A DNA stretch of 64,000 nt from Dulcicalothrix desertica PCC 7102 (lineage in GTDB: Bacteria; Cyanobacteriota; Cyanobacteriia; Cyanobacteriales; Nostocaceae). How positions within the stretch are numbered: position 1 is the first letter of the stretch; each line of letters begins with the position of its first letter. This document shows, piece by piece, positions 1-64,000 of this stretch. The notes under the pieces are model-generated. The model ran no database searches. It was not told the DNA's origin and worked only from the letters and a program-made list of their open reading frames with translations. The stretch lies in the NCBI RefSeq assembly GCF_003991905.1, contig NZ_RSCL01000001.1, positions 744,654 through 808,653 on the forward strand, written 5' to 3'. Both the position numbers and the translations under genes were made by a program.

Positions 1-2219
1 TCTATACTATGAGCTTCTATATCTGATGAAAAATAATTATGTAAAAGCTTACCAATTTTTAAATGTGTAATTTGTTTTTGTTGTTTTGGAATAAGAGAAT
101 AGGCAGCTTGTTGAACTTGGTCGTGTAAAAATTTAAATTCTAACTCTTTTTCGTCGAAACCAAATTTTTGCAGTTCCTCATTGGAATTTAGTTGTAACTG
201 TTCTGTGGGCGCCTGGTAATTATCGTTTAATGGTAAAATTAATCCCTGTTGGATTGCAGTCCACAATAATTTAATGATATCGGATGCCGATTTTTCGGTT
301 ATTGTCGCTAATATATCTAATTTAAACGTGGCGCCAATACAAGCAGCTAATTGCAATACTTCTTGAGCAGCAGTAGGCAATTTACTGATATTGCTTGCCA
401 TTAATTCTACTATACTTAGGTTAGTGATGCCAAAACTTTGAATTTGTGTTGTATTCCATTTCCAGCATTTTGAAGTAAAATCATACTTGAGTAATTGCTC
501 TTGATAAAATTTCTTTAATAACTGCGTTAGAAAGAAAGGATTACCCGATGTTTGATTAAATAGTAATGATGTTAATTTAGTGATAGAGTCATCAGTAATA
601 TGAAGTGTATCATTTACTAATTGCTGTACTTGCAATATATTTAAATTTTGTAAACTGATTTGATTAACTGTGGCGCCAGTTTTTTTAATTTCTTCAACAG
701 TTTGGATAAATGGATGTGTTGGACTAACTTCGTTATCACGATAAGCAGTAATTAACAATAAATACTGACTACTACTACTAGCAGTCATTAATCGCTGCAT
801 TAACTTGAGTGAAGCAATATCTGCCCATTGCAAATCATCTAAAAATATAACTAAAGGATGTTCTTGCTGCGTAAAAACGCTAACAAATGTACAGAATACT
901 TGATTAAAACGATTTTGTCTTTCCATTGCACCCAACTCAACAACAGGTGGTTGGACTCCTATAATTAATTCCAATTCTGGAATTACATCAATAATTACCT
1001 GACCGTTGTTACCTAGCGCTTTAGTTAATTTTTCTTTCCAGCTAAATAGTTGTGTGGCATTTTCGACTAATAACTGCCGCATCAAAGACTGAAATGCCTG
1101 AATTAACGATGAATAAGGGACTGCACGCTGAAACTGGTCAAATTTTCCACTTATGAAATATCCGCGTTGCCGTACAATTGGCTTATGGACTTCATGTACT
1201 AATGAAGATTTGCCAATTCCAGAGTAACCTGCAACTAGCATCAATTGACTTTCCCCTTGACTAACCGAGTCAAAAGCAGTTAGTAGCGTTTCAACTTCTT
1301 TTTCCCTTCCATACAGCTTTTGGGGAATATTTAATTGGGAAATACGGTCACTTTCCCCTGGCAAAAACTCAGTAATTTTACCTGTATTCTTCAACTCATC
1401 TAAACAACGCTCCAAATCAGCTAACAACCCTGCTGCGCTTTGATAGCGGTCTTCGGCATTTTTTGCCATCAACTTAGTAATAATCGCAGCTATTACTGAT
1501 GGTATATTTGGATTAAAATCCAAAATACATGGCGCCTGTTTAGCAATATGAGAATGAATAATGGACAAAGCATCATCGCTGTTAAACGGTAACTGCCCAG
1601 TCAACATTTCATAGAAACTAACACCCAGAGAGTAAAAATCACTGCGATAATCTACTGTGCGGTTCATTCGTCCGGTTTGCTCAGGGGAAATATATGCTAA
1701 CGTTCCCTCTAACTTAGTCAAACTTACTAACTGTACAGTTGAGTGACGATTACGTGAAGCGATGCTAAAGTCGGTGAGTTTAACAATTCCGCTTTCTGGG
1801 TTAATAATTATATTTGAAGGTTTAATATCTTTATGGATTATCTGGTGGGTATGCAGTGACATCAAGGATTTAGTAAGTTGTACAGCTATGCTGAGAAATG
1901 AGACGAGAGATAATCGTTCGTTGCTAAGAAACTTTTGCAGACTGATACCACCAAAATCTTCTGACACTAATATATAGTGACATGCTTGAGCTTCTAAACG
2001 CGCGACTTTGACAATTCCTTCTATATCAAGGTTTTGGGTAATACTGTACTCATGCTTTAACCGCGTAATCTCTTCCAAGCTAGGATACTCCGCTTTCAAA
2101 ACTTTCAAAATTACTTTTTCTGATTTTGACTGCGATACTCCCCGATACACTATTGTGTTTAAACCTTCATGAATTACTTCGGTTATTACGTAGCCAGGAA
2201 CCCTCGAAGCAGATAACAT
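1..2219 (-). CDS. Serine/threonine protein kinase-AAA ATPase multidomain protein (3' part outside window)
   Basis: Reading leftward from the ATG at 2217-2219, the first 739 codons stay open to the window edge. The start reads MLSASRVPGYVITEVIHEG, typical of large cyanobacterial PknB-type hybrid kinases. A kinase domain occupies roughly residues 8-270. A P-loop (GYSGIGKSS, near residue 330) then opens an AAA ATPase module, with a Walker-B-like stretch FLDDLQWAD about 120 residues later and a helical ATPase-associated region after that. Relatives usually continue with GAF and histidine-kinase domains, which would lie outside this window (inference). It is probably a cytoplasmic signalling protein. 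The gene is divergent from the haemagglutinin-like gene at 2463, with about 240 bp between them. I am confident of the family; the target pathway is unknown. Confidence 0.9.
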   Translation of the reverse strand, partial: MLSASRVPGYVITEVIHEGLNTIVYRGVSQSKSEKVILKVLKAEYPSLEEITRLKHEYSITQNLDIEGIVKVARLEAQACHYILVSEDFGGISLQKFLSNERLSLVSFLSIAVQLTKSLMSLHTHQIIHKDIKPSNIIINPESGIVKLTDFSIASRNRHSTVQLVSLTKLEGTLAYISPEQTGRMNRTVDYRSDFYSLGVSFYEMLTGQLPFNSDDALSIIHSHIAKQAPCILDFNPNIPSVIAAIITKLMAKNAEDRYQSAAGLLADLERCLDELKNTGKITEFLPGESDRISQLNIPQKLYGREKEVETLLTAFDSVSQGESQLMLVAGYSGIGKSSLVHEVHKPIVRQRGYFISGKFDQFQRAVPYSSLIQAFQSLMRQLLVENATQLFSWKEKLTKALGNNGQVIIDVIPELELIIGVQPPVVELGAMERQNRFNQVFCTFVSVFTQQEHPLVIFLDDLQWADIASLKLMQRLMTASSSSQYLLLITAYRDNEVSPTHPFIQTVEEIKKTGATVNQISLQNLNILQVQQLVNDTLHITDDSITKLTSLLFNQTSGNPFFLTQLLKKFYQEQLLKYDFTSKCWKWNTTQIQSFGITNLSIVELMASNISKLPTAAQEVLQLAACIGATFKLDILATITEKSASDIIKLLWTAIQQGLILPLNDNYQAPTEQLQLNSNEELQKFGFDEKELEFKFLHDQVQQAAYSLIPKQQKQITHLKIGKLLHNYFSSDIEAHSI

Positions 2220-2462
2220 CGTTTAACCTCAACACTCTAAACTCGTCACCTACTTATATTTCCCCAACATCAGGTGAGATTTAACTTTTGTAGAAAAATA
2301 TTTAGACAATCAGATTCAACAATTGGTAATGAATATCATTGATTTTTTTCATTTAGTCTTATATTTGCTGCATGAGTTGATTCTAGTCAGAAATACTGAT
2401 ATATGTAAGCTTAATAAAAAACTTTAATTATCATTTTCATAATTATTAGGGGTATAAGCATC

Positions 2463-5400
2463 ATGAGTAAAAAGCAAGTTTTGCCTCAACAGCTTTTATT
2501 ATGTAGCTTTTTAGTATTTAATAGTACTCGTGTTCAAGCACAAATTACACCTGACAATACGCTATCGACAGAAGCATCCAAAATCACCCCGAATGTACTA
2601 ATCAACGGCGCCATTACTGATTTAATTAATGGTGGCGCCCAGCGTGGTAGTAACTTATTTCATAGTTTCAGTGAACTTAATATAAATAATGGTCAACGAG
2701 TATATTTTGACAATCCGTCGGGAGTAGTAAATATATTAACACGTGTAACAGGTAATCAAGCTTCTAATATCTCTGGAATATTGGGTGTAGACGGCGCCGC
2801 AAATTTATTTTTGATTAATCCTAATGGAATTTTGTTTGGTCAAAACGCGCGGTTAGATATACGTGGTTCATTTATGGGAACAACAGCAAATGGAGTGCAG
2901 TTTGGCAACCAGGGAGTTTTTAGTGCGACAAACCCTATTAGCCCTGGTTTGTTAACTATTAATCCTTCAGCGTTATTTTTTAATCAAATTAACCCTAATT
3001 CTCAAGGAATTATCAACCGAATTCGTCCAAATAGTAATGATGCTGTACTTACTAGTTCATTTTCACCCCTACAGGGAAGTCGTTATTGGGTAGGCGGAAA
3101 TGTTACGTTTGATGATGGTCAATGGGGTGTGGGAAATAACCGTGCAGAATTAGGCGGACTTGCCGGAGTTGGTAGCGTTGGGTTAATTGGAAGCGGTAAT
3201 CAGATGCAGTTAGCTTTTCCTGAAGGTGTATCAAGGGCAGATGTATTATTTCAAAAAAACTCCTTCCTTTTTACAACAGGAGGGGGTGCAATAAAAGTTA
3301 ATGCTCGTAACCTCAACCTTTCTGGAAATAGCTATATTAGTACGCTTCTTTTAGCAGGAGAAGGTCAAGCAGGTGTTGCTGCTGCCGATGTAGTTGTTGA
3401 TGCAACTGGTGATGTTACGTTGAATGGTCTTAGTCAGATTTCAAATTCAGGTTTGCAAAACTCTTTAGGTGATACCGGAAATATTGCAATTAATGCTCAA
3501 TCTATTCGCCTCACAAATCAAAGCTTTATTGTGAATAATACTCAAAACAATCGGGGTAATATTATTTTAAATGCTAAGGATAATATCAGTCTTGACGGCA
3601 ATAGTATTATTAATACTAATGGTATATTAAATTCGATAGGTAAATCTGGTGATATTGAAATCAGAACGAGAACCCTTACCCTTGGTGGTGATAATGCTTT
3701 CATCAATTCTTCAAATCTTAATCAGGGAGAAAGTGGCGATATTCGTATTATTGCCGATGAATCCATTTTATTAAATGGTCGTGCTTTAATTTCATCTGCC
3801 AGCACTGGTCAAGAAGATAGTGGCAATATTGAACTTCAAACACAATTGCTTACGCTTACTAACGGTGGAAGAATTAGTACACAATCATCAGGACGTGGTA
3901 GTGGTGGAAATTTATTAATTAACGCTTTAGATTCGGTTAATTTAAGTGGCTCAACAACATTTATTAATCCACAAACAGGAGAGACAGTCATTACAGGAAG
4001 TAGACTAGAGACCAGCGCTTTCAGTACTGGAAATAGTGGGCAACTAACTATTAATACGAAACGATTGAGCATTAATGACGGTGGAGATATTACCACTAGA
4101 GCTTTGCGTGGTCGTGGAGGAAATTTGACCATAAATGCCAAAGAGTCTGTAGAGGTTATTGGTAATTCATCTAATGCTTCCAGCACTATCTCTACTAATG
4201 CTTTTGGGTCTTTTGATGCGGGAATTCTTAATATTAGTGCAGGTCGTTTAAGTATTCGTGATGGTGGAGTAGTTACAACTAGTACATTTGGTACAGGCAA
4301 AGGAGGAAATTTAACGATAGATGTCAAAGATTCAGTAGAGGTTGTGGGTCGCTCACCTAGCTTACCCATTGGTCTCAGCAATATTACTACTACTACTTTT
4401 GGGTCTGGAGATGCAGGAAGTATGACGATTAACGCAGGTAGTCTCAAGGTTTACTCAGGGGGACGAGTTAGTACTTCTACCTTTGCTCAAGGTAAAGGAG
4501 GAAATTTAACTGTTAATACTGACCGTGGTGTAGAACTTATTGGCACATCTGCGGATGGTCGTTTTTTTAGTGGTTTGAGTACTTCTGCTGAGAATGGTTC
4601 GATTGGAGATGCAGGAGATTTAATGATAACCAGCCAAGATTTAAGAGTACAAAATGGGGCACAGGTTAATACTAGTACATCTGGTAAAGGTAAGGGAGGT
4701 AATTTAACTATCAATTCCTCGTCATCAGTGCAACTAATTGGTACGTCTTTTAACGGTCGTTTTTTTAGTGGTTTGGGCGCCTCTGCTAACGAAGGTTCAA
4801 CTGGTGATGCCGGAAAATTGACGATTACCGCCCAAGATTTACTTGTACGAGATGGAGCAGCAGTTATCACTGAAACATCTGGTGTCGGCAAGGGAGGAAA
4901 TTTGACGGTTAATGCAAACGGCAATGTGGAAGTGATTGGCAGCAGATTGAGTACATCCGCAAACCAAGGTCTAACAGGGAACGCGGGAGACTTAACTATC
5001 AACACTCAAAATTTACTTGCACGCGATGGTGGACAGGTGATTGCAGTTACAGGTGGTCAGGGTAAAGGAGGGAATTTGGCTGTTAATGCAACAGGTAAAT
5101 TAGAACTTGTTGGTATATCAGCTAATGGTATTCTTCCTACAATTTTTTCTACTTCTGCTCTCGCTGGTTCATCAGGGGATGCAGGAGATTTGACGATTAC
5201 CACCCAAGATTTATTTATACAAGATGGCGCCCAGATAAGTGCTTCAACATTTGACATCGGTAAAGCAGGTAATTTAACTGTAAACGCTTCTAAAAAGGTA
5301 GAACTAACTGGCGCCTCTTTTAATGGTCGTTTTGTTAGTGGTTTAGGTTCTTCTGTTCAACAAGGTTCAACCGGAGATGCAGGAAGTTTAACGATTAAAA

Positions 5401-6629
5401 CCCAAGATTTACTTGTACGGTATGGGGCACGAGTATCTACTTCAACATTAGGAACTGGTAGGGCAGGAGATTTGACGGTTAATGCCGAAAATTTAGTAGA
5501 ACTGATTGGTACATCTGTTGATGGTTCTGTTGGTGGTTTAATTGCTGCTGCTGGAGTAGGTTCAACAGGAGATGCAGGAAATTTAAAGATTACTACCCAA
5601 AATTTAATAGTGCGGGATGGAGCGCAGGTCTTAGCGAATACATTTAGTTCTGGTCGAGGCGGAAATTTAACTGTAAATGTTGATAATGGGGTACAACTAA
5701 TTGGTAAGTCTGCGAATAGTGGGTTTGTCAGTGGTTTATTTGCTTCTGCTGAAACTAACTCAACTGGGGATGCTGGAGATTTAATAGTTAACACCAGAAA
5801 TTTACTGGCACGTGATGGTGCTGGTGTATTTGTGAATAGCAATGGGACAGGTAATGCAGGTATTCTTACTATTAATGCTGATATTACCCGCTTAGATAAT
5901 AAAGCTTCTTTCAACGCTAACACTCGCAGTCCAAACAAAGACTCAAATAGAGAACAAGCAACTATCAATCTTAATACCCAAGCTTTAATTCTCCGTCGTG
6001 GTAGCAACATAACTACTAATGCTACAGGCGCCAACGTCATTGGTGGTAATATTAATATCAATGCTGATGTATTAGCTGCATTTGAAGACAGCGATATTGG
6101 CGCCAACTCTACCGACTTTCGCGGTGGTCGAGTCAAAATTATATCCCAAGGTATCTTTGGTACACAAGCTCGTGATTTTACTACTTCTGAAAGCGATATT
6201 ACAGCAACAGGCGCCAGTCCAGATTTGATTGGCAGTACAGAAATTAATACCCCTGATGTTGACTCTACTCAAGCAATAATAGAACTACCAGAAGAAGTTG
6301 TTGATGCGACTAGAAGGGTAGCTCAAATTTGCCCTGTGAATCCTGGTGATAAACTTTTAGGCGAATTTACTATTACTGGACGTGGTAGTTTGCCCCCAAG
6401 TCCTTTAGAACTTTTACCAGGTACAATTAGTACTATGTCGCTTGCAACTTTAGACAATAATATTAGTAACATATCAAATACATATAAAATCCCTTTTCAA
6501 GAGCTAAATTCTCAAAACACAATAATTGAAGCGCAAGGCTGGGTTAAGAGTACTGATGGGAGCGTAGTTCTTGTTGCTCAAGTTCCTAAAGCGACACCAT
6601 CCGCGCCTCCTGTTCTATCCTGTAATTAA
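2463..6629 (+). CDS. Filamentous haemagglutinin-like secreted protein (TpsA-type, beta-helical repeats)
   Basis: 1388 residues. A signal peptide (about residues 1-26, ending VQA) is followed by the N-terminal two-partner-secretion domain with the hallmark NPNGILFG near residue 120. The body is a long series of parallel beta-helix repeats. From about residue 680 to 1130 a unit of roughly 70-75 residues recurs, built around GDAGDLTITTQDL, VRDGAQVSTST, GKGGNLTVNA and VELIGTS. The C-terminal part carries two cysteines (CPVNPGD and the final SCN), as in cyanobacterial members. In this family the protein is exported through an outer-membrane TpsB pore and acts at the cell surface; no tpsB gene is visible in this window. 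An AGGGG ribosome-binding site lies just before the ATG. The exact adhesin role is inference. Confidence 0.92.
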   Translation: MSKKQVLPQQLLLCSFLVFNSTRVQAQITPDNTLSTEASKITPNVLINGAITDLINGGAQRGSNLFHSFSELNINNGQRVYFDNPSGVVNILTRVTGNQASNISGILGVDGAANLFLINPNGILFGQNARLDIRGSFMGTTANGVQFGNQGVFSATNPISPGLLTINPSALFFNQINPNSQGIINRIRPNSNDAVLTSSFSPLQGSRYWVGGNVTFDDGQWGVGNNRAELGGLAGVGSVGLIGSGNQMQLAFPEGVSRADVLFQKNSFLFTTGGGAIKVNARNLNLSGNSYISTLLLAGEGQAGVAAADVVVDATGDVTLNGLSQISNSGLQNSLGDTGNIAINAQSIRLTNQSFIVNNTQNNRGNIILNAKDNISLDGNSIINTNGILNSIGKSGDIEIRTRTLTLGGDNAFINSSNLNQGESGDIRIIADESILLNGRALISSASTGQEDSGNIELQTQLLTLTNGGRISTQSSGRGSGGNLLINALDSVNLSGSTTFINPQTGETVITGSRLETSAFSTGNSGQLTINTKRLSINDGGDITTRALRGRGGNLTINAKESVEVIGNSSNASSTISTNAFGSFDAGILNISAGRLSIRDGGVVTTSTFGTGKGGNLTIDVKDSVEVVGRSPSLPIGLSNITTTTFGSGDAGSMTINAGSLKVYSGGRVSTSTFAQGKGGNLTVNTDRGVELIGTSADGRFFSGLSTSAENGSIGDAGDLMITSQDLRVQNGAQVNTSTSGKGKGGNLTINSSSSVQLIGTSFNGRFFSGLGASANEGSTGDAGKLTITAQDLLVRDGAAVITETSGVGKGGNLTVNANGNVEVIGSRLSTSANQGLTGNAGDLTINTQNLLARDGGQVIAVTGGQGKGGNLAVNATGKLELVGISANGILPTIFSTSALAGSSGDAGDLTITTQDLFIQDGAQISASTFDIGKAGNLTVNASKKVELTGASFNGRFVSGLGSSVQQGSTGDAGSLTIKTQDLLVRYGARVSTSTLGTGRAGDLTVNAENLVELIGTSVDGSVGGLIAAAGVGSTGDAGNLKITTQNLIVRDGAQVLANTFSSGRGGNLTVNVDNGVQLIGKSANSGFVSGLFASAETNSTGDAGDLIVNTRNLLARDGAGVFVNSNGTGNAGILTINADITRLDNKASFNANTRSPNKDSNREQATINLNTQALILRRGSNITTNATGANVIGGNININADVLAAFEDSDIGANSTDFRGGRVKIISQGIFGTQARDFTTSESDITATGASPDLIGSTEINTPDVDSTQAIIELPEEVVDATRRVAQICPVNPGDKLLGEFTITGRGSLPPSPLELLPGTISTMSLATLDNNISNISNTYKIPFQELNSQNTIIEAQGWVKSTDGSVVLVAQVPKATPSAPPVLSCN

Positions 6630-6678
6630 TTCTAAATCTTGTGGCACAGGCGCCTGTGCAGTGGGTTATCTTTTTTGC

Positions 6679-6705
6679 CGTCGTTACTGGGTAGGCGGGA
6701 ATTTA
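6679..6705 (+). pseudogene. Short remnant resembling the haemagglutinin-like gene
   Basis: Just after the haemagglutinin stop codon, a 27-bp stretch reads RRYWVGGNL and closely matches the SRYWVGGN segment of the upstream gene (about 3082-3108). It follows a perfect 16-bp palindrome around GGCGCC at 6644-6659. It looks like the debris of a duplicated copy. The match is short, so chance or gene conversion cannot be excluded. Confidence 0.35.
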
Positions 6706-6778
6706 GAGAGAGCTAAGTTACAATATAAAGTAATTGACAGCATTGAGGATATGAAAAATGTCAAAAGTTAAAGTTTAA

Positions 6779-7159
6779 GTGCAACTGTTATCAAAAGACT
6801 TGTTAAAAGCAGTTGAACAGTTGAGTCAAGAAGATTTGGAACAATTTGTATCTCAATTAATCGAACTGCAAGCGCAACGTAAAGCTACAAGCTTGCCGAA
6901 AAATGAAGCAGAGTTATTAAGAAAAATAAATCAGAATATTCCGTTAGATACTCAAAAAGTTTACAACGAATTAATTGTTAAACGTGAAGCTGAAACTTTA
7001 ACAGTCGAAGAACATCAACATTTATTACTTTTAACTGAACAGATAGAAAAACTGCAAGCACAACGTCTACAATATTTGGCAGAATTAGCAAGTATTCGCG
7101 GAGTCTCATTAACTGCACTAATGGATGATTTAGAAATTGAAATGCCACAATATGTCTAA
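6779..7159 (+). CDS. Small helical protein usually paired with an HNH nuclease; start region damaged
   Basis: About 126 residues (LLSKDLLKAVEQLSQEDLEQ onward), rich in Leu, Gln and Glu and predicted helical. I recognise it as a cyanobacterial small protein commonly encoded just upstream of an HNH endonuclease (recollection of the family). The natural start seems broken: an in-frame ATG at 6758 gives MSKVKV and is then stopped by TAA at 6776-6778, directly before the GTG used here. No good ribosome-binding site precedes that GTG. The 3' end overlaps the start of the truncated HNH gene by 8 bp, the coupling expected of a two-gene module. Function unknown. Confidence 0.55.
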   Translation: MQLLSKDLLKAVEQLSQEDLEQFVSQLIELQAQRKATSLPKNEAELLRKINQNIPLDTQKVYNELIVKREAETLTVEEHQHLLLLTEQIEKLQAQRLQYLAELASIRGVSLTALMDDLEIEMPQYV

Positions 7160-7316
7160 TAGCCGTCGAGTCACACCTCAACAAAAAAAGGCTGTTGCTG
7201 AAGCCAATTTTCATCAATTCAAGTCAAATCCTGTTAATAGGGCGGGCAATCTTAAGCCCGCTCCACAAGAAGAGATTAATCTCCACTTCAGTACTAATGA
7301 GTATTTAATTTGTTGA
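7152..7316 (+). pseudogene. Truncated HNH endonuclease (N-terminal stub)
   Basis: The frame starting at ATG 7152 reads MSNSRRVTPQQKKAVAEANFH. This matches my recollection of the N-terminus of the cyanobacterial HNH nucleases that follow the upstream gene (usual continuation: RANFxCEYC and then the HNH core). Homology ends after about 22 residues, where a GGGCGGGC...GCCCGCTCCACAAGA hairpin repeat begins at 7240. The Cys pairs and His-Asn-His core are absent, so no nuclease activity is expected. The frame runs on to TGA at 7314-7316, inside the 3' end of the opposing gene. Confidence 0.6.
7240..7270. repeat. Palindromic repeat, GGGCGGGC/GCCCGC-TCCACAAGA family
   Basis: Inverted arms GGGCGGGC and GCCCGC are followed by TCCACAAGA. 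Related copies lie at 11523-11555, 19071-19100 and 25825-25856, with looser relatives near 20485 and 42617. This copy sits exactly where the HNH stub loses homology. Confidence 0.7.
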
Positions 7317-10092
7317 GTTGCCTTTTTTTGGTAATTACAAAAATTGTGATTCCTGCGACTAAAAGTGCGGCGCCACTTGATGGTTCTGGAATTGAGGCAT
7401 TTTTCAAAGGATTGTTAGGTTTTGTTAGGTTTTCTTTGCCTGATTCTACTTCGCGGTTAAAACGGTCTTTTTGTGCTTCGGCTTCTTTTAGCTGGCGCCG
7501 TTGTTCGTCGTTTACTAATACTATCATTGATGAGTAAGGCGTAACTATTTTAAACCTTTTGGCTAATTCATGAATTGCATCGAGTTCTGTTAGTTGTTCT
7601 AAGTTTTTCTCGCGACTTAAGCCTAATATTAGTTGTCTTGCTGCTAAAGAGTCGAAAGTATTAGGTGTTGGGGTGGTAGGGGTGGTTAATTTCTCCATGA
7701 ACCATGCGTAACGATCGATGACGCTAACGACGGTGTTACCGAGAGCAGATTTTGTTGCCTGTCGATAAAGTACTTCTTCTATATTTGTAGATACTCCCCC
7801 TCTACTGTTTTCTATGGCTTTAAGCGTGTTGTCATCGTATGCTTTGGGAAGGGCGCCTAAATGCACCATCCATAATGGAGAGGTAACGGTAGGAAAATTC
7901 TTCTTGTCGTCGGATAGTTCGTAACTACCTTCGTCTGTAACTACCAAAATGCCATCATATTTAGTATCTCCACGCAGTTTGTCAAATTGCTGTAACATTT
8001 CTTTAAGTTGCATGGCGCCGTAAAAGGTCATTTTGGCTGGTTTAAATTGGTTAATATCATCAATTCGCTTTGGTTCTGCTCCTGGAATAGATGTAATGTA
8101 TAAATCAGCATCGTTATCGGATAGTTGATTATTGGCAAAACCTTTATTTTTAAGCCAGTTGAAGGTTTTTTCTAGTTCCTTGATGTGCGCGTTCATACTG
8201 CGGGAAGTATCTAGGACAATTGCGAAGCGCTGATTTTGCGGTAATTTGTAATCTTGTTGAGCTAAGGGTTTTGCTGTAATTTTGTAGTTTTCTGTGGAAG
8301 CTAATAATGTTGCTTCTTTAATTTGTGGTTGAGGCGCCTTGGATGCTGGTATATATGTTTGTAACCAATTATCTGTTTTTTGATGATTGCCGTTAAAGTT
8401 ACGTTTTGTTTGTTTTGTCCAAAATATATTTCGTTTTTCGCCTAAGTGTGGTAATGCCCAACCTTGATTTTGTCGCATGACTTTGTAAGTTAGCCACATA
8501 TGCATTTCTTTCGGACGGTTGGGTTGAGAACTAAGTTCTGCTGGTGTTCTTTCGGGTGGTATAGGAAATGCACGTAACCGATAATGTCTTGGCCCAACTT
8601 GTTCTAATAAAGCTGGGTCAATTGGTCTTTCTCGTTGCACTTGTTGATTGTATACTTTTTGAGCGGCGCCGCGAGGAGAAACTACATATTCAAAGCGCTT
8701 GGATAAATCTGCTGTATCCCCTAGCCAAATTCCTGTAATTACTGCACTTTCTGGTAAAGAAAACGAGTAAAATACTTCTTGTACATCTCTGGTTTTGTTT
8801 TCGTAAACCTCATAAAGTTGTACGTCTGCCCAGTCTCCATGTTCTTTAACTGTAACTTCTTGCTCTCGCAACCAAACTTTTCTCTGATTGAGATTTAGTA
8901 AACCAGCTTTAGCTTCATCTAGGTTAGAAGTTGATTGTAATGCATGATTAACTGCTTCTTGTTCGCCTTTTTGTATTGGTGTGTCAAAAAATTGAGCATA
9001 AAGCTTTTCTGCTTTCTCTACGTCACTCTCTTTACCTTTGTACAAAAACGGTGACATCAATTGATTGTAGAGATTTTGAATGTTTTTGCTAATTACACGA
9101 GAACCAGTCATGTGGTAATACATTACCTCAATTTGGTTACTATCCTTAACGCTGCTGAGGTAGCGGTAATTAGATAAATAAGCATTTACTAATCCGGAGC
9201 GTATCGTTTCTGATTTAGCGAGTAGTGCTTGACGGTTACTATCGGTTTGTGGAGTATTAGCAAGTAAAGAAAAAGCTTGAACTTGTGGTTGATTTTGGAA
9301 TGAGAAGAAAAGAGTTAGCGTAAAAATTGAAACTCCTAAAAATCCAGCGAATGCCTTTTTTACTCCATACTGTGTAGCAAATGCTTTTAGTATCTTGATT
9401 CCAGATGCAGTATATAAATATGCTACCAGAGATGGCATTGCTATAAATAAAGAACAAGTTATGCCAAACAGTATCATACTTGCTGGTATCCACCCAAGAA
9501 GAGTTAATAATGGATGTTGTATAAATGCATTCCAAAAATCAATAGCCCACTGAAACCTTAAAAATTCTATTATTGACCAAGCTGCTACAGGTAACGCATA
9601 AAAACATAATATGGCGCCAGCATATATACCGAAAAACAGCATTAAACTATGTGCTAGCATTTGTACCCATGCTATACTCCGCTTTTCACCGACGTATCCA
9701 TATAGCATTTCCATCGCGAAAGCGGTAATACAAATTACTATACTTCCCAGAATTTGGATACTAGCAGGTGTAAGCTCTCGAAATATAAATAGCCGTAACC
9801 CACACAGTAAAACTAAAGGCGCCTCTACACCATAAAATAATCGCAGTAATTCTCCTGGTTGTCTACTAAATTGAGAGGCGCCGACAACAGTACAAGCTAA
9901 AGGCACTAATATTAATGTTGCTAAAGATATAGAAAACTCAATGGGAACCTGTCCTGCAATAGTCGCTAATATCAGGAATATGCCAATGAACGGCAAAATA
10001 CCCAAATATACAACCGATAGAAAAATAAGATTCCAACCCCAAAATATCAGGTGAGGTATTGTACTCAGTAGGACATTTAAAATTTTTTTCAT
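7294..10092 (-). CDS. PEP-CTERM family integral membrane protein with VIT/vWA-like region (TIGR02921 type)
   Basis: 932 residues. The N-terminal third is a block of hydrophobic helices (first about residues 5-60, then several more to about 270). A soluble region follows with a VIT-like stretch (REQEVTVKEHGDWADVQLYE near residue 400) and a von Willebrand A-like region starting FAIVLDTSRSMNAH (a MIDAS-type DxSxS, near residue 625). The C-terminus has a PEP-CTERM sorting signal: IPEPSSGAALL, a hydrophobic helix and a basic tail (KKRQLNK). This layout matches the TIGR02921 family of unknown function; in PEP-CTERM systems the tail is handled by an exosortase. No exosortase gene is in view. The gene is monocistronic, and its 3' end overlaps the HNH stub on the other strand. 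Confidence 0.85.
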   Translation of the reverse strand: MKKILNVLLSTIPHLIFWGWNLIFLSVVYLGILPFIGIFLILATIAGQVPIEFSISLATLILVPLACTVVGASQFSRQPGELLRLFYGVEAPLVLLCGLRLFIFRELTPASIQILGSIVICITAFAMEMLYGYVGEKRSIAWVQMLAHSLMLFFGIYAGAILCFYALPVAAWSIIEFLRFQWAIDFWNAFIQHPLLTLLGWIPASMILFGITCSLFIAMPSLVAYLYTASGIKILKAFATQYGVKKAFAGFLGVSIFTLTLFFSFQNQPQVQAFSLLANTPQTDSNRQALLAKSETIRSGLVNAYLSNYRYLSSVKDSNQIEVMYYHMTGSRVISKNIQNLYNQLMSPFLYKGKESDVEKAEKLYAQFFDTPIQKGEQEAVNHALQSTSNLDEAKAGLLNLNQRKVWLREQEVTVKEHGDWADVQLYEVYENKTRDVQEVFYSFSLPESAVITGIWLGDTADLSKRFEYVVSPRGAAQKVYNQQVQRERPIDPALLEQVGPRHYRLRAFPIPPERTPAELSSQPNRPKEMHMWLTYKVMRQNQGWALPHLGEKRNIFWTKQTKRNFNGNHQKTDNWLQTYIPASKAPQPQIKEATLLASTENYKITAKPLAQQDYKLPQNQRFAIVLDTSRSMNAHIKELEKTFNWLKNKGFANNQLSDNDADLYITSIPGAEPKRIDDINQFKPAKMTFYGAMQLKEMLQQFDKLRGDTKYDGILVVTDEGSYELSDDKKNFPTVTSPLWMVHLGALPKAYDDNTLKAIENSRGGVSTNIEEVLYRQATKSALGNTVVSVIDRYAWFMEKLTTPTTPTPNTFDSLAARQLILGLSREKNLEQLTELDAIHELAKRFKIVTPYSSMIVLVNDEQRRQLKEAEAQKDRFNREVESGKENLTKPNNPLKNASIPEPSSGAALLVAGITIFVITKKRQLNKLNTH

Positions 10093-10804
10093 ATCTAGTT
10101 TTGACTCATTGTATATACGGCTAAGATTCCCGACTTATTAAACAAATCGGGAATCTAATTTTCGTTTCCTGCAACCTATCTATAACTAGTGTCCCCAAAT
10201 TCCTGAAGGCAATAACAGATACATCAGATATTTATTCGATTCCTGAAAATAACTCAAATCTTTATATTAGAGCCTGTAGGATAGACCGGAAAGCCTATCC
10301 TACAATTATACGAATAAACGAGACTTTAGAACTTTAGCTTTCCAAAAATTTCGTAGATTTGCTTTACTTCAATCAGGAAATATGAAAGAAGTTCGTTGAT
10401 GCGCCAAGCGCATGAAACTAACAAACGTTTTTAAGTTGTGCTTGACGACATTATTCGTCTTGAAAAGCTAATAAGTAAACTGTTAGGCGCCGTATATAGT
10501 AAAGAGTGTATTAATACAGTCTTTACAAAACAATACTTACAATGTCAGTTTGGTATAAAATGTAGCTTTTTAACTCAAGTTTTATCTTAAACGTTAAATA
10601 ACAGCCGCTATAATGATTCTAAATTTGCCCTAACTCCTAAGAAACCGGGCTTCTTGAGAAAGATATTGCTAGAAAGCCTTAATTTCTCGTAAAGAAGCCC
10701 GGTTTCTTTGAGCTTGTTTCTTAGGAGTTAACATTGATTTTTAGTAAGATTAACTCAAAAATTTAAAATATCAGCTATATTTTAAAGATTATATAAACTT
10801 TTAC
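10093..10804. other. Gene-free stretch with several hairpin repeats
   Basis: No convincing coding frame. It holds an inverted repeat at 10124-10156 (AGATTCCCGA / TCGGGAATCT), a second at 10275-10304 (TGTAGGATAG / CTATCCTACA), a small GATGCGC hairpin near 10400, and the larger palindromic element at 10631-10730. These look like dispersed cyanobacterial repeats rather than terminators, since none has a convincing T-run in the right place. Confidence 0.6.
10631..10730. repeat. About 100-bp palindromic element (AAACCGGGCTTCTT family)
   Basis: The left end TAACTCCTAAGAAAC and right end TTTCTTAGGAGTTA are inverted copies, and inner arms AAACCGGGCTTCTT / AAGAAGCCCGGTTT pair as well. One arm has an extra insert of about 14 nt. 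A related half-site (ATCGGGCTTCTTGA) occurs near 55287. The element lies about 75 bp beyond the truncated end of the cytosine methyltransferase gene, so it may have taken part in that deletion. Confidence 0.7.
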
Positions 10805-11356
10805 CTAATCTTGTGGTAAGCCAAAATCGTAGGAATTTAAAACCTGATATTTAATTATATAGCCAGCTTGTGTTAAATTAGTTATAATATAGTTTAAGCT
10901 AGCTCTGTTTCTCGGCTCTGTCAAACCTTTTACGTTTTCAAATATAAATGCTTTTGGCTGATTTTCTTTAACTAATTTAAAAACATTAAACCAAAGTTTT
11001 CCTCTTGGGTCGTTTAAACCTAGTAATTTACCTGCTATTGACCACGGTTGACAAGGTACTCCACCCACCAATATATCTATTTCTTCAAAGGGTAATTTAT
11101 TAATATTTGTGATATCTCCTAAATATATCTCTTCAGAATTACATTTTATAAAATTATTTTGATATGTTTTAATAGCTTCTTTATCTATCTCTGAATATCC
11201 TAAACATTGTCCTCCTAATTCTTCCAGAGGAATTCTAAATCCACCGATACCGGCAAATAAGTCTACAAAAGTAAATTTAGAGGTACATACTTTAATATTA
11301 GTTGGTTGAAATAGTTGAAATAATTCTAGTTGTTGAGCATAAATACCTGTTTCCAT
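10805..11356 (-). pseudogene. C-terminally truncated DNA (cytosine-5-)-methyltransferase
   Basis: 183 residues. Visible C5-methyltransferase motifs are motif I (FVDLFAGIGGFRIP, about residue 28), the acidic SEID of motif II, motif IV with the catalytic Cys (GGVPCQPWSIAG, about residue 97), and motif VI (FENVKGL). The frame stops right after YDFGLPQD, where relatives continue with Gln-Asn-Arg-x-Arg and then the target-recognition domain and motifs IX-X. Members are usually over 300 residues, so this copy cannot recognise DNA by itself and is probably inactive. No partner restriction enzyme is visible. The lost part would have lain toward the palindromic element at 10631-10730. Confidence 0.8.
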
Positions 11357-11522
11357 TTTATTACTGTCGGCGCCGCTATATTTAGAAATTTTCCAATAAA
11401 TTATAAATCATAAGATAATACATTTTTGCTACATGTTACAATAATTTAGCATACTACATAAAGAGTGTGAGTTGCAATTAGATAATATTGTTATGCAGCA
11501 AAGGAGCGAATAGTGAGCAGAC

Positions 11523-11555
11523 TGTGGGGCGGGCAGGGATGCCCGCTCCACAAGA
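11523..11555. repeat. Palindromic repeat, GGGCGGGC/GCCCGC-TCCACAAGA family
   Basis: TGTGGGGCGGGC and GCCCGCTCCACA form a near-perfect hairpin just past the stop codon of the GH65 gene. It could help end that transcript, but the same sequence occurs elsewhere in unrelated positions, so it is primarily a dispersed repeat. Confidence 0.65.
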
Positions 11556-11562
11556 GAAGAGT

Positions 11563-13800
11563 TTAGCTTACAAGAAGTGAGATAGAATTTTGTTCTTGAT
11601 GTTGTTGAGTTACTTCTTCAGAAGTTAAATCAAACTCATACACATGATTTTGCCATTGCAGTTTGAATTTTAACCGTTTCCATGTTGGTGGAAGGTTGGG
11701 ACAGGCAATGGGACCAAATGGTGCTATGCGAATACCAGCAAATCCAAATACTACTGCTTGCCATACACCTCCCGCACTTGCTGCGTGAATTCCTTCTGCT
11801 GCATTTTTGCGTGTGTCTTCTAAGTCTACTAATGCTGCGCGCAAAAAGTGAGTATAAGCTTCTTCTGGTTGGTTCATGTCGCAAGCCATTATGGCATTAA
11901 TTGCTGGACCCAAGGAAGAACCGTAAGTATGGTCGGTACGAGGACTGTAATAATTCCAGTTTGCTTGCAATGTTTTAGTATCGCAGTGTAAATTGGGTGA
12001 TTCATGGCGCCCAATATTTCGGAGTAAATACAGTAACATCAAAACATCGGGTTGTTTGAGAATCTGTTTTTCATTGGTTGCTTCGATACCTAAAAGTGCT
12101 TGCATTGACTTGGTGCGTGGTTCATACTCTTCTAGGTCTACATCTTCCAAGTCAAAAAAGCCTTCAAATTGTTCAATCAAACCAGTTTCAGCATCTTGGT
12201 TTACATGCAAACGATATTCAATTTCTGTCCAACGGTCGAGTCGAACATCGTTCAATTTCAATTTTTGGTCTATATGTAATGCTGTTTCTGGAGACTTTTG
12301 TTGTAACCACTCCCATAAATGTAATGCTGCACGGAGATGCCACCGTACCATAACATTAGTAAAGGCGTTATTATTTACCCGGTCGTGATTTTCATCGGGT
12401 CCAATTACATCTAAAATATCGTAACCACAGCGTGCTTCATTCCACTCAACGCGACTTTCCCAAAAAGCAGCAGTTTCCAGAATTATAGACGCACCATAAT
12501 TAACCATCCAATCATCATCACCTGTGGCTTTCCAATACTGCCATATCGCATAGGCAACATCGGTGTTTATATGAACTTCGATATCACCGCACCAAATTCG
12601 TATTTGCTCACCTGTGACTGATGGTACCCAACGAGGTGTTGTTTCATCTCCTGTATCCGCACTTTCCCATGCGTACATTGCTCCTTTGTAACCAGCTTCT
12701 TCAGCTTTACGTCGGGCGCCTGCAAGTGTATTATACCGATATTCGAGCAAGTTACGTGCAATTTGTGGTTGAGTAAAAGTAAAGAATGGCATTGCAAAAA
12801 TTTCGGTATCCCAAAATATGTGCCCGCGATAGGCAAACCCCGAAAGCGTTTTGGGTGGGATACTTACTGTATTATCTCTATAAGGCGCCGCAGCAAGAAG
12901 TTGAAATAAACTGAAACGAACACTTACCTGTGCTTGTTCGTCTCCCTCAATTACAATATCGCTGGTTTCCCAAACTTGTTCCCATGCTGCAATATGCGCT
13001 GCAAGCAATGTACTATAGTTAGGCGCCTCATTTAACCTATCACATGCCGCAACTAAAGGATTTTCACAAGAGCGTGATGTAAATACAGTTACTATTTTTT
13101 CTAAAGATATAGTTTGCCCTGGTACGCAAGCAAATGTTTTATTTAAATCATTACCTTCTGATACCAACTTTGTAGCCATACCAAGTTGAATATTAGAATG
13201 CCTAGTTCGACTATGTAACCAAATATAATTATTTTTATTGCCTTTACTTAATAATTCCCAATGCTGAACTCCCTGATTATCAGCATCATTAAAACACGTT
13301 TCTATAGAAATATCACCAGTAAAATCAACCGACGTAACCGTAACACGAACAGCCATAATATGCTGGTCAGCCAAAGAAGCAAATCTTTCAAAATGCAAAT
13401 CTATTGTATGACCACAAGGCGCCCGCCAGCGAATATCCCGACTAACCAAACCCAACCGCATATCAAGTCTTCTTTCATACTCGATAACCGTACCCGCATC
13501 TAAACGAAAAGCTTCTCCAGCTACCTTAATAACCAAAGGCAACCAACTTGCTACATTAACAAGTTCAGTTTTACCGATAGCAACATCATCATAAACTCCA
13601 TTAATGAATGTTGCCGCACAATCACCCGGATAACCCTCCTCGAAGGTTCCACGTGTTCCTAAATACCCATTACCTAGTGTAAATACAGTCTCGTGATGAT
13701 GTAATTTGTTACGGTCAAATGTTGTTTCAATAACATTCCAACCTTTCTCATCAACACAGAGACGATTTTGTAACAAATCTTGGGTGAAAGTATTAATCAT
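11563..13800 (-). CDS. Glycoside hydrolase family 65 protein (maltose/trehalose/kojibiose phosphorylase type)
   Basis: About 745 residues, full length for GH65. The N-terminal beta-sandwich begins WNVIETTFDRNKLHHHETVFT with the family signature TLGNGYLGTRG. The (alpha/alpha)6 barrel contains FWDTEIF near residue 330 and the catalytic acid in DVIGPDENHDRVNNN, Glu near residue 469. A short beta domain closes the protein. GH65 enzymes phosphorolyse or hydrolyse alpha-glucosides; which substrate and which reaction cannot be told from sequence alone. A beta-phosphoglucomutase often neighbours the phosphorylases, but none is here. I chose ATG 13798-13800 (MINTFTQDLL) over an upstream TTG because a Shine-Dalgarno-like AGGA lies about 12 nt before it. 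Confidence 0.9.
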   Translation of the reverse strand: MINTFTQDLLQNRLCVDEKGWNVIETTFDRNKLHHHETVFTLGNGYLGTRGTFEEGYPGDCAATFINGVYDDVAIGKTELVNVASWLPLVIKVAGEAFRLDAGTVIEYERRLDMRLGLVSRDIRWRAPCGHTIDLHFERFASLADQHIMAVRVTVTSVDFTGDISIETCFNDADNQGVQHWELLSKGNKNNYIWLHSRTRHSNIQLGMATKLVSEGNDLNKTFACVPGQTISLEKIVTVFTSRSCENPLVAACDRLNEAPNYSTLLAAHIAAWEQVWETSDIVIEGDEQAQVSVRFSLFQLLAAAPYRDNTVSIPPKTLSGFAYRGHIFWDTEIFAMPFFTFTQPQIARNLLEYRYNTLAGARRKAEEAGYKGAMYAWESADTGDETTPRWVPSVTGEQIRIWCGDIEVHINTDVAYAIWQYWKATGDDDWMVNYGASIILETAAFWESRVEWNEARCGYDILDVIGPDENHDRVNNNAFTNVMVRWHLRAALHLWEWLQQKSPETALHIDQKLKLNDVRLDRWTEIEYRLHVNQDAETGLIEQFEGFFDLEDVDLEEYEPRTKSMQALLGIEATNEKQILKQPDVLMLLYLLRNIGRHESPNLHCDTKTLQANWNYYSPRTDHTYGSSLGPAINAIMACDMNQPEEAYTHFLRAALVDLEDTRKNAAEGIHAASAGGVWQAVVFGFAGIRIAPFGPIACPNLPPTWKRLKFKLQWQNHVYEFDLTSEEVTQQHQEQNSISLLVS

Positions 13801-14365
13801 AATTAGACACAATCCTGAAGTAAAGCCGAAAGTCTCGTCTGTTGGATTCTAGGCAAAAAAAAACAACAATAGCGGAGAAACTTATTGAGTAAACGCTCTT
13901 TCTCCGTCAAATCGAACACAATCAAGCCTAAATAGGCATTTTTTACTAGTTTTATTTCTCGCCCACATCCGTCTATAGATAGGTTTCCTTAATTACCATC
14001 TAAAAAACTGATTATCACTCAAAACTATATAAAGCTAAACATTTCGCAATGCTTTATACAAAACTACATAATTTTCTCATAAAATTAAAACATATTTAAT
14101 CATCCAGAAGGTATATCTATAAACAATTCTACTTTCCCTTGAGTGTATATATGCCGAAACGCTCTCAGTTTACAACTTATTATTACTTCACACTCGTGAA
14201 GGCGCCTTCACTCTTCAGGCTTTATCCACTCGGTTATTATCAGGGGTGATTGCCCTGATTTGAAAAATCAATCGATTTTCTAAATGATTTGATATTGGAA
14301 AAACGGGGAAAAACACGTCTTATATCCCGTTTTCGCGCTTATTACTGCTAAATATGTGACTGAAT
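13801..14365. other. Intergenic stretch upstream of two divergent genes
   Basis: No gene seen. It must hold the promoters for the GH65 gene (leftward) and the broken glycosidase gene (rightward). Small inverted repeats occur: CGGAGAAA / TTTCTCCG at about 13873-13908, a GTGAAGGCGCCTTCAC palindrome near 14200, and ATCAGGG / CCCTGAT near 14240. Confidence 0.5.
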
Positions 14366-15079
14366 ATGAACAAAATTATCAATTCTGTAATTATTGCCGT
14401 TGTAATAACAGTTACAGACACAAGCTACGCACAGTCTATTCCACAAGGGTTTCAAGCTGTAATCAAAGATAATGGTGTACAAGTATACAAAAAAGACTAC
14501 CCAAATGGCAAACAAGAGTATGTCACGGTTGTAAATATAGTAAATGCAACAATAACGAACTTAACTGGAGAAGTAGTAAATACTCAAGAGCGGAATTAAA
14601 AAAAAGCTGATAACTGAGTTTTGGCAAGATGCAGCTACCCGAAACACTTCTACAAAGAAAGCAAGAGTCGTTATTAACGGCGCCTTTTTTTCAACCAATG
14701 ACAACCCAACAGGAATAGCATTCGGTCTAAGAGGTTGTTTGAAAAGTGCCCGTGAATGTCATGCTGAGGAACGAAGCATCTGGTGTATGTGTCCAAAACC
14801 CTAGATTCTACCCTTCGGGAAAGCTTCGCTTACGTTCCGTAAGACTCCACTCAGAATGACAATTTATACCTTATCTGACTTTTCAAACATCCTCTAAAAG
14901 CCAGTGGACGTATAATTACATACAGTTATGCAATAGGTAAAGAATATCCAGGTCAAATTCGTGTGTTCTTCTGGAACAACAATGGTGGTGGAAGTACTAA
15001 TATAATCATCGATGGTAAACCTTTAATTTCTACAAATCGCCTTATACCACACGCAATAGTTATATATTCAGGGAAATAA
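14366..15079 (+). pseudogene. Phosphodiester glycosidase (NAGPA-type) family gene, disrupted
   Basis: The start encodes a signal peptide (MNKIINSVIIAVVITVTDTSYA) followed by GVQVYKKDYPNGKQEYVTVV, typical of the secreted phosphodiester-glycosidase family. A +1 frameshift near a run of A residues (14589-14605) moves the reading frame, after which LITEFWQDAATRN and VVINGAFFSTNDNPTGIAFG continue the protein. A 164-bp MITE interrupts it after FGL. Past the MITE, KASGRIITYSYAIGKEYPGQ resumes, then the frame jumps to NGGGSTNIIIDGKPLIST and ends IYSGK-stop at 15079. Compared with relatives a central piece of perhaps 100 residues seems missing between VFFWNN and GGGST (recollection). Three separate lesions make this clearly dead. 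Confidence 0.8.
14731..14894. mobile_element. 164-bp MITE with 17-bp terminal inverted repeats and TAA target duplication
   Basis: The ends are GAGGTTGTTTGAAAAGT (14731-14747) and ACTTTTCAAACATCCTC (14878-14894), inverted copies with one mismatch. TAA flanks both ends (14728-14730 and 14895-14897). Removing the element plus one TAA restores the frame exactly (GGT CTA AAA GCC, GLKA). The interior has no ORF but carries a GTCATGCTGAGGAACGAAGC / CTCAGAATGACA inverted pair; a similar TGTCATGCTGAAC piece lies near 27527. A 3-bp TNA duplication and these ends suggest mobilisation by an IS5-group transposase (inference). Confidence 0.88.
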
Positions 15080-15185
15080 CGATATATACTTTGAAGACAT
15101 AACTTTTGGTAGAGACTGTAAACAATATTAATAATCATCATTATATTAGGAACAATAATTAACAAGTGGTTATTAAAGGGTTGTC

Positions 15186-15500
15186 ATGTCTCGAATTATA
15201 CAAGTATTACAAAATTCATTGATTCGCATTGCGGCTTTTCTATCGGTAGCATTGAAGAGTGTAGGTAATCTGTTTAAAGGTATTTCTGCATTCTTTGGAA
15301 ACATTTTTGGATTTAGCGAAAGCGAATCACAATATTACTTAGAAAAGGATGAATCACAAGGTGTTAAGCGTTCGGAACCAAAACCAATGCTTACGACTGA
15401 GCAAAAAACTAGCTTTGAAACACCTGCTAATCGGCGCCGTACCAACAACAAGCAGATGGATTATTATTTAAAGATGGCGCAAGAAATTAAAAAAGGTTAA
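15186..15500 (+). CDS. Small conserved cyanobacterial protein of unknown function
   Basis: 104 residues. The first 45 or so form an amphipathic to hydrophobic stretch rich in Phe, Leu and Ile (LIRIAAFLSVALKSVGNLFKGISAFFGNIFGF), followed by a polar, lysine-rich tail (EKDESQGVKRSEPKPM, NRRRTNNKQMDYYLKMAQEI). This layout suggests membrane association through the N-terminus with a cytoplasmic tail. I recall similar short proteins in filamentous cyanobacteria, often misnamed threonine dehydratase; there is no enzyme motif to support that name. A strong hairpin follows 36 bp after the stop. Confidence 0.7.
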   Translation: MSRIIQVLQNSLIRIAAFLSVALKSVGNLFKGISAFFGNIFGFSESESQYYLEKDESQGVKRSEPKPMLTTEQKTSFETPANRRRTNNKQMDYYLKMAQEIKKG

Positions 15501-15536
15501 AAACCTGGTTTGTAATCAAAATGTTGGGTTGTTATT

Positions 15537-15564
15537 GTAGAGACGTTACATGTAACGTCTCTAC
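15537..15564 (+). terminator. Perfect 28-bp palindrome, possible terminator (GTAGAGACG repeat family)
   Basis: GTAGAGACGTTACA and its exact reverse complement sit back to back, followed by ATTGTTTTTT. The position, 36 bp after the stop codon at 15500, fits an intrinsic terminator. The same outer arms recur at 16265-16292, 48633-48660 and 58951-58980, so it is also a dispersed repeat. Confidence 0.6.
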
Positions 15565-15646
15565 ATTGTTTTTTATGAAACATCGCATGATATGTCATTT
15601 GCCCTTCAAGGGAACACTATATCTATATAATTAGGAAGTGTTTGCC

Positions 15647-16237
15647 ATGTTTGACGAACTATTTAACAATCTCAAAAACAACCTGAAAGAATTTGTTACA
15701 TCTAAAGTAGAGGAAGCTGGTAAGGAACTAGAAAAACGCTTTGGAGTCCCAGAAGCAATAGAACCATTCACTTTGATTCGCCGTTTTACAACTGCTGACT
15801 CCACAGTAACACAGGGAGGAATTGCAATTAATGGTGAAACGTGGCAAATCGAGGCTTATAATGATGGTTATAATCAGCAGCTAGTAAATATTTCAGAACC
15901 GTTACGAAGTGTAATTTTATTTGAAGTTGTGGAACCAGATGTTCAAGAGTGTGTTCTTGCCTGTAGATTTTACGCAAGAGCATTAAATACAGAAAAATCT
16001 ATCAGAGTTTGTTTAGGTTTCGCAAGAAAAGGACAATGGGGTACAACAACTACATATCGTGCTTCGAGTCTTACTCAAAGTGGAGATTTTCAACTATACG
16101 AAACGCGCGCTCATTACAAGAAAGAAACAGACTCATGTAAGATTCAGATTACAGTACAATTTGAGAGTAGCGGAATTTTGCTAATTCGAGATATTGAATT
16201 ACTGCAAGCTGCCGTCAAACCACAACCTTCAAATTAA
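15647..16237 (+). CDS. Hypothetical soluble protein, about 196 residues
   Basis: I do not recognise the family. The N-terminus (MFDELFNNLKNNLKEFVTSKVEEAGKELEKRFG) is a charged amphipathic helix, and the rest looks like a beta-sandwich (alternating strands, for example GGIAINGETWQIEAYND and CKIQITVQFESSGILLIRDIELLQA), reminiscent of a carbohydrate-binding or jelly-roll fold. No signal peptide. The ATG at 15647 is preferred to an upstream GTG because TAGGAAG lies 8-9 nt before it. It stands between two copies of the GTAGAGACG palindrome. Confidence 0.7.
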   Translation: MFDELFNNLKNNLKEFVTSKVEEAGKELEKRFGVPEAIEPFTLIRRFTTADSTVTQGGIAINGETWQIEAYNDGYNQQLVNISEPLRSVILFEVVEPDVQECVLACRFYARALNTEKSIRVCLGFARKGQWGTTTTYRASSLTQSGDFQLYETRAHYKKETDSCKIQITVQFESSGILLIRDIELLQAAVKPQPSN

Positions 16238-16264
16238 TACATAGATATTAATTATACACATATC

Positions 16265-16292
16265 GTAGAGACCGAATTAATCGCGTCTCTAC
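16265..16292. repeat. Imperfect palindrome of the GTAGAGACG family
   Basis: GTAGAGACCGAATT and AATCGCGTCTCTAC pair imperfectly, 28 bp after the preceding stop codon. It may terminate the upstream gene, though no T-run follows directly. Confidence 0.6.
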
Positions 16293-16335
16293 AACGCGGA
16301 TATAATTTTTTATAAATCCGGCTGCCATACATAAT

Positions 16336-17232
16336 ATGATTGATATAGAAGAAAATCCTATTTTACAAGAAGCTGTAGGTGCAGCTTGTGAAATTGCTGA
16401 GAATAATAGTATTACATTCGACAAACCAATTATTCTAAGCAATCAAAGTAACCTACTCATACACCTTTGCCCTTCCTCACTTGTGGCAAGAGTTGCAATG
16501 ACAACAGGTACAGTTCGTAAAGGCGATGCATGGTTAAAACGCGAATTAGCAGTTAGTACATATTTAGCAGAGAACGGCGCCCCTATAATACCCCCTTCAA
16601 CACAATTACCACCTGGTACTTACGAGCATAACGGGTTGATACTAAGCTTTTGGGAATTTGTAGAAGTCGTGAAAGAACCAGTTGACCCATTCATCGCAGG
16701 TCGTACACTGCGTCATTGTCACGAAGTGCTAAGTAATTTTCAGGGTGAGTTATCTATTCTTGACCCATTAGAAGAATCACAGCGTATACTTCCAGAACTG
16801 ATAAAGCAAGGAGCATTTTCTAATGACGATGCTTCGATGTTAATTAGCATTTGCCAAAAATTGAATAGTAAGCAAATTCAGGCGCCGATGCAACCGCTTC
16901 ATGGAGATGCTAATTTTTCCAATGTGCTAAACACAACGCGCGGAGTACTGTGGGCAGATTGGGAAGATACATTTATTGGCCCAGTTGCTTGGGACTTAGC
17001 TTGTATAATTGCACGTGCGCGCGTATTTGGCACTGAGATAGAACAAGCTGATGCAGCACTTCAGGGATACAGTACAAATATAGATAAACAGTTGTTAGAT
17101 TTGTTGGTTGAAGCACGAACTTTTCAGACGTTGCTTTGGAATTATATTATCGGACAACATGACCCTCAAAGCTTGGAACGATTAAACGCGCGCTTACAGT
17201 GGTTTAGGGAACGTGAAAGCTCTTACTCATAG
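16336..17232 (+). CDS. Aminoglycoside phosphotransferase (APH)-like small-molecule kinase
   Basis: 298 residues. The catalytic loop is MQPLHGDANFSNVLNT (HGDxxxxN, near residue 188) and the metal-binding motif is VLWADWEDTFIGPVAWDLA (DWED, near residue 207), the standard APH/choline-kinase arrangement. The N-lobe contains AWLKRELAVSTYLAENGAPI, which supplies the conserved Lys/Glu pair. Such enzymes phosphorylate small hydroxylated molecules; most chromosomal members are not resistance enzymes and the substrate here is unknown. The gene is monocistronic, with about 130 bp to the next gene. Confidence 0.8.
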   Translation: MIDIEENPILQEAVGAACEIAENNSITFDKPIILSNQSNLLIHLCPSSLVARVAMTTGTVRKGDAWLKRELAVSTYLAENGAPIIPPSTQLPPGTYEHNGLILSFWEFVEVVKEPVDPFIAGRTLRHCHEVLSNFQGELSILDPLEESQRILPELIKQGAFSNDDASMLISICQKLNSKQIQAPMQPLHGDANFSNVLNTTRGVLWADWEDTFIGPVAWDLACIIARARVFGTEIEQADAALQGYSTNIDKQLLDLLVEARTFQTLLWNYIIGQHDPQSLERLNARLQWFRERESSYS

Positions 17233-17366
17233 AATAATCATCAATTATGTAATTATTATGATAGAGCAGAATCAATTTACACAAATATCTTTCTAAAGGT
17301 ACATAGATAGAGTGCTGTAACATCTGTATAGTTAAATACTGCCTTCATAATTTGTAAATCAGTAAC

Positions 17367-18941
17367 ATGGCAGTAAAAATGGTGAAAGAAGTTTCAAAAG
17401 TGAGCTTAGATGCGCTAATTGCAAGAGAAGCGTTTGATATTCAAGAGCAGCAGAGTCATAACGCAGGAAGAAACATTTTGATGATATCTGTGCGGGATTT
17501 GGAGCAAAATTCCTTTTTTTACCCGTATTTACGAAAGCCAGATTTTCAACGAGAAACTAATGAGTGGGATACAGAGAGAGTATGCGGTTTTATTGAAAGC
17601 TTTTTAGATGCGGATTTAATACCAGCGGTAATTCTTTGGCGAAGTACGAGTAGTTATTATTTTGTTATTGATGGTTCGCATCGGCTAAGTTCTTTAATTG
17701 CTTGGATAAATGATGATTATGGTGATGGTAAAATTTCTAAGGAATTTTATGATGGAGATATAAGCGACGAGCAAAAAGCTGCTGCTCAGAATACAAGGAA
17801 ACTTGTTGAGGCTAAAATAGGTTCTTATAAATACTATCAAACATTGGCGCAGCAGCGAAAGGAAGTAGACCCCAAAATTTTGGAGAGAGCTAGAAATTTA
17901 GGCGCCTTGGGTATCCAACTTCAGTGGGTTGAAGGTGATGCAAGTAAAGCAGAAGCATCTTTTTTCAAGATTAACCAAAAAGCGGCGCCAATAGCTCCAA
18001 CAGAAATTCGTTTACTAGAAGCTCGTAAAACTCCAAACGGTGTAGCAGCACGCGCAATAAACAGAAGTGGTAACGGACATAAATACTGGTCTGCATTTTC
18101 ACAAGCTAAACAGCAAGAGATTGAAATAATTGCTCAAGAGATACATCAACTTATTTTTGAGCCAAAATTAAAGAACCCTATTAAAACTTTAGATTTACCA
18201 ATAGTAGGTAATTTATCTTCATCAGACAAACTCGAATTAATATTAGAGTTTGTTAATATAGTGAATGACATAAAATCAGATAACCAATTAGGAGAAGATT
18301 CAACAGGAGATAAAACTGTAGAACTTTTAAGAAACTGTCGAAGAATAGCTCAAAGAATAAATAGTAGTCATCCTTCATCACTTGGTATGCATCCACTAGT
18401 ATACTTTTACACTAGTGCTGGTAAACCAAAAATAGGTTCATTTTATGGAGTTATTACTTTAATACTGGAGTTAGAGAAAAGAAAATTCTTTGCTAAATTC
18501 ACAGAAGTAAGGAAAGATTTTGAATGGATAATTTGGCAGTACGACATGATACCACAGCTTGTAAGTAAAAGTAGTGCCATAGAAGCAAGAGAGAGGGTTA
18601 AAAACTTTTATTTGACAATTATTGATAAATTACTACAAAGAATAGATAAAAAGAATATTATGAAAGAAATAGTTGCTGAAAAAACTTTCGGAATTTTGAA
18701 GATAAAAACAAAGGGTGATGGTAGTGAAACTCAAGGTCAGACATTTTCTCGCGAAACAAAATCAGCAGCTTATATAAGAGAAGCATTACGTGGTACACCA
18801 AAGTGCAAGATATGTGATGGTTACATTCCCACTCGCTTTAATTCAATAGACCATATTCACAGAAAAGCCGATGGTGGTTTAGGTACTTTAGATAACGCAC
18901 AGCTAACTCATCCATATTGTAATACAACATATAAAAATTAG
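17367..18941 (+). CDS. DUF262-like plus HNH nuclease protein, possible defence nuclease
   Basis: 524 residues. The N-terminal domain has PDFQRETNEWDTERVCGFIESFLD, then YYFVIDGSHRLSSLIAW with DGSHR near residue 100, the DUF262/ParB-like NTPase signature DGxxR. The C-terminus is an HNH domain: CKICDGYIPTRFNSIDHIHR near residue 480, then NAQLTHPYCN. This pairing of DUF262 with HNH is the architecture of GmrSD-type modification-dependent nucleases, although those often carry DUF1524 instead. A role in defence against foreign or modified DNA is therefore a reasonable inference. It stands alone, with no methylase or partner next to it, and is followed by a tandem repeat. Confidence 0.7.
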   Translation: MAVKMVKEVSKVSLDALIAREAFDIQEQQSHNAGRNILMISVRDLEQNSFFYPYLRKPDFQRETNEWDTERVCGFIESFLDADLIPAVILWRSTSSYYFVIDGSHRLSSLIAWINDDYGDGKISKEFYDGDISDEQKAAAQNTRKLVEAKIGSYKYYQTLAQQRKEVDPKILERARNLGALGIQLQWVEGDASKAEASFFKINQKAAPIAPTEIRLLEARKTPNGVAARAINRSGNGHKYWSAFSQAKQQEIEIIAQEIHQLIFEPKLKNPIKTLDLPIVGNLSSSDKLELILEFVNIVNDIKSDNQLGEDSTGDKTVELLRNCRRIAQRINSSHPSSLGMHPLVYFYTSAGKPKIGSFYGVITLILELEKRKFFAKFTEVRKDFEWIIWQYDMIPQLVSKSSAIEARERVKNFYLTIIDKLLQRIDKKNIMKEIVAEKTFGILKIKTKGDGSETQGQTFSRETKSAAYIREALRGTPKCKICDGYIPTRFNSIDHIHRKADGGLGTLDNAQLTHPYCNTTYKN

Positions 18942-18969
18942 CTATTACAAGACTACATAAGTCTTTATT

Positions 18970-19080
18970 ATAGAATCTTGTGGAAATTATAGAATCTTGT
19001 GGAAATTATAGAATCTTGTGGAAATTATAGAATCTTGTGGAAATTATAGAATCTTGTGGAAATTATAGAATCTTGTGGAA
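18970..19080. repeat. Six-copy 19-bp tandem repeat
   Basis: The unit ATAGAATCTTGTGGAAATT is repeated perfectly; the sixth copy runs into ...TGTGGAA and then the hairpin at 19071. The inner TCTTGTGG is the flank of the GGGCGGGC/TCCACAAGA repeat family, so the array appears to have grown by expansion of that flank. Confidence 0.9.
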
Positions 19081-19100
19081 CGGGCGTCCCCGCCCGTCCC
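19071..19100. repeat. Palindromic repeat, CACAAGA-linked family, at end of tandem repeat
   Basis: TCTTGTGGAACGGGC...GCCCGTCCC: inverted arms around CGTCCCC, the reverse orientation of the 25825-25856 copy. Confidence 0.6.
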
Positions 19101-19185
19101 AAATATTTTAAATATAATATCCTAAAATAATAATAATTACCACAGAGGCACAGAGGACACAAAGAAGAGAATAATAAACCATCCG

Positions 19186-19785
19186 TTACATCCGTTCAAT
19201 CCGTTGCCAAGACCACTGCTTAATAAACCAATCAACAACCATACACAACTTTTCCTCTTCAGGCTCATAATACCTTTCAGTAGTAGCAACCGGAAAAAAG
19301 AAAGCAATAGAATATAAAAAAACCTCCACATCTTGCTCAATATCATCTACATAAAACAAATTCCTATCAATCCCGGATTGTATAATTTTCTTTAAATTCT
19401 CTCTCATCCAATTAGTTTGCTCTTCTAATAACTGTGGTTTGAGTCGAATTAGCGCACGCGCGAGTTCGGCAGCATGAGAGGTACTTTGCCGTGTATCTAA
19501 TGCAGCACGAAAACGGTTAACAATATAAGCTTTAAGTTTTTCGCTTGGGGAAATTTGCGAATTTAGAATCTCAAGTGCATCTATTATATGTTTCTGAGCA
19601 TAACTTTCTGCACTAGCAATCAAAATATCATCTTTGTTCTTAAAATACAGATAAAGCGTCCCCACGGCAATTCCGACATCCTTAGCAATTTCTTGCATTG
19701 TCGTTTTTTGGATACCATATTGCCGAAGACGCTGTTTTGCTGCATTTAATATTGCTTCTCGTTTTGCCGCATCGAGCTTTTGCAT
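19186..19785 (-). CDS. TetR/AcrR-family transcriptional regulator
   Basis: 199 residues. The N-terminal DNA-binding domain is classical: REAILNAAKQRLRQYGIQKT, TMQEIAKDVGIAVGTLYLYF and KNKDDILIA (helix-turn-helix about residues 27-47). The C-terminal ligand-binding part (about 60-199) is helical and not diagnostic. Its start codon lies in a 24-bp segment (19778-19801) that is repeated exactly at 20504-20527, at the 3' end of the P450 gene. This suggests the P450 and this regulator were once directly adjacent and co-transcribed. It may control the P450 or an exporter (inference). Confidence 0.88.
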   Translation of the reverse strand: MQKLDAAKREAILNAAKQRLRQYGIQKTTMQEIAKDVGIAVGTLYLYFKNKDDILIASAESYAQKHIIDALEILNSQISPSEKLKAYIVNRFRAALDTRQSTSHAAELARALIRLKPQLLEEQTNWMRENLKKIIQSGIDRNLFYVDDIEQDVEVFLYSIAFFFPVATTERYYEPEEEKLCMVVDWFIKQWSWQRIERM

Positions 19786-19801
19786 TCTTAATTAACTTCT
19801 T

Positions 19802-19880
19802 ATCCACTCTTTTACGATTCTTTGTCCGGCGCCAAAAGCAAAGTAAGCAAGTTTTGGTTTTTGATTGACCTAGAGTTAAT
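19802..19880 (-). pseudogene. Ghost of the cytochrome P450 C-terminus
   Basis: Reading leftward, this piece encodes NQKPKLAYFAFGAGQRI, nearly identical to NQRPKFAYFPFGAGQRICIG of the intact P450 at 20518-21876. It then jumps directly to the P450 stop region shared with 20504-20527. The haem-binding Cys and about 45 residues are missing. It is a deleted partial duplicate that now flanks the toxin-antitoxin module. Confidence 0.8.
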
Positions 19881-19922
19881 ATCGCGTGTGATGAAATTGA
19901 AAAATAGTCTTAAATTGTTACG

Positions 19923-20180
19923 CTACTTTCCAATCAGCTTATCATATTCTGCGTGTGTGCCAATCCAAAACCATGAAATGCCTTTTTCAACCTCCACTCC
20001 CAATGCTCTATAGTTTAATCCTGCTCTTACTGACCAATAATTTTTACCAACTTTTTTGAAGTGTAATGATGGATGAGATGGATCGGCTTTTAGTAATTCA
20101 TAGCATTCATCGGCTGTTCGTTGTACCTCTTCAGGCAAGACGTTATAGCATTCCCAAAAGCGACGAGTTGTGTAGTGCAT
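19923..20180 (-). CDS. RelE/ParE-like toxin of a type II toxin-antitoxin pair
   Basis: 85 residues. TRRFWECYNVLPEEVQRTADECYELLKADPSHPSLHFKKVG followed by YWSVRAGLNYRALGVEV and the terminal GTHAEYDKLIGK fit the RelE/HigB-like fold: two helices, then a beta-sheet with a conserved Arg and a C-terminal aromatic. Family members are usually ribosome-dependent mRNases or gyrase inhibitors; which applies here is not clear. It is translationally coupled to the antitoxin (stop and start overlap as TAATG). Confidence 0.8.
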   Translation of the reverse strand: MHYTTRRFWECYNVLPEEVQRTADECYELLKADPSHPSLHFKKVGKNYWSVRAGLNYRALGVEVEKGISWFWIGTHAEYDKLIGK

Positions 20181-20380
20181 TACATTTCTCTACAGTGTCC
20201 TGCCTCAAATTCAGCTATCGCTTCAGCAGCCAGAGCTTCTAATTTACCATCAGCAGCATCTTTTTCCAATTGCTCATCCCACCGTTGATAGTCTAAATCA
20301 GCAAACCATTTCATAAGTTTTTCAAACTCATCAGGCGAGAGTTGAAGTATTGCTGATTCTATCTGCTCAAGTGTCATCAT
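20180..20380 (-). CDS. Antitoxin of the RelE/ParE-like pair
   Basis: 66 residues, acidic and helical: LEQIESAILQLSPDEFEKLMKWFADLDYQRWDEQLEKDAADGKL, then a tail rich in Ala and Glu (ALAAEAIAEFEAGHCREM) that probably wraps the toxin. The gene order (antitoxin first) and one-base overlap are typical of type II modules. No clear DNA-binding motif is visible, so self-regulation is uncertain. The module sits between an intact P450 and a P450 fragment. Confidence 0.78.
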   Translation of the reverse strand: MMTLEQIESAILQLSPDEFEKLMKWFADLDYQRWDEQLEKDAADGKLEALAAEAIAEFEAGHCREM

Positions 20381-20517
20381 AAGCCTAACAGAACTGTAAC
20401 TTTAGCAAATTAATTATAGCTTGACAAACCACAGCATTAAAGTTTGCCTATTCTTTTCACATTATAAGGGACTCGCGCGCGGACACCCATCCCACAAGAT
20501 AGTTTTTGCATTCTTAA

Positions 20518-21876
20518 TTAACTTCTTTTCCACACTTTAACCTTAACGCCATTTTTTGGACGCAGGGTAAAGGTCGGGTCTAGTTCAATTTGTTGTGGTA
20601 CTAATTCTAGCCTGAAACGCTGGAATATAGATGCCAAAATTATTGTAGCTTCCATCAACGCAAAACTTTTACCAATACAAATCCTTTGTCCGGCGCCAAA
20701 AGGAAAGTAAGCAAATTTTGGTCTTTGGTTGACCTTGGATGGTAAAAAATTGTCTGGGTCAAATTTTTCTGGGTTGTCCCAAAATTCTGGGTGACGATGA
20801 ACTATATACTGACAAATGTTAATGGTTGAACCTTTGGGAATGAAGTAACCCTTTATTTCATCATCTTCTAATGCTATCCTCGGCATTCCCCAAGCAGGTG
20901 GGTAAAGACGCAACGTTTCATCTATTATTCTACGAGTGTATTGAAGTTGTGGCAGTTTATCGTATGTAATACTGCTGCCATTGAGAACTGCTTGTAATTC
21001 CAGAAGAAGATTGGCGCCTATATCAGGATGCTGTCCTAAAATATACCAAGTCCAAGATAAGGCAGAAGATACAGTTTCGTGTCCTGCAACGAGTAAAGTA
21101 ATTACTTCATCTCGTAATTGCTTATCAGTCATCCCTTCCCCAGTCACTTCATCTTGTGCAGCTAGCAGCAATGATAGTAAGTCGTGATTGTCTGTAGGGT
21201 TTTGGCGCCTATTATTAATGATATCGAAAACTAAATCATCCAAAGTCTGAACAGCTTGACGGAAACGAAGATTTCGAGGAGTTGGCGCCCACATAGGTTC
21301 CGTTGGTAAATTATTCATCTTATAGCTGACGAATTCAAACCCAGTACGAAAAGCCTTTCCAAAAACGCTCTCTTCATCACTGATATCTGTACTAAACAAA
21401 GTCAACCCAGCAATTTTCAAAGTCAAAGGCATCATAGCAGCAGCTATATCAATGACTTCACCATCTGGTTTTTTCTCCCACTTTTGAATTAAAGACTCTG
21501 TACAACTCAACATTGTAGAAAAGAGACTTTCTATGTACTTTTGATGAAATACTGGTTGCATTACTGCCCGATGCTTAAGCCAATAATCTCCTTCTGCTAC
21601 AACAAGACCCTGACCCATCAATAAACTAAATGGCTTTTTAATTATATCTGGTTTCGCATAACGTTCTTGATGCGTGGAGAGCATGTGTTCTACATAATCA
21701 GGATGTGCAGCAAGGAAAAAATTGTAATTAGGCAAAATTGGCAAGCAGACAATATCCCCGTATTGGTGCCAAACCCTGTTATAGAAACCAATAGGGTCGT
21801 TTTTAATTTCTGTTGCATTGAAAAATAAGTATCCGCGCAGTCCTGCTGGTAAGCGTTTTTTAGTTGCTTGGAGCAT
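20518..21876 (-). CDS. Cytochrome P450
   Basis: 452 residues, full length. The oxygen-binding I-helix motif is LLVAGHETVSSALSW (near residue 264). The K-helix is IDETLRLYPPAW (ExxR), and the haem loop is FAYFPFGAGQRICIGKSFA, with the thiolate Cys near residue 400. The N-terminus has no clear membrane anchor, so it is probably soluble or peripheral. P450s insert one oxygen atom into hydrophobic substrates using a ferredoxin-type redox partner; the substrate is unknown. A TetR regulator (19186) was probably adjacent to it before the toxin-antitoxin segment came between them. Confidence 0.93.
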   Translation of the reverse strand: MLQATKKRLPAGLRGYLFFNATEIKNDPIGFYNRVWHQYGDIVCLPILPNYNFFLAAHPDYVEHMLSTHQERYAKPDIIKKPFSLLMGQGLVVAEGDYWLKHRAVMQPVFHQKYIESLFSTMLSCTESLIQKWEKKPDGEVIDIAAAMMPLTLKIAGLTLFSTDISDEESVFGKAFRTGFEFVSYKMNNLPTEPMWAPTPRNLRFRQAVQTLDDLVFDIINNRRQNPTDNHDLLSLLLAAQDEVTGEGMTDKQLRDEVITLLVAGHETVSSALSWTWYILGQHPDIGANLLLELQAVLNGSSITYDKLPQLQYTRRIIDETLRLYPPAWGMPRIALEDDEIKGYFIPKGSTINICQYIVHRHPEFWDNPEKFDPDNFLPSKVNQRPKFAYFPFGAGQRICIGKSFALMEATIILASIFQRFRLELVPQQIELDPTFTLRPKNGVKVKVWKRS

Positions 21877-21996
21877 AAAATGAATAATGAATAATTTTAT
21901 ATAATATTCATTATAGCTCTTGTTTCAAGATGTCAAATCAAGAGATCATGTTGTAGCATATATGTAGTGTAATATATATCAAGCTTTGTTTGCCAG

Positions 21997-22320
21997 ATGA
22001 ACTTATTACCAGTGGTAGAATTTGAGCCAGCATGTTATCAAACACAGAATCACGAGATACCAGAGTATGGCGCCACTGATGCTTGGGTCACTTACTGGAA
22101 AAATTCGCTCTATGACTCAGGAATTATAAAGCTCGAACCTTATGCAGAGGGTTCATGGTTTGTTGAAACTGAAAGATTGTTATCTAATCTTGAAGCGATA
22201 GAAATTATGCTTTCAATGAAATTGAAAGATTATTTGAATGACTTTAATGATTTCCAAGATTTTCACCTTGCTGTAATCGCCTTAGTAGTACACCTGCCTC
22301 AATACGTGCATTTTGGCTAA
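21997..22320 (+). CDS. Hypothetical protein, probably 3'-truncated
   Basis: 107 residues, unrecognised. The front part (EFEPACYQTQNHEIPEYGATDAWVTYWKNSL and AEGSWFVETERLLSNLEAIEIMLSM) looks like a real globular protein. The last 25 or so residues are antisense to a RelE-like toxin fragment on the other strand, so the natural C-terminus is probably lost at a junction near 22245. Function unknown. Confidence 0.45.
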   Translation: MNLLPVVEFEPACYQTQNHEIPEYGATDAWVTYWKNSLYDSGIIKLEPYAEGSWFVETERLLSNLEAIEIMLSMKLKDYLNDFNDFQDFHLAVIALVVHLPQYVHFG

Positions 22321-22378
22321 AGGGAGGAGTTTTGATATCACCATGCAACCATACTAAAGGTTTATCATTTTCATCCAT
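22244..22378 (-). pseudogene. N-terminal fragment of a RelE/HigB-like (Gp49-type) toxin
   Basis: From ATG 22376-22378 the minus strand encodes MDENDKPLVWLHGDIKTPPF and SQNARIEAGVLLRRLQQGENL, then GNH-stop. I recognise the typical start of phage-derived Gp49-like RelE toxins (VWLHGEIKTPPF...EAGxLLRxLQxGE). Full proteins are about 100-120 residues, so only the first 40 remain and the catalytic C-terminal half is gone. No antitoxin follows. Confidence 0.7.
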
Positions 22379-22463
22379 AGCAATATTTATATCATATCTG
22401 ATATATTACTTTTATAGTACACGCTTAGTTTCTGTTTTGCCTAAATTTGCCAAAAAACAGTTA

Positions 22464-22940
22464 CTATGAACCATATTGGCAGGTTTTCATTGCCAGAATT
22501 TTGTCCGCAACTTCTGTAAAAACGGGCATTACCGATAAGCGATTTCCTTGTTTTACTACCATTAGCTGCTCTGGGGTAAACTGTGAGCGGAGTTGCGAAA
22601 GTGAGATTAAGTTAGGGAAAGTCTCAATGAACTCTAACATAACTGTTTGCCAGCGCGGAGAATCGGGAGTTGATTTTGGGTCGTAGTAATCGCTTTCTGG
22701 GTCAAACTGACTTGGGTCTGCAACTTCCGCTTTAACGACACGCATTAATCCAACGATACCAGGGGGATTGGTATTTGAGTGATAGAAAAAAGCTAAGTCT
22801 CCTTGTCGCATTTGCCGTAGAAAGTTACGTGCTTGGTAATTACGAACACCGTCCCAGATAGTTTCACCCTGTCGTTCGAGGTCAAAAATGCTGTATACGT
22901 CTGGTTCTGACTTCATTAGCCAATAATTTACCGAGTTCAT
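22464..22940 (-). CDS. EVE domain-containing protein (thymocyte nuclear protein 1-like)
   Basis: 158 residues, a complete single EVE domain: MNSVNYWLMKSEPDVYSIFDL, the signature WDGVRNYQARNFLRQMRQGDLAFFYHS, and PRWQTVMLEFIETFPNLISL. EVE is a PUA-like fold that binds modified bases in DNA or RNA. In bacteria it occurs both as a stand-alone housekeeping protein and fused to modification-dependent nucleases. Here it is alone. Its presence within a few kb of a DUF262-HNH nuclease is notable but could be coincidence. Confidence 0.9.
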   Translation of the reverse strand: MNSVNYWLMKSEPDVYSIFDLERQGETIWDGVRNYQARNFLRQMRQGDLAFFYHSNTNPPGIVGLMRVVKAEVADPSQFDPESDYYDPKSTPDSPRWQTVMLEFIETFPNLISLSQLRSQFTPEQLMVVKQGNRLSVMPVFTEVADKILAMKTCQYGS

Positions 22941-23104
22941 CTGTTCGCGCTTACCTGTAAACCAATCGCATTATCTCAATTATTGGCGCCTCTACACCTA
23001 GCAGTCAATCCTGCATCGAGAATCTTAGATAGATTTTTCCGAAATCGTCGAGTGCGGTTGGGTAGTAGATAATATACAAACGGATATATCGAATCTATAT
23101 AAGT

Positions 23105-23156
23105 AAAGTAAGGGAACTTATCCCAGCTTAAACCCAGTTTACCAACTGGGTTTTTG
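23105..23156 (+). ncRNA. Putative small RNA A (two hairpins, ending in terminator)
   Basis: A TATAAG box near 23097 precedes GGGA-ACTTA-TCCC, a small hairpin, and AAACCCAGTT-TACC-AACTGGGTTTTTGTG, a strong terminator (23130-23153). The layout and several upstream words (TTTCCGAAATCG, a GTAGTA element, CAAACGxATATA) match those at 23720-23853. No ORF lies between box and terminator. The identification as a non-coding RNA gene is inference from the duplicated architecture. Confidence 0.45.
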
Positions 23157-23286
23157 TGTTTCTGCCATAAACGCTCTGACTATGGACTCGTTATAGTATC
23201 ATTGTATTAAGTAATATTTTTTTCGTTCATCAGTCTACTAAAATTTTGTTAAAATATCAATACTAGTTATATTTATACTAATAACA

Positions 23287-23604
23287 ATGCAAAGCTACAC
23301 TCTTAATGACGCGCTTACAAAGTATTCTGAACTACTTGCTCAAGCTGATGATGAGCCTGTAATATTAAAACAAGAGTCTCAACCTACACATATTATTTTG
23401 TCAGTTGAGAACTTTGAAAAATTATTACAGCGTCTTGAAGAATTAGAAGATTTGGTTATAGAACAATCTGAGAATGATATTAATAATTATCGTGACGAAA
23501 ATAAACTAGTACTATCTGAACGTGACAGTAAGCTTTTTATTTCGGTAATGCAAAATCCTCCGGAACCATCAGAAGGATTACGTTCGCTGTTTAATGAAAC
23601 TTAA
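23287..23604 (+). CDS. Phd/YefM-like antitoxin with long C-terminal part, no adjacent toxin
   Basis: 105 residues. MQSYTLNDALTKYSELLAQADDEPVILKQESQPTHIILSVENFEKLLQRLEELE is a standard Phd/YefM DNA-binding domain. The remaining 45 residues are polar and acidic, as in toxin-binding tails. No RelE, Doc or PIN toxin frame follows, so it is an orphan antitoxin or a stand-alone regulator. The rest of the gap to 23800 is non-coding. Confidence 0.75.
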   Translation: MQSYTLNDALTKYSELLAQADDEPVILKQESQPTHIILSVENFEKLLQRLEELEDLVIEQSENDINNYRDENKLVLSERDSKLFISVMQNPPEPSEGLRSLFNET

Positions 23605-23799
23605 TACTATTTAAATTATTTTATTCAGATTGGGTGTATAAGTGTGAGGTAGTTGTGTTGAAAGCGATTTCCAAGCATTGTTGATTAAAAGTACACCACA
23701 TGGCATATTTTAAGCTAAAAATCAGAAAATAAGTTTTCCGAAATCGGTAACTGCCAGGTGTAGTAATTATCATCAAAACGCATATAAATTATCTTTATA

Positions 23800-23853
23800 A
23801 ATAACTAAGGGGATATACCCTACCTAAAACTCAGTCATCACGGCTGAGTTTTT
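23800..23853 (+). ncRNA. Putative small RNA B (paralogue of the locus at 23105)
   Basis: A TATAAA box near 23796 precedes GGGG-ATATA-CCCTA and a terminator AAACTCAG-TCATCACGG-CTGAGTTTTTGAG (23827-23853). The upstream region repeats features of locus A, including TTTTCCGAAATCG and AAAACGCATATAAA. The terminator stems differ in sequence but keep pairing, as expected when the structure is under selection. Confidence 0.45.
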
Positions 23854-23902
23854 GAGTTTGTTTTTAACAGCAAACCCTAATACTAATCTCGAACGCACAC
23901 GA

Positions 23903-23935
23903 ATAAAAACGGCGCTGCTTTGTCAGTGGCGCCGT
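23903..23935 (-). terminator. Intrinsic terminator of the bacteriocin-like gene
   Basis: On the minus strand ACGGCGC and GCGCCGT pair around a short loop and are followed by TTTTTATT. It lies about 50 bp past the stop codon of the CTB-type gene at 23985-24227. Confidence 0.7.
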
Positions 23936-23984
23936 ATAAAATAATTAAAGTGTGATTGGGTTTGAAGAGACTTATAAATTAAGA

Positions 23985-24227
23985 TTATTTAACAGCAATC
24001 GCTTGACCAGCGGTGCTAAAGATATCTGTAAGCTTTGTTACAGAAGCTGTACCACTACCAGTTGGACCAGCAAATGTTTGTTGACCAACTTGAAGCTGTT
24101 TTAGAGAGTAGCTATTAGATGCATCTGATGCAAAACCACCTACATCACCTAAAGTTATTGCCAAACCACCAGCTACGGTGTCGAGTTCGTCGTTTGATAG
24201 TTCAATTGCATTAAGTTCGTTATTCAT
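23985..24227 (-). CDS. CTB-family bacteriocin-like precursor peptide
   Basis: 80 residues. The leader NAIELSNDELDTVAGG ends in a double glycine and carries the ELSxxELxxVxGG signature that guides precursors to C39-peptidase ABC exporters. The core (LAITLGDVGGFASDASNSYS...QVGQQTFAGPTGSGTASVTKLTDIFSTAGQAIAVK) is rich in Gly, Ser and Thr and lacks cysteine, as in the cyanobacterial CTB bacteriocin family (recollection). A GAGG ribosome-binding site lies just before the ATG, and an intrinsic terminator follows. No exporter is adjacent; a PPIase-HlyD-ABC export set lies at 61.5-64 kb. Biological activity of this family is not established to my knowledge. Confidence 0.8.
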   Translation of the reverse strand: MNNELNAIELSNDELDTVAGGLAITLGDVGGFASDASNSYSLKQLQVGQQTFAGPTGSGTASVTKLTDIFSTAGQAIAVK

Positions 24228-24589
24228 TACTTTATCCTCAAGTTATATTGTTTAAGTTTGAAACCGGGAGCAGTGATAATCGCTGTTCGCTTTCATGAAT
24301 ATATAGTAGGAATTTTGCCTGCTTTGATGCATCGTAATAAAGCTTGAATTGGAACCACACTTTTTATTGAGGAAGGCGCCTATACTAAAGTTGGAGGCAG
24401 CTGGTGCGATCAGGCTACAAGTCTTATCACTACGTTAAAATTTGTTCATAGCGTCACACACCCTACGGTTTTTATGTACAAATCGCGTAAGTCCTACTGA
24501 AATAAACGTGGTATTTTTTTTTATTTTGCGGAATTATATATACGTGTTGGGTAGTTCTACTTAAGAGACTATATTAAGAGCTACTATAT
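24228..24589. other. Divergent promoter region
   Basis: 362 bp between the bacteriocin-like gene and the hydrolase gene. No coding frame or strong hairpin seen; it must hold promoters for both. Confidence 0.5.
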
Positions 24590-25771
24590 ATGATGACTGC
24601 TGATTCCCAAACTTGGGTAACTCTTACTCAAGACCAAATCACACGCACTAAAAATAAGATAGACGCTTCTATTAAAAGTATAAAATCTAACCCGAATTAC
24701 CGCGCGGATTCCGCTCCATTTTACGGCTTTCACAATGCGGGCGAAGCTGTACGCGGTACTGTAATCATATTCCACGGTTTTAGCGCTAAACCAACTCAGC
24801 TATCTGCACTGTCTGATTATCTATATAATAACGGCTTTAATTATTACCAAGCTAATTTAGCCAACCATACATTACAACCACCTAATAAGTTTTGGTGTCA
24901 AATTGATTTAAAGCCAGAAATTCTTAATCCTTTGCGCGAAAAAGCACATCAAGACCCAGTTATACAAAATTTCCTTGCCAGTTTGCCTGAAGACCCAAGT
25001 AAATATGAGCGTCCTTCAATGCTGCAAATGGCTAATTTAGTTGCGCGGTTAATGTTAATTGAACCACGTTTGATGAGTATTATGGCAGCAGCAGAGAACG
25101 ATAATGACCCAAATTTCTCGCGCTACTTTATTTCCAATCACATGGATTATCTCATCGATGCGCGTAAACGTTTGGATGAACTCGATGCAATGCCAGGGCC
25201 TATTTATGTAATTGGACTATCGGTAGGCGGCGCCATCGCGTTAGGATTAGCAGCAGACCAACCAAAGCGTATTGCAAAAGTAGTTGCATATACACCTTTG
25301 TTGAAACTTTACGAGCCAACGCTTGAGCGATATATTGAATTAGCTGGTCCATTGGATATGTACGAAAAGAGTTGGCGCCCTGGAGAAAGTTTTCCTGTAG
25401 GTGCCTTAAGCGCAGCAGCAAAATATGGAGCATATGTCCGCGAACCCAAAAATATTAAAGCACTAAAAAACGTTCCAACTTGGATGGTGCTTACAGAAAA
25501 TGAAGATGCAGCAAGTATTCCAACTAACGAAGACTTTTTTAGTAAAATTGGTGGAACTGATGCAGGACATCGCTTGTTTAAATATCCAGCTGCTGACTTA
25601 GTACCCCATCCACTCGCTGAACCTAATGTTCAAAGTCAGGGAATGACAAACCGCTTTTGGCAAAGTTTGTATCAAGAGACTTTCAGGTTTTTAACAACGG
25701 GTGAATATGACCCTAGCAATATGGACACCGTTGAACAAGACCCGAATTTACCACAAGTGGCGCCTGTTTAA
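24590..25771 (+). CDS. Alpha/beta hydrolase
   Basis: 393 residues. An oxyanion segment GTVIIFHGFSAKPTQLSALSDYL (near residue 65) is followed by the nucleophile elbow YVIGLSVGGAIALGLA (Ser near residue 210) and later by an acid/His pair that probably includes ENEDAASIP and the conserved His in DAGHRLFKYPAADLVPHPL. A lid insertion of about 90 residues lies between the oxyanion loop and the elbow. No signal peptide. Likely an esterase or lipase acting on a small ester; substrate unknown. The second Met is an equally possible start. Confidence 0.85.
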   Translation: MMTADSQTWVTLTQDQITRTKNKIDASIKSIKSNPNYRADSAPFYGFHNAGEAVRGTVIIFHGFSAKPTQLSALSDYLYNNGFNYYQANLANHTLQPPNKFWCQIDLKPEILNPLREKAHQDPVIQNFLASLPEDPSKYERPSMLQMANLVARLMLIEPRLMSIMAAAENDNDPNFSRYFISNHMDYLIDARKRLDELDAMPGPIYVIGLSVGGAIALGLAADQPKRIAKVVAYTPLLKLYEPTLERYIELAGPLDMYEKSWRPGESFPVGALSAAAKYGAYVREPKNIKALKNVPTWMVLTENEDAASIPTNEDFFSKIGGTDAGHRLFKYPAADLVPHPLAEPNVQSQGMTNRFWQSLYQETFRFLTTGEYDPSNMDTVEQDPNLPQVAPV

Positions 25772-25824
25772 TTTTATATCTCAATTGTGGCACAGGTTAG
25801 AGTTAGTGCATTGTTAACATTATG

Positions 25825-25856
25825 ATGGGACGGGCAAGGATGCCCGTTCCACAAGA
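25825..25856. repeat. Palindromic repeat, GGGACGGGC/GCCCGTTCCACAAGA family
   Basis: Arms GGGACGGGC and GCCCGTTCC around AAGGAT, ending in ACAAGA, 53 bp after the hydrolase stop. Same family as the copies at 7240, 11523 and 19071. Confidence 0.65.
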
Positions 25857-25950
25857 CTGTTAAAATTAGAGTGTTTGGGAACCATTGGTGTTGTGGATGA
25901 CTCTAGCTTAGATATATTCAACGATTATTTATATATTTAAGTTATTTCAG

Positions 25951-27498
25951 ATGCAACCTAAAATTCTTGCTGTCGCGGCACTTATATCTTTTCTCATTCC
26001 AATGAGTGTTGTAGCAAAAACAGCTACCCAACATAATCCTAACAAGATTTGGATGCTAAGTAGTATTGCTCAACAATATGCCAAAGCTGGACAGAAACAA
26101 AAAGCTTCTGAATTAATTACTCAAGCGCTCCCTTTGGTTGATAATATTTATAGTAACTGTGATAAGCCAAAACCTATGGCTACTATTGCTGGGAATTATG
26201 CACGGGTTGGACAAGAGAATCAAGCCAAGCTTTTATTAGAACAAGCTATCAAAATTGCTAAAACAGCAAAAGGTTGCAACAGTACTAATGATTCTGTTGA
26301 GAATTTATTGGATATTTCTAATAAATATATTGACGAAGGACTTTATGATTTAGCGCTTCAAAGTGTGAAAGGTTTGGATGATGCTTCTTCGTTCTATCAG
26401 GTTTATGGATTGTCTTTAATTGCGCGTAATTTAGCTAAAACTAATAAACTTGACCAGGTTAATGCTTTGACTACTGAAATTTTAAATGTAGCTCAAAGTA
26501 TCAAAGATGCTAACCAAAGAGCTTTTGCTTTAAGTCGTGGCGCCTATGAGCTTATCGAAGCGCGACAAAATACACAAGCTATCAAGTTGCTAGCTGAAGC
26601 GCAGAAAACTATACCAGCTATTAAAGATGTTGACGGCAAACCTGATACATTGCTTTTAATTACACGTGGTTATATTAAATTAGGGCAACCGACTGAAGCA
26701 ATCAAAATTCTTGAACAAGCTACACTTGCTGCACAGAAAGTCTCTAACCAGTCTTTTCGAGTCCATAATTTAGGTGCCATCGCAGTTGAGTACGCAGCAG
26801 TTAATCAAAAGCAAAAAGCAAATCTATTATTACAACAAGCTTTGTCAACTGCAAATAAAATTAAACCAGGTTCGCAAAGAGATGATTTATTACTAACAGT
26901 TGCACACTATACTGCAAAAGCTGGACAATACGACCAAGCGATAAAAGTTGCCAAAAGTATCAATAGTCGTCAAAATCAAGCTGCTGCATTGTCTCGAATT
27001 GCTGCTGAAGTTGCACGTCAAGGAAAAATTGATTTAGCTTTACAAATTGCTCAACAAATTAGTGATGCTGGACATAAAGCAGGCGCCTTAATGCAGATAG
27101 CACGCGCTTTAGTCAGCACTAAACAACTTGATAGAGCAGTAACAGTAGCTCAAAGTATAAAAGCTAAGTATGAAAAAGTAGGGGTTTTATCAGAAATAGC
27201 CCTTCAATATGCTGAAAATGGAAACCAAGACAAAGCAATGAATCTAGTCAACACCATTAATAAACTCTCTGCTTCCCTATCTGATGAAGAAAAAGATATT
27301 GATTGGATGTTGCCTGTTGTTACTCAAAGTTATGCGAAAGCTGGACAGTTTGACCAAGCTATTAAAATTGCAGACTCTATTAAAAATACACAATATCGAG
27401 TTCAAGCATTGACACAAATTGCTAACGAGTACTCAGCTAAAGAGCAAAAAGATAAATCTTTACTCTTACTCGCCCAAGCTATGCAATTAGTCAAATAA
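25951..27498 (+). CDS. Secreted helical-repeat (TPR-like) protein
   Basis: 515 residues. A signal peptide (MQPKILAVAALISFLIPMSVVA) precedes about a dozen helix-pair repeats of 33-45 residues with recurring phrases such as QYAKAGQKQKASELITQAL, YIKLGQPTEAIKILEQA, TAKAGQYDQAIKVAKSI and YAENGNQDKAMNLV. This is the tetratricopeptide solenoid pattern. Such proteins scaffold other proteins; being exported, it probably acts in the periplasm. No partner can be named. Confidence 0.8.
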   Translation: MQPKILAVAALISFLIPMSVVAKTATQHNPNKIWMLSSIAQQYAKAGQKQKASELITQALPLVDNIYSNCDKPKPMATIAGNYARVGQENQAKLLLEQAIKIAKTAKGCNSTNDSVENLLDISNKYIDEGLYDLALQSVKGLDDASSFYQVYGLSLIARNLAKTNKLDQVNALTTEILNVAQSIKDANQRAFALSRGAYELIEARQNTQAIKLLAEAQKTIPAIKDVDGKPDTLLLITRGYIKLGQPTEAIKILEQATLAAQKVSNQSFRVHNLGAIAVEYAAVNQKQKANLLLQQALSTANKIKPGSQRDDLLLTVAHYTAKAGQYDQAIKVAKSINSRQNQAAALSRIAAEVARQGKIDLALQIAQQISDAGHKAGALMQIARALVSTKQLDRAVTVAQSIKAKYEKVGVLSEIALQYAENGNQDKAMNLVNTINKLSASLSDEEKDIDWMLPVVTQSYAKAGQFDQAIKIADSIKNTQYRVQALTQIANEYSAKEQKDKSLLLLAQAMQLVK

Positions 27499-27601
27499 AA
27501 GAAGCATTACGATTTAGAATAATCATGTCATGCTGAACGCAGTGAAGCATCTGAAAATCTTCCAAATTAAAATTATTCCACAATAATTCATATCAAATTG
27601 T

Positions 27602-28441
27602 ATGCAACGAAAAGTTAAATTTATTATTCTGTTTGTAGCTTCTTTCATATTGATATCAATTTTCTCATTTGCCTTGTTTTTGAATACAGTAGCGCCTTTC
27701 CGAGCAAATACACCGATTGAAGCTGTTACAATTGGGTTTGAGACATCAACACCCGTTAGATTTTATGGAAATATTTTTGAATCATGTACAAAAACTAATG
27801 ATATTACAGAGTGTCTTGTAAATATACAGAAGCGTCCTTTAGAAATAACGCTTAATTCTCCAAAATTAGAGCCGAATGAACTTCCCAAATGTCTAATATC
27901 CTACGCCGGACAAAACTTTAATTGTTTTGTAGGAAGTGGTGGTTATGCGGGTGGAGTTCGCTTTCTTAACTCGATTTACACAACTAGCGCTTTAGGTTTG
28001 ACTAGCCAGCAATTACAAACTTTAAAGTCAGATAATTGGTTTGCTCAGTTCAATCAAAATACTTGGTCAAATATATTAATCTTTTTATCCGTTATTTTTG
28101 GTATTCTTGCGGCAATTATTATTTGGCAATATCCAAATAGATATGTACAGGTGTTTGCTAGTTTAGTTATCGGTTTGAATATTTTCTATCAGGGAATAAT
28201 TCAAATTTATAAAATTAAACCAGTAACAAATATTTTACTAAATTTGAATGAGTCGCACATAATGTTTATTGCGGCTTTATTTGCCCTGCTTGGAACTGGT
28301 TTGATTTTAACGCTTAATTGGCAACGTCAAAACTTAATTAAGTTCTTTTCCATTATCGGTGGTGTAAATATCGCTTATGTATTTGGGCTACTTGTTTATG
28401 GGTTTTTAGTTAGTGGTGGCTTTATTATTGCCGATTATTAA
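27602..28441 (+). CDS. Membrane protein of unknown function
   Basis: 279 residues. An N-terminal membrane helix (FIILFVASFILISIFSFALFL) is followed by an extracytoplasmic domain of about 125 residues with four or more cysteines (SCTKTNDITEC, PKCLIS, NFNCFVGSGGYAGG), which may form disulphides. Four further helices follow in the second half (for example ILIFLSVIFGILAAIIIW and IMFIAALFALLGTGLIL). Family not recognised. It lies right before CRISPR array 1 but on the opposite strand to array transcription. Confidence 0.65.
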   Translation: MQRKVKFIILFVASFILISIFSFALFLNTVAPFRANTPIEAVTIGFETSTPVRFYGNIFESCTKTNDITECLVNIQKRPLEITLNSPKLEPNELPKCLISYAGQNFNCFVGSGGYAGGVRFLNSIYTTSALGLTSQQLQTLKSDNWFAQFNQNTWSNILIFLSVIFGILAAIIIWQYPNRYVQVFASLVIGLNIFYQGIIQIYKIKPVTNILLNLNESHIMFIAALFALLGTGLILTLNWQRQNLIKFFSIIGGVNIAYVFGLLVYGFLVSGGFIIADY

Positions 28442-28451
28442 TTAACCGTAT

Positions 28452-28490
28452 AAGGCTACACCCCAATTTGCTACTCTGGGGTTAGCTATG
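28452..28490. terminator. Hairpin between membrane-protein gene and array 1
   Basis: GGCTACACCCCA and TGGGGTTAGCT pair around a loop of about 11 nt. It is placed to end either the rightward gene or the leftward array-1 transcript. No long T-run is present on either side, so function is uncertain. Confidence 0.4.
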
Positions 28491-28497
28491 GCAGTTC

Positions 28498-29606
28498 ATG
28501 CTTAACGCCTTACGGCATCTAAGGTTACAGCACAAATTGCTTTGCAGAAACCAGCGCGCGTGTAATTTCCTGCTCAACGCCTTACGGCATCTAAGGTTAC
28601 AGCACGACTTCAATAGGGTAGCTAGTAACGGTGCCAGTATCTGCTCAACGCCTTACGGCATCTAAGGTTACAGCACCATCATAATTAGTTCCACTTGCTA
28701 ATGGTGCATATACTGCTCAACGCCTTACGGCATCTAAGGTTACAGCACAATTTGACTTGTTAACATTATTTAATTATCCTTACTGCTCAACGCCTTACGG
28801 CATCTAAGGTTACAGCACTTCTGATAGTATCTCTTTGAACTTAGACCTGTATTCTGCTCAACGCCTTACGGCATCTAAGGTTACAGCACTCTGCCGCGTC
28901 TGCGAAAACAGAGACGCCCAAAACTGCTCAACGCCTTACGGCATCTAAGGTTACAGCACCAACATAACTTTCTCCCTTGGTTACAAACATTTTACATCTG
29001 CTCAACGCCTTACGGCATCTAAGGTTACAGCACAGTCTTACACTTCTAAAACATGTGGCAACTGTGGTCTGCTCAACGCCTTACGGCATCTAAGGTTACA
29101 GCACAACCTATTTATAGTTGAGTTAAGTAGGTATAGATGCAACTGCTCAACGCCTTACGGCATCTAAGGTTACAGCACCGTTTGATTCAGTAGTAACCAA
29201 ATTTGAAGTAAGTACTGCTCAACGCCTTACGGCATCTAAGGTTACAGCACTTATCTAGAATCTCAAATCCCTGCTGGTGATAGTTCTGCTCAACGCCTTA
29301 CGGCATCTAAGGTTACAGCACGGTCTATCGATTGAGGTTTTGACAAAGAAACATTGCTGCTCAACGCCTTACGGCATCTAAGGTTACAGCACGTTGGGGC
29401 GCCATGCATTGTTAACATCGCATTGTCCCTGCTCAACGCCTTACGGCATCTAAGGTTACAGCACAGCAACATCTCTCTAGCACATTCCAGAAATACTACC
29501 TGCTCAACGCCTTACGGCATCTAAGGTTACAGCACAAATTCCTGATTGCTTTGCGTGCTGTCTTAAGATTCTGCTCAACGCCTTACGGCATCTAAGGTTA
29601 CAGCAC
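28498..29606 (-). CRISPR. CRISPR array 1: 16 repeats of 36 bp, 15 spacers
   Basis: The + strand repeat begins CTGCTCAACGCCTTACGGCA and ends TCTAAGGTTACAGCAC; spacers are about 34-38 bp. Repeats are identical except the leftmost (28498-28533), which has ATGCTTAACG at its start. That decay marks the leader-distal end, and the conserved leader lies on the right (29607-29858), so the array is transcribed leftward. In crRNA sense the repeat contains CCTTA-GATGCCG-TAAGG, a short stem for Cas6 cleavage. It directly follows cas2. Confidence 0.97.
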
Positions 29607-29858
29607 GGCGCCTTCCAAAATCCTTGTATGGCGCAGTTCCCTAGACGATTTTACAAGCACCTGGTGCAAAAAGCTATTACAGAACTTGGTTATATGAGAA
29701 AAGAGAAAAAACTAACTTCTGTAATTCTCTATTGGTAAGCCTTTCAGCATTTTGCAAGCACCTCTAAAGACTTAAAGAGGCTTTAAACTATCCTGCTACA
29801 AGTCTTACAGCGAAAAAAGTTGTCTTTTTTGGTTTCACACTCAGAGGTGCTTGTAATT
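29607..29858 (-). promoter_or_regulatory. Leader of array 1
   Basis: About 250 bp between the first repeat and the cas2 stop. It shares with leaders 2 and 3 a block beside the first repeat (GGCGCCT), ATTTTACAAGCACCTG (29648 on), TTTCAGCATTTTGCAAGCACC (29742-29762) and an inverted AGGTGCTTGTAATTTTAGA (29845-29863), in the same order and similar spacing. The inverted motif abuts the cas2 stop codon. It should contain the array promoter and spacer-integration signals (family knowledge). Confidence 0.8.
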
Positions 29859-30152
29859 TTAGACGATTAAAAAAGGTTCGTCTCGATTTTGCCATATTCC
29901 AGGGCGGTTATATTTTGGGATATCTTCGACACAGCGGTTACTGAGACGAATAAATAGGATATTGTCCTCAGTAGCTAATATTGTTTCTAATTCCCAACGT
30001 AACTTTTCGCGCGTGCGTTGACTTAACCAGCAGCGAAATATTGAGTATTGAACTCTTTCGCCGTATCCTTCTATAAGTTTGTAAGCTTTGCGCCATCGTT
30101 TTTGACAGCGAATGTCGTAACAAATAATGTAGCAATTTTTTAGTTCTGCCAT
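29859..30152 (-). CDS. cas2: CRISPR-associated endonuclease Cas2
   Basis: 97 residues, the normal size. NCYIICYDIRCQKRWRKAYKLIEGYGERVQYSIFRCWLS shows the ferredoxin-like start with the conserved Asp (YDI) and the strand-helix pattern of Cas2; it ends FIRLSNRC...IWQNRDEPFLIV. Cas2 bridges two Cas1 dimers during spacer integration. It follows the cas4-cas1 fusion by 17 bp and precedes leader 1. Confidence 0.95.
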   Translation of the reverse strand: MAELKNCYIICYDIRCQKRWRKAYKLIEGYGERVQYSIFRCWLSQRTREKLRWELETILATEDNILFIRLSNRCVEDIPKYNRPGIWQNRDEPFLIV

Positions 30153-30169
30153 AATTGTCTAAAATTTAT

Positions 30170-31834
30170 TTATCTAACAATTAATTGTGCGAATAATCCA
30201 CCTTCACCTGACCACTCTTTTTCTAATAACCTCACTTCCAGTTCTAAAAGTCTTCGGTATGTTAGTGAGTATTCAGTAACAGGGTGTTTCCAAGTTTCTT
30301 GTTTACGTCTTTCGTACATGTCTACAAATTTACGCTTACCTGCTTCACTTAACCAAACTCTGTTTCCGCGCGCTTCAAAGTCTTCTTTTACATCCCATTG
30401 ACCACGATTTATTGATGCGACAATTGGCATATCAACGAGTGGGACGCGAAAAATCTCCATCAAGTCTAAGGCTAATGGCGGCGCCTGAGTACGAGGTTGA
30501 TGATAAAGTCCTAATGCTGGTTCTAAACCAACTGTTAAAATAGCATTCATCACATCTTTAAGTAACAATGAATACCCAAATCCCAACATTGTATTGAAGC
30601 GGTCTTTAGGTGGGCGCCGATTGCGTCCATCGAATTGTAGCTCATTGGCGACGTTAGGTAAAATTAAACTTGGTAAGGCGCCGAAGTATAAAGCAGCTAG
30701 TCTACCTTCCATTCCAAGTAAAGAAGCAATCGATTTTACTGAAGGAACTTGTTTTAGTAAGACTTGCATCTGCTTAATAGCTGTTTGTAATATCTCTGAT
30801 GCTGCTTTACCTCGTGTACCACGCATCAAAAATTTACGTTGTCCTTGCCCACGACAAATTACTAATCTTTTTGCGAGTTCTAAGCAAGTTTCTGAATTAC
30901 TTAACGCTGCATATTGGCGCACTCGTCGCTGAATGCTACCTTGACGAATATCGAAACTACCAAGGTAACGCCCACCACCAGAAATAAAATGCACCCCAAT
31001 ACCATGTTCTGCACAGAAATATAATGCTTGGGTGGAAATTTGTGAAAAACTGTGTAGTACTAATTGCCCTATTTGTTGTGCTGGTATTTTTTCTTCTGGT
31101 TGACCACGACGGGCAATTTTAATTTGTTCTCCAGTTCTTCCAACTGCTGTACCTGGTTCAAGTACATGTATAATTTGTCGCGTATCGTCTTCTGGAAAAA
31201 GTCTTATTGGTTGCCACTCACGGTCATGTACTAAACGCGCTTCTTCGGGTAAACATACAGGCGCCAATGAACACCTTGCACAAAGCCGTTCATTATCAGC
31301 AACAGGTGGTCTGTGTGTCGATTGTTGTAGTTGACGTGCTTGCTGTATTGCGTCACGTACTGCTTGGCGCCCTGCATCATCTAAAGGAACATGTACCAAA
31401 ACATTATCAGCATGGTAGCGAATACGACCTTCTTTAATTGGAAGACCTAATGCTGATTCAAGTAAACAAGCATAAGCAAGAATCTGCAACTTATCACTTT
31501 CCCAAGCTTGCGGTTGCTTCTTTTCATCCCGATGGCAACGTCCGCGCTTGTGTTCATAAGGAATAGTTTCTCCATCACGAGTTCGTAGCGCATCAACACG
31601 TCCACGCAAACCTAACTCTTCACTAACAAGAAATAATTCCTCCCATTCTTCATCTTCCTTTTTCTCAAGTTCCGTATGTAAACGGCGCCCAGCAAAGACT
31701 GCTGCATCTTGTGTATAAAGTTCCTCAACTTCTTCAAGGTAAAAAAGACGAGGACAATACGCAAGTGCGTGAAGTGAAGACACACGGATAGTTTCAAGTT
31801 TGGTGTTGAGGTCAAGGTATTGAACAGTTTCCAT
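30170..31834 (-). CDS. cas4-cas1: Cas4-Cas1 fusion protein (spacer acquisition)
   Basis: 554 residues from ATG 31832-31834. The Cas4 half (1 to about 205) has the iron-sulphur cysteines Cys27 (AYCPRLFYLEE) and Cys185, Cys188 and Cys194 (LCARCSLAPVC), and RecB-nuclease residues in GRVDALRTRDGETIPYEHKRG. The Cas1 half (about 205-554) contains MLGFGYSLLLKDVMNAILTVG and EPALGLYHQPRTQAPPLALDLMEIFR, the usual Cas1 core. Fused Cas4-Cas1 processes and integrates PAM-bearing spacers and is typical of the MYXAN/Dev I-B type and some I-U/I-G systems. A longer in-frame start at 31912 would translate a CRISPR repeat (VLTSDVVRR), so I rejected it. Confidence 0.95.
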   Translation of the reverse strand: METVQYLDLNTKLETIRVSSLHALAYCPRLFYLEEVEELYTQDAAVFAGRRLHTELEKKEDEEWEELFLVSEELGLRGRVDALRTRDGETIPYEHKRGRCHRDEKKQPQAWESDKLQILAYACLLESALGLPIKEGRIRYHADNVLVHVPLDDAGRQAVRDAIQQARQLQQSTHRPPVADNERLCARCSLAPVCLPEEARLVHDREWQPIRLFPEDDTRQIIHVLEPGTAVGRTGEQIKIARRGQPEEKIPAQQIGQLVLHSFSQISTQALYFCAEHGIGVHFISGGGRYLGSFDIRQGSIQRRVRQYAALSNSETCLELAKRLVICRGQGQRKFLMRGTRGKAASEILQTAIKQMQVLLKQVPSVKSIASLLGMEGRLAALYFGALPSLILPNVANELQFDGRNRRPPKDRFNTMLGFGYSLLLKDVMNAILTVGLEPALGLYHQPRTQAPPLALDLMEIFRVPLVDMPIVASINRGQWDVKEDFEARGNRVWLSEAGKRKFVDMYERRKQETWKHPVTEYSLTYRRLLELEVRLLEKEWSGEGGLFAQLIVR

Positions 31835-31874
31835 AAATGACTGTAAGGTAATTGTAATAAGTTGTACAAATTTT

Positions 31875-33694
31875 ATGCGCCTTACGACATCTGAGGTTAA
31901 AACAGCGACCATCCACGCTTTCGCATTAATTCAATTGAGTGATGCTCAACGCCTTACGACATCTAAGGTTAAAACACCTACGGGAAATGCGACACCCGCA
32001 CCCATCATACTACTGCTCAACGCCTTGCGACATCTAAGGTTAAAACACACACCTATTTTTAGTCGCATGATAAAACATAGCTGCACTGCTCAACGCCTTG
32101 CGACATCTAAGGTTAAAACACCAAATATTGGCGCCTCCAATCACTACCAGTCCTCCCTGCTCAACGCCTTGCGACATCTAAGGTTAAAACACGGCAAAGT
32201 AAATTCAAAGAAGTCATCACCGAAAGAACTGCTCAACGCCTTGCGACATCTAAGGTTAAAACACATTTACCCTACGGATTAAAGTAAAGCTATCTCTTGC
32301 CTGCTCAACGCCTTGCGACATCTAAGGTTAAAACACTTTCTAGTTCTACTTGCTGAAACCCATTACTTACCTCTGCTCAACGCCTTGCGACATCTAAGGT
32401 TAAAACACGATATTTGCTACCCAATTAAATTCAAGAAGGGATTTCTGCTCAACGCCTTGCGACATCTAAGGTTAAAACACCTCTTCACGGCTGTTACCCA
32501 TCCAAGGGTTTGTCTCTGCTCAACGCCTTGCGACATCTAAGGTTAAAACACTTGGATTCAATTCCATCTCTTTCGCACATTTCTTAGCTGCTCAACGCCT
32601 TGCGACATCTAAGGTTAAAACACGGTAGATACCAGTCAGCAACAGTGTTTCAGTATCTCTGCTCAACGCCTTGCGACATCTAAGGTTAAAACACAGTTGA
32701 ATTGCAGTTTACTAGCTGCTTTTTGATTACTGCTCAACGCCTTGCGACATCTAAGGTTAAAACACCTGGCAAAGGTTGTTGGTCGAAACTACCATTTAAA
32801 CTGCTCAACGCCTTGCGACATCTAAGGTTAAAACACCATCAATCCAGTATTCGTCAGGCGTTAAATAGTCTTCTGCTCAACGCCTTGCGACATCTAAGGT
32901 TAAAACACCTTCTTCTAAATTGGTTATATCGCTCGCTACTAATTCTGCTCAACGCCTTGCGACATCTAAGGTTAAAACACTATCAAGTGACAAACGACCC
33001 CAAATGGTTAAATGCTGCTCAACGCCTTGCGACATCTAAGGTTAAAACACCTACCTCTACCAGCTATGAACGTCCCTGAAGTCACTGCTCAACGCCTTGC
33101 GACATCTAAGGTTAAAACACAATGTTTAACTAAACGCCTACTGAAGAACCTAATACCTGCTCAACGCCTTGCGACATCTAAGGTTAAAACACAATTGGGT
33201 TGTACTTCTGGGAAAAAACTTTCAATCACTGCTCAACGCCTTGCGACATCTAAGGTTAAAACACTTCTCACCCAATGATGACCCAATGCAAATAGCTGTA
33301 CTGCTCAACGCCTTGCGACATCTAAGGTTAAAACACTACTTACTCCAAATCTGGTTACTACTGAGTCAAGCTGCTCAACGCCTTGCGACATCTAAGGTTA
33401 AAACACAATATCAGGTAGTAATTTCTAACTTGATTGACCAACTGCTCAACGCCTTGCGACATCTAAGGTTAAAACACCTTCATCATTGCCGCCTAATTAC
33501 AGGGAAACGGCGACTGCTCAACGCCTTGCGACATCTAAGGTTAAAACACGGTCTATTTTGGTTAGAAGCTAATGAGATACGGTAAACTGCTCAACGCCTT
33601 GCGACATCTAAGGTTAAAACACGGATATCCCCGGAAGAGGTAGAGCGTAACGTAGCAGCTGCTCAACGCCTTGCGACATCTAAGGTTAAAACAC
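31875..33694 (-). CRISPR. CRISPR array 2: 26 repeats of 36 bp, 25 spacers
   Basis: The + strand repeat begins CTGCTCAACGCCTTGCGACA and ends TCTAAGGTTAAAACAC. The leftmost copy (31875-31905) has lost 5 bp and decayed; the second (31942-31977) has ACGCCTTACGACA, a variant nearer arrays 1 and 3. The other 24 look identical. Leader 2 is on the right, so transcription is leftward, running straight into cas4-cas1, whose ATG is 41 bp past the last repeat. An array between cas5 and the adaptation genes is unusual. Confidence 0.97.
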
Positions 33695-33965
33695 AGCGCC
33701 TGCTGAAAACATTATGCAGCAAAGCCTCCTAAACAATTTTACAAGCACCTGGCGCCAAATGCTATTACAGAGGTTGATTGCAAAAGCCAGTGAGCAAATT
33801 GGGCTTCTACAACTGTTGACTAGTAAAGCTTTCAGCATTTTGCAAGCACCTTTAAGGACTTGAAAACTACTCCTAACCCTGTTATTACAAGCCTTCTGGG
33901 TGAAAAAGTGATTTTATTAGACTTCACACTCGAAGGTGCTTGCAATTTTAGATGCTTGGTAAATC
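33695..33965 (-). promoter_or_regulatory. Leader of array 2
   Basis: About 270 bp from the first repeat to the cas5 stop. It carries AGCGCCTGCTGAAA beside the repeat, CAATTTTACAAGCACCTGG (near 33735), CTTTCAGCATTTTGCAAGCA (near 33827) and inverted AAGGTGCTTGCAATTTTAGA (near 33932), matching leaders 1 and 3. The match continues to within about 15 bp of the cas5 stop codon. Confidence 0.8.
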
Positions 33966-34613
33966 TTATTCAGTTTGAATTATTGTCCAAGCTTGTTCTG
34001 GTGGATGGGTTTGTGTCTGTTCTCGAAGTAGGTATCGGCGCCAACGAGTACCTTGTGAGCCAACGTGGTCTACCCAATAAGGTAATGCTAATGTTCCATC
34101 TTCGTCTTGAACCAACCAGCGCGGTTGTTTATTAAAACTACCTGACCAAAGTTTGACAGCATTTACTAAATCTCGACTTTCGCCTAATGATAATCCACCA
34201 AAGCGGTCTATCTTTTCAGGATGGGTAAAGGCATTTTGCAAGCGTTCTAATAAATTTGGCTTTGCTGCATCTGTGCCTGGTTTTACCCAAACGATAAATT
34301 CAGTATTTGTCAACAATTCTTGATAATCGGGACGCGCGTTAGTGGGGTCGTGAATATCTTTTTTTTTGAACCTACGAAAGGTTCTGATTACTGTTGATTT
34401 TTCAGGTTCAGATAGTAAAGCGATTGCTAACTCGACTCCACAATGTTTATAACGGTCTGTTTCTCCTACCATAGATAGTAACATTCCGTATACTGTTGAA
34501 GGTGGGGGTACAGGATAAGTTTCTGCATATTCGCGCGCACGAGATTGACGGAAACAGGCTATAGGTACTTCAATTTGGATAGCTAGAGAATTAATTGCTA
34601 AAGAATTTGTCAT
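33966..34613 (-). CDS. cas5: Type I-B (MYXAN) Cas5 / DevS-like
   Basis: 215 residues from ATG 34611-34613, which overlaps the cas7 stop codon as ATGA. LAIQIEVPIACFRQSRAREYAETYPVPPPSTVYGMLLSMVGE is the classic Cas5 N-terminus (strand, PPPSTVYGML, glycine-rich turn). Cas5 caps the 5' handle of crRNA in Cascade. The DevS assignment rests on its place after a DevR-like Cas7 and on the MYXAN gene set. Leader 2 begins right after its stop. Confidence 0.92.
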   Translation of the reverse strand: MTNSLAINSLAIQIEVPIACFRQSRAREYAETYPVPPPSTVYGMLLSMVGETDRYKHCGVELAIALLSEPEKSTVIRTFRRFKKKDIHDPTNARPDYQELLTNTEFIVWVKPGTDAAKPNLLERLQNAFTHPEKIDRFGGLSLGESRDLVNAVKLWSGSFNKQPRWLVQDEDGTLALPYWVDHVGSQGTRWRRYLLREQTQTHPPEQAWTIIQTE

Positions 34614-35545
34614 TTCGTTAACTCCAGTTGTGGTAACTGTAAATCTTGAGCAATTTTTTGTTTTAAGTTTTGTACAGCAGCTTTGATACCTGGGGTTACG
34701 TTGGCGCCTAATTGTTTTAGCTTTTCGCCATGTTCTGAATTCGCAATGCTGCCTGCAACCCATAACTCTTTTGCTTCAAGATCTTTTGCCTCTACACGAC
34801 GTATTAATTCTGGTGCAGTTATTTCACCGTCTTCACCTTCTTCAAAAGAATAAAGGAGTCTAGGTGAAAAATCATGCGTCCATCGCAGCACAATACAATC
34901 TGGAGAAAAATCATATAAAAAGCGCGAATGATTTCCTGCAACCTCACCTAAAGAAGCCAAACCTTCTAAAACTGGAATGATGCGAGATTGATCTTTAAGA
35001 CGGTTTGGAGTTAATGCAAAACCATATTGATAACAGGTTGCATGAACTTCTGTCCCGTAGAGTGATGTGCGACCTTTTTTACCACTTGCTGAATTAAATG
35101 TTAAATCTCCAGCATAAGGAGTCATGGAAACGGCACGAGTAACTTCTAATACTCCACGTTTGGCTGTTGTGGTTCCTTTTGCAGCTTCTTTACCTTTTCC
35201 TTTTGCTGGCTTTTCAGGTTTATCAGAACCTTCTGTTTTGGCGCCTTCTGCTCGCATAAAGCCCAAAACGTCATCATCGATAAAAATAGTATCATCGAAA
35301 TTTTGATTTTCCCAGATATTATCGTTTGTGTCATCATCCCAGCGACGATTAACTTTACAACCATTACCAGCAGTTTGCCAATAATAACGTAATGCCCAAC
35401 GAATAGCTTCTGCTGATACTGTTGTGTGAACTTCTCCTTTCCACAGTATTTTTTGCAAAGTTGTTATATTACCTTCATTTTCACCACGATTATTTGCTGC
35501 TGTACCGTAACTAGTTAATATGTTACCAAAAAGATGTAATGTCAT
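34610..35545 (-). CDS. cas7: Type I-B Cas7 / Cst2 / DevR-like backbone subunit
   Basis: 311 residues. LHLFGNILTSYGTAANNRGENEGNITTLQKILWKGEVHTTVSAEAIRWALRYYWQ matches the DevR/Cst2 N-terminus. An Ala/Lys/Gly-rich loop (EGSDKPEKPAKGKGKEAAKG) at about 110-130 is followed by VTRAVSMTPYAGDLTFNSASG and a C-terminal domain. Cas7 polymerises along crRNA in Cascade. AGGAG lies 9 nt before the ATG. In Myxococcus the homologue DevR also acts in development; there is nothing here to test that. Confidence 0.93.
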   Translation of the reverse strand: MTLHLFGNILTSYGTAANNRGENEGNITTLQKILWKGEVHTTVSAEAIRWALRYYWQTAGNGCKVNRRWDDDTNDNIWENQNFDDTIFIDDDVLGFMRAEGAKTEGSDKPEKPAKGKGKEAAKGTTTAKRGVLEVTRAVSMTPYAGDLTFNSASGKKGRTSLYGTEVHATCYQYGFALTPNRLKDQSRIIPVLEGLASLGEVAGNHSRFLYDFSPDCIVLRWTHDFSPRLLYSFEEGEDGEITAPELIRRVEAKDLEAKELWVAGSIANSEHGEKLKQLGANVTPGIKAAVQNLKQKIAQDLQLPQLELTK

Positions 35546-35612
35546 GAATTATCTACTCCTGTTTTGCTTGTAATATCTAAGTTGGCCTAATTTATGGATT
35601 GGCAACTAAAAG

Positions 35613-37190
35613 TTACTCTAAATCATCAAAACCATATATTCCATCATCTGATTCTTTAACTTCTATATTTTCTGTATTATTATCTGTATCACTGTCACCT
35701 TGATCTTCTCCATTACTAACTCCTTTACCTTTATAACTAGCAAGCGCTAATAAAGCCAAATCTCTAGATTTTTTCCAATGTTTTTCTTGCATAACTAACT
35801 CCATCAAGTCTTGCCAATTTTCTTGCAAAGTTGGAATTTTTCCTGCCCTTGACCAAAAATCAGTAATAAACTCTCGAAAAGTATTAGCATTTTTACAACG
35901 TGCTAATCCTGTTCTTATACGTACAGTTTCTCTGTCAAAATTAGCTACTTCATGTCGTTTCTGAGCGTTGTCGTATATTTTTCCATACGTGTATTTAATT
36001 GCTTCGTGACATACTTGAACAAATAACTTTTCCCGCTCTGCCCAATCTACTTTTTGAACCATTTGGTGTAATCCTCCTCTTTCATACGTTAATCTTTCAA
36101 ATAATTCATTACTGTTAACTTTATCTGCTAAACCTTCATACCAAGGTTTATTTTGTGCAAGATTTTCAGCAATGATTTCGCGAGCAAAGCTGCAAGCAAT
36201 AAATCCGCTTTCTTTTCCTTTAACTGATTTGTCTTGTAAATAATCTTTACAAAATTGATAGTTTTTACAAATTTGACTATCTGCTTTAACTATATACAAA
36301 TCAGTACGTGTTTTTTGCTGTGTAGACCATGCGACAGTTCCTAATGTCACAACTTGGCAATTTGATAAACCAAAAGTCTTAGCAATGTTTGCTGTTGTTT
36401 CATAAGTCAAAAATCTTAGCCCTGCATCACCTAAACCAGATGCATAAAAATCTTTATAAACAGCGTTTCTGAGGTGTTTGTTTTGACGATACAAAGCATA
36501 TTTTTCCAAATCGCTAATTTCAGGTATTACAAGTGCATATTGCGCGCGTTTGTCTCGTAATCTTGAACGAAGAACATAATAGTAACAAGCAACTGGTGCA
36601 AACAGTAGTAAGAATGCATTTTCAGGTGGTTCTTCAAAACTCGTATCTGTACTAAATGCAACATGACGCACTACAGCACCAGGGTTTAACCATCCTGCAA
36701 CACTAATGGGTTTGTTAAGAAACTTACCTCTTTTATCACAAAGATTACTTGCGAAATCTTGATAAGCATAACTTTCCAAAGACTTATAGCTAATAGGTAT
36801 TTGTATCTCTCCCTCATCTAACTGCAAAGTTTCTTTTACAACCCCCGTAGATTTATGAGTACTATTGTGTTGTAAAAATGTACCTAAAATACCTTGATGC
36901 ACTATGACTAAAGCATCTTTCCGCATTGTTTTAGCGTCTAATCCACGCAGTGCGATTAAACCGTCATGAAGCTGGAAACACTTGTTTAGTAACCATTCTA
37001 TAACTGTTTTGTCTTCACCATTATCTTCCCAACTCAGCGTTATTTTTCTATTTGTTGTTTCCCATTTAATTTTGTGAGGAAGGTCAACTTTATCTTTCTC
37101 CAACTGGTTTAAACTTATCCACAATCCTGCCAATCCTGCGCGATGTAATAATGTATAACTAGGATTACTTAAGTCAAACTCTATTTGCAT
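35613..37190 (-). CDS. cas8: Type I-B (MYXAN) Cas8a1 / Cmx1 / DevT-like large subunit
   Basis: 525 residues. The start MQIEFDLSNPSYTLLHRAGLAGLWISLNQLEKD is characteristic of Cmx1/DevT. The C-terminal part is helical (LMELVMQEKHWKKSRDLALLALASYKGKG) and ends in an acidic tail (DTDNNTENIEVKESDDG). As Cascade large subunit it should recognise the PAM and help recruit Cas3 (family knowledge). It overlaps cas3 by 10 bp and is separated from cas7 by 67 bp. Confidence 0.9.
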   Translation of the reverse strand: MQIEFDLSNPSYTLLHRAGLAGLWISLNQLEKDKVDLPHKIKWETTNRKITLSWEDNGEDKTVIEWLLNKCFQLHDGLIALRGLDAKTMRKDALVIVHQGILGTFLQHNSTHKSTGVVKETLQLDEGEIQIPISYKSLESYAYQDFASNLCDKRGKFLNKPISVAGWLNPGAVVRHVAFSTDTSFEEPPENAFLLLFAPVACYYYVLRSRLRDKRAQYALVIPEISDLEKYALYRQNKHLRNAVYKDFYASGLGDAGLRFLTYETTANIAKTFGLSNCQVVTLGTVAWSTQQKTRTDLYIVKADSQICKNYQFCKDYLQDKSVKGKESGFIACSFAREIIAENLAQNKPWYEGLADKVNSNELFERLTYERGGLHQMVQKVDWAEREKLFVQVCHEAIKYTYGKIYDNAQKRHEVANFDRETVRIRTGLARCKNANTFREFITDFWSRAGKIPTLQENWQDLMELVMQEKHWKKSRDLALLALASYKGKGVSNGEDQGDSDTDNNTENIEVKESDDGIYGFDDLE

Positions 37191-39601
37191 GGCTCTGCCC
37201 CTGTCTCTTCGCTATAGTAAATATCTTCAGGAGGAGCAACAGGGTAAAATTTTATCCGGCGCCAATCATATAAATTTTTATCTATATGAACTGGGACTGA
37301 CCATCCTTGTGATTCCCGCATAAAGGATTTATCTGGACGTAACAGGGCTGCATCCTTAATACTTGCTAAATCATTCTCTAATAAAACAGTAACTGTATAA
37401 CCAGGTTGACGTAAAAAATCCGGATAAGCACACCAATTACCTTCTAACCAAATAGATTTTACATTCTCTGGAATATTACTACTAAGTTCAGCCGCAATTT
37501 CTGATAAATCCTGCTGAGAAACAGCACTATTACTAGTTAGTCTACTAAGTAAATCTTTTCCGGTGTCAAGTTCTGTTGTTTTGTAAGGTTTATTATTTGT
37601 CCAAGGATAAATAATTGCTAAACGTGTACCTTCTTCTGGTTTACTCATACGACGGTTTAATCTTCCCAAACGCTGAATCAAAGCTGAAAAAGGCGCCATT
37701 GCCGATACTAGTAAATCAGCACTTAAATCAAGTGACATTTCACACACCTGAGTTGTTATAGCTAGTACAGGTTCATTTGTTTTAAAGGCATCAATTACAG
37801 CCTTATGTTTAATAACTCTATCTCTGTATCTAAAGCGACTGTGGTATATTAACGGGTTAACTTCTACAGATAACTTCTGGACTTCTATTTGAGCTTGACG
37901 GTACAAATCAATACAGGATTGTACGGAGTTTGTGACCCATAGTACTTTTTGTTTATTTTTCAAAGCTTCGAGTACAGATTCCCATACTTCTGGCATATCT
38001 TTGGAATCTGAAACTTCTGTTAACTCGCGTATTTCATAGCGTTTTAGCTTTTCTAATTCTTCTGGTCCTTCAATTGGTTCATCAATTTCTTCACCCAATT
38101 CTGCCATACAAAGGCGAATTTTTGTGAGTTGTCCAGGGGTAAAGCTAGCACTCATCAACAAAATAGGGGCGCCACGAAATGTTTTAATGAATTGTAGTAA
38201 GGCGCCGAATAGTCTTGCATCATAAGCGTGAACCTCATCAAATACAAAAGCTGATTGAGCGATGGCTGTCCAAGCATACAATGGCTTACGGTTATTTTGA
38301 ATTAAGCCTAATACCGTATCAACGGTACAAACTAATAGTTTTTTACGCCATGCAGTAAATGCACTCAAACGCGCGTCGATACCTTCTGAGTCATGTGAAT
38401 CTCCAGAAAAAAGTAACTCTCTGTCCAAATCTGCACGAGAGTGCATTAACTCAGCTTCAATATCAGTTCCTTCTGCATAATCAATAAATCCCTGCGATGC
38501 GGTTCCTGTAGTTGGGTAACAAAAGAACAGCTTACGATTAACTGCCCATTTTTTTGCCCAAGCATAGGCGCCGACTGTCTTACCAGTTCCGCAACCTGCT
38601 TTAACTAAAGTGACTCGGCGTCTTGCTTGAGCAATTTCCTCCTGAAATGGTCGTAAAGGTTGACCTTCTAAACGCTGATTGACTAACCTTTGTATTTCTT
38701 CACTAGATAAAGTCAGACTTAGTACTTCTTGCATCCAGCTTTTAAAATCTTCTTCAACCAAAGGTAGCGCTGAACCTGCAAGGTCAGCAGCCATAACTGT
38801 TGCCTTGACTGCCGCAATAAACTTTTGCTGCTCCCAAGTTAAGTTAGACTCAAGCTTAATAAATTCGTCACGTAGCAAATTTAAAGCTGTTTCCAACTCA
38901 GATTTTGACCAGGTTTCCTTTGGTAATTCTGGTAGTTGCTCCGGTAAACCAAGATACTTACAGCCCATTTTTAAAACAGCTTCAAAATCCTGGTGATGAG
39001 TGTAGATATTTAGCTCACCTCCAGTTCCATCTGGAATTTCTGCAATGAACTCGGCTGGTTTATCATCTTTGTTCACCCCAGTTTTGAGGTGATGTCCCAT
39101 TGCTGCCCAGACAGCAGCGACTAAATCTACATCCTCACATTTTCCAAGCCATTCTCTAATACTAGGAACTTGGAGCGCTAAAATACCACTAATTATTTCA
39201 TGACGCAGCATTTGCCTATTTGAATGCTTATCTGCAAGTTCCTTCAAAACTTTCTTAAAGTTAATAACCTTTGGTTCTTTTGACTTAAAATCAAGTGATT
39301 TCCAATAAAGCATTTCTTGAAAATGCTGATTTGCTTTACCCCAGTCATGTAAATAGGCGCCTAATTTTACAGTCTTAGCAAAGTACTTTAAATCAACGTT
39401 AGTTAATCCTAATTGCTTTAAAATTTGCTCTCCCAATAATTCAACAATCACATCGGCAGCTTGCATAACAAGACTTATATGACCTGTATACTTTGCGGCG
39501 CCACGTGCTTGTTCCGAATAATCCTTTGAACCTTTTTTAGGCAGAGATTTTGCAAGAAGCGGTTTAAATCCTTTAAAATCCGACATAAACTTGGTGTACA
39601 T
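37181..39601 (-). CDS. cas3: CRISPR-associated helicase-nuclease Cas3
   Basis: About 806 residues. The N-terminal HD nuclease shows GAYLHDWGKANQHFQEML (near residue 85) and AAMGHHLKTG. The helicase part has Walker A KAGCGTGKTVGAYAWAK (near 337), the DEVH box FVFDEVHAYDARLF (near 455), LMSASFTPGQ and motif VI LIQRLGRLNRRMSK. HD fused to helicase is the standard type I layout: Cas3 is recruited by Cascade and degrades target DNA. The ATG at 39599-39601 is chosen; a GTG 6 bp upstream and an ATG 15 bp downstream (MSDFKGFKP) are alternatives. Catalytic motifs look intact. Confidence 0.94.
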   Translation of the reverse strand: MYTKFMSDFKGFKPLLAKSLPKKGSKDYSEQARGAAKYTGHISLVMQAADVIVELLGEQILKQLGLTNVDLKYFAKTVKLGAYLHDWGKANQHFQEMLYWKSLDFKSKEPKVINFKKVLKELADKHSNRQMLRHEIISGILALQVPSIREWLGKCEDVDLVAAVWAAMGHHLKTGVNKDDKPAEFIAEIPDGTGGELNIYTHHQDFEAVLKMGCKYLGLPEQLPELPKETWSKSELETALNLLRDEFIKLESNLTWEQQKFIAAVKATVMAADLAGSALPLVEEDFKSWMQEVLSLTLSSEEIQRLVNQRLEGQPLRPFQEEIAQARRRVTLVKAGCGTGKTVGAYAWAKKWAVNRKLFFCYPTTGTASQGFIDYAEGTDIEAELMHSRADLDRELLFSGDSHDSEGIDARLSAFTAWRKKLLVCTVDTVLGLIQNNRKPLYAWTAIAQSAFVFDEVHAYDARLFGALLQFIKTFRGAPILLMSASFTPGQLTKIRLCMAELGEEIDEPIEGPEELEKLKRYEIRELTEVSDSKDMPEVWESVLEALKNKQKVLWVTNSVQSCIDLYRQAQIEVQKLSVEVNPLIYHSRFRYRDRVIKHKAVIDAFKTNEPVLAITTQVCEMSLDLSADLLVSAMAPFSALIQRLGRLNRRMSKPEEGTRLAIIYPWTNNKPYKTTELDTGKDLLSRLTSNSAVSQQDLSEIAAELSSNIPENVKSIWLEGNWCAYPDFLRQPGYTVTVLLENDLASIKDAALLRPDKSFMRESQGWSVPVHIDKNLYDWRRIKFYPVAPPEDIYYSEETGAEPCK

Positions 39602-39636
39602 AAACACTAAAAAGTTTGATTAAACACCTAGAGGCA

Positions 39637-40299
39637 TCAAAGGTTACGATAAGGCATAAAAATTCCACAACCCATATGACGCTTTCCACCTAATCCCCAC
39701 TGCTGCAATTTGACTGAATCTTCATCGCTTAACTGCGTAATTTCGGTAGTAAAGCCAACTATAGTAAAGCGTTTAACTTTGATAGTTTTACGACTTGGTA
39801 AACCTTGCCTATCAAGTGGAACAGAAATATCACCGCTAATATTCAAGTTTTGTAACTGGCGCCGTGCAGCTTCTAAAAATGCATCTTTTTCTGTATAGTC
39901 TTTGCCTTTTATTGTGACAATTCTAGCACGAAGCTTTGACGCTGGTTTTAAAACAGATACAGTTGGAATGCCAATTTGAATTTCGTGTACTCCCACAGAA
40001 AAACGTTTACCTGCCAGTTGATAAACCAAAGGTATTTTAGTAACAGGAACTCGAATCTTTAAATAAGATTGCTCTGTAATAAGGATTTTTCCTTGCTTAT
40101 CCCCAATACCTGGAATAGTCAAAATACTAACATCATCATGCTGCCGCAACTCAGGCACTAAATGAACAAACGCCGCATACAAACCGTAATTATGATCAGC
40201 AGGCAAATACTTACCATGCACTTGATAACCTAATTCTACAAAAGGCGCCAAATCATCCTCAGCGCTCTCGGATGCTGAAACATCTACAGAAGGTTTCAC
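39637..40299 (-). CDS. cas6: Type I-B (MYXAN) Cas6 / Cmx6 crRNA endoribonuclease
   Basis: About 220 residues. After a variable N-terminus, VELGYQVHGKYLPADHNYGLYAAFVHLVPELRQHDDVSILTIPG fits the Cmx6 variant of Cas6, and the glycine-rich loop near the end (LQQWGLGGKRHMGCGIFMPYR) is the RAMP G-loop. The His in the LPADHNYGLY segment is a candidate catalytic residue. I start at GTG 40297-40299 because GAGGGG lies 7 nt upstream; the longer TTG start lacks such a site. It cleaves pre-crRNA within the repeats. First gene of the cas operon. Confidence 0.9.
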   Translation of the reverse strand: MKPSVDVSASESAEDDLAPFVELGYQVHGKYLPADHNYGLYAAFVHLVPELRQHDDVSILTIPGIGDKQGKILITEQSYLKIRVPVTKIPLVYQLAGKRFSVGVHEIQIGIPTVSVLKPASKLRARIVTIKGKDYTEKDAFLEAARRQLQNLNISGDISVPLDRQGLPSRKTIKVKRFTIVGFTTEITQLSDEDSVKLQQWGLGGKRHMGCGIFMPYRNL

Positions 40300-40340
40300 A
40301 AAAATTCCCCTCAACAACTAATGACCGGGCATTATATAGA

Positions 40341-40692
40341 GTTCTCAAAACCTTACGGTATTCAAAGGCACTTACTTTCAGCCAGTAGGAACACAATTCT
40401 TGTGTTCGCTGCTCTCTGCTTTGCTTTCAATTCTATTTAATTTAGCTCTAGTCTATTTGGTTTTACTACACCTTGAAACATCAGAATAACTATAAATTAG
40501 CGCTAACATTATACTTCTGTCAAGTATTTACTTACAAAACTTGTTCAACGCCTGACGGCATCCAAGGTATTAAGCATACAAGGATATATTAGTCCTTGCG
40601 GCTCTACGCAATCCTGCACCTCAATAACTTTACACCGTGAAAATGCTCAAAGCCAAGTTTAATAACGTGTGGCATCACAGGTTAAAACCACA
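40341..40692. repeat. Decayed CRISPR repeats between cas6 and array 3
   Basis: Three degenerate copies: about 40341-40374 (GTTCTCAAAACCTTACGGTA), 40541-40578 (TTGTTCAACGCCTGACGGCA then TCCAAGGTAT), and 40642-40692 (ATGCTCAAAGCC, an insert, GGCATCACAGGTTAAAACCAC). They keep the order and orientation of the live repeats. A fourth possible trace (GAGGCATCAAAGGTTACGAT) overlaps the cas6 stop codon near 39630. They look like the fossil leader-distal end of an older array. Confidence 0.65.
40420..40540 (-). promoter_or_regulatory. Possible cas-operon promoter
   Basis: Reading leftward, TTGACA (near 40530) is followed after 18 bp by TAATTT and a little further by TATAGT, about 200 bp upstream of the cas6 start. 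It is the best sigma-70-like match in the gap, but weak at -10. Confidence 0.3.
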
Positions 40693-40743
40693 ATACCATG
40701 TTTTGACTGAAATATTTTATTCGTGTGCTTCCCAACTTATATT

Positions 40744-40959
40744 TCACGTGCAATCACGACGCACCTTGCCAGCGTAGCAGACTAGAAAATTGCAATTTCC
40801 CAATCTTCGCACTAATGGCTGTTGCTTATGTCGAAGTAAAGTTGATGGAGGTACGTTTATTAATCGAGATGCAATTGAAGTAACTACTGGAAAAGGAAAT
40901 TTCTGTTTTACAGGACTCTGCTGTGCGTAATCAAAAATTGACAGCTGCCGACTCTCCAT
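40744..40959 (-). CDS. Small ORF of unknown status between cas6 and array 3
   Basis: 71 residues (MESRQLSIFDYAQQSPVKQK then FPFPVVTSIASRLINVPPSTLLRH and a Cys-containing end). It has a GGAG about 10-13 nt upstream and lies on the cas strand. I recognise no domain. Its place among decayed CRISPR repeats suggests it could be a chance frame or a gene remnant. Confidence 0.3.
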   Translation of the reverse strand: MESRQLSIFDYAQQSPVKQKFPFPVVTSIASRLINVPPSTLLRHKQQPLVRRLGNCNFLVCYAGKVRRDCT

Positions 40960-41038
40960 AAACTTGCTAACTCCAAGTTTTTACACGTCTATAAATTGAC
41001 TATAGCATAAATTGCTAACTTAACTACTTGAAACATCA

Positions 41039-41073
41039 AAAAAATAACTGAGCCTTCTCAGTAAACGAGAAGG
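41039..41073 (-). terminator. Terminator at the leader-distal end of array 3
   Basis: On the minus strand CCTTCTC-GTTTACT-GAGAAGG forms a 7-bp hairpin, followed after CTCAG by TTATTTTTTT. It lies 45 bp beyond the last repeat of array 3, placed to end the pre-crRNA transcript before cas6. Confidence 0.55.
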
Positions 41074-41117
41074 ACTTATGCTTTGTGCCTCAAAAGTTTT
41101 CACCAAGCCAAAACAAA

Positions 41118-42215
41118 ATGCTTAACGCTTTGTGACATCTAAGGTTACAACACGAAGTTATTTGAGGCTTTCCGCATCCGTTCTTGCTCAACGCTTTACG
41201 ACATCTTAGGTTACAACACGATACCTGTCCCGCGCGTGTTGATAATTTCTAACATGCTCAACGCCTTACGACATCTTAGGTTACAACACAGCGATATAAC
41301 TAATTTAGAAGAAGCCAAGCAATCAGATGCTCAACGCCTTACGACATCTTAGGTTACAACACGTCAAGAGCAATTGATTGAGCGCGCCAAAGAAGAAATG
41401 CTCAACGCCTTACGACATCTTAGGTTACAACACAATCGCGCTTTAACTGTACCACCCAACAGCGTAATATGCTCAACGCCTTACGACATCTTAGGTTACA
41501 ACACCTGCAACATTGCTTCAAATTCGCTTGTAACTTTTTATGCTCAACGCCTTACGACATCTTAGGTTACAACACTGACCCTATCACAAATCAAGAATTT
41601 GACGGATTTAATGCTCAACGCCTTTCGACATCTAAGGTTAAAACACAATTAGTTCTTCTGCTGCTTTTGTATTTTTCATTTAATGCTCAACGCCTTTCGA
41701 CATCTAAGGTTAAAACACCAAGTACGGATATGTTGGCTTTGTCGTAATAGATTAATGCTCAACGCCTTTCGACATCTAAGGTTAAAACACGAAGTCAAGG
41801 ATGATTACCAAGGGCAGGGTGTTGATGCTCAACGCCTTTCGACATCTAAGGTTAAAACACAATTTAAACGAACAGAAGAAAAACGAAATAGTTAATGCTC
41901 AACGCCTTTCGACATCTAAGGTTAAAACACGTTAAATTAGGCAAAGTATTAGTAGCTGTAATTGTATGCTCAACGCCTTTCGACATCTAAGGTTAAAACA
42001 CAGTGTTGACACACACGATAGAAACAGCGATTTCAATGCTCAACGCCTTTCGACATCTAAGGTTAAAACACAGAAGTAATCCGCACAATTCCTGAGCATG
42101 GATTCCAATGCTCAACGCCTTTCGACATCTAAGGTTAAAACACTGTCAAGGATTAAAAATTACCACCACGATTTGATAAATGCTCAACGCCTTTCGACAT
42201 CTAAGGTTAAAACAC
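41118..42215 (-). CRISPR. CRISPR array 3: 16 repeats, 15 spacers, two repeat lineages
   Basis: The eight leftmost positions up to 41575 comprise one decayed copy (41118) and six copies carrying TTACGACATCTTAGGTTACAACAC-like ends (one of them, 41184, starting TTGCTCAACGCTT). From 41611 rightward all nine copies instead carry TTTCGACATCTAAGG then TTAAAACAC. All begin ATGCTCAACGCC. The leader is on the right (42216-42475), so the right block is the recently extended part. The array is transcribed leftward toward cas6. Confidence 0.97.
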
Positions 42216-42475
42216 GGCACCTGCTGGAAGGCTTACGTGGTAATGCTCCTTCAACAATTTTACAAGCACCTGTTGCAAAAAGCTAATACAGCTTCTGAGA
42301 ATGTTCAAACATCGGAAGAAGCGACTTTTGAAACTCTTTGTCAGTAAGGGTTTCAGCATTTTGCAAGCACCTGTAATAGTTGTAAAAGTGTTTAAATTCT
42401 ATGCCTGTAAGCTTTTTAAGTGGAAATGCTATACTTTTTGACTTCGCACTTAGAGGTGCTTGCATTTAAACTCAT
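42216..42475 (-). promoter_or_regulatory. Leader of array 3
   Basis: About 260 bp. GGCACCTGCTGGAAGG lies beside the first repeat, CAATTTTACAAGCACCTG at about 42254, TTTCAGCATTTTGCAAGCA at about 42350 and inverted TTAGAGGTGCTTGCATTT at about 42448. These are the same elements in the same order as leaders 1 and 2. The sequence between motifs is largely diverged, which makes the motif conservation stand out. Confidence 0.8.
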
Positions 42476-42518
42476 GTTTATTTGTATGTGGCATCCAAAT
42501 TCAAAAATTTTCCTTGGT

Positions 42519-42644
42519 GTTGGGTTGCGCTACGCTGCACCCAACCAACAATCTAAAGTCTGTTCATAACGAATAACTTATCCGTTACATCCGTTGTATC
42601 CGTTGCAAATTATCACTGCACAGGCAAGATGCCTGTGCCACAAC
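42519..42644. repeat. Two small hairpin repeats upstream of the RND pump's 3' end
   Basis: GTTGGGTTGCGCTACGCTGC-ACCCAACC (42519-42546) and TGCACAGGCAAGATGCCTGTGCCACAAC (two hairpin arms, 42617-42644). The first has a relative at about 62253-62284, and the second belongs loosely to the CACAAGA family. A CCGTTACATCCGTT stretch near 42583 also recurs near 19183. Confidence 0.55.
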
Positions 42645-42654
42645 AAAGATGTTG

Positions 42655-45600
42655 TTAGGACGGCGCCAGTTGTTTTTTCCTACTCTTTTTAAGTTGGCGT
42701 TTGCCTGAGAGGTCATATATTAATCCCATTAATGCGGGTACTACTGTGGGTGTGAGTATTGTTGAGAATAATAGTCCTCCTGTTAAGACTATACCTAGTC
42801 CTTGATATAGTTCGGCGCCTTGTCCAGGTACAACAGCAAGCGGTAACATTCCTAGTACGCTGGTAATGGCTGACATAAAAATTGCGCGCAGTCGGTCTTT
42901 TGTGGCTTGGTATGTTGCTTTGTCGTAGTCCATGCCTTCTTCTAGAAGTTGCAACGCGCGTTCTACTATTAATATAGATGTGTTTACAACTACTCCTGTT
43001 AAGATTATAAATCCTAGTGCGGTAATCATATCGAGTGGAACTGTTACGCCGGGAATGCTGTTTGCGATAACTAAACTTAGTAAGGCGCCGCTCATTCCCA
43101 TTGGTACGGTTGCCATAATGACTACTGGGTATAAGAAGGAACGATATAATGCGACAAGCAAGAGGTAGATAATAAATATTGATAGAACAAAGGCTGTGGC
43201 TAATTGTGTAACTGTTTCACCGAGCCTATCAGCGGAACCTGAAAGTTCGATTCTATACCCTGCTGGTAATTTGGCTTGAATTGGCGCCAGAATATCTTGT
43301 TGGGTACGTTGAACTAAACTACCTAACGGAGCATCAGACTCAAGTGTAACTGTGAGAGTTATTGAACGTTCTAAGTCTACGTGGTTAATTACGTCTGGTC
43401 CTACTGTTTCTTTAACTTCGGCAACATCACTTAGTTGAACTTGTCCACGGTTTGTATATAAAGGTAACTGTCGTAGTTGTTCGGGTGTTTGCACAAATAA
43501 GTCTTTGAGTTCGACGGAGACATCGAGTTCTTCTTTACCGTCGATAAATTCTGATGCTAAACGTCCTCCTAATGCTGCTTCTACCATTGAACCAACTTCT
43601 GCTTCTGCTATTCCTACTTCCGCTAGTCGTTCGCGGTTAGGTATTACTTGCAGTTCGGCGGCGCCTCCGACATAATTAGAACGAACGTTTCGTACACCAG
43701 GTAAGGGACGCAGTTTCCCCATGATATCGCGTTCGTATTCACTTAGTTGATTTAAGTCGGCGCCGACTATATCTACTTCAAATTCTTTACCTGGGTCACG
43801 GAATATTGAAATGCGGTTTGGCACCATGAACCGATAACCAGCAAAATTATTACTAGCTTTCCTCATCCGCTCTATCATCATTGCCAAACCGTTAGAAGTG
43901 GCAAACTCCGGTTTGAGAATTGCCGCTATACCACGTATTGCACCCGGACGGTCTACATACATCACCCTTTCAACTTCGGGTTGCTTTCTCAAGTACGCGC
44001 GCACAGGTTCCGATTGGCGAATCGCTTCGGGTATACTTGTTCCTGGCATCGGTTCTGCACGCCATAGTACTAAGTTACGATTACCTTCAGGCAAATAATC
44101 AGCAGGTGGCAGTAAGAAGATACTTGCTACCATTAAACCTATGGGAATCGATAATATAAATAGTCGGCGCCCAAGTCTACCATTTCCAGTTGACCAACCA
44201 ACTGTAACCATAAGAATATTTTCTAACTTGGTTTGAAATACTCTAAACACAGCAGAAGTATTTGCGACCGACCGAACAAACCAGTTACCACCTCTATATT
44301 TACCTCCATCCAAAACCTGTAATGCTTCATTTTGATTGAGGAATAACCCAGATAACATTGGTACAAGCGTAACTGCCGCTAGCATTGAAAGCAATGAAGC
44401 AGCAGTAATTACAATTGCCATATCCGTAAAAAGCTGGGCAATTTCTCCTTGTACTAATACTAAAGGAGCAAACACTGCAACATTAGTTAAAGTTGCTCCG
44501 AATACTCCTCCTGCAACTTCCTTTGTCCCATCGATAGTTGCACGAACTGGGTTTTTACCTTGCTGCATGTGGGTAAAAGCATTTTCCACCACGACTATTG
44601 CGTTATCTACAACCATCCCCGATGTAAAACCCAACGCTGCTAAACTAATAATATTTAGAGTGCGTCCCAACATCGCCATTGCAATAAACACAGTTATCAT
44701 CGTTGTCGGAATAGTTAAAGCAATAACTGCAACAGTTCGCATCGAACCCAAAAACAGTAATAATACTATCACCGCAAGTAAAGAACCACTAATTAAGTTC
44801 TCTTGTACCAGCGTGACCGACTGATTAATATATTCACTCTCATCATAATTATAGATAAACTTGATTCCCTCACCCGCGCGGTCGAATTGAGCTTCTAATT
44901 CTGTAATTGCCGCACGTACACCTTTTGCTACATCTGGAACATTGGCGCCAATCCGGCGAATAACTCCTATTGCCACAGTGGGATTATCATTAAATAGCAG
45001 CGCACTATCTTGGGGTTTGCGTCCCATCTGTATTTGAGCGACATCACGTAAATATACCGTTCCAGAAGCATCGCGTCGCAGCACAAAACCCGCTATTTGC
45101 TCCATATCTTGCGACCTGCTTACCGTGCGAACTCGGTATTCACGACGACCCAAAATTAACGGGCCGCCTCGGATATCACGGTTATTTTCCCTTAACACCC
45201 GCACCACATCACCAATAGCCAAATTTCTCTCAGCCAAAGCTTTGGGGTCAACACGCACCTCAACCTCACGTTGCTGTCCACCTACAACTAAAAATTGCCC
45301 AGTACCTTCCACACGACGTAACCGAGGTATAATTACTTCCTCAGCTAAATCACGATTACGATTTGGGTCACTTTTAAATCCGGGTTTCGGCGCCATAGGT
45401 ATCCACATCATTGGAGAACTGGTACCGCTAACAATTTCAACCGCAGACTCTCCAGCTTCTTCAGGTAAACGTTCAACTTGTTGTAAGCGATTTAAAACAT
45501 CAACCAAACGCTCATCAACATCACTACCCCAAGTAAATTCTAAATTAATAGTGCTACGTCCCGACCGTGAAGTACTGCTAATTTCCTGTACTCCTAAAAC

Positions 45601-45819
45601 TTCTTCCATCCGTTCCTCAATAGGACGGGTAATTAAATCTTCAACTTCGGTTGGTCCGGCGCCGGGATAAGTAGTACTAATAGTAATCTCTGGTCTATCA
45701 CCTCCGGGTTGAAGTTCCAAAGGTAAATTCAATAAAGACAATATTCCGAATACAGCGAGAAGGCAGAACAAAACAAATGTGCCATGTCGCCAACGAACAG
45801 CAGTTTCTATAATTTTCAT
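42655..45819 (-). CDS. RND-family efflux transporter, inner-membrane pump (AcrB/MdtB-like)
   Basis: 1054 residues, normal length. MKIIETAVRWRHGTFVLFCLLAVFGILSLLNLPLELQPGGDRPEITISTTYPGAGPTEVEDLITRPIEE is the typical RND start with the first membrane helix and porter domain. Membrane helices occur in two blocks (about 340-530 and 860-1030), with LNIISLAALGFTSGMVVDNAIVVVEN (the TM4 region with its paired Asp) and LDMITALGFIILTGVVVNTSILIVER in the second half. RND pumps export drugs, lipids or metals by proton exchange together with the adaptor encoded just upstream (45929-47278) and an outer-membrane channel not in view. Confidence 0.94.
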   Translation of the reverse strand: MKIIETAVRWRHGTFVLFCLLAVFGILSLLNLPLELQPGGDRPEITISTTYPGAGPTEVEDLITRPIEERMEEVLGVQEISSTSRSGRSTINLEFTWGSDVDERLVDVLNRLQQVERLPEEAGESAVEIVSGTSSPMMWIPMAPKPGFKSDPNRNRDLAEEVIIPRLRRVEGTGQFLVVGGQQREVEVRVDPKALAERNLAIGDVVRVLRENNRDIRGGPLILGRREYRVRTVSRSQDMEQIAGFVLRRDASGTVYLRDVAQIQMGRKPQDSALLFNDNPTVAIGVIRRIGANVPDVAKGVRAAITELEAQFDRAGEGIKFIYNYDESEYINQSVTLVQENLISGSLLAVIVLLLFLGSMRTVAVIALTIPTTMITVFIAMAMLGRTLNIISLAALGFTSGMVVDNAIVVVENAFTHMQQGKNPVRATIDGTKEVAGGVFGATLTNVAVFAPLVLVQGEIAQLFTDMAIVITAASLLSMLAAVTLVPMLSGLFLNQNEALQVLDGGKYRGGNWFVRSVANTSAVFRVFQTKLENILMVTVGWSTGNGRLGRRLFILSIPIGLMVASIFLLPPADYLPEGNRNLVLWRAEPMPGTSIPEAIRQSEPVRAYLRKQPEVERVMYVDRPGAIRGIAAILKPEFATSNGLAMMIERMRKASNNFAGYRFMVPNRISIFRDPGKEFEVDIVGADLNQLSEYERDIMGKLRPLPGVRNVRSNYVGGAAELQVIPNRERLAEVGIAEAEVGSMVEAALGGRLASEFIDGKEELDVSVELKDLFVQTPEQLRQLPLYTNRGQVQLSDVAEVKETVGPDVINHVDLERSITLTVTLESDAPLGSLVQRTQQDILAPIQAKLPAGYRIELSGSADRLGETVTQLATAFVLSIFIIYLLLVALYRSFLYPVVIMATVPMGMSGALLSLVIANSIPGVTVPLDMITALGFIILTGVVVNTSILIVERALQLLEEGMDYDKATYQATKDRLRAIFMSAITSVLGMLPLAVVPGQGAELYQGLGIVLTGGLLFSTILTPTVVPALMGLIYDLSGKRQLKKSRKKQLAPS

Positions 45820-45843
45820 TATTTTTTCTTTTTATTGAAGTTT

Positions 45844-45926
45844 GATCCCCCCCAACCCCCCCTTAATAAGGGGGGGGCTAAGAGGTGCTTCTTGTTCCCC
45901 CCTTATCAAGGGGGGTTAGGGGGGAT
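45844..45926. repeat. 83-bp palindromic repeat, GATCCCCCC...GGGGGGAT type
   Basis: The left arm GATCCCCCCCAACCCCCC and right arm GGGGGGTTAGGGGGGAT are near-perfect inverted copies. Inner CCTTAATAAGG-like and CCTTATCAAGG pieces form further small hairpins. It fills the gap between the adaptor and pump genes, so it is transcribed within the operon and may affect its expression ratio. This G/C-run repeat is common in filamentous cyanobacteria. Confidence 0.85.
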
Positions 45927-45928
45927 TT

Positions 45929-47278
45929 TTAATTCGATACTTCACGAATAACGGCGCCATCGTTTAACATATCGCCACCACGAGAAACAATTTCTTGACC
46001 TGCACGTAACTGAGGATGAAAAATAGCAACCTTCTCGCCCATATCAGCGACCATTTGTACTTCTTGCTGTTTCGCTCTACCGTCAGCAACAGTATATACA
46101 AACCATTTATCTTGACGCTTTGTTAATACATCGCGCGACACAACAAAACTAGGTTGATTAGTAGCAGACTGTAAAGTACCAGTAACAGCCATACCAGACA
46201 CCAAACCCCTAGGTATATTATTCAACTGTACCCGAACTCTTTGCCGACGAGAGGCGCCATCAGCACTTGGCACAACACCTGTAATAGTTGCATTACCCCG
46301 CCAGTTAGGCAAAGCGCGCGCAGTTAACTCTACTCTTGTCCCAGCATTAACTTGTCCCGTTAACTCTTCGGGTAATTCCAAAAATACATCAAGTCTATCA
46401 CCAGCAACAAGGCTAGCAATTTCTCCGCCAGTTTGAACTAAATCTCCAACACTAACCTTTCTCTCTTGAACAATACCAGTAGAATTAGAAGTAATTTTAG
46501 TTCTTTGTAAAGCCAATTTAGCTTGATTAACTGCGGCAGCTGCGGCGCCAACTTGAGCGCGTTGTGCTTCCATTTCTTCGCGCGTTGCTCCAGCTTTTGC
46601 TTCCTTTAAAGTCGCTTCTTTCTCAAGACGCTCACCATGTGCATCATCAACTCCGGCTCTTGCTTCAACTAACAACCGTTGAGAAATGGCGCCTTCTCTT
46701 ACTAAATTTCTATTACGCTGCAAATTATCGCGCGCTTCTTGTTCCCGTGCAAGTGTCGAACGTAGTGCAGCTTGACGCTGGGCAATAATTTCTGGACGAG
46801 TACCTACTTCTAAACGCGCCATGTTACTGCGCTGCTGCGCCAACTGTGCCAAAGCTTGTGAAAGTGCAAGTTGCTGGTCGGCATCATCTAATACAGCAAT
46901 TGTCATTCCCGGAGTAACTCTATCACCCGGTTGCACCATAATTTGTTTTAATATTCCGCCAGTTTGCGCGCGGATAGTCGCTTGTTGCGTTGCTTCTACT
47001 TGTCCTAATAACTGGTAGCTACGCATACCTTGCCCAGTAGTTAATGTAGTGGTTTCTACTGGACGTGGAGGTGGAGTTTGTGGTGTTTGTGCTGTTGCAG
47101 GTTGCGATGTTTTACCAGTAGGTGCAAATGTTCGCCAACCAATAACGCCGGCACCGAGTACTAGTCCAGCAAGCAACACTCCGAGCCAAGGTTTTCGAGA
47201 CGGTTTTTCGTCATCAATATCCTCATCCTCAACAATAGCTTGCGTATCTGTAACAATATCGGATTCCTTTGTACTCAT
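45929..47278 (-). CDS. RND efflux periplasmic adaptor (membrane fusion protein, AcrA-like)
   Basis: 449 residues. After an acidic cytoplasmic start (MSTKESDIVTDTQAIVEDEDIDDEK), one membrane helix (LGVLLAGLVLGAGVIGW, about 32-50) anchors it. Then come a lipoyl-like half motif (GQVEATQQATIRAQTGGILKQIMVQPGDRVTPG), an alpha-helical hairpin of about 130 residues, the second half motif ITSNSTGIVQERKVSVGDLVQTG, and beta-barrel domains. It links the pump at 42655 to an outer-membrane channel. First gene of the two-gene operon. Confidence 0.93.
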   Translation of the reverse strand: MSTKESDIVTDTQAIVEDEDIDDEKPSRKPWLGVLLAGLVLGAGVIGWRTFAPTGKTSQPATAQTPQTPPPRPVETTTLTTGQGMRSYQLLGQVEATQQATIRAQTGGILKQIMVQPGDRVTPGMTIAVLDDADQQLALSQALAQLAQQRSNMARLEVGTRPEIIAQRQAALRSTLAREQEARDNLQRNRNLVREGAISQRLLVEARAGVDDAHGERLEKEATLKEAKAGATREEMEAQRAQVGAAAAAVNQAKLALQRTKITSNSTGIVQERKVSVGDLVQTGGEIASLVAGDRLDVFLELPEELTGQVNAGTRVELTARALPNWRGNATITGVVPSADGASRRQRVRVQLNNIPRGLVSGMAVTGTLQSATNQPSFVVSRDVLTKRQDKWFVYTVADGRAKQQEVQMVADMGEKVAIFHPQLRAGQEIVSRGGDMLNDGAVIREVSN

Positions 47279-47676
47279 GGCGCCTCCCTCCCTTGATAAC
47301 GCAGTTAAACCGCAAACCTTCTTAATCTAATAGTTTCGGTAAAATGCATTAAACATACATGAAAAGTTTATGAAAAATTTTTAATAATTTATTTATACTT
47401 TAGATGTTGGATGAAAGAAGTTGGTAGAAGTGGCGCCTATTGCTTTGTTTTTATATAGCATTTTTATATGATTTGCATAAATTATACATACGTAGGTAGA
47501 ATTTTATGAATGATTTAGGAAGGGATTTGAATAATATTCTATTTTAGATATATAGAAATCCTAAATTGTTTTTGCAAAAAATCTAGGTATATGTAAGGTG
47601 GCTTATGCCAACTTACGATATTTCAGAAATCAAACAGTAATCTATAGATAAACATTATTTGGTAGGTTTAAATACA
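47279..47676. other. Divergent intergenic region
   Basis: 398 bp with no coding frame and no strong repeat. It should contain the promoters of the leftward efflux operon and the rightward broken methyltransferase. Confidence 0.5.
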
Positions 47677-48415
47677 ATGTCTGAAGATAAAGAATTTTAT
47701 GATATTCCAGAAGTACTAAAGTATTATATCGCACACCGTAGGCGCCCTGACAACCCGAATGACGCACTCGAACGTCCGATTTTCCTAGAGCTTGCAGGCA
47801 ATGCGCGCAAATCTGGATATTATTGATTTAGGTTGTGGGGATGCTTCATTTGGCAATACAGCTTTACTTCAGGGCGCCCATTCATATGAAGGTATTGAAG
47901 TCTCAAAAGCAATGCTTGATATCGCTCGCCAAACACTTGCAGGAATATTTGGCGAAGTTCGTCATCAAAATATACAAACATGGCAGGCAAAAGCTGAACA
48001 AGTTGATTTAGTGTCGTCACGACTTGTGCTGAATTACATTGAAAACCTTAAACCTGTGTTTCAAGAAATTTATAAAGCGCTTCGTCCTGGTGGACGAGTT
48101 ATTATATCAGTAGAGCATCCTGTTATAACATCAAATTTTGAGAGTTTAGCAGAAGGGCGCCGTACTACCTGGTTGGTTGACAACTACTTTAATTCAGGAG
48201 CAAGAACACACATGTGGCTTGGCTCGGAAGTCACAAAGTATCACCATACTTTAGAAGAATATTTTGACTTGGTTACAGATACTGGTTTTGAGTTAACGCG
48301 CGTGCGAGAATCACGTCCTAAAAAAGAAAATTTTTTGAGCGAGACAGAATACGAACGGCGTTTACGAATTCCACTATTTTTGTTTTTTGCTGCACGTAAG
48401 CCGAAGTCTCAGTGA
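47677..48415 (+). pseudogene. SAM-dependent methyltransferase, frameshifted
   Basis: The first frame (ATG 47677) reads MSEDKEFYDIPEVLKYYIAH, then RRRPDNPNDALERPIFLELAGN, and ends at TGA 47824-47826. The protein continues in another frame from about 47800: ANLDIIDLGCGDASFGNTAL (SAM-binding motif I DLGCGDASFG), LQGAHSYEGIEVSKAML, PGGRVIISVEHPV, to the stop at 48415. The two parts join naturally at LAGN/ANLDIID, so one frameshift near GCGCGC at 47804 has split one gene of about 245 codons. The second half alone holds the whole SAM fold but lacks a good start. Confidence 0.8.
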
Positions 48416-48632
48416 TTACAGCGAAAGTGCCTGTCATTGCTAGTATAATTTATAAAGCATACTTATAAGTAGATAATATGACTTCAAAACAACAATTTAT
48501 ATACAATTTATACGAAGCGTTTAACATAGGCAACGGAAGTAGGTTCATAACAGCGCTAACAAATTCTTGTGATTTTTCGTAAATAAATTTCTTTCATCCT
48601 CCTTAAGATAGGTTTTTTGACTTTTTCTCTGT

Positions 48633-48660
48633 GTAGAGACGCGATTAATCGCGTCTCTAC
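48633..48660. repeat. Perfect 28-bp palindrome, GTAGAGACG family
   Basis: GTAGAGACGCGATT and its exact reverse complement, in the 390-bp gap before the rifamycin phosphotransferase gene. Same family as 15537-15564. The rest of the gap (48416-48806) shows no other feature besides an AT-rich stretch that should hold the promoter. Confidence 0.8.
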
Positions 48661-48752
48661 TTTACTTTGTGGTAAAAAAATTATATATAACAAACTACAA
48701 AATCCTTCATTGGAGGGAGGGAAGATTCTAGAACATGTCTTAATCTATGTAA

Positions 48753-52103
<3,351 letters not shown>

Positions 52104-52285
52104 AATTGTTAACTTCCTGTTGAATTAAAACCAGCAAAATAATCAATCACAATTTCAGGTTACAGAAGCCACTCGCGACTGTGCTATCTAATTCCTGTGA
52201 AACTATCAAATTCTTGCGGTCAAGTTTCCAGCTACTAGGTAAAATCTTTTTGTGACTATGGCGCCTTTGAATTACGGTTAAATCA

Positions 52286-53524
52286 TTAAAAAAACCTTTT
52301 AACTAAATCGTAAGAATATTCAATTACTGCTTCGATGTAAGAAAAATTCAACAGTTCACCTACAAAATAGGTGTTCTTTATTCCTTGCAAATTTTCTAAC
52401 CGCTCGTAAAATTTATTTTCTATATCTACAATATCTACATGAGGAAAATACTTCCATTCAGCAGAAACATATTTTTCTTTTATTGTTGCTCCTATTTTAT
52501 TTAAATCTTCTACCATGATTTTTTCAATATCTTGTTCTTCTTGCCTATCATTTGCAATCACATAAAAATCATAGAGATTTATATCTGGATACCTGCGATA
52601 CCAACACATTATATGACCCTGTTTGTCGGAATAAAAATTACTAGGCAAATACCCTATACTTCTTTTAGGCATATTCTCCATAATTAAAGCAAAAGTCCAA
52701 TATTTATTATACTTAATTTTAGAAAATAATTCCTCCTCATCAAGTGTAGTATCTAAAAAATTTAAAGAATTGTCTAGAGGACAAGCTAGAATAAGTTTGT
52801 CGAATTCCAAAACTTCTGTTTGAGTTTCAACTTGTATTGTTTCATTCCTTTTTATATTATTTATTTGCTGTTGATAGCGAACATCAAATTGTTCTGCCAT
52901 TTTTTTCTAAACATTAGCAGACCCATCTAAAAATATAAAACCAGTTTGTGTTATTACTGATAGTACAAGAGGAAGTTTAAGAAATTTTAAATAATATGCT
53001 GTTGACACCTTATCAAAATATCCATATCCATAAGCAGCACAAACTGAATTGGAAAATTTTTCAAATAACTCTAACTTATTCTGTTTACAAAAGCACTCAA
53101 AAGATTTAATTAGCTCATTATTGATATTTTTAAAGCCTGGTTTAAAGATTTTTATATACTTGAACTGTAAATATGGTAACTTCACAAATACTTGCCATAA
53201 AAATTTTATTGTTTCTAATTTACTAATTAGTTCTATCTGCTCTCCACTACTATTAAAAAAAGCTCTGTCTTTAGTAAGAGGCGCCACCTTTAATCCTAAG
53301 TAGTTAATAATATCAAGAGTTTTTTGAGAACAATAAGGAATAACTACTGCACCAAGCTCAAAATTACGACCTTGATAGTAAAAAGTGTGACATTTGCCGC
53401 CTGCGTATGTTTCTTTTTCTAGTAAGGTAATATTTTTATACCCTTTTTTTCTGAGAGCTAAAGCTGCACTAAGTCCTGCGGCGCCAGCACCAATAATGCC
53501 AATTCTCGTATTATTACTTAACAT
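52286..53524 (-). pseudogene. FAD-dependent amine oxidase-like oxidoreductase split by an amber codon
   Basis: Two pieces in the same reading frame. The first, 53524 to 52907, starts LSNNTRIGIIGAGAAGLSAALALRKKGYK (Rossmann GxGxxG, then LLEKETYAGGKCHT) and ends GSANV-TAG. The second, 52906 to 52286, continues KKMAEQFDVRYQQQI, FDKLILACPLD and ends GELLNFSYIEAVIEYSYDLVKRFF with an FAD-binding end motif. A single TGG-to-TAG change (Trp to stop) would explain the split. Together they give about 412 residues, a normal length. Reinitiation at the Met two codons after the amber is possible, but the halves would have to reassemble. Confidence 0.75.
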
Positions 53525-53640
53525 AGTTTAGCCGCAAAAACAACTATAATTATAAATTAAAATCGCCAACTTTAAGACTTTTTGGTAAGTAATCACACAA
53601 GTGAATATAATTAGGATTAAACGCAATTAAGTTTGCCTGT

Positions 53641-54516
53641 ATGAAAAGTTCTGCTACCCGCCCAACTCTTAAGGATTGCTTACCCTGCTTATCTAGCGAA
53701 TCGCAAGGCTGGGAGAATATTGTAGTTGAGAAATTTCAACATCAGAAAGGAGAAGGAAATTGTAGCTACAGTTCGGAGCATACAATTTGTCTGTCGCTTG
53801 CCCCTCGTCCAGTTCGCTTAATGCAAATTCAGGGTGATAAAACCTATACAGGGCTATACGGCAAAGGGGACATTTCTATTACACCAGCCAAAGTACCTTT
53901 TTTCGGGCGCTGGGATGGAGAAGATCACTATTTACAAATTCGGATTGCATCTGGGTTTATTCAAACTGTCGCCCTTGAAGCTCTAGCAATTAACCCCGAT
54001 AACTTAGAATTACAGTCAGAATTTCGGATTCGTGATCCACAGATTGAGGCAATTGGCATGATGCTGCTAACTGAACTTCAACAGGGCAATTCAGGCAGCA
54101 AGCTCTACATTGATTCCTTAGCAAACGTTTTAGCAGTACACTTAATTAGACAATACGCTACCACCAAACCGCAGATTCCCATTTTTGAAGGTGGATTATC
54201 TGAACGGCAACTATTACAAATCTTAGATTATATCCACGAACATCTACATAAAGATATCAAGCTTATTGATTTAGCAGGTCTATTGGGTATCAGTCAATTT
54301 CATTTTAGCCATTTATTCAAACAATCTCTTGGCACAACTCCCTATCAATATTTGCTTCAACAACGGGTGGAACGCGCGAAGCAATTATTGAAACAAAATA
54401 ATCACTCGATTATGGAAATAGCTTTTTTATGTGGTTTTAATAGTCACAGCCACTTGAGTAAACAGTTTCGGCAACTCGCAGGCATGACACCGAAAGCTTA
54501 TAGAACGCTAAAATAA
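53641..54516 (+). CDS. AraC-family transcriptional regulator
   Basis: 291 residues. The C-terminal 100 residues hold both helix-turn-helix units: IDLAGLLGISQFHFSHLFKQSLGTTPYQYL and IMEIAFLCGFNSHSHLSKQFRQLAGMTPKAYR, the AraC signature. The N-terminal domain (about 1-185) contains CLSLAPRPVRLMQIQGDKTYTGLYGKGDISITPAKVPFFGRW, a cupin-like sensor. It is transcribed divergently from the split flavoprotein, 116 bp apart, so it may have controlled that gene (inference). Confidence 0.9.
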   Translation: MKSSATRPTLKDCLPCLSSESQGWENIVVEKFQHQKGEGNCSYSSEHTICLSLAPRPVRLMQIQGDKTYTGLYGKGDISITPAKVPFFGRWDGEDHYLQIRIASGFIQTVALEALAINPDNLELQSEFRIRDPQIEAIGMMLLTELQQGNSGSKLYIDSLANVLAVHLIRQYATTKPQIPIFEGGLSERQLLQILDYIHEHLHKDIKLIDLAGLLGISQFHFSHLFKQSLGTTPYQYLLQQRVERAKQLLKQNNHSIMEIAFLCGFNSHSHLSKQFRQLAGMTPKAYRTLK

Positions 54517-54572
54517 GCTAGCTACTATAGTAAACACTGATATAACTTTAATTACCAACTATAAACACAAAG

Positions 54573-54855
54573 CTAACGCATCTTATTTATCGACTCAGTA
54601 AATCTTGGTGTTTTCATGTTATGTAATATTTCATTCAATATAACTTTTCCAAACAATAATTGTCCTTCGTATGACATCAATGAAATTTCTCTGGCGCCAA
54701 CTTGCCGATAAAATTCTCGGAGACGGGGAGTATCCATGCTCAAAACGCATACTGAATTTTTCGGCTGTAAAGATAATGCAAATTTCAGAAATATCATCGC
54801 GTAAAACATGTGACAAACCTGCTGCATCAGGAAGAAGCGCTAATCCATTGAACAA
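54573..54855 (-). pseudogene. Frameshifted fragment, possibly an N-acyltransferase-like gene
   Basis: Two overlapping frames give parts of one protein: MFNGLALLPDAAGLSHVLRD followed by DISEICIIFTAEKFSMRFEHG in one, then DTPRLREFYRQVGAREISLM and SYEGQLLFGKVILNEILHNM in the other. The RxFYRQVGAREI phrase resembles the C-terminal core of GNAT-type acyltransferases, but this is a weak assignment. Both start and frame are damaged. Confidence 0.4.
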
Positions 54856-55108
54856 GTTGAATGATTATACCGTTTGGGTCTTTAACCTGAAAAAACCTTT
54901 CGCCCCAAAGTTCGGTTTGAATTGGCGTTATAATTGGCGCCCCTTCTTTTTGTAATCGACTATATTCGCTATCGATGTCATCCACCACGAAGACAATCAG
55001 CAAACCATCTGCTCGATGTCCGCGCATATGGGTTGGTTTAAAAGTTTTTAGCCCAGTTTGAAGGAAAATAAGGTTGAAACCAGCATCTTGCCTAGAGACT
55101 AAAAAATT
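54827..55108 (-). pseudogene. 5'-truncated VOC (glyoxalase/bleomycin-resistance fold) protein
   Basis: An open frame from 55108 reads FLVSRQDAGFNLIFLQTGLK, then PTHMRGHRADGLLIVFVVDD, then APIITPIQTELWGERFFQVKDPNG and IIIQLVQW. This is the C-terminal two thirds of a VOC-superfamily protein (FVVDDxDxEYxRL, WGxRxFQVxDPNG with a metal-binding Glu). No start codon precedes the conserved part; a TAG lies at 55109-55111. The Met at 55025-55027 would give only 66 residues. Confidence 0.7.
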
Positions 55109-55335
55109 CTATATTACAATGTAACACACAAAAATTTAATTCGGTCAAAAATATCGAAAAAAATTGGGCAGCATCAGCCTTGTAGTATGTATTAGGAGGC
55201 AATGATTATACATCAGTCTTAGGGCTGATATATATATTTTAAGTCGCAGGCAGGGTCTCCTACCTCACCGGAATGCACGCCTGTCTAGAAATCGGGCTTC
55301 TTGACAAAGACTTTGCTATAAATAGGTGCAGGCTT
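55109..55335. other. Non-coding stretch with repeat debris
   Basis: Contains a half-site ATCGGGCTTCTTGACAAAGA (55287 on) related to the palindromic element at 10631-10730. No gene seen. Confidence 0.4.
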
Positions 55336-56514
55336 TCAATCCTTCGGTGTTAATAACGGCAAACGATACCAACCAAAAATGGCTAATGCTATTAGCAAGC
55401 AACCGAACTGTATAATCACCTGTTCAACATTCAATAACTCGGTCATAACCCCAGCCAGTAACAAACCAAAAGGACCACCAATAAAGTGAATAGCATTAAA
55501 TGATGTAAAAACTTTTCCTGCTATTATTTCTGGTGTTTCTTCAAGCAAAATTGTTTGGGACAAAGGATTACCCGCTCCCAATAATAAGCCAGCTAAACCT
55601 GTGGATAATATGACTTGGTACTGATTAGTGGCAAAGGCGCCAAGCATAATAGAACCTCCTGTTAAAAGTAACCCACCATAATAAAGTGCTGAACGTGAAA
55701 ATCTATTGGAAAGCAGTGAGAAAGATGTTGCACCAATTGTTGCCGCCAATCCAAATACTGATAAGCTAATGCCAAGTAATGTATTGCTACCAAACTTACT
55801 CGTCGCCAACACAGGTAGAAGTAGGCTCAAAAATGGCAGGATAACAAAATTTGCAACCATACCAACAATTGTTAAAGGTCTAATTTCAGGGTGCTTCAAG
55901 ATAAACTTTATACCCGATAGTGCAGCATCTTCGGCGCCTCTTGATACTTGAACTCGTCTTGGTATTGCAATCAAAAATATACCCGCACAGACTAAAAAAG
56001 TAGCAGCATTAATGAAAAACGTATTGATGATTCCAGTTGCACTAATCAAACCAACACCAATAATAGGGCCAAGAAAATCAGCCCCATTTTCAAGTCCTCC
56101 TCGCCATGAGTTGATTTTTTGTAATGATTTACCCGATAAAGAAGCCAAACTTGGTACTAATGTTTGTCTAGCTGATGTTCCTGTTGGGTCAAACAACGCT
56201 CCTAAGAATACCAATAGAAAAATCAATAATGTGGAAACTTCATCAAAGTAAATAAAAGCCAATGGCAAGGCAAGAACAGAAAAAAAACTTAATATATCTG
56301 CTGTGACGCTGGTATTCCAGGCGCCGAATCTATCAATCGCGCGTCCACCTACAATAGCAGCCAATACTATCGGGATGATGTTGCCAACACTGGCAATTCC
56401 AGTAATCAAGGGAGAATGAGTATATTGTAATACTAGTATAGGAATTGCAACAGCAGCGATTTGATTTCCTAAGAGAGACAATGATTCTGCAACGATTAAG
56501 CTAATTATTGACAT
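55336..56514 (-). CDS. MFS exporter, macrolide efflux (Mef)-like
   Basis: 392 residues from ATG 56512-56514 (MSIISLIVAESLSLLGNQIAAVAIPILVLQ); a longer upstream frame is low-complexity and opposite the neighbour's promoter, so I rejected it. About 12 hydrophobic helices, and the MFS loop motif GGRAIDRFGAWNTSVTADI after helix 2. It resembles the DHA3-type drug exporters that include Mef proteins. Its divergent partner is a macrolide phosphotransferase, and mef-mph neighbourhoods are well known in resistance islands, which supports macrolide export (inference). Confidence 0.75.
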   Translation of the reverse strand: MSIISLIVAESLSLLGNQIAAVAIPILVLQYTHSPLITGIASVGNIIPIVLAAIVGGRAIDRFGAWNTSVTADILSFFSVLALPLAFIYFDEVSTLLIFLLVFLGALFDPTGTSARQTLVPSLASLSGKSLQKINSWRGGLENGADFLGPIIGVGLISATGIINTFFINAATFLVCAGIFLIAIPRRVQVSRGAEDAALSGIKFILKHPEIRPLTIVGMVANFVILPFLSLLLPVLATSKFGSNTLLGISLSVFGLAATIGATSFSLLSNRFSRSALYYGGLLLTGGSIMLGAFATNQYQVILSTGLAGLLLGAGNPLSQTILLEETPEIIAGKVFTSFNAIHFIGGPFGLLLAGVMTELLNVEQVIIQFGCLLIALAIFGWYRLPLLTPKD

Positions 56515-56590
56515 TGAACGAACATTAGATTCGATATATATTATGTTACAAATGTAGTATAAAATGAAAAAAGGTGTGATAATCAAATAT
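56515..56590. promoter_or_regulatory. Divergent promoter region of the MFS/mph pair
   Basis: Only 76 bp separate the two start codons. It is AT-rich, with TATATA, TTATGTTACAAATG and TATAAA elements that could serve as -10 boxes in both directions. A short open frame (MKKGVIIKY) runs into the mph start from ATG 56564 and would add nine residues. Confidence 0.4.
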
Positions 56591-57508
56591 ATGAGCGAAA
56601 ATACAAAAACACAGCAAGAAGTACTTGAGTTAGCCCATAAACACGGTTTGAGGATACAACCAGATTCCCTAAAATTCAATAAATCGGGGCTTGATTTTGA
56701 AGTCGTGTTGGCGACTTCTTGTGAAGGAGAACGCTGGATTTTACGTTTTCCTAGACGGGAAGATGTTCTGCCATTGGTAGATAAGGAAAAACGCACGCTT
56801 ACGCTAATTGCTCCCCTTCTAACTGTGGAAGTACCGCGATGGTTCGTTTCTACGGATGAACTTATTGCTTATAAAGCATTAAATGGCGTACCTGCTGGCA
56901 CAATTGATTCCGAAGCAAAAGCTTATATTTGGGAAATTGATGAAACCAACGTGCCTAATCAATTCCATGAATCGTTGGCTAGGGGCTTGGTTTCTCTTCA
57001 TCAAGTCAGTATCGAGAAAGCGCGTGCAGTTGGTCTTCCGGTTGAAACCATCGAGGACGTGCGCGCGGGGATGAAGCGGAGAATGGATACAGTAAAGTGC
57101 GAGTATACCATTGGTGAAAAGTTATGGAACCGCTGGCAAAATTGGCTCGAAAGTGATGTGCTTTGGCCGTCCAATACAGCGTTAACTCATGGTGATTTAC
57201 ATGCTGGGCATATTTTTATTAATGCACAGGCACAGGTTATCGGCTTTATTGACTGGACTGAAGCAGCTGTCACTGACCGAGCAATTGATTTTGTTGCCCA
57301 CTACCACACGTTCGGTAAAGATGCTCTTGATAAACTGATCTTGGCATACGAATTAGCTGGTGGGCACGTTTGGGCAAAGATGGCAGAGCATGTAATTGAA
57401 CTAACTGCTTCTTATCCAATCGCAATTGCAGAATTTGCCCTGAAGTCGGGCTTGGATGAATACAAGGAGATGGCTAGGCAGTCACTTTGCGCTTTGGATT
57501 CGGAGTAA
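56591..57508 (+). CDS. mph: Macrolide 2'-phosphotransferase
   Basis: 305 residues from ATG 56591 (MSENTKTQQEVLELAHKHGLRIQ); the 56564 ATG nine codons earlier is less likely by family comparison. NKSGLDFEVVLATSCEGERWILRFPRRED gives the Mph N-lobe (GLDF, then the ATP-binding RFPRR), THGDLHAGHIFIN is the catalytic loop (near residue 200), and IGFIDWTEAAVTDRAIDFVAHY the metal-binding motif. This pattern matches Mph enzymes, especially chromosomal ones of Bacillus type. They inactivate macrolides using GTP. It contains no GGCGCC site. Substrate range cannot be judged from sequence. Confidence 0.85.
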   Translation: MSENTKTQQEVLELAHKHGLRIQPDSLKFNKSGLDFEVVLATSCEGERWILRFPRREDVLPLVDKEKRTLTLIAPLLTVEVPRWFVSTDELIAYKALNGVPAGTIDSEAKAYIWEIDETNVPNQFHESLARGLVSLHQVSIEKARAVGLPVETIEDVRAGMKRRMDTVKCEYTIGEKLWNRWQNWLESDVLWPSNTALTHGDLHAGHIFINAQAQVIGFIDWTEAAVTDRAIDFVAHYHTFGKDALDKLILAYELAGGHVWAKMAEHVIELTASYPIAIAEFALKSGLDEYKEMARQSLCALDSE

Positions 57509-57812
57509 TTTGCTATACACACAGTCATTTTAAATGATTACCCAAAGTTGCTGGTCAAATTTCATCCTTTGCGGCAATTCTAACAAATGTGTCATAGACA
57601 AACTAAGGCTAAAGGAAGTCAGCATGATTGTTAGAAATCGCCATATTTGTGTGAGTGTGATTTGCCCGTTAGCTTACAACAATAATATAGATTTTAATTA
57701 TACAAATTGATGGTAAGACGGCGCCACTACCAAAGGGCATAATTAACTAATTATTCATTCTTTGTGTTTTTTGTGCCTTTGTGATTCATTCCTCTTCTCT
57801 CTGTGTTCTCAA
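57509..57812. other. Convergent intergenic region
   Basis: 304 bp between the convergent mph and kinase-like genes. No gene and no clear terminator hairpin; one GGCGCC and an AT-rich CTTTGTG-type stretch near 57760-57790. Confidence 0.4.
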
Positions 57813-58922
57813 CTATCCACCCTGGAAGACATTACCAGAAAGAAAACCCGTTTCTTTGAGCAGGCGCCTTAATTCTACATGAGGAAGTTTCGTATCTTTG
57901 AGTTTATTACCCCACATCTGGGCAAAGAAGTTTTGCATCAGGGTTATAATGCTGCGGTATTTGACAATAGTTGCAACATAGTATTCATCTAACTTTACAA
58001 CTCCATCAACATGTATTTGTTCGATGTTGTCGAGTAATATAGAGCGCAGTTCATAATATTTTAAGCTTTCTTTAATGCCATATTTTTGTATTATCCTGCG
58101 TTTATCGTCTTCCGAACATGAATTATAAGGTGCCCAAATCAGATGCCCAACATTCCGCAGAACTTCTCCATAGTCATAAAATGTATTTTGCTCAAAGAAA
58201 GACTCTTCTTCATTCGTTAAGGCAAAACTTTTATCAAGTACCAAACCAAAATCTGTCAAATATATTTGCTCACCATCGGTGAGAATATTTTGAAAATGCG
58301 CGTCGAAGTGAATAATTCCTGATTTCCTCAAAAAGTCAATCGTCGTGCATAAATCATCTAGGGCTTTTTGAAGTTTACTAGGATTTTTTTGTAGCCATTT
58401 ATCCAGAAGATATGGTATGTATTCTAGAAAGATAACCAACTCATAGTTAGCATTTGCTCTATCTAACACATAGTTTTTAACGTTAGTATTATTACCCCAT
58501 TGTTCCATATTTACACTATTCGCACGGCGCCCAAAAAAAGGAATAATCCGATAATGGTACATTAGTGGAAAGGTAGCAATTGCCTCTTCTAACACCCAGT
58601 GAGTTGTTTTGATACAAGTAATAAGCTCACGGAAGACTCCAAAACCAGTGGAACCAAAACCATAATTATACGATGTCGGCAGGTTATAGAAGTTTTTGGT
58701 AGAGAATAGGTTGTTATATTCAAGGTTTGTAACCGGAATACGTTTTACAAAGACTTTAGATTGTCCAAAAACTATAGCCTGATTTTGACCCCAACCTGTA
58801 CTTGACTCATTTGACTCATTATTCTCCAACAGAGAACACAATTGTGCATTATCCAATTGAGCAATTTGTGAACTAAGCGTAAAATACCTTTTCCTTCTAA
58901 GTTCTGTATCTTGATGAACCAT
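57813..58922 (-). CDS. Protein-kinase-fold protein of unknown target
   Basis: 369 residues. IVFGQSKVFVKRIPVTNLEYNN holds a candidate ATP-binding Lys, and GIIHFDAHFQNILTDGEQIYLTDFGLVLD gives a catalytic loop (H-F-D-A-H-x-x-N, Asp near residue 205) and DFG (near 225). HFDAHxxN differs from the usual HRDLKxxN and is nearer to atypical kinases. The C-terminal 100 residues are helical. No signal peptide. It lies just downstream (same strand) of the ABC exporter gene and might form one unit with it, although about 240 bp with a small TIR element separate them. Confidence 0.7.
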   Translation of the reverse strand: MVHQDTELRRKRYFTLSSQIAQLDNAQLCSLLENNESNESSTGWGQNQAIVFGQSKVFVKRIPVTNLEYNNLFSTKNFYNLPTSYNYGFGSTGFGVFRELITCIKTTHWVLEEAIATFPLMYHYRIIPFFGRRANSVNMEQWGNNTNVKNYVLDRANANYELVIFLEYIPYLLDKWLQKNPSKLQKALDDLCTTIDFLRKSGIIHFDAHFQNILTDGEQIYLTDFGLVLDKSFALTNEEESFFEQNTFYDYGEVLRNVGHLIWAPYNSCSEDDKRRIIQKYGIKESLKYYELRSILLDNIEQIHVDGVVKLDEYYVATIVKYRSIITLMQNFFAQMWGNKLKDTKLPHVELRRLLKETGFLSGNVFQGG

Positions 58923-58950
58923 TTTTCTTTGTTTACATTATTGACACTAT

Positions 58951-58980
58951 CTAGAGACAAGGGTTCAATCGCGTCTCTAC
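58951..58980. repeat. Degenerate palindrome, GTAGAGACG family
   Basis: CTAGAGACAAGGGTTC...AATCGCGTCTCTAC, an eroded copy of the palindrome seen perfect at 15537 and 48633, located just upstream of the kinase-like gene start. Confidence 0.6.
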
Positions 58981-59061
58981 CAACCAATATCGCTGGACAT
59001 CACCGAGAAAGCAACTTCATCTGGAGTACCACTGCGTTTTAACTCAATATGAGGACGATTC
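58978..59061 (-). pseudogene. C-terminal coding remnant cut by the 59062 element
   Basis: Reading leftward without a stop, this stretch encodes NRPHIELKRSGTPDEVAFSV then MSSDIGW-TAG. Its upstream side is formed by the terminal repeat of the 91-bp element (giving LTEQYW). It looks like the tail of a lost gene; I do not recognise the family. Confidence 0.4.
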
Positions 59062-59152
59062 CAATACTGCTCGGTTAAGGGGATAACGTAGGCTGAAACC
59101 CTTATAATATTGTTGTTTATGATGCCGAAAAAAGCTTAACCGAGCAGTATTG
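59062..59152. mobile_element. 91-bp MITE-like element with perfect 18-bp inverted ends
   Basis: CAATACTGCTCGGTTAAG at the left and CTTAACCGAGCAGTATTG at the right are exact inverse complements, with about 55 bp of AT-rich filler between. No target duplication is obvious. The right end lies 9 bp before the stop codon of the ABC exporter. Probably mobilised by an IS elsewhere in the genome (inference). Confidence 0.7.
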
Positions 59153-59161
59153 CCATTACTC

Positions 59162-61000
59162 CTACTTATAGCTGCTAGCTTGACGAGTAAACATCAAATG
59201 ATACTGTCCCTCTAATCTCATTAATTCATCATGAGTTCCCATCTCAATAATTTGACCGTGTTCTAAAACAACTATTCGGTCGGCGAGTTTTGCTAAAGCA
59301 AGACGATGGCTAACTATTACCGCAATTCTCCCTTTCGCTAAAGTGCGGAAAATTTCGTAAATTTCATTTTCCGTTTTTGGGTCTAAGTTCGCTGTTGGTT
59401 CATCAAGTATAACTAATTCAGCGTGAGATAATCGCAGCAAAGCACGAGCAATAGATAAGCGTTGCCATTGTCCCCCTGATAAGTCAACCCCACCTTCAAG
59501 TTGTTTACCTAAAAGAGTTTCTAGACCATTTTCTAATTTATCAATTACCTTCGTCATCCCTGTTTCAGCTATAGCTTCGGTGATAGCAGCATGATTTTGT
59601 ATATCTGGAAGATAGCCAAAGCCAATATTTTCTCGAACAGTGGTAGGAAAGCGAGCATAATCTTGCATGACAACGGCGATGCGTTTGCGTAGTTCTTCGA
59701 TGCTAAAGTCTCTTAAATCCTGATTATTCCAAATAATGTTACCTGCGCTGGGGTCGTATAAACGACATAATAATTTCGCTAAAGTTGTCTTTCCGGTGCC
59801 GTTTTCACCCACCAGCACTATCATCTCGTTTGGTTTAATCGTCAAATTAATGTCGCGTAAAATTTGGCGTTCGCTATTTGGGTAGCTGAAAGATAAGTTT
59901 TGAATTTGAATTCCTTCCGAGAGAAGTGGAGAATGGGGAATAGGGGTTAGAAAATTTTTTGTTTGTGGAGATAATCTTGGTTTTAACTCTAAAAGTTGGA
60001 AAATGGGGGTAGTGGCTAGAGAAACATCATATAATTCTCCACCACCAAAAATAAGGAACATTAAACTACGCTGTACTTGTAAAATTACGCCGCTATATAA
60101 AGCCAAATCTCCAAGAGTATTTTTTTTAGCTAATACTCCAAAAACTATATATACATAAGGTAAAGCGATACCCAAACCACTAAGTAATGACCAAGCAAAA
60201 ATTTCTTGACTTCCACGACGGCGAATTTTTTCCATTCCTTTAAACATAGTTTGAAAAAGCCCTTTCCACCGCTCTAACAGTAAGCTTTGGAGATGAAATA
60301 AACGCAACTCTTTAGCGTAAGCCTCCCCACTTAGCATCATCTTGTATAAATTCATTTCACGCGCGATAGGAGCTTGGGTTTCTTCGGCTCTCCAACTGAG
60401 TTTGCGATATTTCATATCTACATACAGAGCAGGAGTTGCACAGCTAAATAAAATAAACGGCACCCACCAAGCAAGGGAAGCAGAAAGCAATACAGCAGGA
60501 ACAAAAATAAAAAAGCCCTGTAATGTCTGAACTAGTCGAAAAGAAAGCTCTTTAAGTCGCAGAACACCTTTTTCTGTTAACTGAACTATGTTGAGTAAAT
60601 CAGGTGATTCAAATAAAGCAATGTCCTGAAAATTGGCAATTTTATCTAGTACTTTCAGTTCAACAAAACCCTGAACTCTATCTGCCAAAGTGGCGAAGAA
60701 AAAACTCGTAATAGTTCCCACAGAATCAGCAAATAAATTCAGCAGTAGTAAAATTGCTATGCTATAAAGTAAAGAATAGTGAGAAGTAACTAGATCGACG
60801 GGATTTTCTACTGTCTGTGTGCTGAGAATCTTAGTAATATCATCAATGATCAACTTGTTCAACCAAACAACAATACTTGGTATTGCTCCTGCAAATAAGG
60901 TCAAAATTGTCACATAACGTAGCTCCCGTGGAGCAGCTTGCATCACCACAACTACACTGCGGTGAAGCGCTTGGAAGGTTGTTGATTGTATGACTTTCAT
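59162..61000 (-). CDS. ABC transporter, fused permease and ATPase
   Basis: 612 residues. Six membrane helices lie in the first 330 residues (for example YVTILTLFAGAIPSIVVWL). The ATPase has Walker A LVGENGTGKTTLAKLL (near residue 398), the signature VDLSGGQWQRLSIARALL, Walker B AELVILDEPTANLD and the H-loop IVSHRLA. There is no N-terminal C39 peptidase, so it does not cut double-glycine leaders itself. Half-size exporters of this type move peptides or lipids; the substrate is unknown. It could serve the neighbouring export set at 61.5-64 kb or be independent. Confidence 0.92.
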   Translation of the reverse strand: MKVIQSTTFQALHRSVVVVMQAAPRELRYVTILTLFAGAIPSIVVWLNKLIIDDITKILSTQTVENPVDLVTSHYSLLYSIAILLLLNLFADSVGTITSFFFATLADRVQGFVELKVLDKIANFQDIALFESPDLLNIVQLTEKGVLRLKELSFRLVQTLQGFFIFVPAVLLSASLAWWVPFILFSCATPALYVDMKYRKLSWRAEETQAPIAREMNLYKMMLSGEAYAKELRLFHLQSLLLERWKGLFQTMFKGMEKIRRRGSQEIFAWSLLSGLGIALPYVYIVFGVLAKKNTLGDLALYSGVILQVQRSLMFLIFGGGELYDVSLATTPIFQLLELKPRLSPQTKNFLTPIPHSPLLSEGIQIQNLSFSYPNSERQILRDINLTIKPNEMIVLVGENGTGKTTLAKLLCRLYDPSAGNIIWNNQDLRDFSIEELRKRIAVVMQDYARFPTTVRENIGFGYLPDIQNHAAITEAIAETGMTKVIDKLENGLETLLGKQLEGGVDLSGGQWQRLSIARALLRLSHAELVILDEPTANLDPKTENEIYEIFRTLAKGRIAVIVSHRLALAKLADRIVVLEHGQIIEMGTHDELMRLEGQYHLMFTRQASSYK

Positions 61001-61497
61001 ATTACGTATTTTTTCGTAGAGAATAAAAGCACAAACGCACCATTAGCTTATGTGAAGGCACAAAAGCAACATGCCTAATATGGACAATTATTTGTTGAAG
61101 TAGCCAATTACTCAGATTTATTTACCTTGGGAATTATTCACCTGCTCAATTACGAAGACGGAAAAATTTTAGCCTTCACACTGTAACATAATATTTCAAT
61201 ATGTTACATCTAACTTATGGTAGTAGACAGATACAGCAATTTTCTGAGATGATTTAAATAATAGAACAGGTAAGCACTGTTAAAAAAAGTCTAAAAATAT
61301 ACATAAACCCCTCTCCAAACCTGCCAGCGATTCAAGGGTCAGAAGCTAGATGTGCGACAGCACGTCCAATATAACGGGGTATTTCGGCAATTTGATAGGC
61401 ATGACATTAGTCACGTTATTTTTTTGTTGAAACGTGGCTAAAGTCATGCTTTGCCTTTTAGAATGGAAGCAGACTAATACTACGGAAGCTTCCCATT
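61001..61497. other. Intergenic stretch with a large imperfect palindrome
   Basis: 497 bp without a convincing gene. At 61397-61456 AGGCATGACATTAGTCACGTT and AACGTGGCTAAAGTCATGCTTTGCCT pair imperfectly around a T-rich loop, 42 bp beyond the PPIase stop codon. It could end the leftward export operon, although its T-run lies in the loop. Confidence 0.5.
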
Positions 61498-62226
61498 TTA
61501 ACGGTAGGATTCAAATTCCTCAATTCTTTGTTTTAACCAATTATCAAATAACTCAAAGAGAATTTTTGCATATAGTGTTTCATCTAATTGCGGTGTAATT
61601 ATTTCTTCAACAAAAATTAAATGTACACCTTCTGAAGTTATAACTGGCTTAATAATTTGCGGTGGAGTGGCGCCGAATACAGCAGCAGAAATTTCTGGTT
61701 TTAAATCGTTGCGACTTTGTATACCTTTGTATCCACCATAGCGACGAGCTTCTGTATCTTGAATATATTGGTGAGCAATTTCAGGAAAACTTATATCTTC
61801 TTCGCTGACAGCATAAAAAAGTTCCATCGCTAAATCTTTATCATCAAGTATGACTTCATACATAACGACTTGTGTGTAATCAAACTGATGTTCGATAAAA
61901 AATTGTTGAACCTGGTCTGCGAATAAATGTTCTGTTAATTTTGATGTCAGAACATTGTGATAAACTAATTCCTCAAACTCATCTAAAGATAGATGATTTT
62001 TTTCTAACCATAGCCAAGTTTTATCAGCGCTAGAAAGATTATTGATTAGGCGCAAGTTATCTGCTGCTTTTTGTAATTCCTCTGCTTCTATTTTAATACC
62101 TGCTTCTTGTGCTGCATGTGTAATAATCTTGCGAGTGATTATTTCCTCGACAATAATGCTCACTTGACAAGATAACTTCATTTGATAAAGTAACTCATCA
62201 TTAGATATATTAAGAGATTCCAACAT
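61498..62226 (-). CDS. Peptidyl-prolyl isomerase (parvulin/SurA-like) of a peptide-export operon
   Basis: 242 residues, no signal peptide. A SurA-like helical N-domain (about 1-110, CQVSIIVEEIITRKIITHAAQEAGI) is followed by a parvulin domain with the phrases ELFYAVSEEDISFPEIAHQY, GGYKGIQSRNDLKPEISAAVFGATPPQIIKPV and GVHLIFVEEI. Such proteins are regularly encoded next to HlyD and C39-ABC genes in cyanobacterial bacteriocin clusters (family knowledge) and presumably help the precursor fold or stay unfolded before export. AGGAG lies 7-10 nt before the ATG. Confidence 0.85.
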   Translation of the reverse strand: MLESLNISNDELLYQMKLSCQVSIIVEEIITRKIITHAAQEAGIKIEAEELQKAADNLRLINNLSSADKTWLWLEKNHLSLDEFEELVYHNVLTSKLTEHLFADQVQQFFIEHQFDYTQVVMYEVILDDKDLAMELFYAVSEEDISFPEIAHQYIQDTEARRYGGYKGIQSRNDLKPEISAAVFGATPPQIIKPVITSEGVHLIFVEEIITPQLDETLYAKILFELFDNWLKQRIEEFESYR

Positions 62227-62304
62227 GATACAACTCCTATAAAATAAAATCGTAGGTTGGGTGGAGGCTTTGCGGAACCCAACATAAAGAAATCCAACAT
62301 TAAA

Positions 62305-63636
62305 TTAAAGCTTTAATCCATCTTTTTGCAGCTTTTTAAATGGGTCTAGCAGAAAATCAATTATGCGTCGCTGTCTGACAATTACTTCAGCAGTTGCTGT
62401 TTGACCTGGTGTTAAATAAACACGTTTATTTTGGTTTTGAATATAAGTTTGTTTCAGCGTAATTTCTAATTCATAATTTTCTTGCTTTCCTTGAGGGGCT
62501 TCTACAATTTTCGAGTCCGGTGAAATCCAGCTTAAATTACCTTCTAGTACTCCATATTCTTGAAATGGATAGGCATCAAATTTTAGTTTGACTGGCATTC
62601 CTATACGCAAAAAGCCACTTTCAGTACTGGGCATTTCGGCTCTAAATATAATTGGTACTCCTTTTGGCGCCACTTGAGCAACTGTTTGTCCTGGTTGTAG
62701 AACTGCTCCAGCATGGTTTACACTTAATTGAAAAATCGTGCCATCAGTAGGAGCGAATAGTGTTCGCTGCTGCATTTGCACTTGTAAGGAGAAAATTTGT
62801 TTTTTCGTTTGAGCAATTTCTGATTGCACATCTACATGCTGAGATTGTAGTTCTTTAAACTGTTTTTGAGTTTCTAAAATTGCTAGTTCACCTGTACGAT
62901 TATTGCGTTGATTAGTGCTTTTTTGTTTGCCAATTTCGGTAGTCGCTTGTTCGATATCTGACAGAGCTTGCTCGCTTAATCGTTTGCGTTCTAACATAAC
63001 ACCTTGTACTTCTTCTAATTTACTCTTGGAAATGGCGCCTTGTTTCCACAAAAATTTATGACGCTTAACATCGTTTTCTGCGACAGATAGACGCCCTTTT
63101 TCAAGGATGTGTACTTTTTTACTAGAGTTGACTCGTTGTTGAATTTGGTTAAGTTGAGCGAGTTGCTCAGAATCTTGAGCTTGATTTTGTAGTTGCTGAG
63201 TACGACTCGACGCTTGCAATTGGTTTTTTAGTAATTCAATTTGATTAATACGATTATGCAAACCCTCAAGCTTTGCCTGAGCTTGTTGTAGTTCAGCGCG
63301 CGCTAATTCTGAGTCTAGTTTGAGTAAAATTTGCCCTTTGGTTACAATTTGACCTTCTTTAATATTAATAGCTGTAACCGTTCCAGATACTGGTGCATCT
63401 AATTTCAAAACTTTACCTTGAGGCTCAAGTCTTCCTCTTGCACTACCTGTCTCGTCAACTTTAGATAGCATTGCCCAAGGTAAAACTGTTGCTGCAAATA
63501 CTATAAGAAAATAAACCAGTCCGCGCGTCCAAACAAGCGGTAAAGCATCAATTATTTCCTTGGTGACAGTAGACCATTCATCAATTACAGATTTAGAAGG
63601 TTTTACTTGACGATTTTGATTTAGGGGTTCTTGCAT
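62305..63636 (-). CDS. HlyD-family secretion adaptor
   Basis: 443 residues. A short cytoplasmic N-terminus is followed by one membrane helix (GLVYFLIVFAATVLPWAML, about 40-58), a split lipoyl-like domain (LDAPVSGTVTAINIKEGQIVTKGQILLKL and LFAPTDGTIFQLSVNHAGAVLQPGQTVAQVAP), a long coiled-coil hairpin of about 190 residues between the halves, and a beta-barrel with an arginine-rich end (VIVRQRRIIDFLLDPF). It bridges an inner-membrane ABC exporter to the outer membrane. Six bases separate it from the ABC gene upstream, so they are co-transcribed. Confidence 0.93.
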   Translation of the reverse strand: MQEPLNQNRQVKPSKSVIDEWSTVTKEIIDALPLVWTRGLVYFLIVFAATVLPWAMLSKVDETGSARGRLEPQGKVLKLDAPVSGTVTAINIKEGQIVTKGQILLKLDSELARAELQQAQAKLEGLHNRINQIELLKNQLQASSRTQQLQNQAQDSEQLAQLNQIQQRVNSSKKVHILEKGRLSVAENDVKRHKFLWKQGAISKSKLEEVQGVMLERKRLSEQALSDIEQATTEIGKQKSTNQRNNRTGELAILETQKQFKELQSQHVDVQSEIAQTKKQIFSLQVQMQQRTLFAPTDGTIFQLSVNHAGAVLQPGQTVAQVAPKGVPIIFRAEMPSTESGFLRIGMPVKLKFDAYPFQEYGVLEGNLSWISPDSKIVEAPQGKQENYELEITLKQTYIQNQNKRVYLTPGQTATAEVIVRQRRIIDFLLDPFKKLQKDGLKL

Positions 63637-63642
63637 GATAGA

Positions 63643-64000
63643 TTAATTTGGAACTTGTTGTTGGTTGAGGTAGAAGTACAGACCACGTTTAGCCATTAAT
63701 TGATTGTGATTTCCGCTTTCAACTAGTAAGCCTTTGTCTAGTACTAAAATTAGGTCAGCGTTGCGTACTGTTGAGAGACGATGGGCAATTATTAGGGTTG
63801 TTCTTCCTTTAAGGATTTTGCTGAGGTTATTTTGAATTATTCGTTCTGACTCTGTGTCAAGACTGCTTGTCGCTTCGTCTAAAACCAATAATTGGGGATT
63901 TCCTAATAATGCACGCGCGATGGCAATACGCTGTCTTTGTCCACCAGAAAGCATTCCACCACCTTCACCAATTTGAGTTTCGTAACCCATTGGTAGTGAG
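63643..64000 (-). CDS. ABC transporter C-terminal part, probably peptidase-containing peptide exporter (5' part outside window)
   Basis: Visible are the last 119 residues: [29 protein letters not shown] (ABC signature LSGGQ), [16 protein letters not shown] (Walker B), [16 protein letters not shown] (H-loop) and the C-terminal tail. Walker A and the membrane domain lie to the right of the window. The following HlyD and PPIase genes suggest a C39-peptidase exporter that trims double-glycine leaders, but that domain is not in view. Confidence 0.88.

Follow-up and report, generated by a model that had tools for sequence, protein, structure and literature searches.

Kieper et al. 2019 reportedly described motifs I, II and III in the leaders of type I-D CRISPR arrays. 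In cyanobacteria the I-D leader spans 202-220 bp and the three motifs enhance spacer uptake, motif III being compared with the integrase anchoring site of I-E; because Synechocystis lacks an IHF homologue, it has been speculated that a bending factor of the host acts in I-D, and the exact function of the motifs is, in that account, yet to be identified (PMC10212523 section 9). For the upstream sites of IHF-dependent I-E and I-F leaders, helical phase is expected to matter, not exact distance (PMC9602844). In Sulfolobus I-A, proximal and distal leader elements both matter for adaptation, and in S. islandicus the regulator Csa3a, which also acts in adaptation, binds a leader-distal motif (PMC9456107). 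In type I-G, a Cas4-Cas1 fusion integrates directionally at the leader-repeat junction (PMC10274657).

The window analyzed here, a 64,000-nucleotide stretch of the Dulcicalothrix desertica PCC 7102 genome, holds a locus of type I-MYXAN, a variant of I-B (Table 1). A Cas1 fused to an N-terminal Cas4 domain scores above the TIGR03983 cut-off and is adjoined by cas2 and an array, and the effector genes cmx5, devR/cas7, cas8a1 (elsewhere cmx8), cas3 and cmx6 are all present. No further arrays of the same repeat were found: the repeat pattern (at most 3 mismatches) matches 58 times in the genome, always within the window. The leaders of its three arrays bear on how Cas4-containing systems without IHF locate the correct array end.

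The first-pass annotation proposed that these leaders share a triple motif, two copies direct and one inverted, in a conserved order and spacing, and the nine copies are indeed where it placed them, each within one mismatch of AGGTGCTTGCAA. In all three arrays, AGGTGCTTGYAAAAT begins 56 bp ahead of the first repeat and this proximal 15-mer ends about 41 bp ahead of it; a direct copy follows at 101 bp in 3/3 leaders, and the inverted third copy lies about 96 bp past the middle site (93, 94 and 93 bp when measured by the start of the 12-mer). The further claim that the distal end sits beside the upstream gene is correct for leaders 1 and 2, whose outer ends lie 2 bp beyond the stop codon of cas2 and 17 bp beyond that of cas5, respectively, but not for leader 3, whose outer end is intergenic, with about 190 bp separating it from an RND permease gene.

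Table 1. Arrays, leader sites and cas genes of the I-MYXAN locus, in window coordinates.
Feature	Position	Strand	Remark
CRISPR array 1	28498..29606	-	16 repeats counted, GTGCTGTAACCTTAGATGCCGTAAGGCGTTGAGCAG; first repeat 29571-29606
Leader 1, distal inverted site to leader-repeat junction	29607..29859	-	12-mer starts 29651(-), 29752(-), 29845(+)
Leader 1 proximal site, AGGTGCTTGTAAAAT	29648..29662	-	start 56 bp from first repeat
Leader 1 middle site, AGGTGCTTGCAAAAT, direct	29749..29763	-	101 bp from proximal
Leader 1 distal site, AGGTGCTTGTAATTT, inverted vs other two	29845..29859	+	last base within cas2 stop codon
cas2, 97 aa	29859..30152	-	TIGR01573, 51 bits vs cut-off 24.5
cas4-cas1 fusion, type I-MYXAN Cas1	30170..31912	-	TIGR03983, 577 bits vs cut-off 358
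CRISPR array 2	31942..33694	-	25 repeats counted
Leader 2, distal site to junction	33695..33948	-	12-mer starts 33739(-), 33840(-), 33934(+)
Leader 2 proximal site, AGGTGCTTGTAAAAT	33736..33750	-	
Leader 2 middle site, AGGTGCTTGCAAAAT	33837..33851	-	
Leader 2 distal inverted site, AGGTGCTTGCAATTT	33934..33948	+	
Interference genes cas5/cmx5, cas7/devR, cas8a1/csx13, cas3, cas6/cmx6	33966..40317	-	
CRISPR array 3, leader-proximal block	41609..42215	-	9 repeats; variant repeats on to ~41122
Leader 3, distal site to junction	42216..42468	-	12-mer starts 42260(-), 42361(-), 42454(+)
Leader 3 proximal site, AGGTGCTTGTAAAAT	42257..42271	-	
Leader 3 middle site, AGGTGCTTGCAAAAT	42358..42372	-	
Leader 3 distal inverted site, AGGTGCTTGCATTTA	42454..42468	+	1 mismatch in 12-mer

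A chance origin of the three-site pattern is ruled out by shuffle, reversed-pattern and column-conservation comparisons. With up to two mismatches allowed, the window contains 14 matches where shuffles give 7.25 on average, and the five outside the leaders all carry two mismatches. The exact word AGGTGCTTGYAA occurs 10 times in the 11.4-Mb genome, 8 times within the three leaders (the leader copy at 42454 ends AT instead of AA and so falls outside this count), as compared to 2 occurrences of the reversed pattern; the two non-leader copies are on contigs in which no repeat of the I-MYXAN array kind was found. The DNA between the motifs has diverged, as had been noted: across the three leaders 34/36 motif columns are invariant vs 93/215 other columns (Fisher p = 2e-9). 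That the leaders are alike merely as recent duplicates has a likelihood close to nil; they are homologous, but their pairwise identity is 94-97% inside the motifs and just 57-62% outside, and other families of the I-MYXAN class show the pattern too. The class-wide leader set speaks against this reading, which is rejected.

That set was drawn from cyanobacteria, the contig scan for loci having returned 13, all cyanobacterial by title. Among 85 sequences scanned, 83 represented either a Cas1 locus or the window; in 14 of them no array lay in reach, 3 (L098, L103, L104) had only arrays of other repeats, and the remaining 66 loci gave 79 leader candidates. Dropping 6 with a truncated repeat consensus or a start inside the array left 73, removal of 10 near-duplicates left 63, and removal of L079:17186 and L095:12123, which start inside arrays, left 61, with leader 3 as the sole window leader since the other two are near-duplicates. 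A second set, not used for the matrix, came from 51 loci, 9 of them without a usable array, whose 45 leaders minus 10 near-duplicates made 35, including the secondary array pieces L190:10315, L190:11183 and L194:12867. For comparison, 30 I-D loci, 4 without an array, supplied 26 leaders.

The proximal site is found at -56 with more than 5 bits in 51/61 leaders, a partly circular count because the matrix was built from the same sites, and within -60 to -51 in 57/61; among leaders outside the matrix, 27/35 have it at -56 with more than 5 bits. A middle site of at least 8 bits is present in 50/61 leaders vs 2.4% of shuffles and in 27/35 of the second set, being absent in 11/61 and 8/35. The distal site is the weakest of the three, reaching 6 bits in 32/61 leaders vs 4.1% of shuffles and in 19/35, and falling below this in 29/61 and 16/35. 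Asked whether homologous leaders lack the motif or its spacing, the class gives a divided answer: most retain the proximal and middle sites, in keeping with the original claim, but all three are scorable in just 37/61 and 18/35, together 55/96 by the thresholds used.

The distances between the sites are constrained in two ways. The middle-distal distance is rigid, at 95-98 bp in 57/58 pairs (middle at least 8 bits, distal at least 4). The proximal-middle distance, available for 75 leaders, falls into classes that step by about one helical turn: 47 leaders at 99-104 bp, 18 at 109-114, 9 at 121-124 and one at 136, with none at 105-108 or 115-120 bp. The classes are 4-6 bp wide and the best-fitting period in the first set is about 11.4 bp, not 10.5. 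On a quick Cas1 tree of 67, in which many forks are weak, the spacing class changes at least 13 times; in the first-set Cas1 tree, 21/51 forks are open.

The same plan accompanies different effectors. Beside Cas8a1, the window and L192 have three sites and L190 the proximal and middle ones; beside Cmx8, L194 has three and L193 and L199 have the proximal and middle ones. The leader is thereby linked to the adaptation module. As a genome marker, the exact 14-mer is not diagnostic: in 388 genomes it is weakly linked to Cas1 presence (13/68 genomes with Cas1 vs 31/320 without), and among the 20 of 32 matches inspected in genomes without Cas1, 17 lie inside open frames of at least 194 codons.

Among genomes with such repeats but no I-MYXAN Cas1 over the cut-off, seven were followed (G019, G065, G339, G109, G161, G044, G111) and five with one or two repeat matches each were left aside (G016, G064, G128, G140, G242). 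The outcome was mixed. In G065, a single contig, L198 has no Cas1 match of any kind, the effector operon and 0 sites; the whole leader is apparently gone, so the absence of sites there is not site-specific. L199 (G339), whose array is adjoined by a cas4-like frame without the Cas1 part, retains the proximal and middle sites but not the distal. L197 (G019) and L205 (G044) retain all three in genomes where neither Cas1 nor cmx6 was found, suggesting that the sites outlast the loss or serve another use. In L203 (G161, with two short Cas1-like matches) the proximal site is retained and a middle-like match lies at -148, giving a 92-bp spacing that lies outside the classes and is not among the 75. 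L200, L204 and L206, which start at or near a contig edge, were excluded from judgement; among further arrays of G036, which has Cas1, L201 is at an edge and L202 has three sites.

We favor, with a probability of roughly 65%, the reading that spacer insertion at the I-MYXAN leader-repeat junction uses a conserved docking scaffold made up of the three sites. Given the fixed distance of the proximal site from the first repeat, its binder would be in contact with the very complex that holds the repeat. The middle and distal sites, a rigid inverted pair, may be brought to the proximal site by DNA bending or looping, and since the connecting DNA appears to change in length only by about whole helical turns, the sites would stay on one DNA face. 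Most likely the sites are read by the Cas4/1-Cas2 integrase itself or by a partner travelling with it. The proposal that the motifs form a protein-binding array of conserved order and spacing has good support, from its recurrence across the class and in the second leader set and from the helical steps, whereas one of its candidate binders, IHF, loses ground; Cas1-Cas2/Cas4 docking is the best guess for the identity of the putative reader, and a regulator is less likely.

IHF-like binding had been suggested, but IHF itself is an improbable binder, because one HU/IHF-family gene (PF00216 match) was found in the 11.4-Mb host genome and hence no IHF pair. The leaders do share with IHF-dependent ones a conserved distance and helical phase (-56 in 51/61 and 27/35 leaders, stepped proximal-middle spacing), but the host does not show both IHF subunits. 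A host protein outside the Cas set, DNA-bending or nucleoid-associated, might read the three sites and fold the leader for Cas1-Cas2, although this seems unlikely: outside these leaders the host genome holds almost no exact copies of the word, unexpected for a general nucleoid protein, L125, the I-D leader in this genome, scores 2.1 bits on the plus and 6.3 bits on the minus strand, and HU is not known to be so specific. Such a factor would nonetheless have precedents in the role of IHF in I-F and I-E (PMC12259127; PMC9602844) and in the speculation raised for I-D in Synechocystis, without an IHF homologue (PMC10212523 section 9), and a common factor could explain the CTTGnAAAA of both I-D and I-MYXAN proximal sites.

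Leaders also hold the array promoter, as described for I-D (PMC10212523), and Csa3a binds a leader-distal motif in S. islandicus I-A (PMC9456107); the sites could accordingly bind a transcription regulator of that promoter, their spacing reflecting promoter architecture, not integration. Their persistence in the two genomes without detected Cas1 fits this idea, though cmx6 was not found there either. It is nevertheless quite improbable, as the sites have no fixed relation to a -10 box: TATAAT (at most 1 mismatch) occurs at -110 to -55 in 24/54 leaders, scattered, whereas the same scan finds a -10-like box at -68 or -67 in 19/26 I-D leaders. Moreover, in the window the operon has no copy of the word close to its cas6 end, and seven plasmid loci, several of whose proteins are hypothetical, have no recurring regulator among their annotated products. 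It is very hard to credit that the leader also holds degenerate repeat copies bound by the integrase like a repeat: repeat-like stretches at -33, middle-43 and middle+20 look strong by raw z (15, 12 and 10), but this pseudo-repeat reading failed the permuted-column control, in which the proximal peak (-25.4) exceeds the mean (-33.1, sd 3.8) by about 2 sd yet stays within range (largest -17.2), and the middle peaks do not exceed the control.

Returning to the docking scaffold, a more specific form of it can be put forward tentatively: a looped integration complex that needs no IHF, where a single protein, Cas4/1-Cas2 or a new partner, would sit on the two direct copies and the inverted copy of one word across 250 bp, the rigid distal pair being folded onto the repeat-proximal site. 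The core CTTGnAAAA, shifted by about one helical turn, may serve I-D too, which would suggest that Cas4-type systems find the leader in a common way. The I-MYXAN leader supplies an exact-position rule seen class-wide, along with a phase rule for spacing mutants, and it provides a mark for orienting I-MYXAN arrays.

A literature search with the motif letters matched no CRISPR-titled paper; the leader-motif catalogue of Buyukyoruk et al. 2025, Santiago-Frangos et al. 2021 and Kieper et al. 2019 were outside this comparison, and a prior description is possible. The likeness to IHF-dependent I-E and I-F leaders lies in upstream DNA bent to Cas1-Cas2, for I-MYXAN a proposal; unlike there, the host has no IHF pair and one word is used thrice, direct and inverted, over 250 bp. 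Sulfolobus I-A similarly has separate proximal and distal leader elements, but its proximal element is a stem-loop with a Cas1 site and its distal one is read by Csa3a, whereas I-MYXAN uses one word throughout. Type I-G shares the Cas4-Cas1 fusion; the passages on its prespacer processing and orientation describe no comparable leader motif (PMC10274657).

A close parallel is type I-D, which likewise has a long leader with three conserved elements and shares CTTGnAAAA and the leader end TTTCAG....CGC. The proximal word is ACCTTGAAAACT in I-D, with CTTG at -39, and AGGTGCTTGYAAAAT in I-MYXAN, with CTTG at -51, so that across 26 I-D leaders the motif lies 12 bp nearer the repeat and I-MYXAN leaders have neither the same word nor the same distance. 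Further upstream, 22/26 I-D leaders have no match of at least 8 bits to the I-MYXAN word and 4/26 have one; I-D leaders additionally carry TCCGCGCA and a -10-like box at -68/-67. The I-D motif is different from, and perhaps related to, that of I-MYXAN, and the presence of a different word in I-D leaders indicates that the word goes with the Cas1 lineage and not with the host. Phased leader motifs are a type already known, and the I-MYXAN three-site plan appears to be a new form of them.

The type I-MYXAN locus in the window lies on the minus strand, comprises cas6/cmx6, cas3, cas8a1/csx13, cas7/devR, cas5/cmx5, a cas4-cas1 fusion and cas2, and has three CRISPR arrays with one leader each. The first-pass annotation had described a motif common to these leaders in two direct copies and one inverted copy, a description that holds in each: the proximal site, AGGTGCTTGTAAAAT, has its first base 56 bp from the repeat (-56, negative positions counting bp before the first repeat); the middle site, AGGTGCTTGCAAAAT, lies in direct orientation 101 bp outward of it; and the distal site is an inverted copy close to the outer limit of inter-leader homology, extending in leader 1 into the cas2 stop codon. 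Across the 11.4-Mb genome there are 10 exact copies of the 12-mer AGGTGCTTGYAA, and the leaders account for 8 of them; an exact 14-mer performed poorly as a genome marker. One isolated sequence resembling the repeat, with two mismatches, occupies window positions 40545-40568 in the DNA separating cas6 from array 3 and belongs to no array. The idea that the leaders hold repeat-like copies failed its control and was rejected.

Leaders of the type I-MYXAN arrays (window coordinates)
Feature	Position	Strand
Leader of array 1	29607-29859	minus
Leader of array 2	33695-33948	minus
Leader of array 3	42216-42468	minus

Of 388 genomes of the class searched for Cas1 (TIGR03983), 68 scored above the cut-off; 69 places from 67 genomes other than the host were sampled together with 13 named loci, arrays were located by script, and the extracted leaders were made non-redundant, leaving 61. 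A matrix built from 58 proximal sites placed the best proximal match at -56 in 54 leaders, -58 in 6 and -55 in 1, with more than 5 bits at -56 in 51/61, figures that are partly circular because the matrix derives from the same sites. The middle site scored at least 8 bits in 50/61 leaders (vs 2.4% of shuffles) and the distal site at least 6 bits in 32/61 (vs 4.1%); all three were scorable in 37. A second set comprised 35 leaders from loci that had not contributed to the matrix: searching 388 genomes of the order added genomes not sampled before (24 loci, then 20 more places), and seven annotated plasmids were also used. Any leader matching an earlier one at more than 85% identity across 120 bp was dropped. 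At the same thresholds, the proximal site (at -56) was present in 27, the middle in 27, the distal in 19 and all three in 18. Homologous leaders, which the first-pass annotation had named as the check on its motif, give a divided answer: most have the proximal and middle sites, and many are without one site, in both sets most often the distal.

The claimed conservation of motif order and spacing is borne out. In the two sets together, 75 leaders have a proximal site above 5 bits and a middle site of at least 8. These two sites stand 99-104 bp apart in 47 leaders, 109-114 bp in 18, 121-124 bp in 9 and 136 bp in 1, with no case at 105-108 or 115-120 bp. The middle and distal sites are 95-98 bp apart in 57 of the 58 pairs scored. 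The leader is thus made of two rigid modules, repeat-proximal and middle-distal, and the DNA joining them changes by about one helical turn per step. A period of about 11.4 bp fits the first set best; for all 75 leaders together, a 10.5-bp period gives a mean vector of 0.73 and one of 11-11.5 bp gives 0.77. A quick Cas1 tree covering 67 of these leaders requires at least 13 changes between spacing classes, which suggests that the steps arose more than once; judging from the first-set tree, not all of its forks are well supported. One possible arrangement, a looped complex, predicts such stepped spacing between two rigid modules.

On a Gloeothece citriformis plasmid, the stretch between cas2 and a leader with all three sites holds TnpB and IS4 genes (L192, 8155-10664); the distal site is therefore an element of the leader, not of cas2. 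On a Nostoc sp. CENA543 plasmid (L194, 9298-12563), two CRISPR blocks of one and the same repeat flank genes for a recombinase, a DDE integrase and an AAA ATPase, an arrangement that resembles the insertion of a transposon into an array, and on a Cylindrospermopsis plasmid (L191, 9671-10570) a WYL-domain regulator gene has cas2 and the array on one side and cas6 on the other.

Where a genome has arrays and I-MYXAN Cas1 was not found, the sites are retained in some cases and lacking in others. Loci L197 and L205 keep all three though I-MYXAN Cas1 was not found in their genomes. In G339 (L199), which has two other Cas1 matches elsewhere, the proximal and middle sites are intact and the distal is missing; the reading frame that runs up to the leader (11007-11888) is cas4-like and lacks the Cas1 portion. 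In the one-contig genome G065, an I-MYXAN effector operon is accompanied by an array of 26 repeats (L198, about 7950-15062), and no Cas1 of any kind was detected; none of the three sites is present, and the leader end of the array abuts other DNA. Spacing at L203 is an unusual 92 bp. Motif copies at L208 (G178) and L215 (G145) lie outside long reading frames, with more motif-like matches nearby and no repeat core within 400 bp downstream; these are possible relic leaders.

The three sites are best explained, at a probability of about 0.65, as a docking scaffold for spacer integration. That a transcription regulator of the array promoter reads them instead is improbable; the finding that only 55 of the 96 leaders have all three sites at a scorable level slightly raises that alternative and slightly lowers the scaffold reading. 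Two Cas8 types accompany leaders of the three-site plan, which ties these leaders to adaptation rather than interference. A protein like integration host factor had been among those first suggested; a single HU/IHF-family gene was found in the host genome, making the heterodimer unavailable and arguing against IHF itself.

Type I-D leaders, 26 from 30 loci (L115-L144) and one of them from Dulcicalothrix desertica PCC 7102 itself, served as a control. They have in common the proximal word ACCTTGAAAACT, with CTTG at -39 and TCCGCGCA just upstream, near -54; 19/26 have a -10-like box at -68 or -67, and 4/26 an upstream match of at least 8 bits to the I-MYXAN word (top score 12.1 bits). I-D and I-MYXAN leaders are alike in CTTGnAAAA and in the leader end TTTCAG....CGC, a likeness in sequence by which the two may be related and the reader of the sites may be a conserved part of a Cas4-type adaptation complex. 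Leader motifs that depend on helical phase are known from IHF systems (PMC9602844, PMC12259127), and a set of three leader motifs from type I-D (PMC10212523). Since phased and three-motif leaders are already known, the I-MYXAN plan is a variant rather than a new kind, and its word may have been listed earlier.
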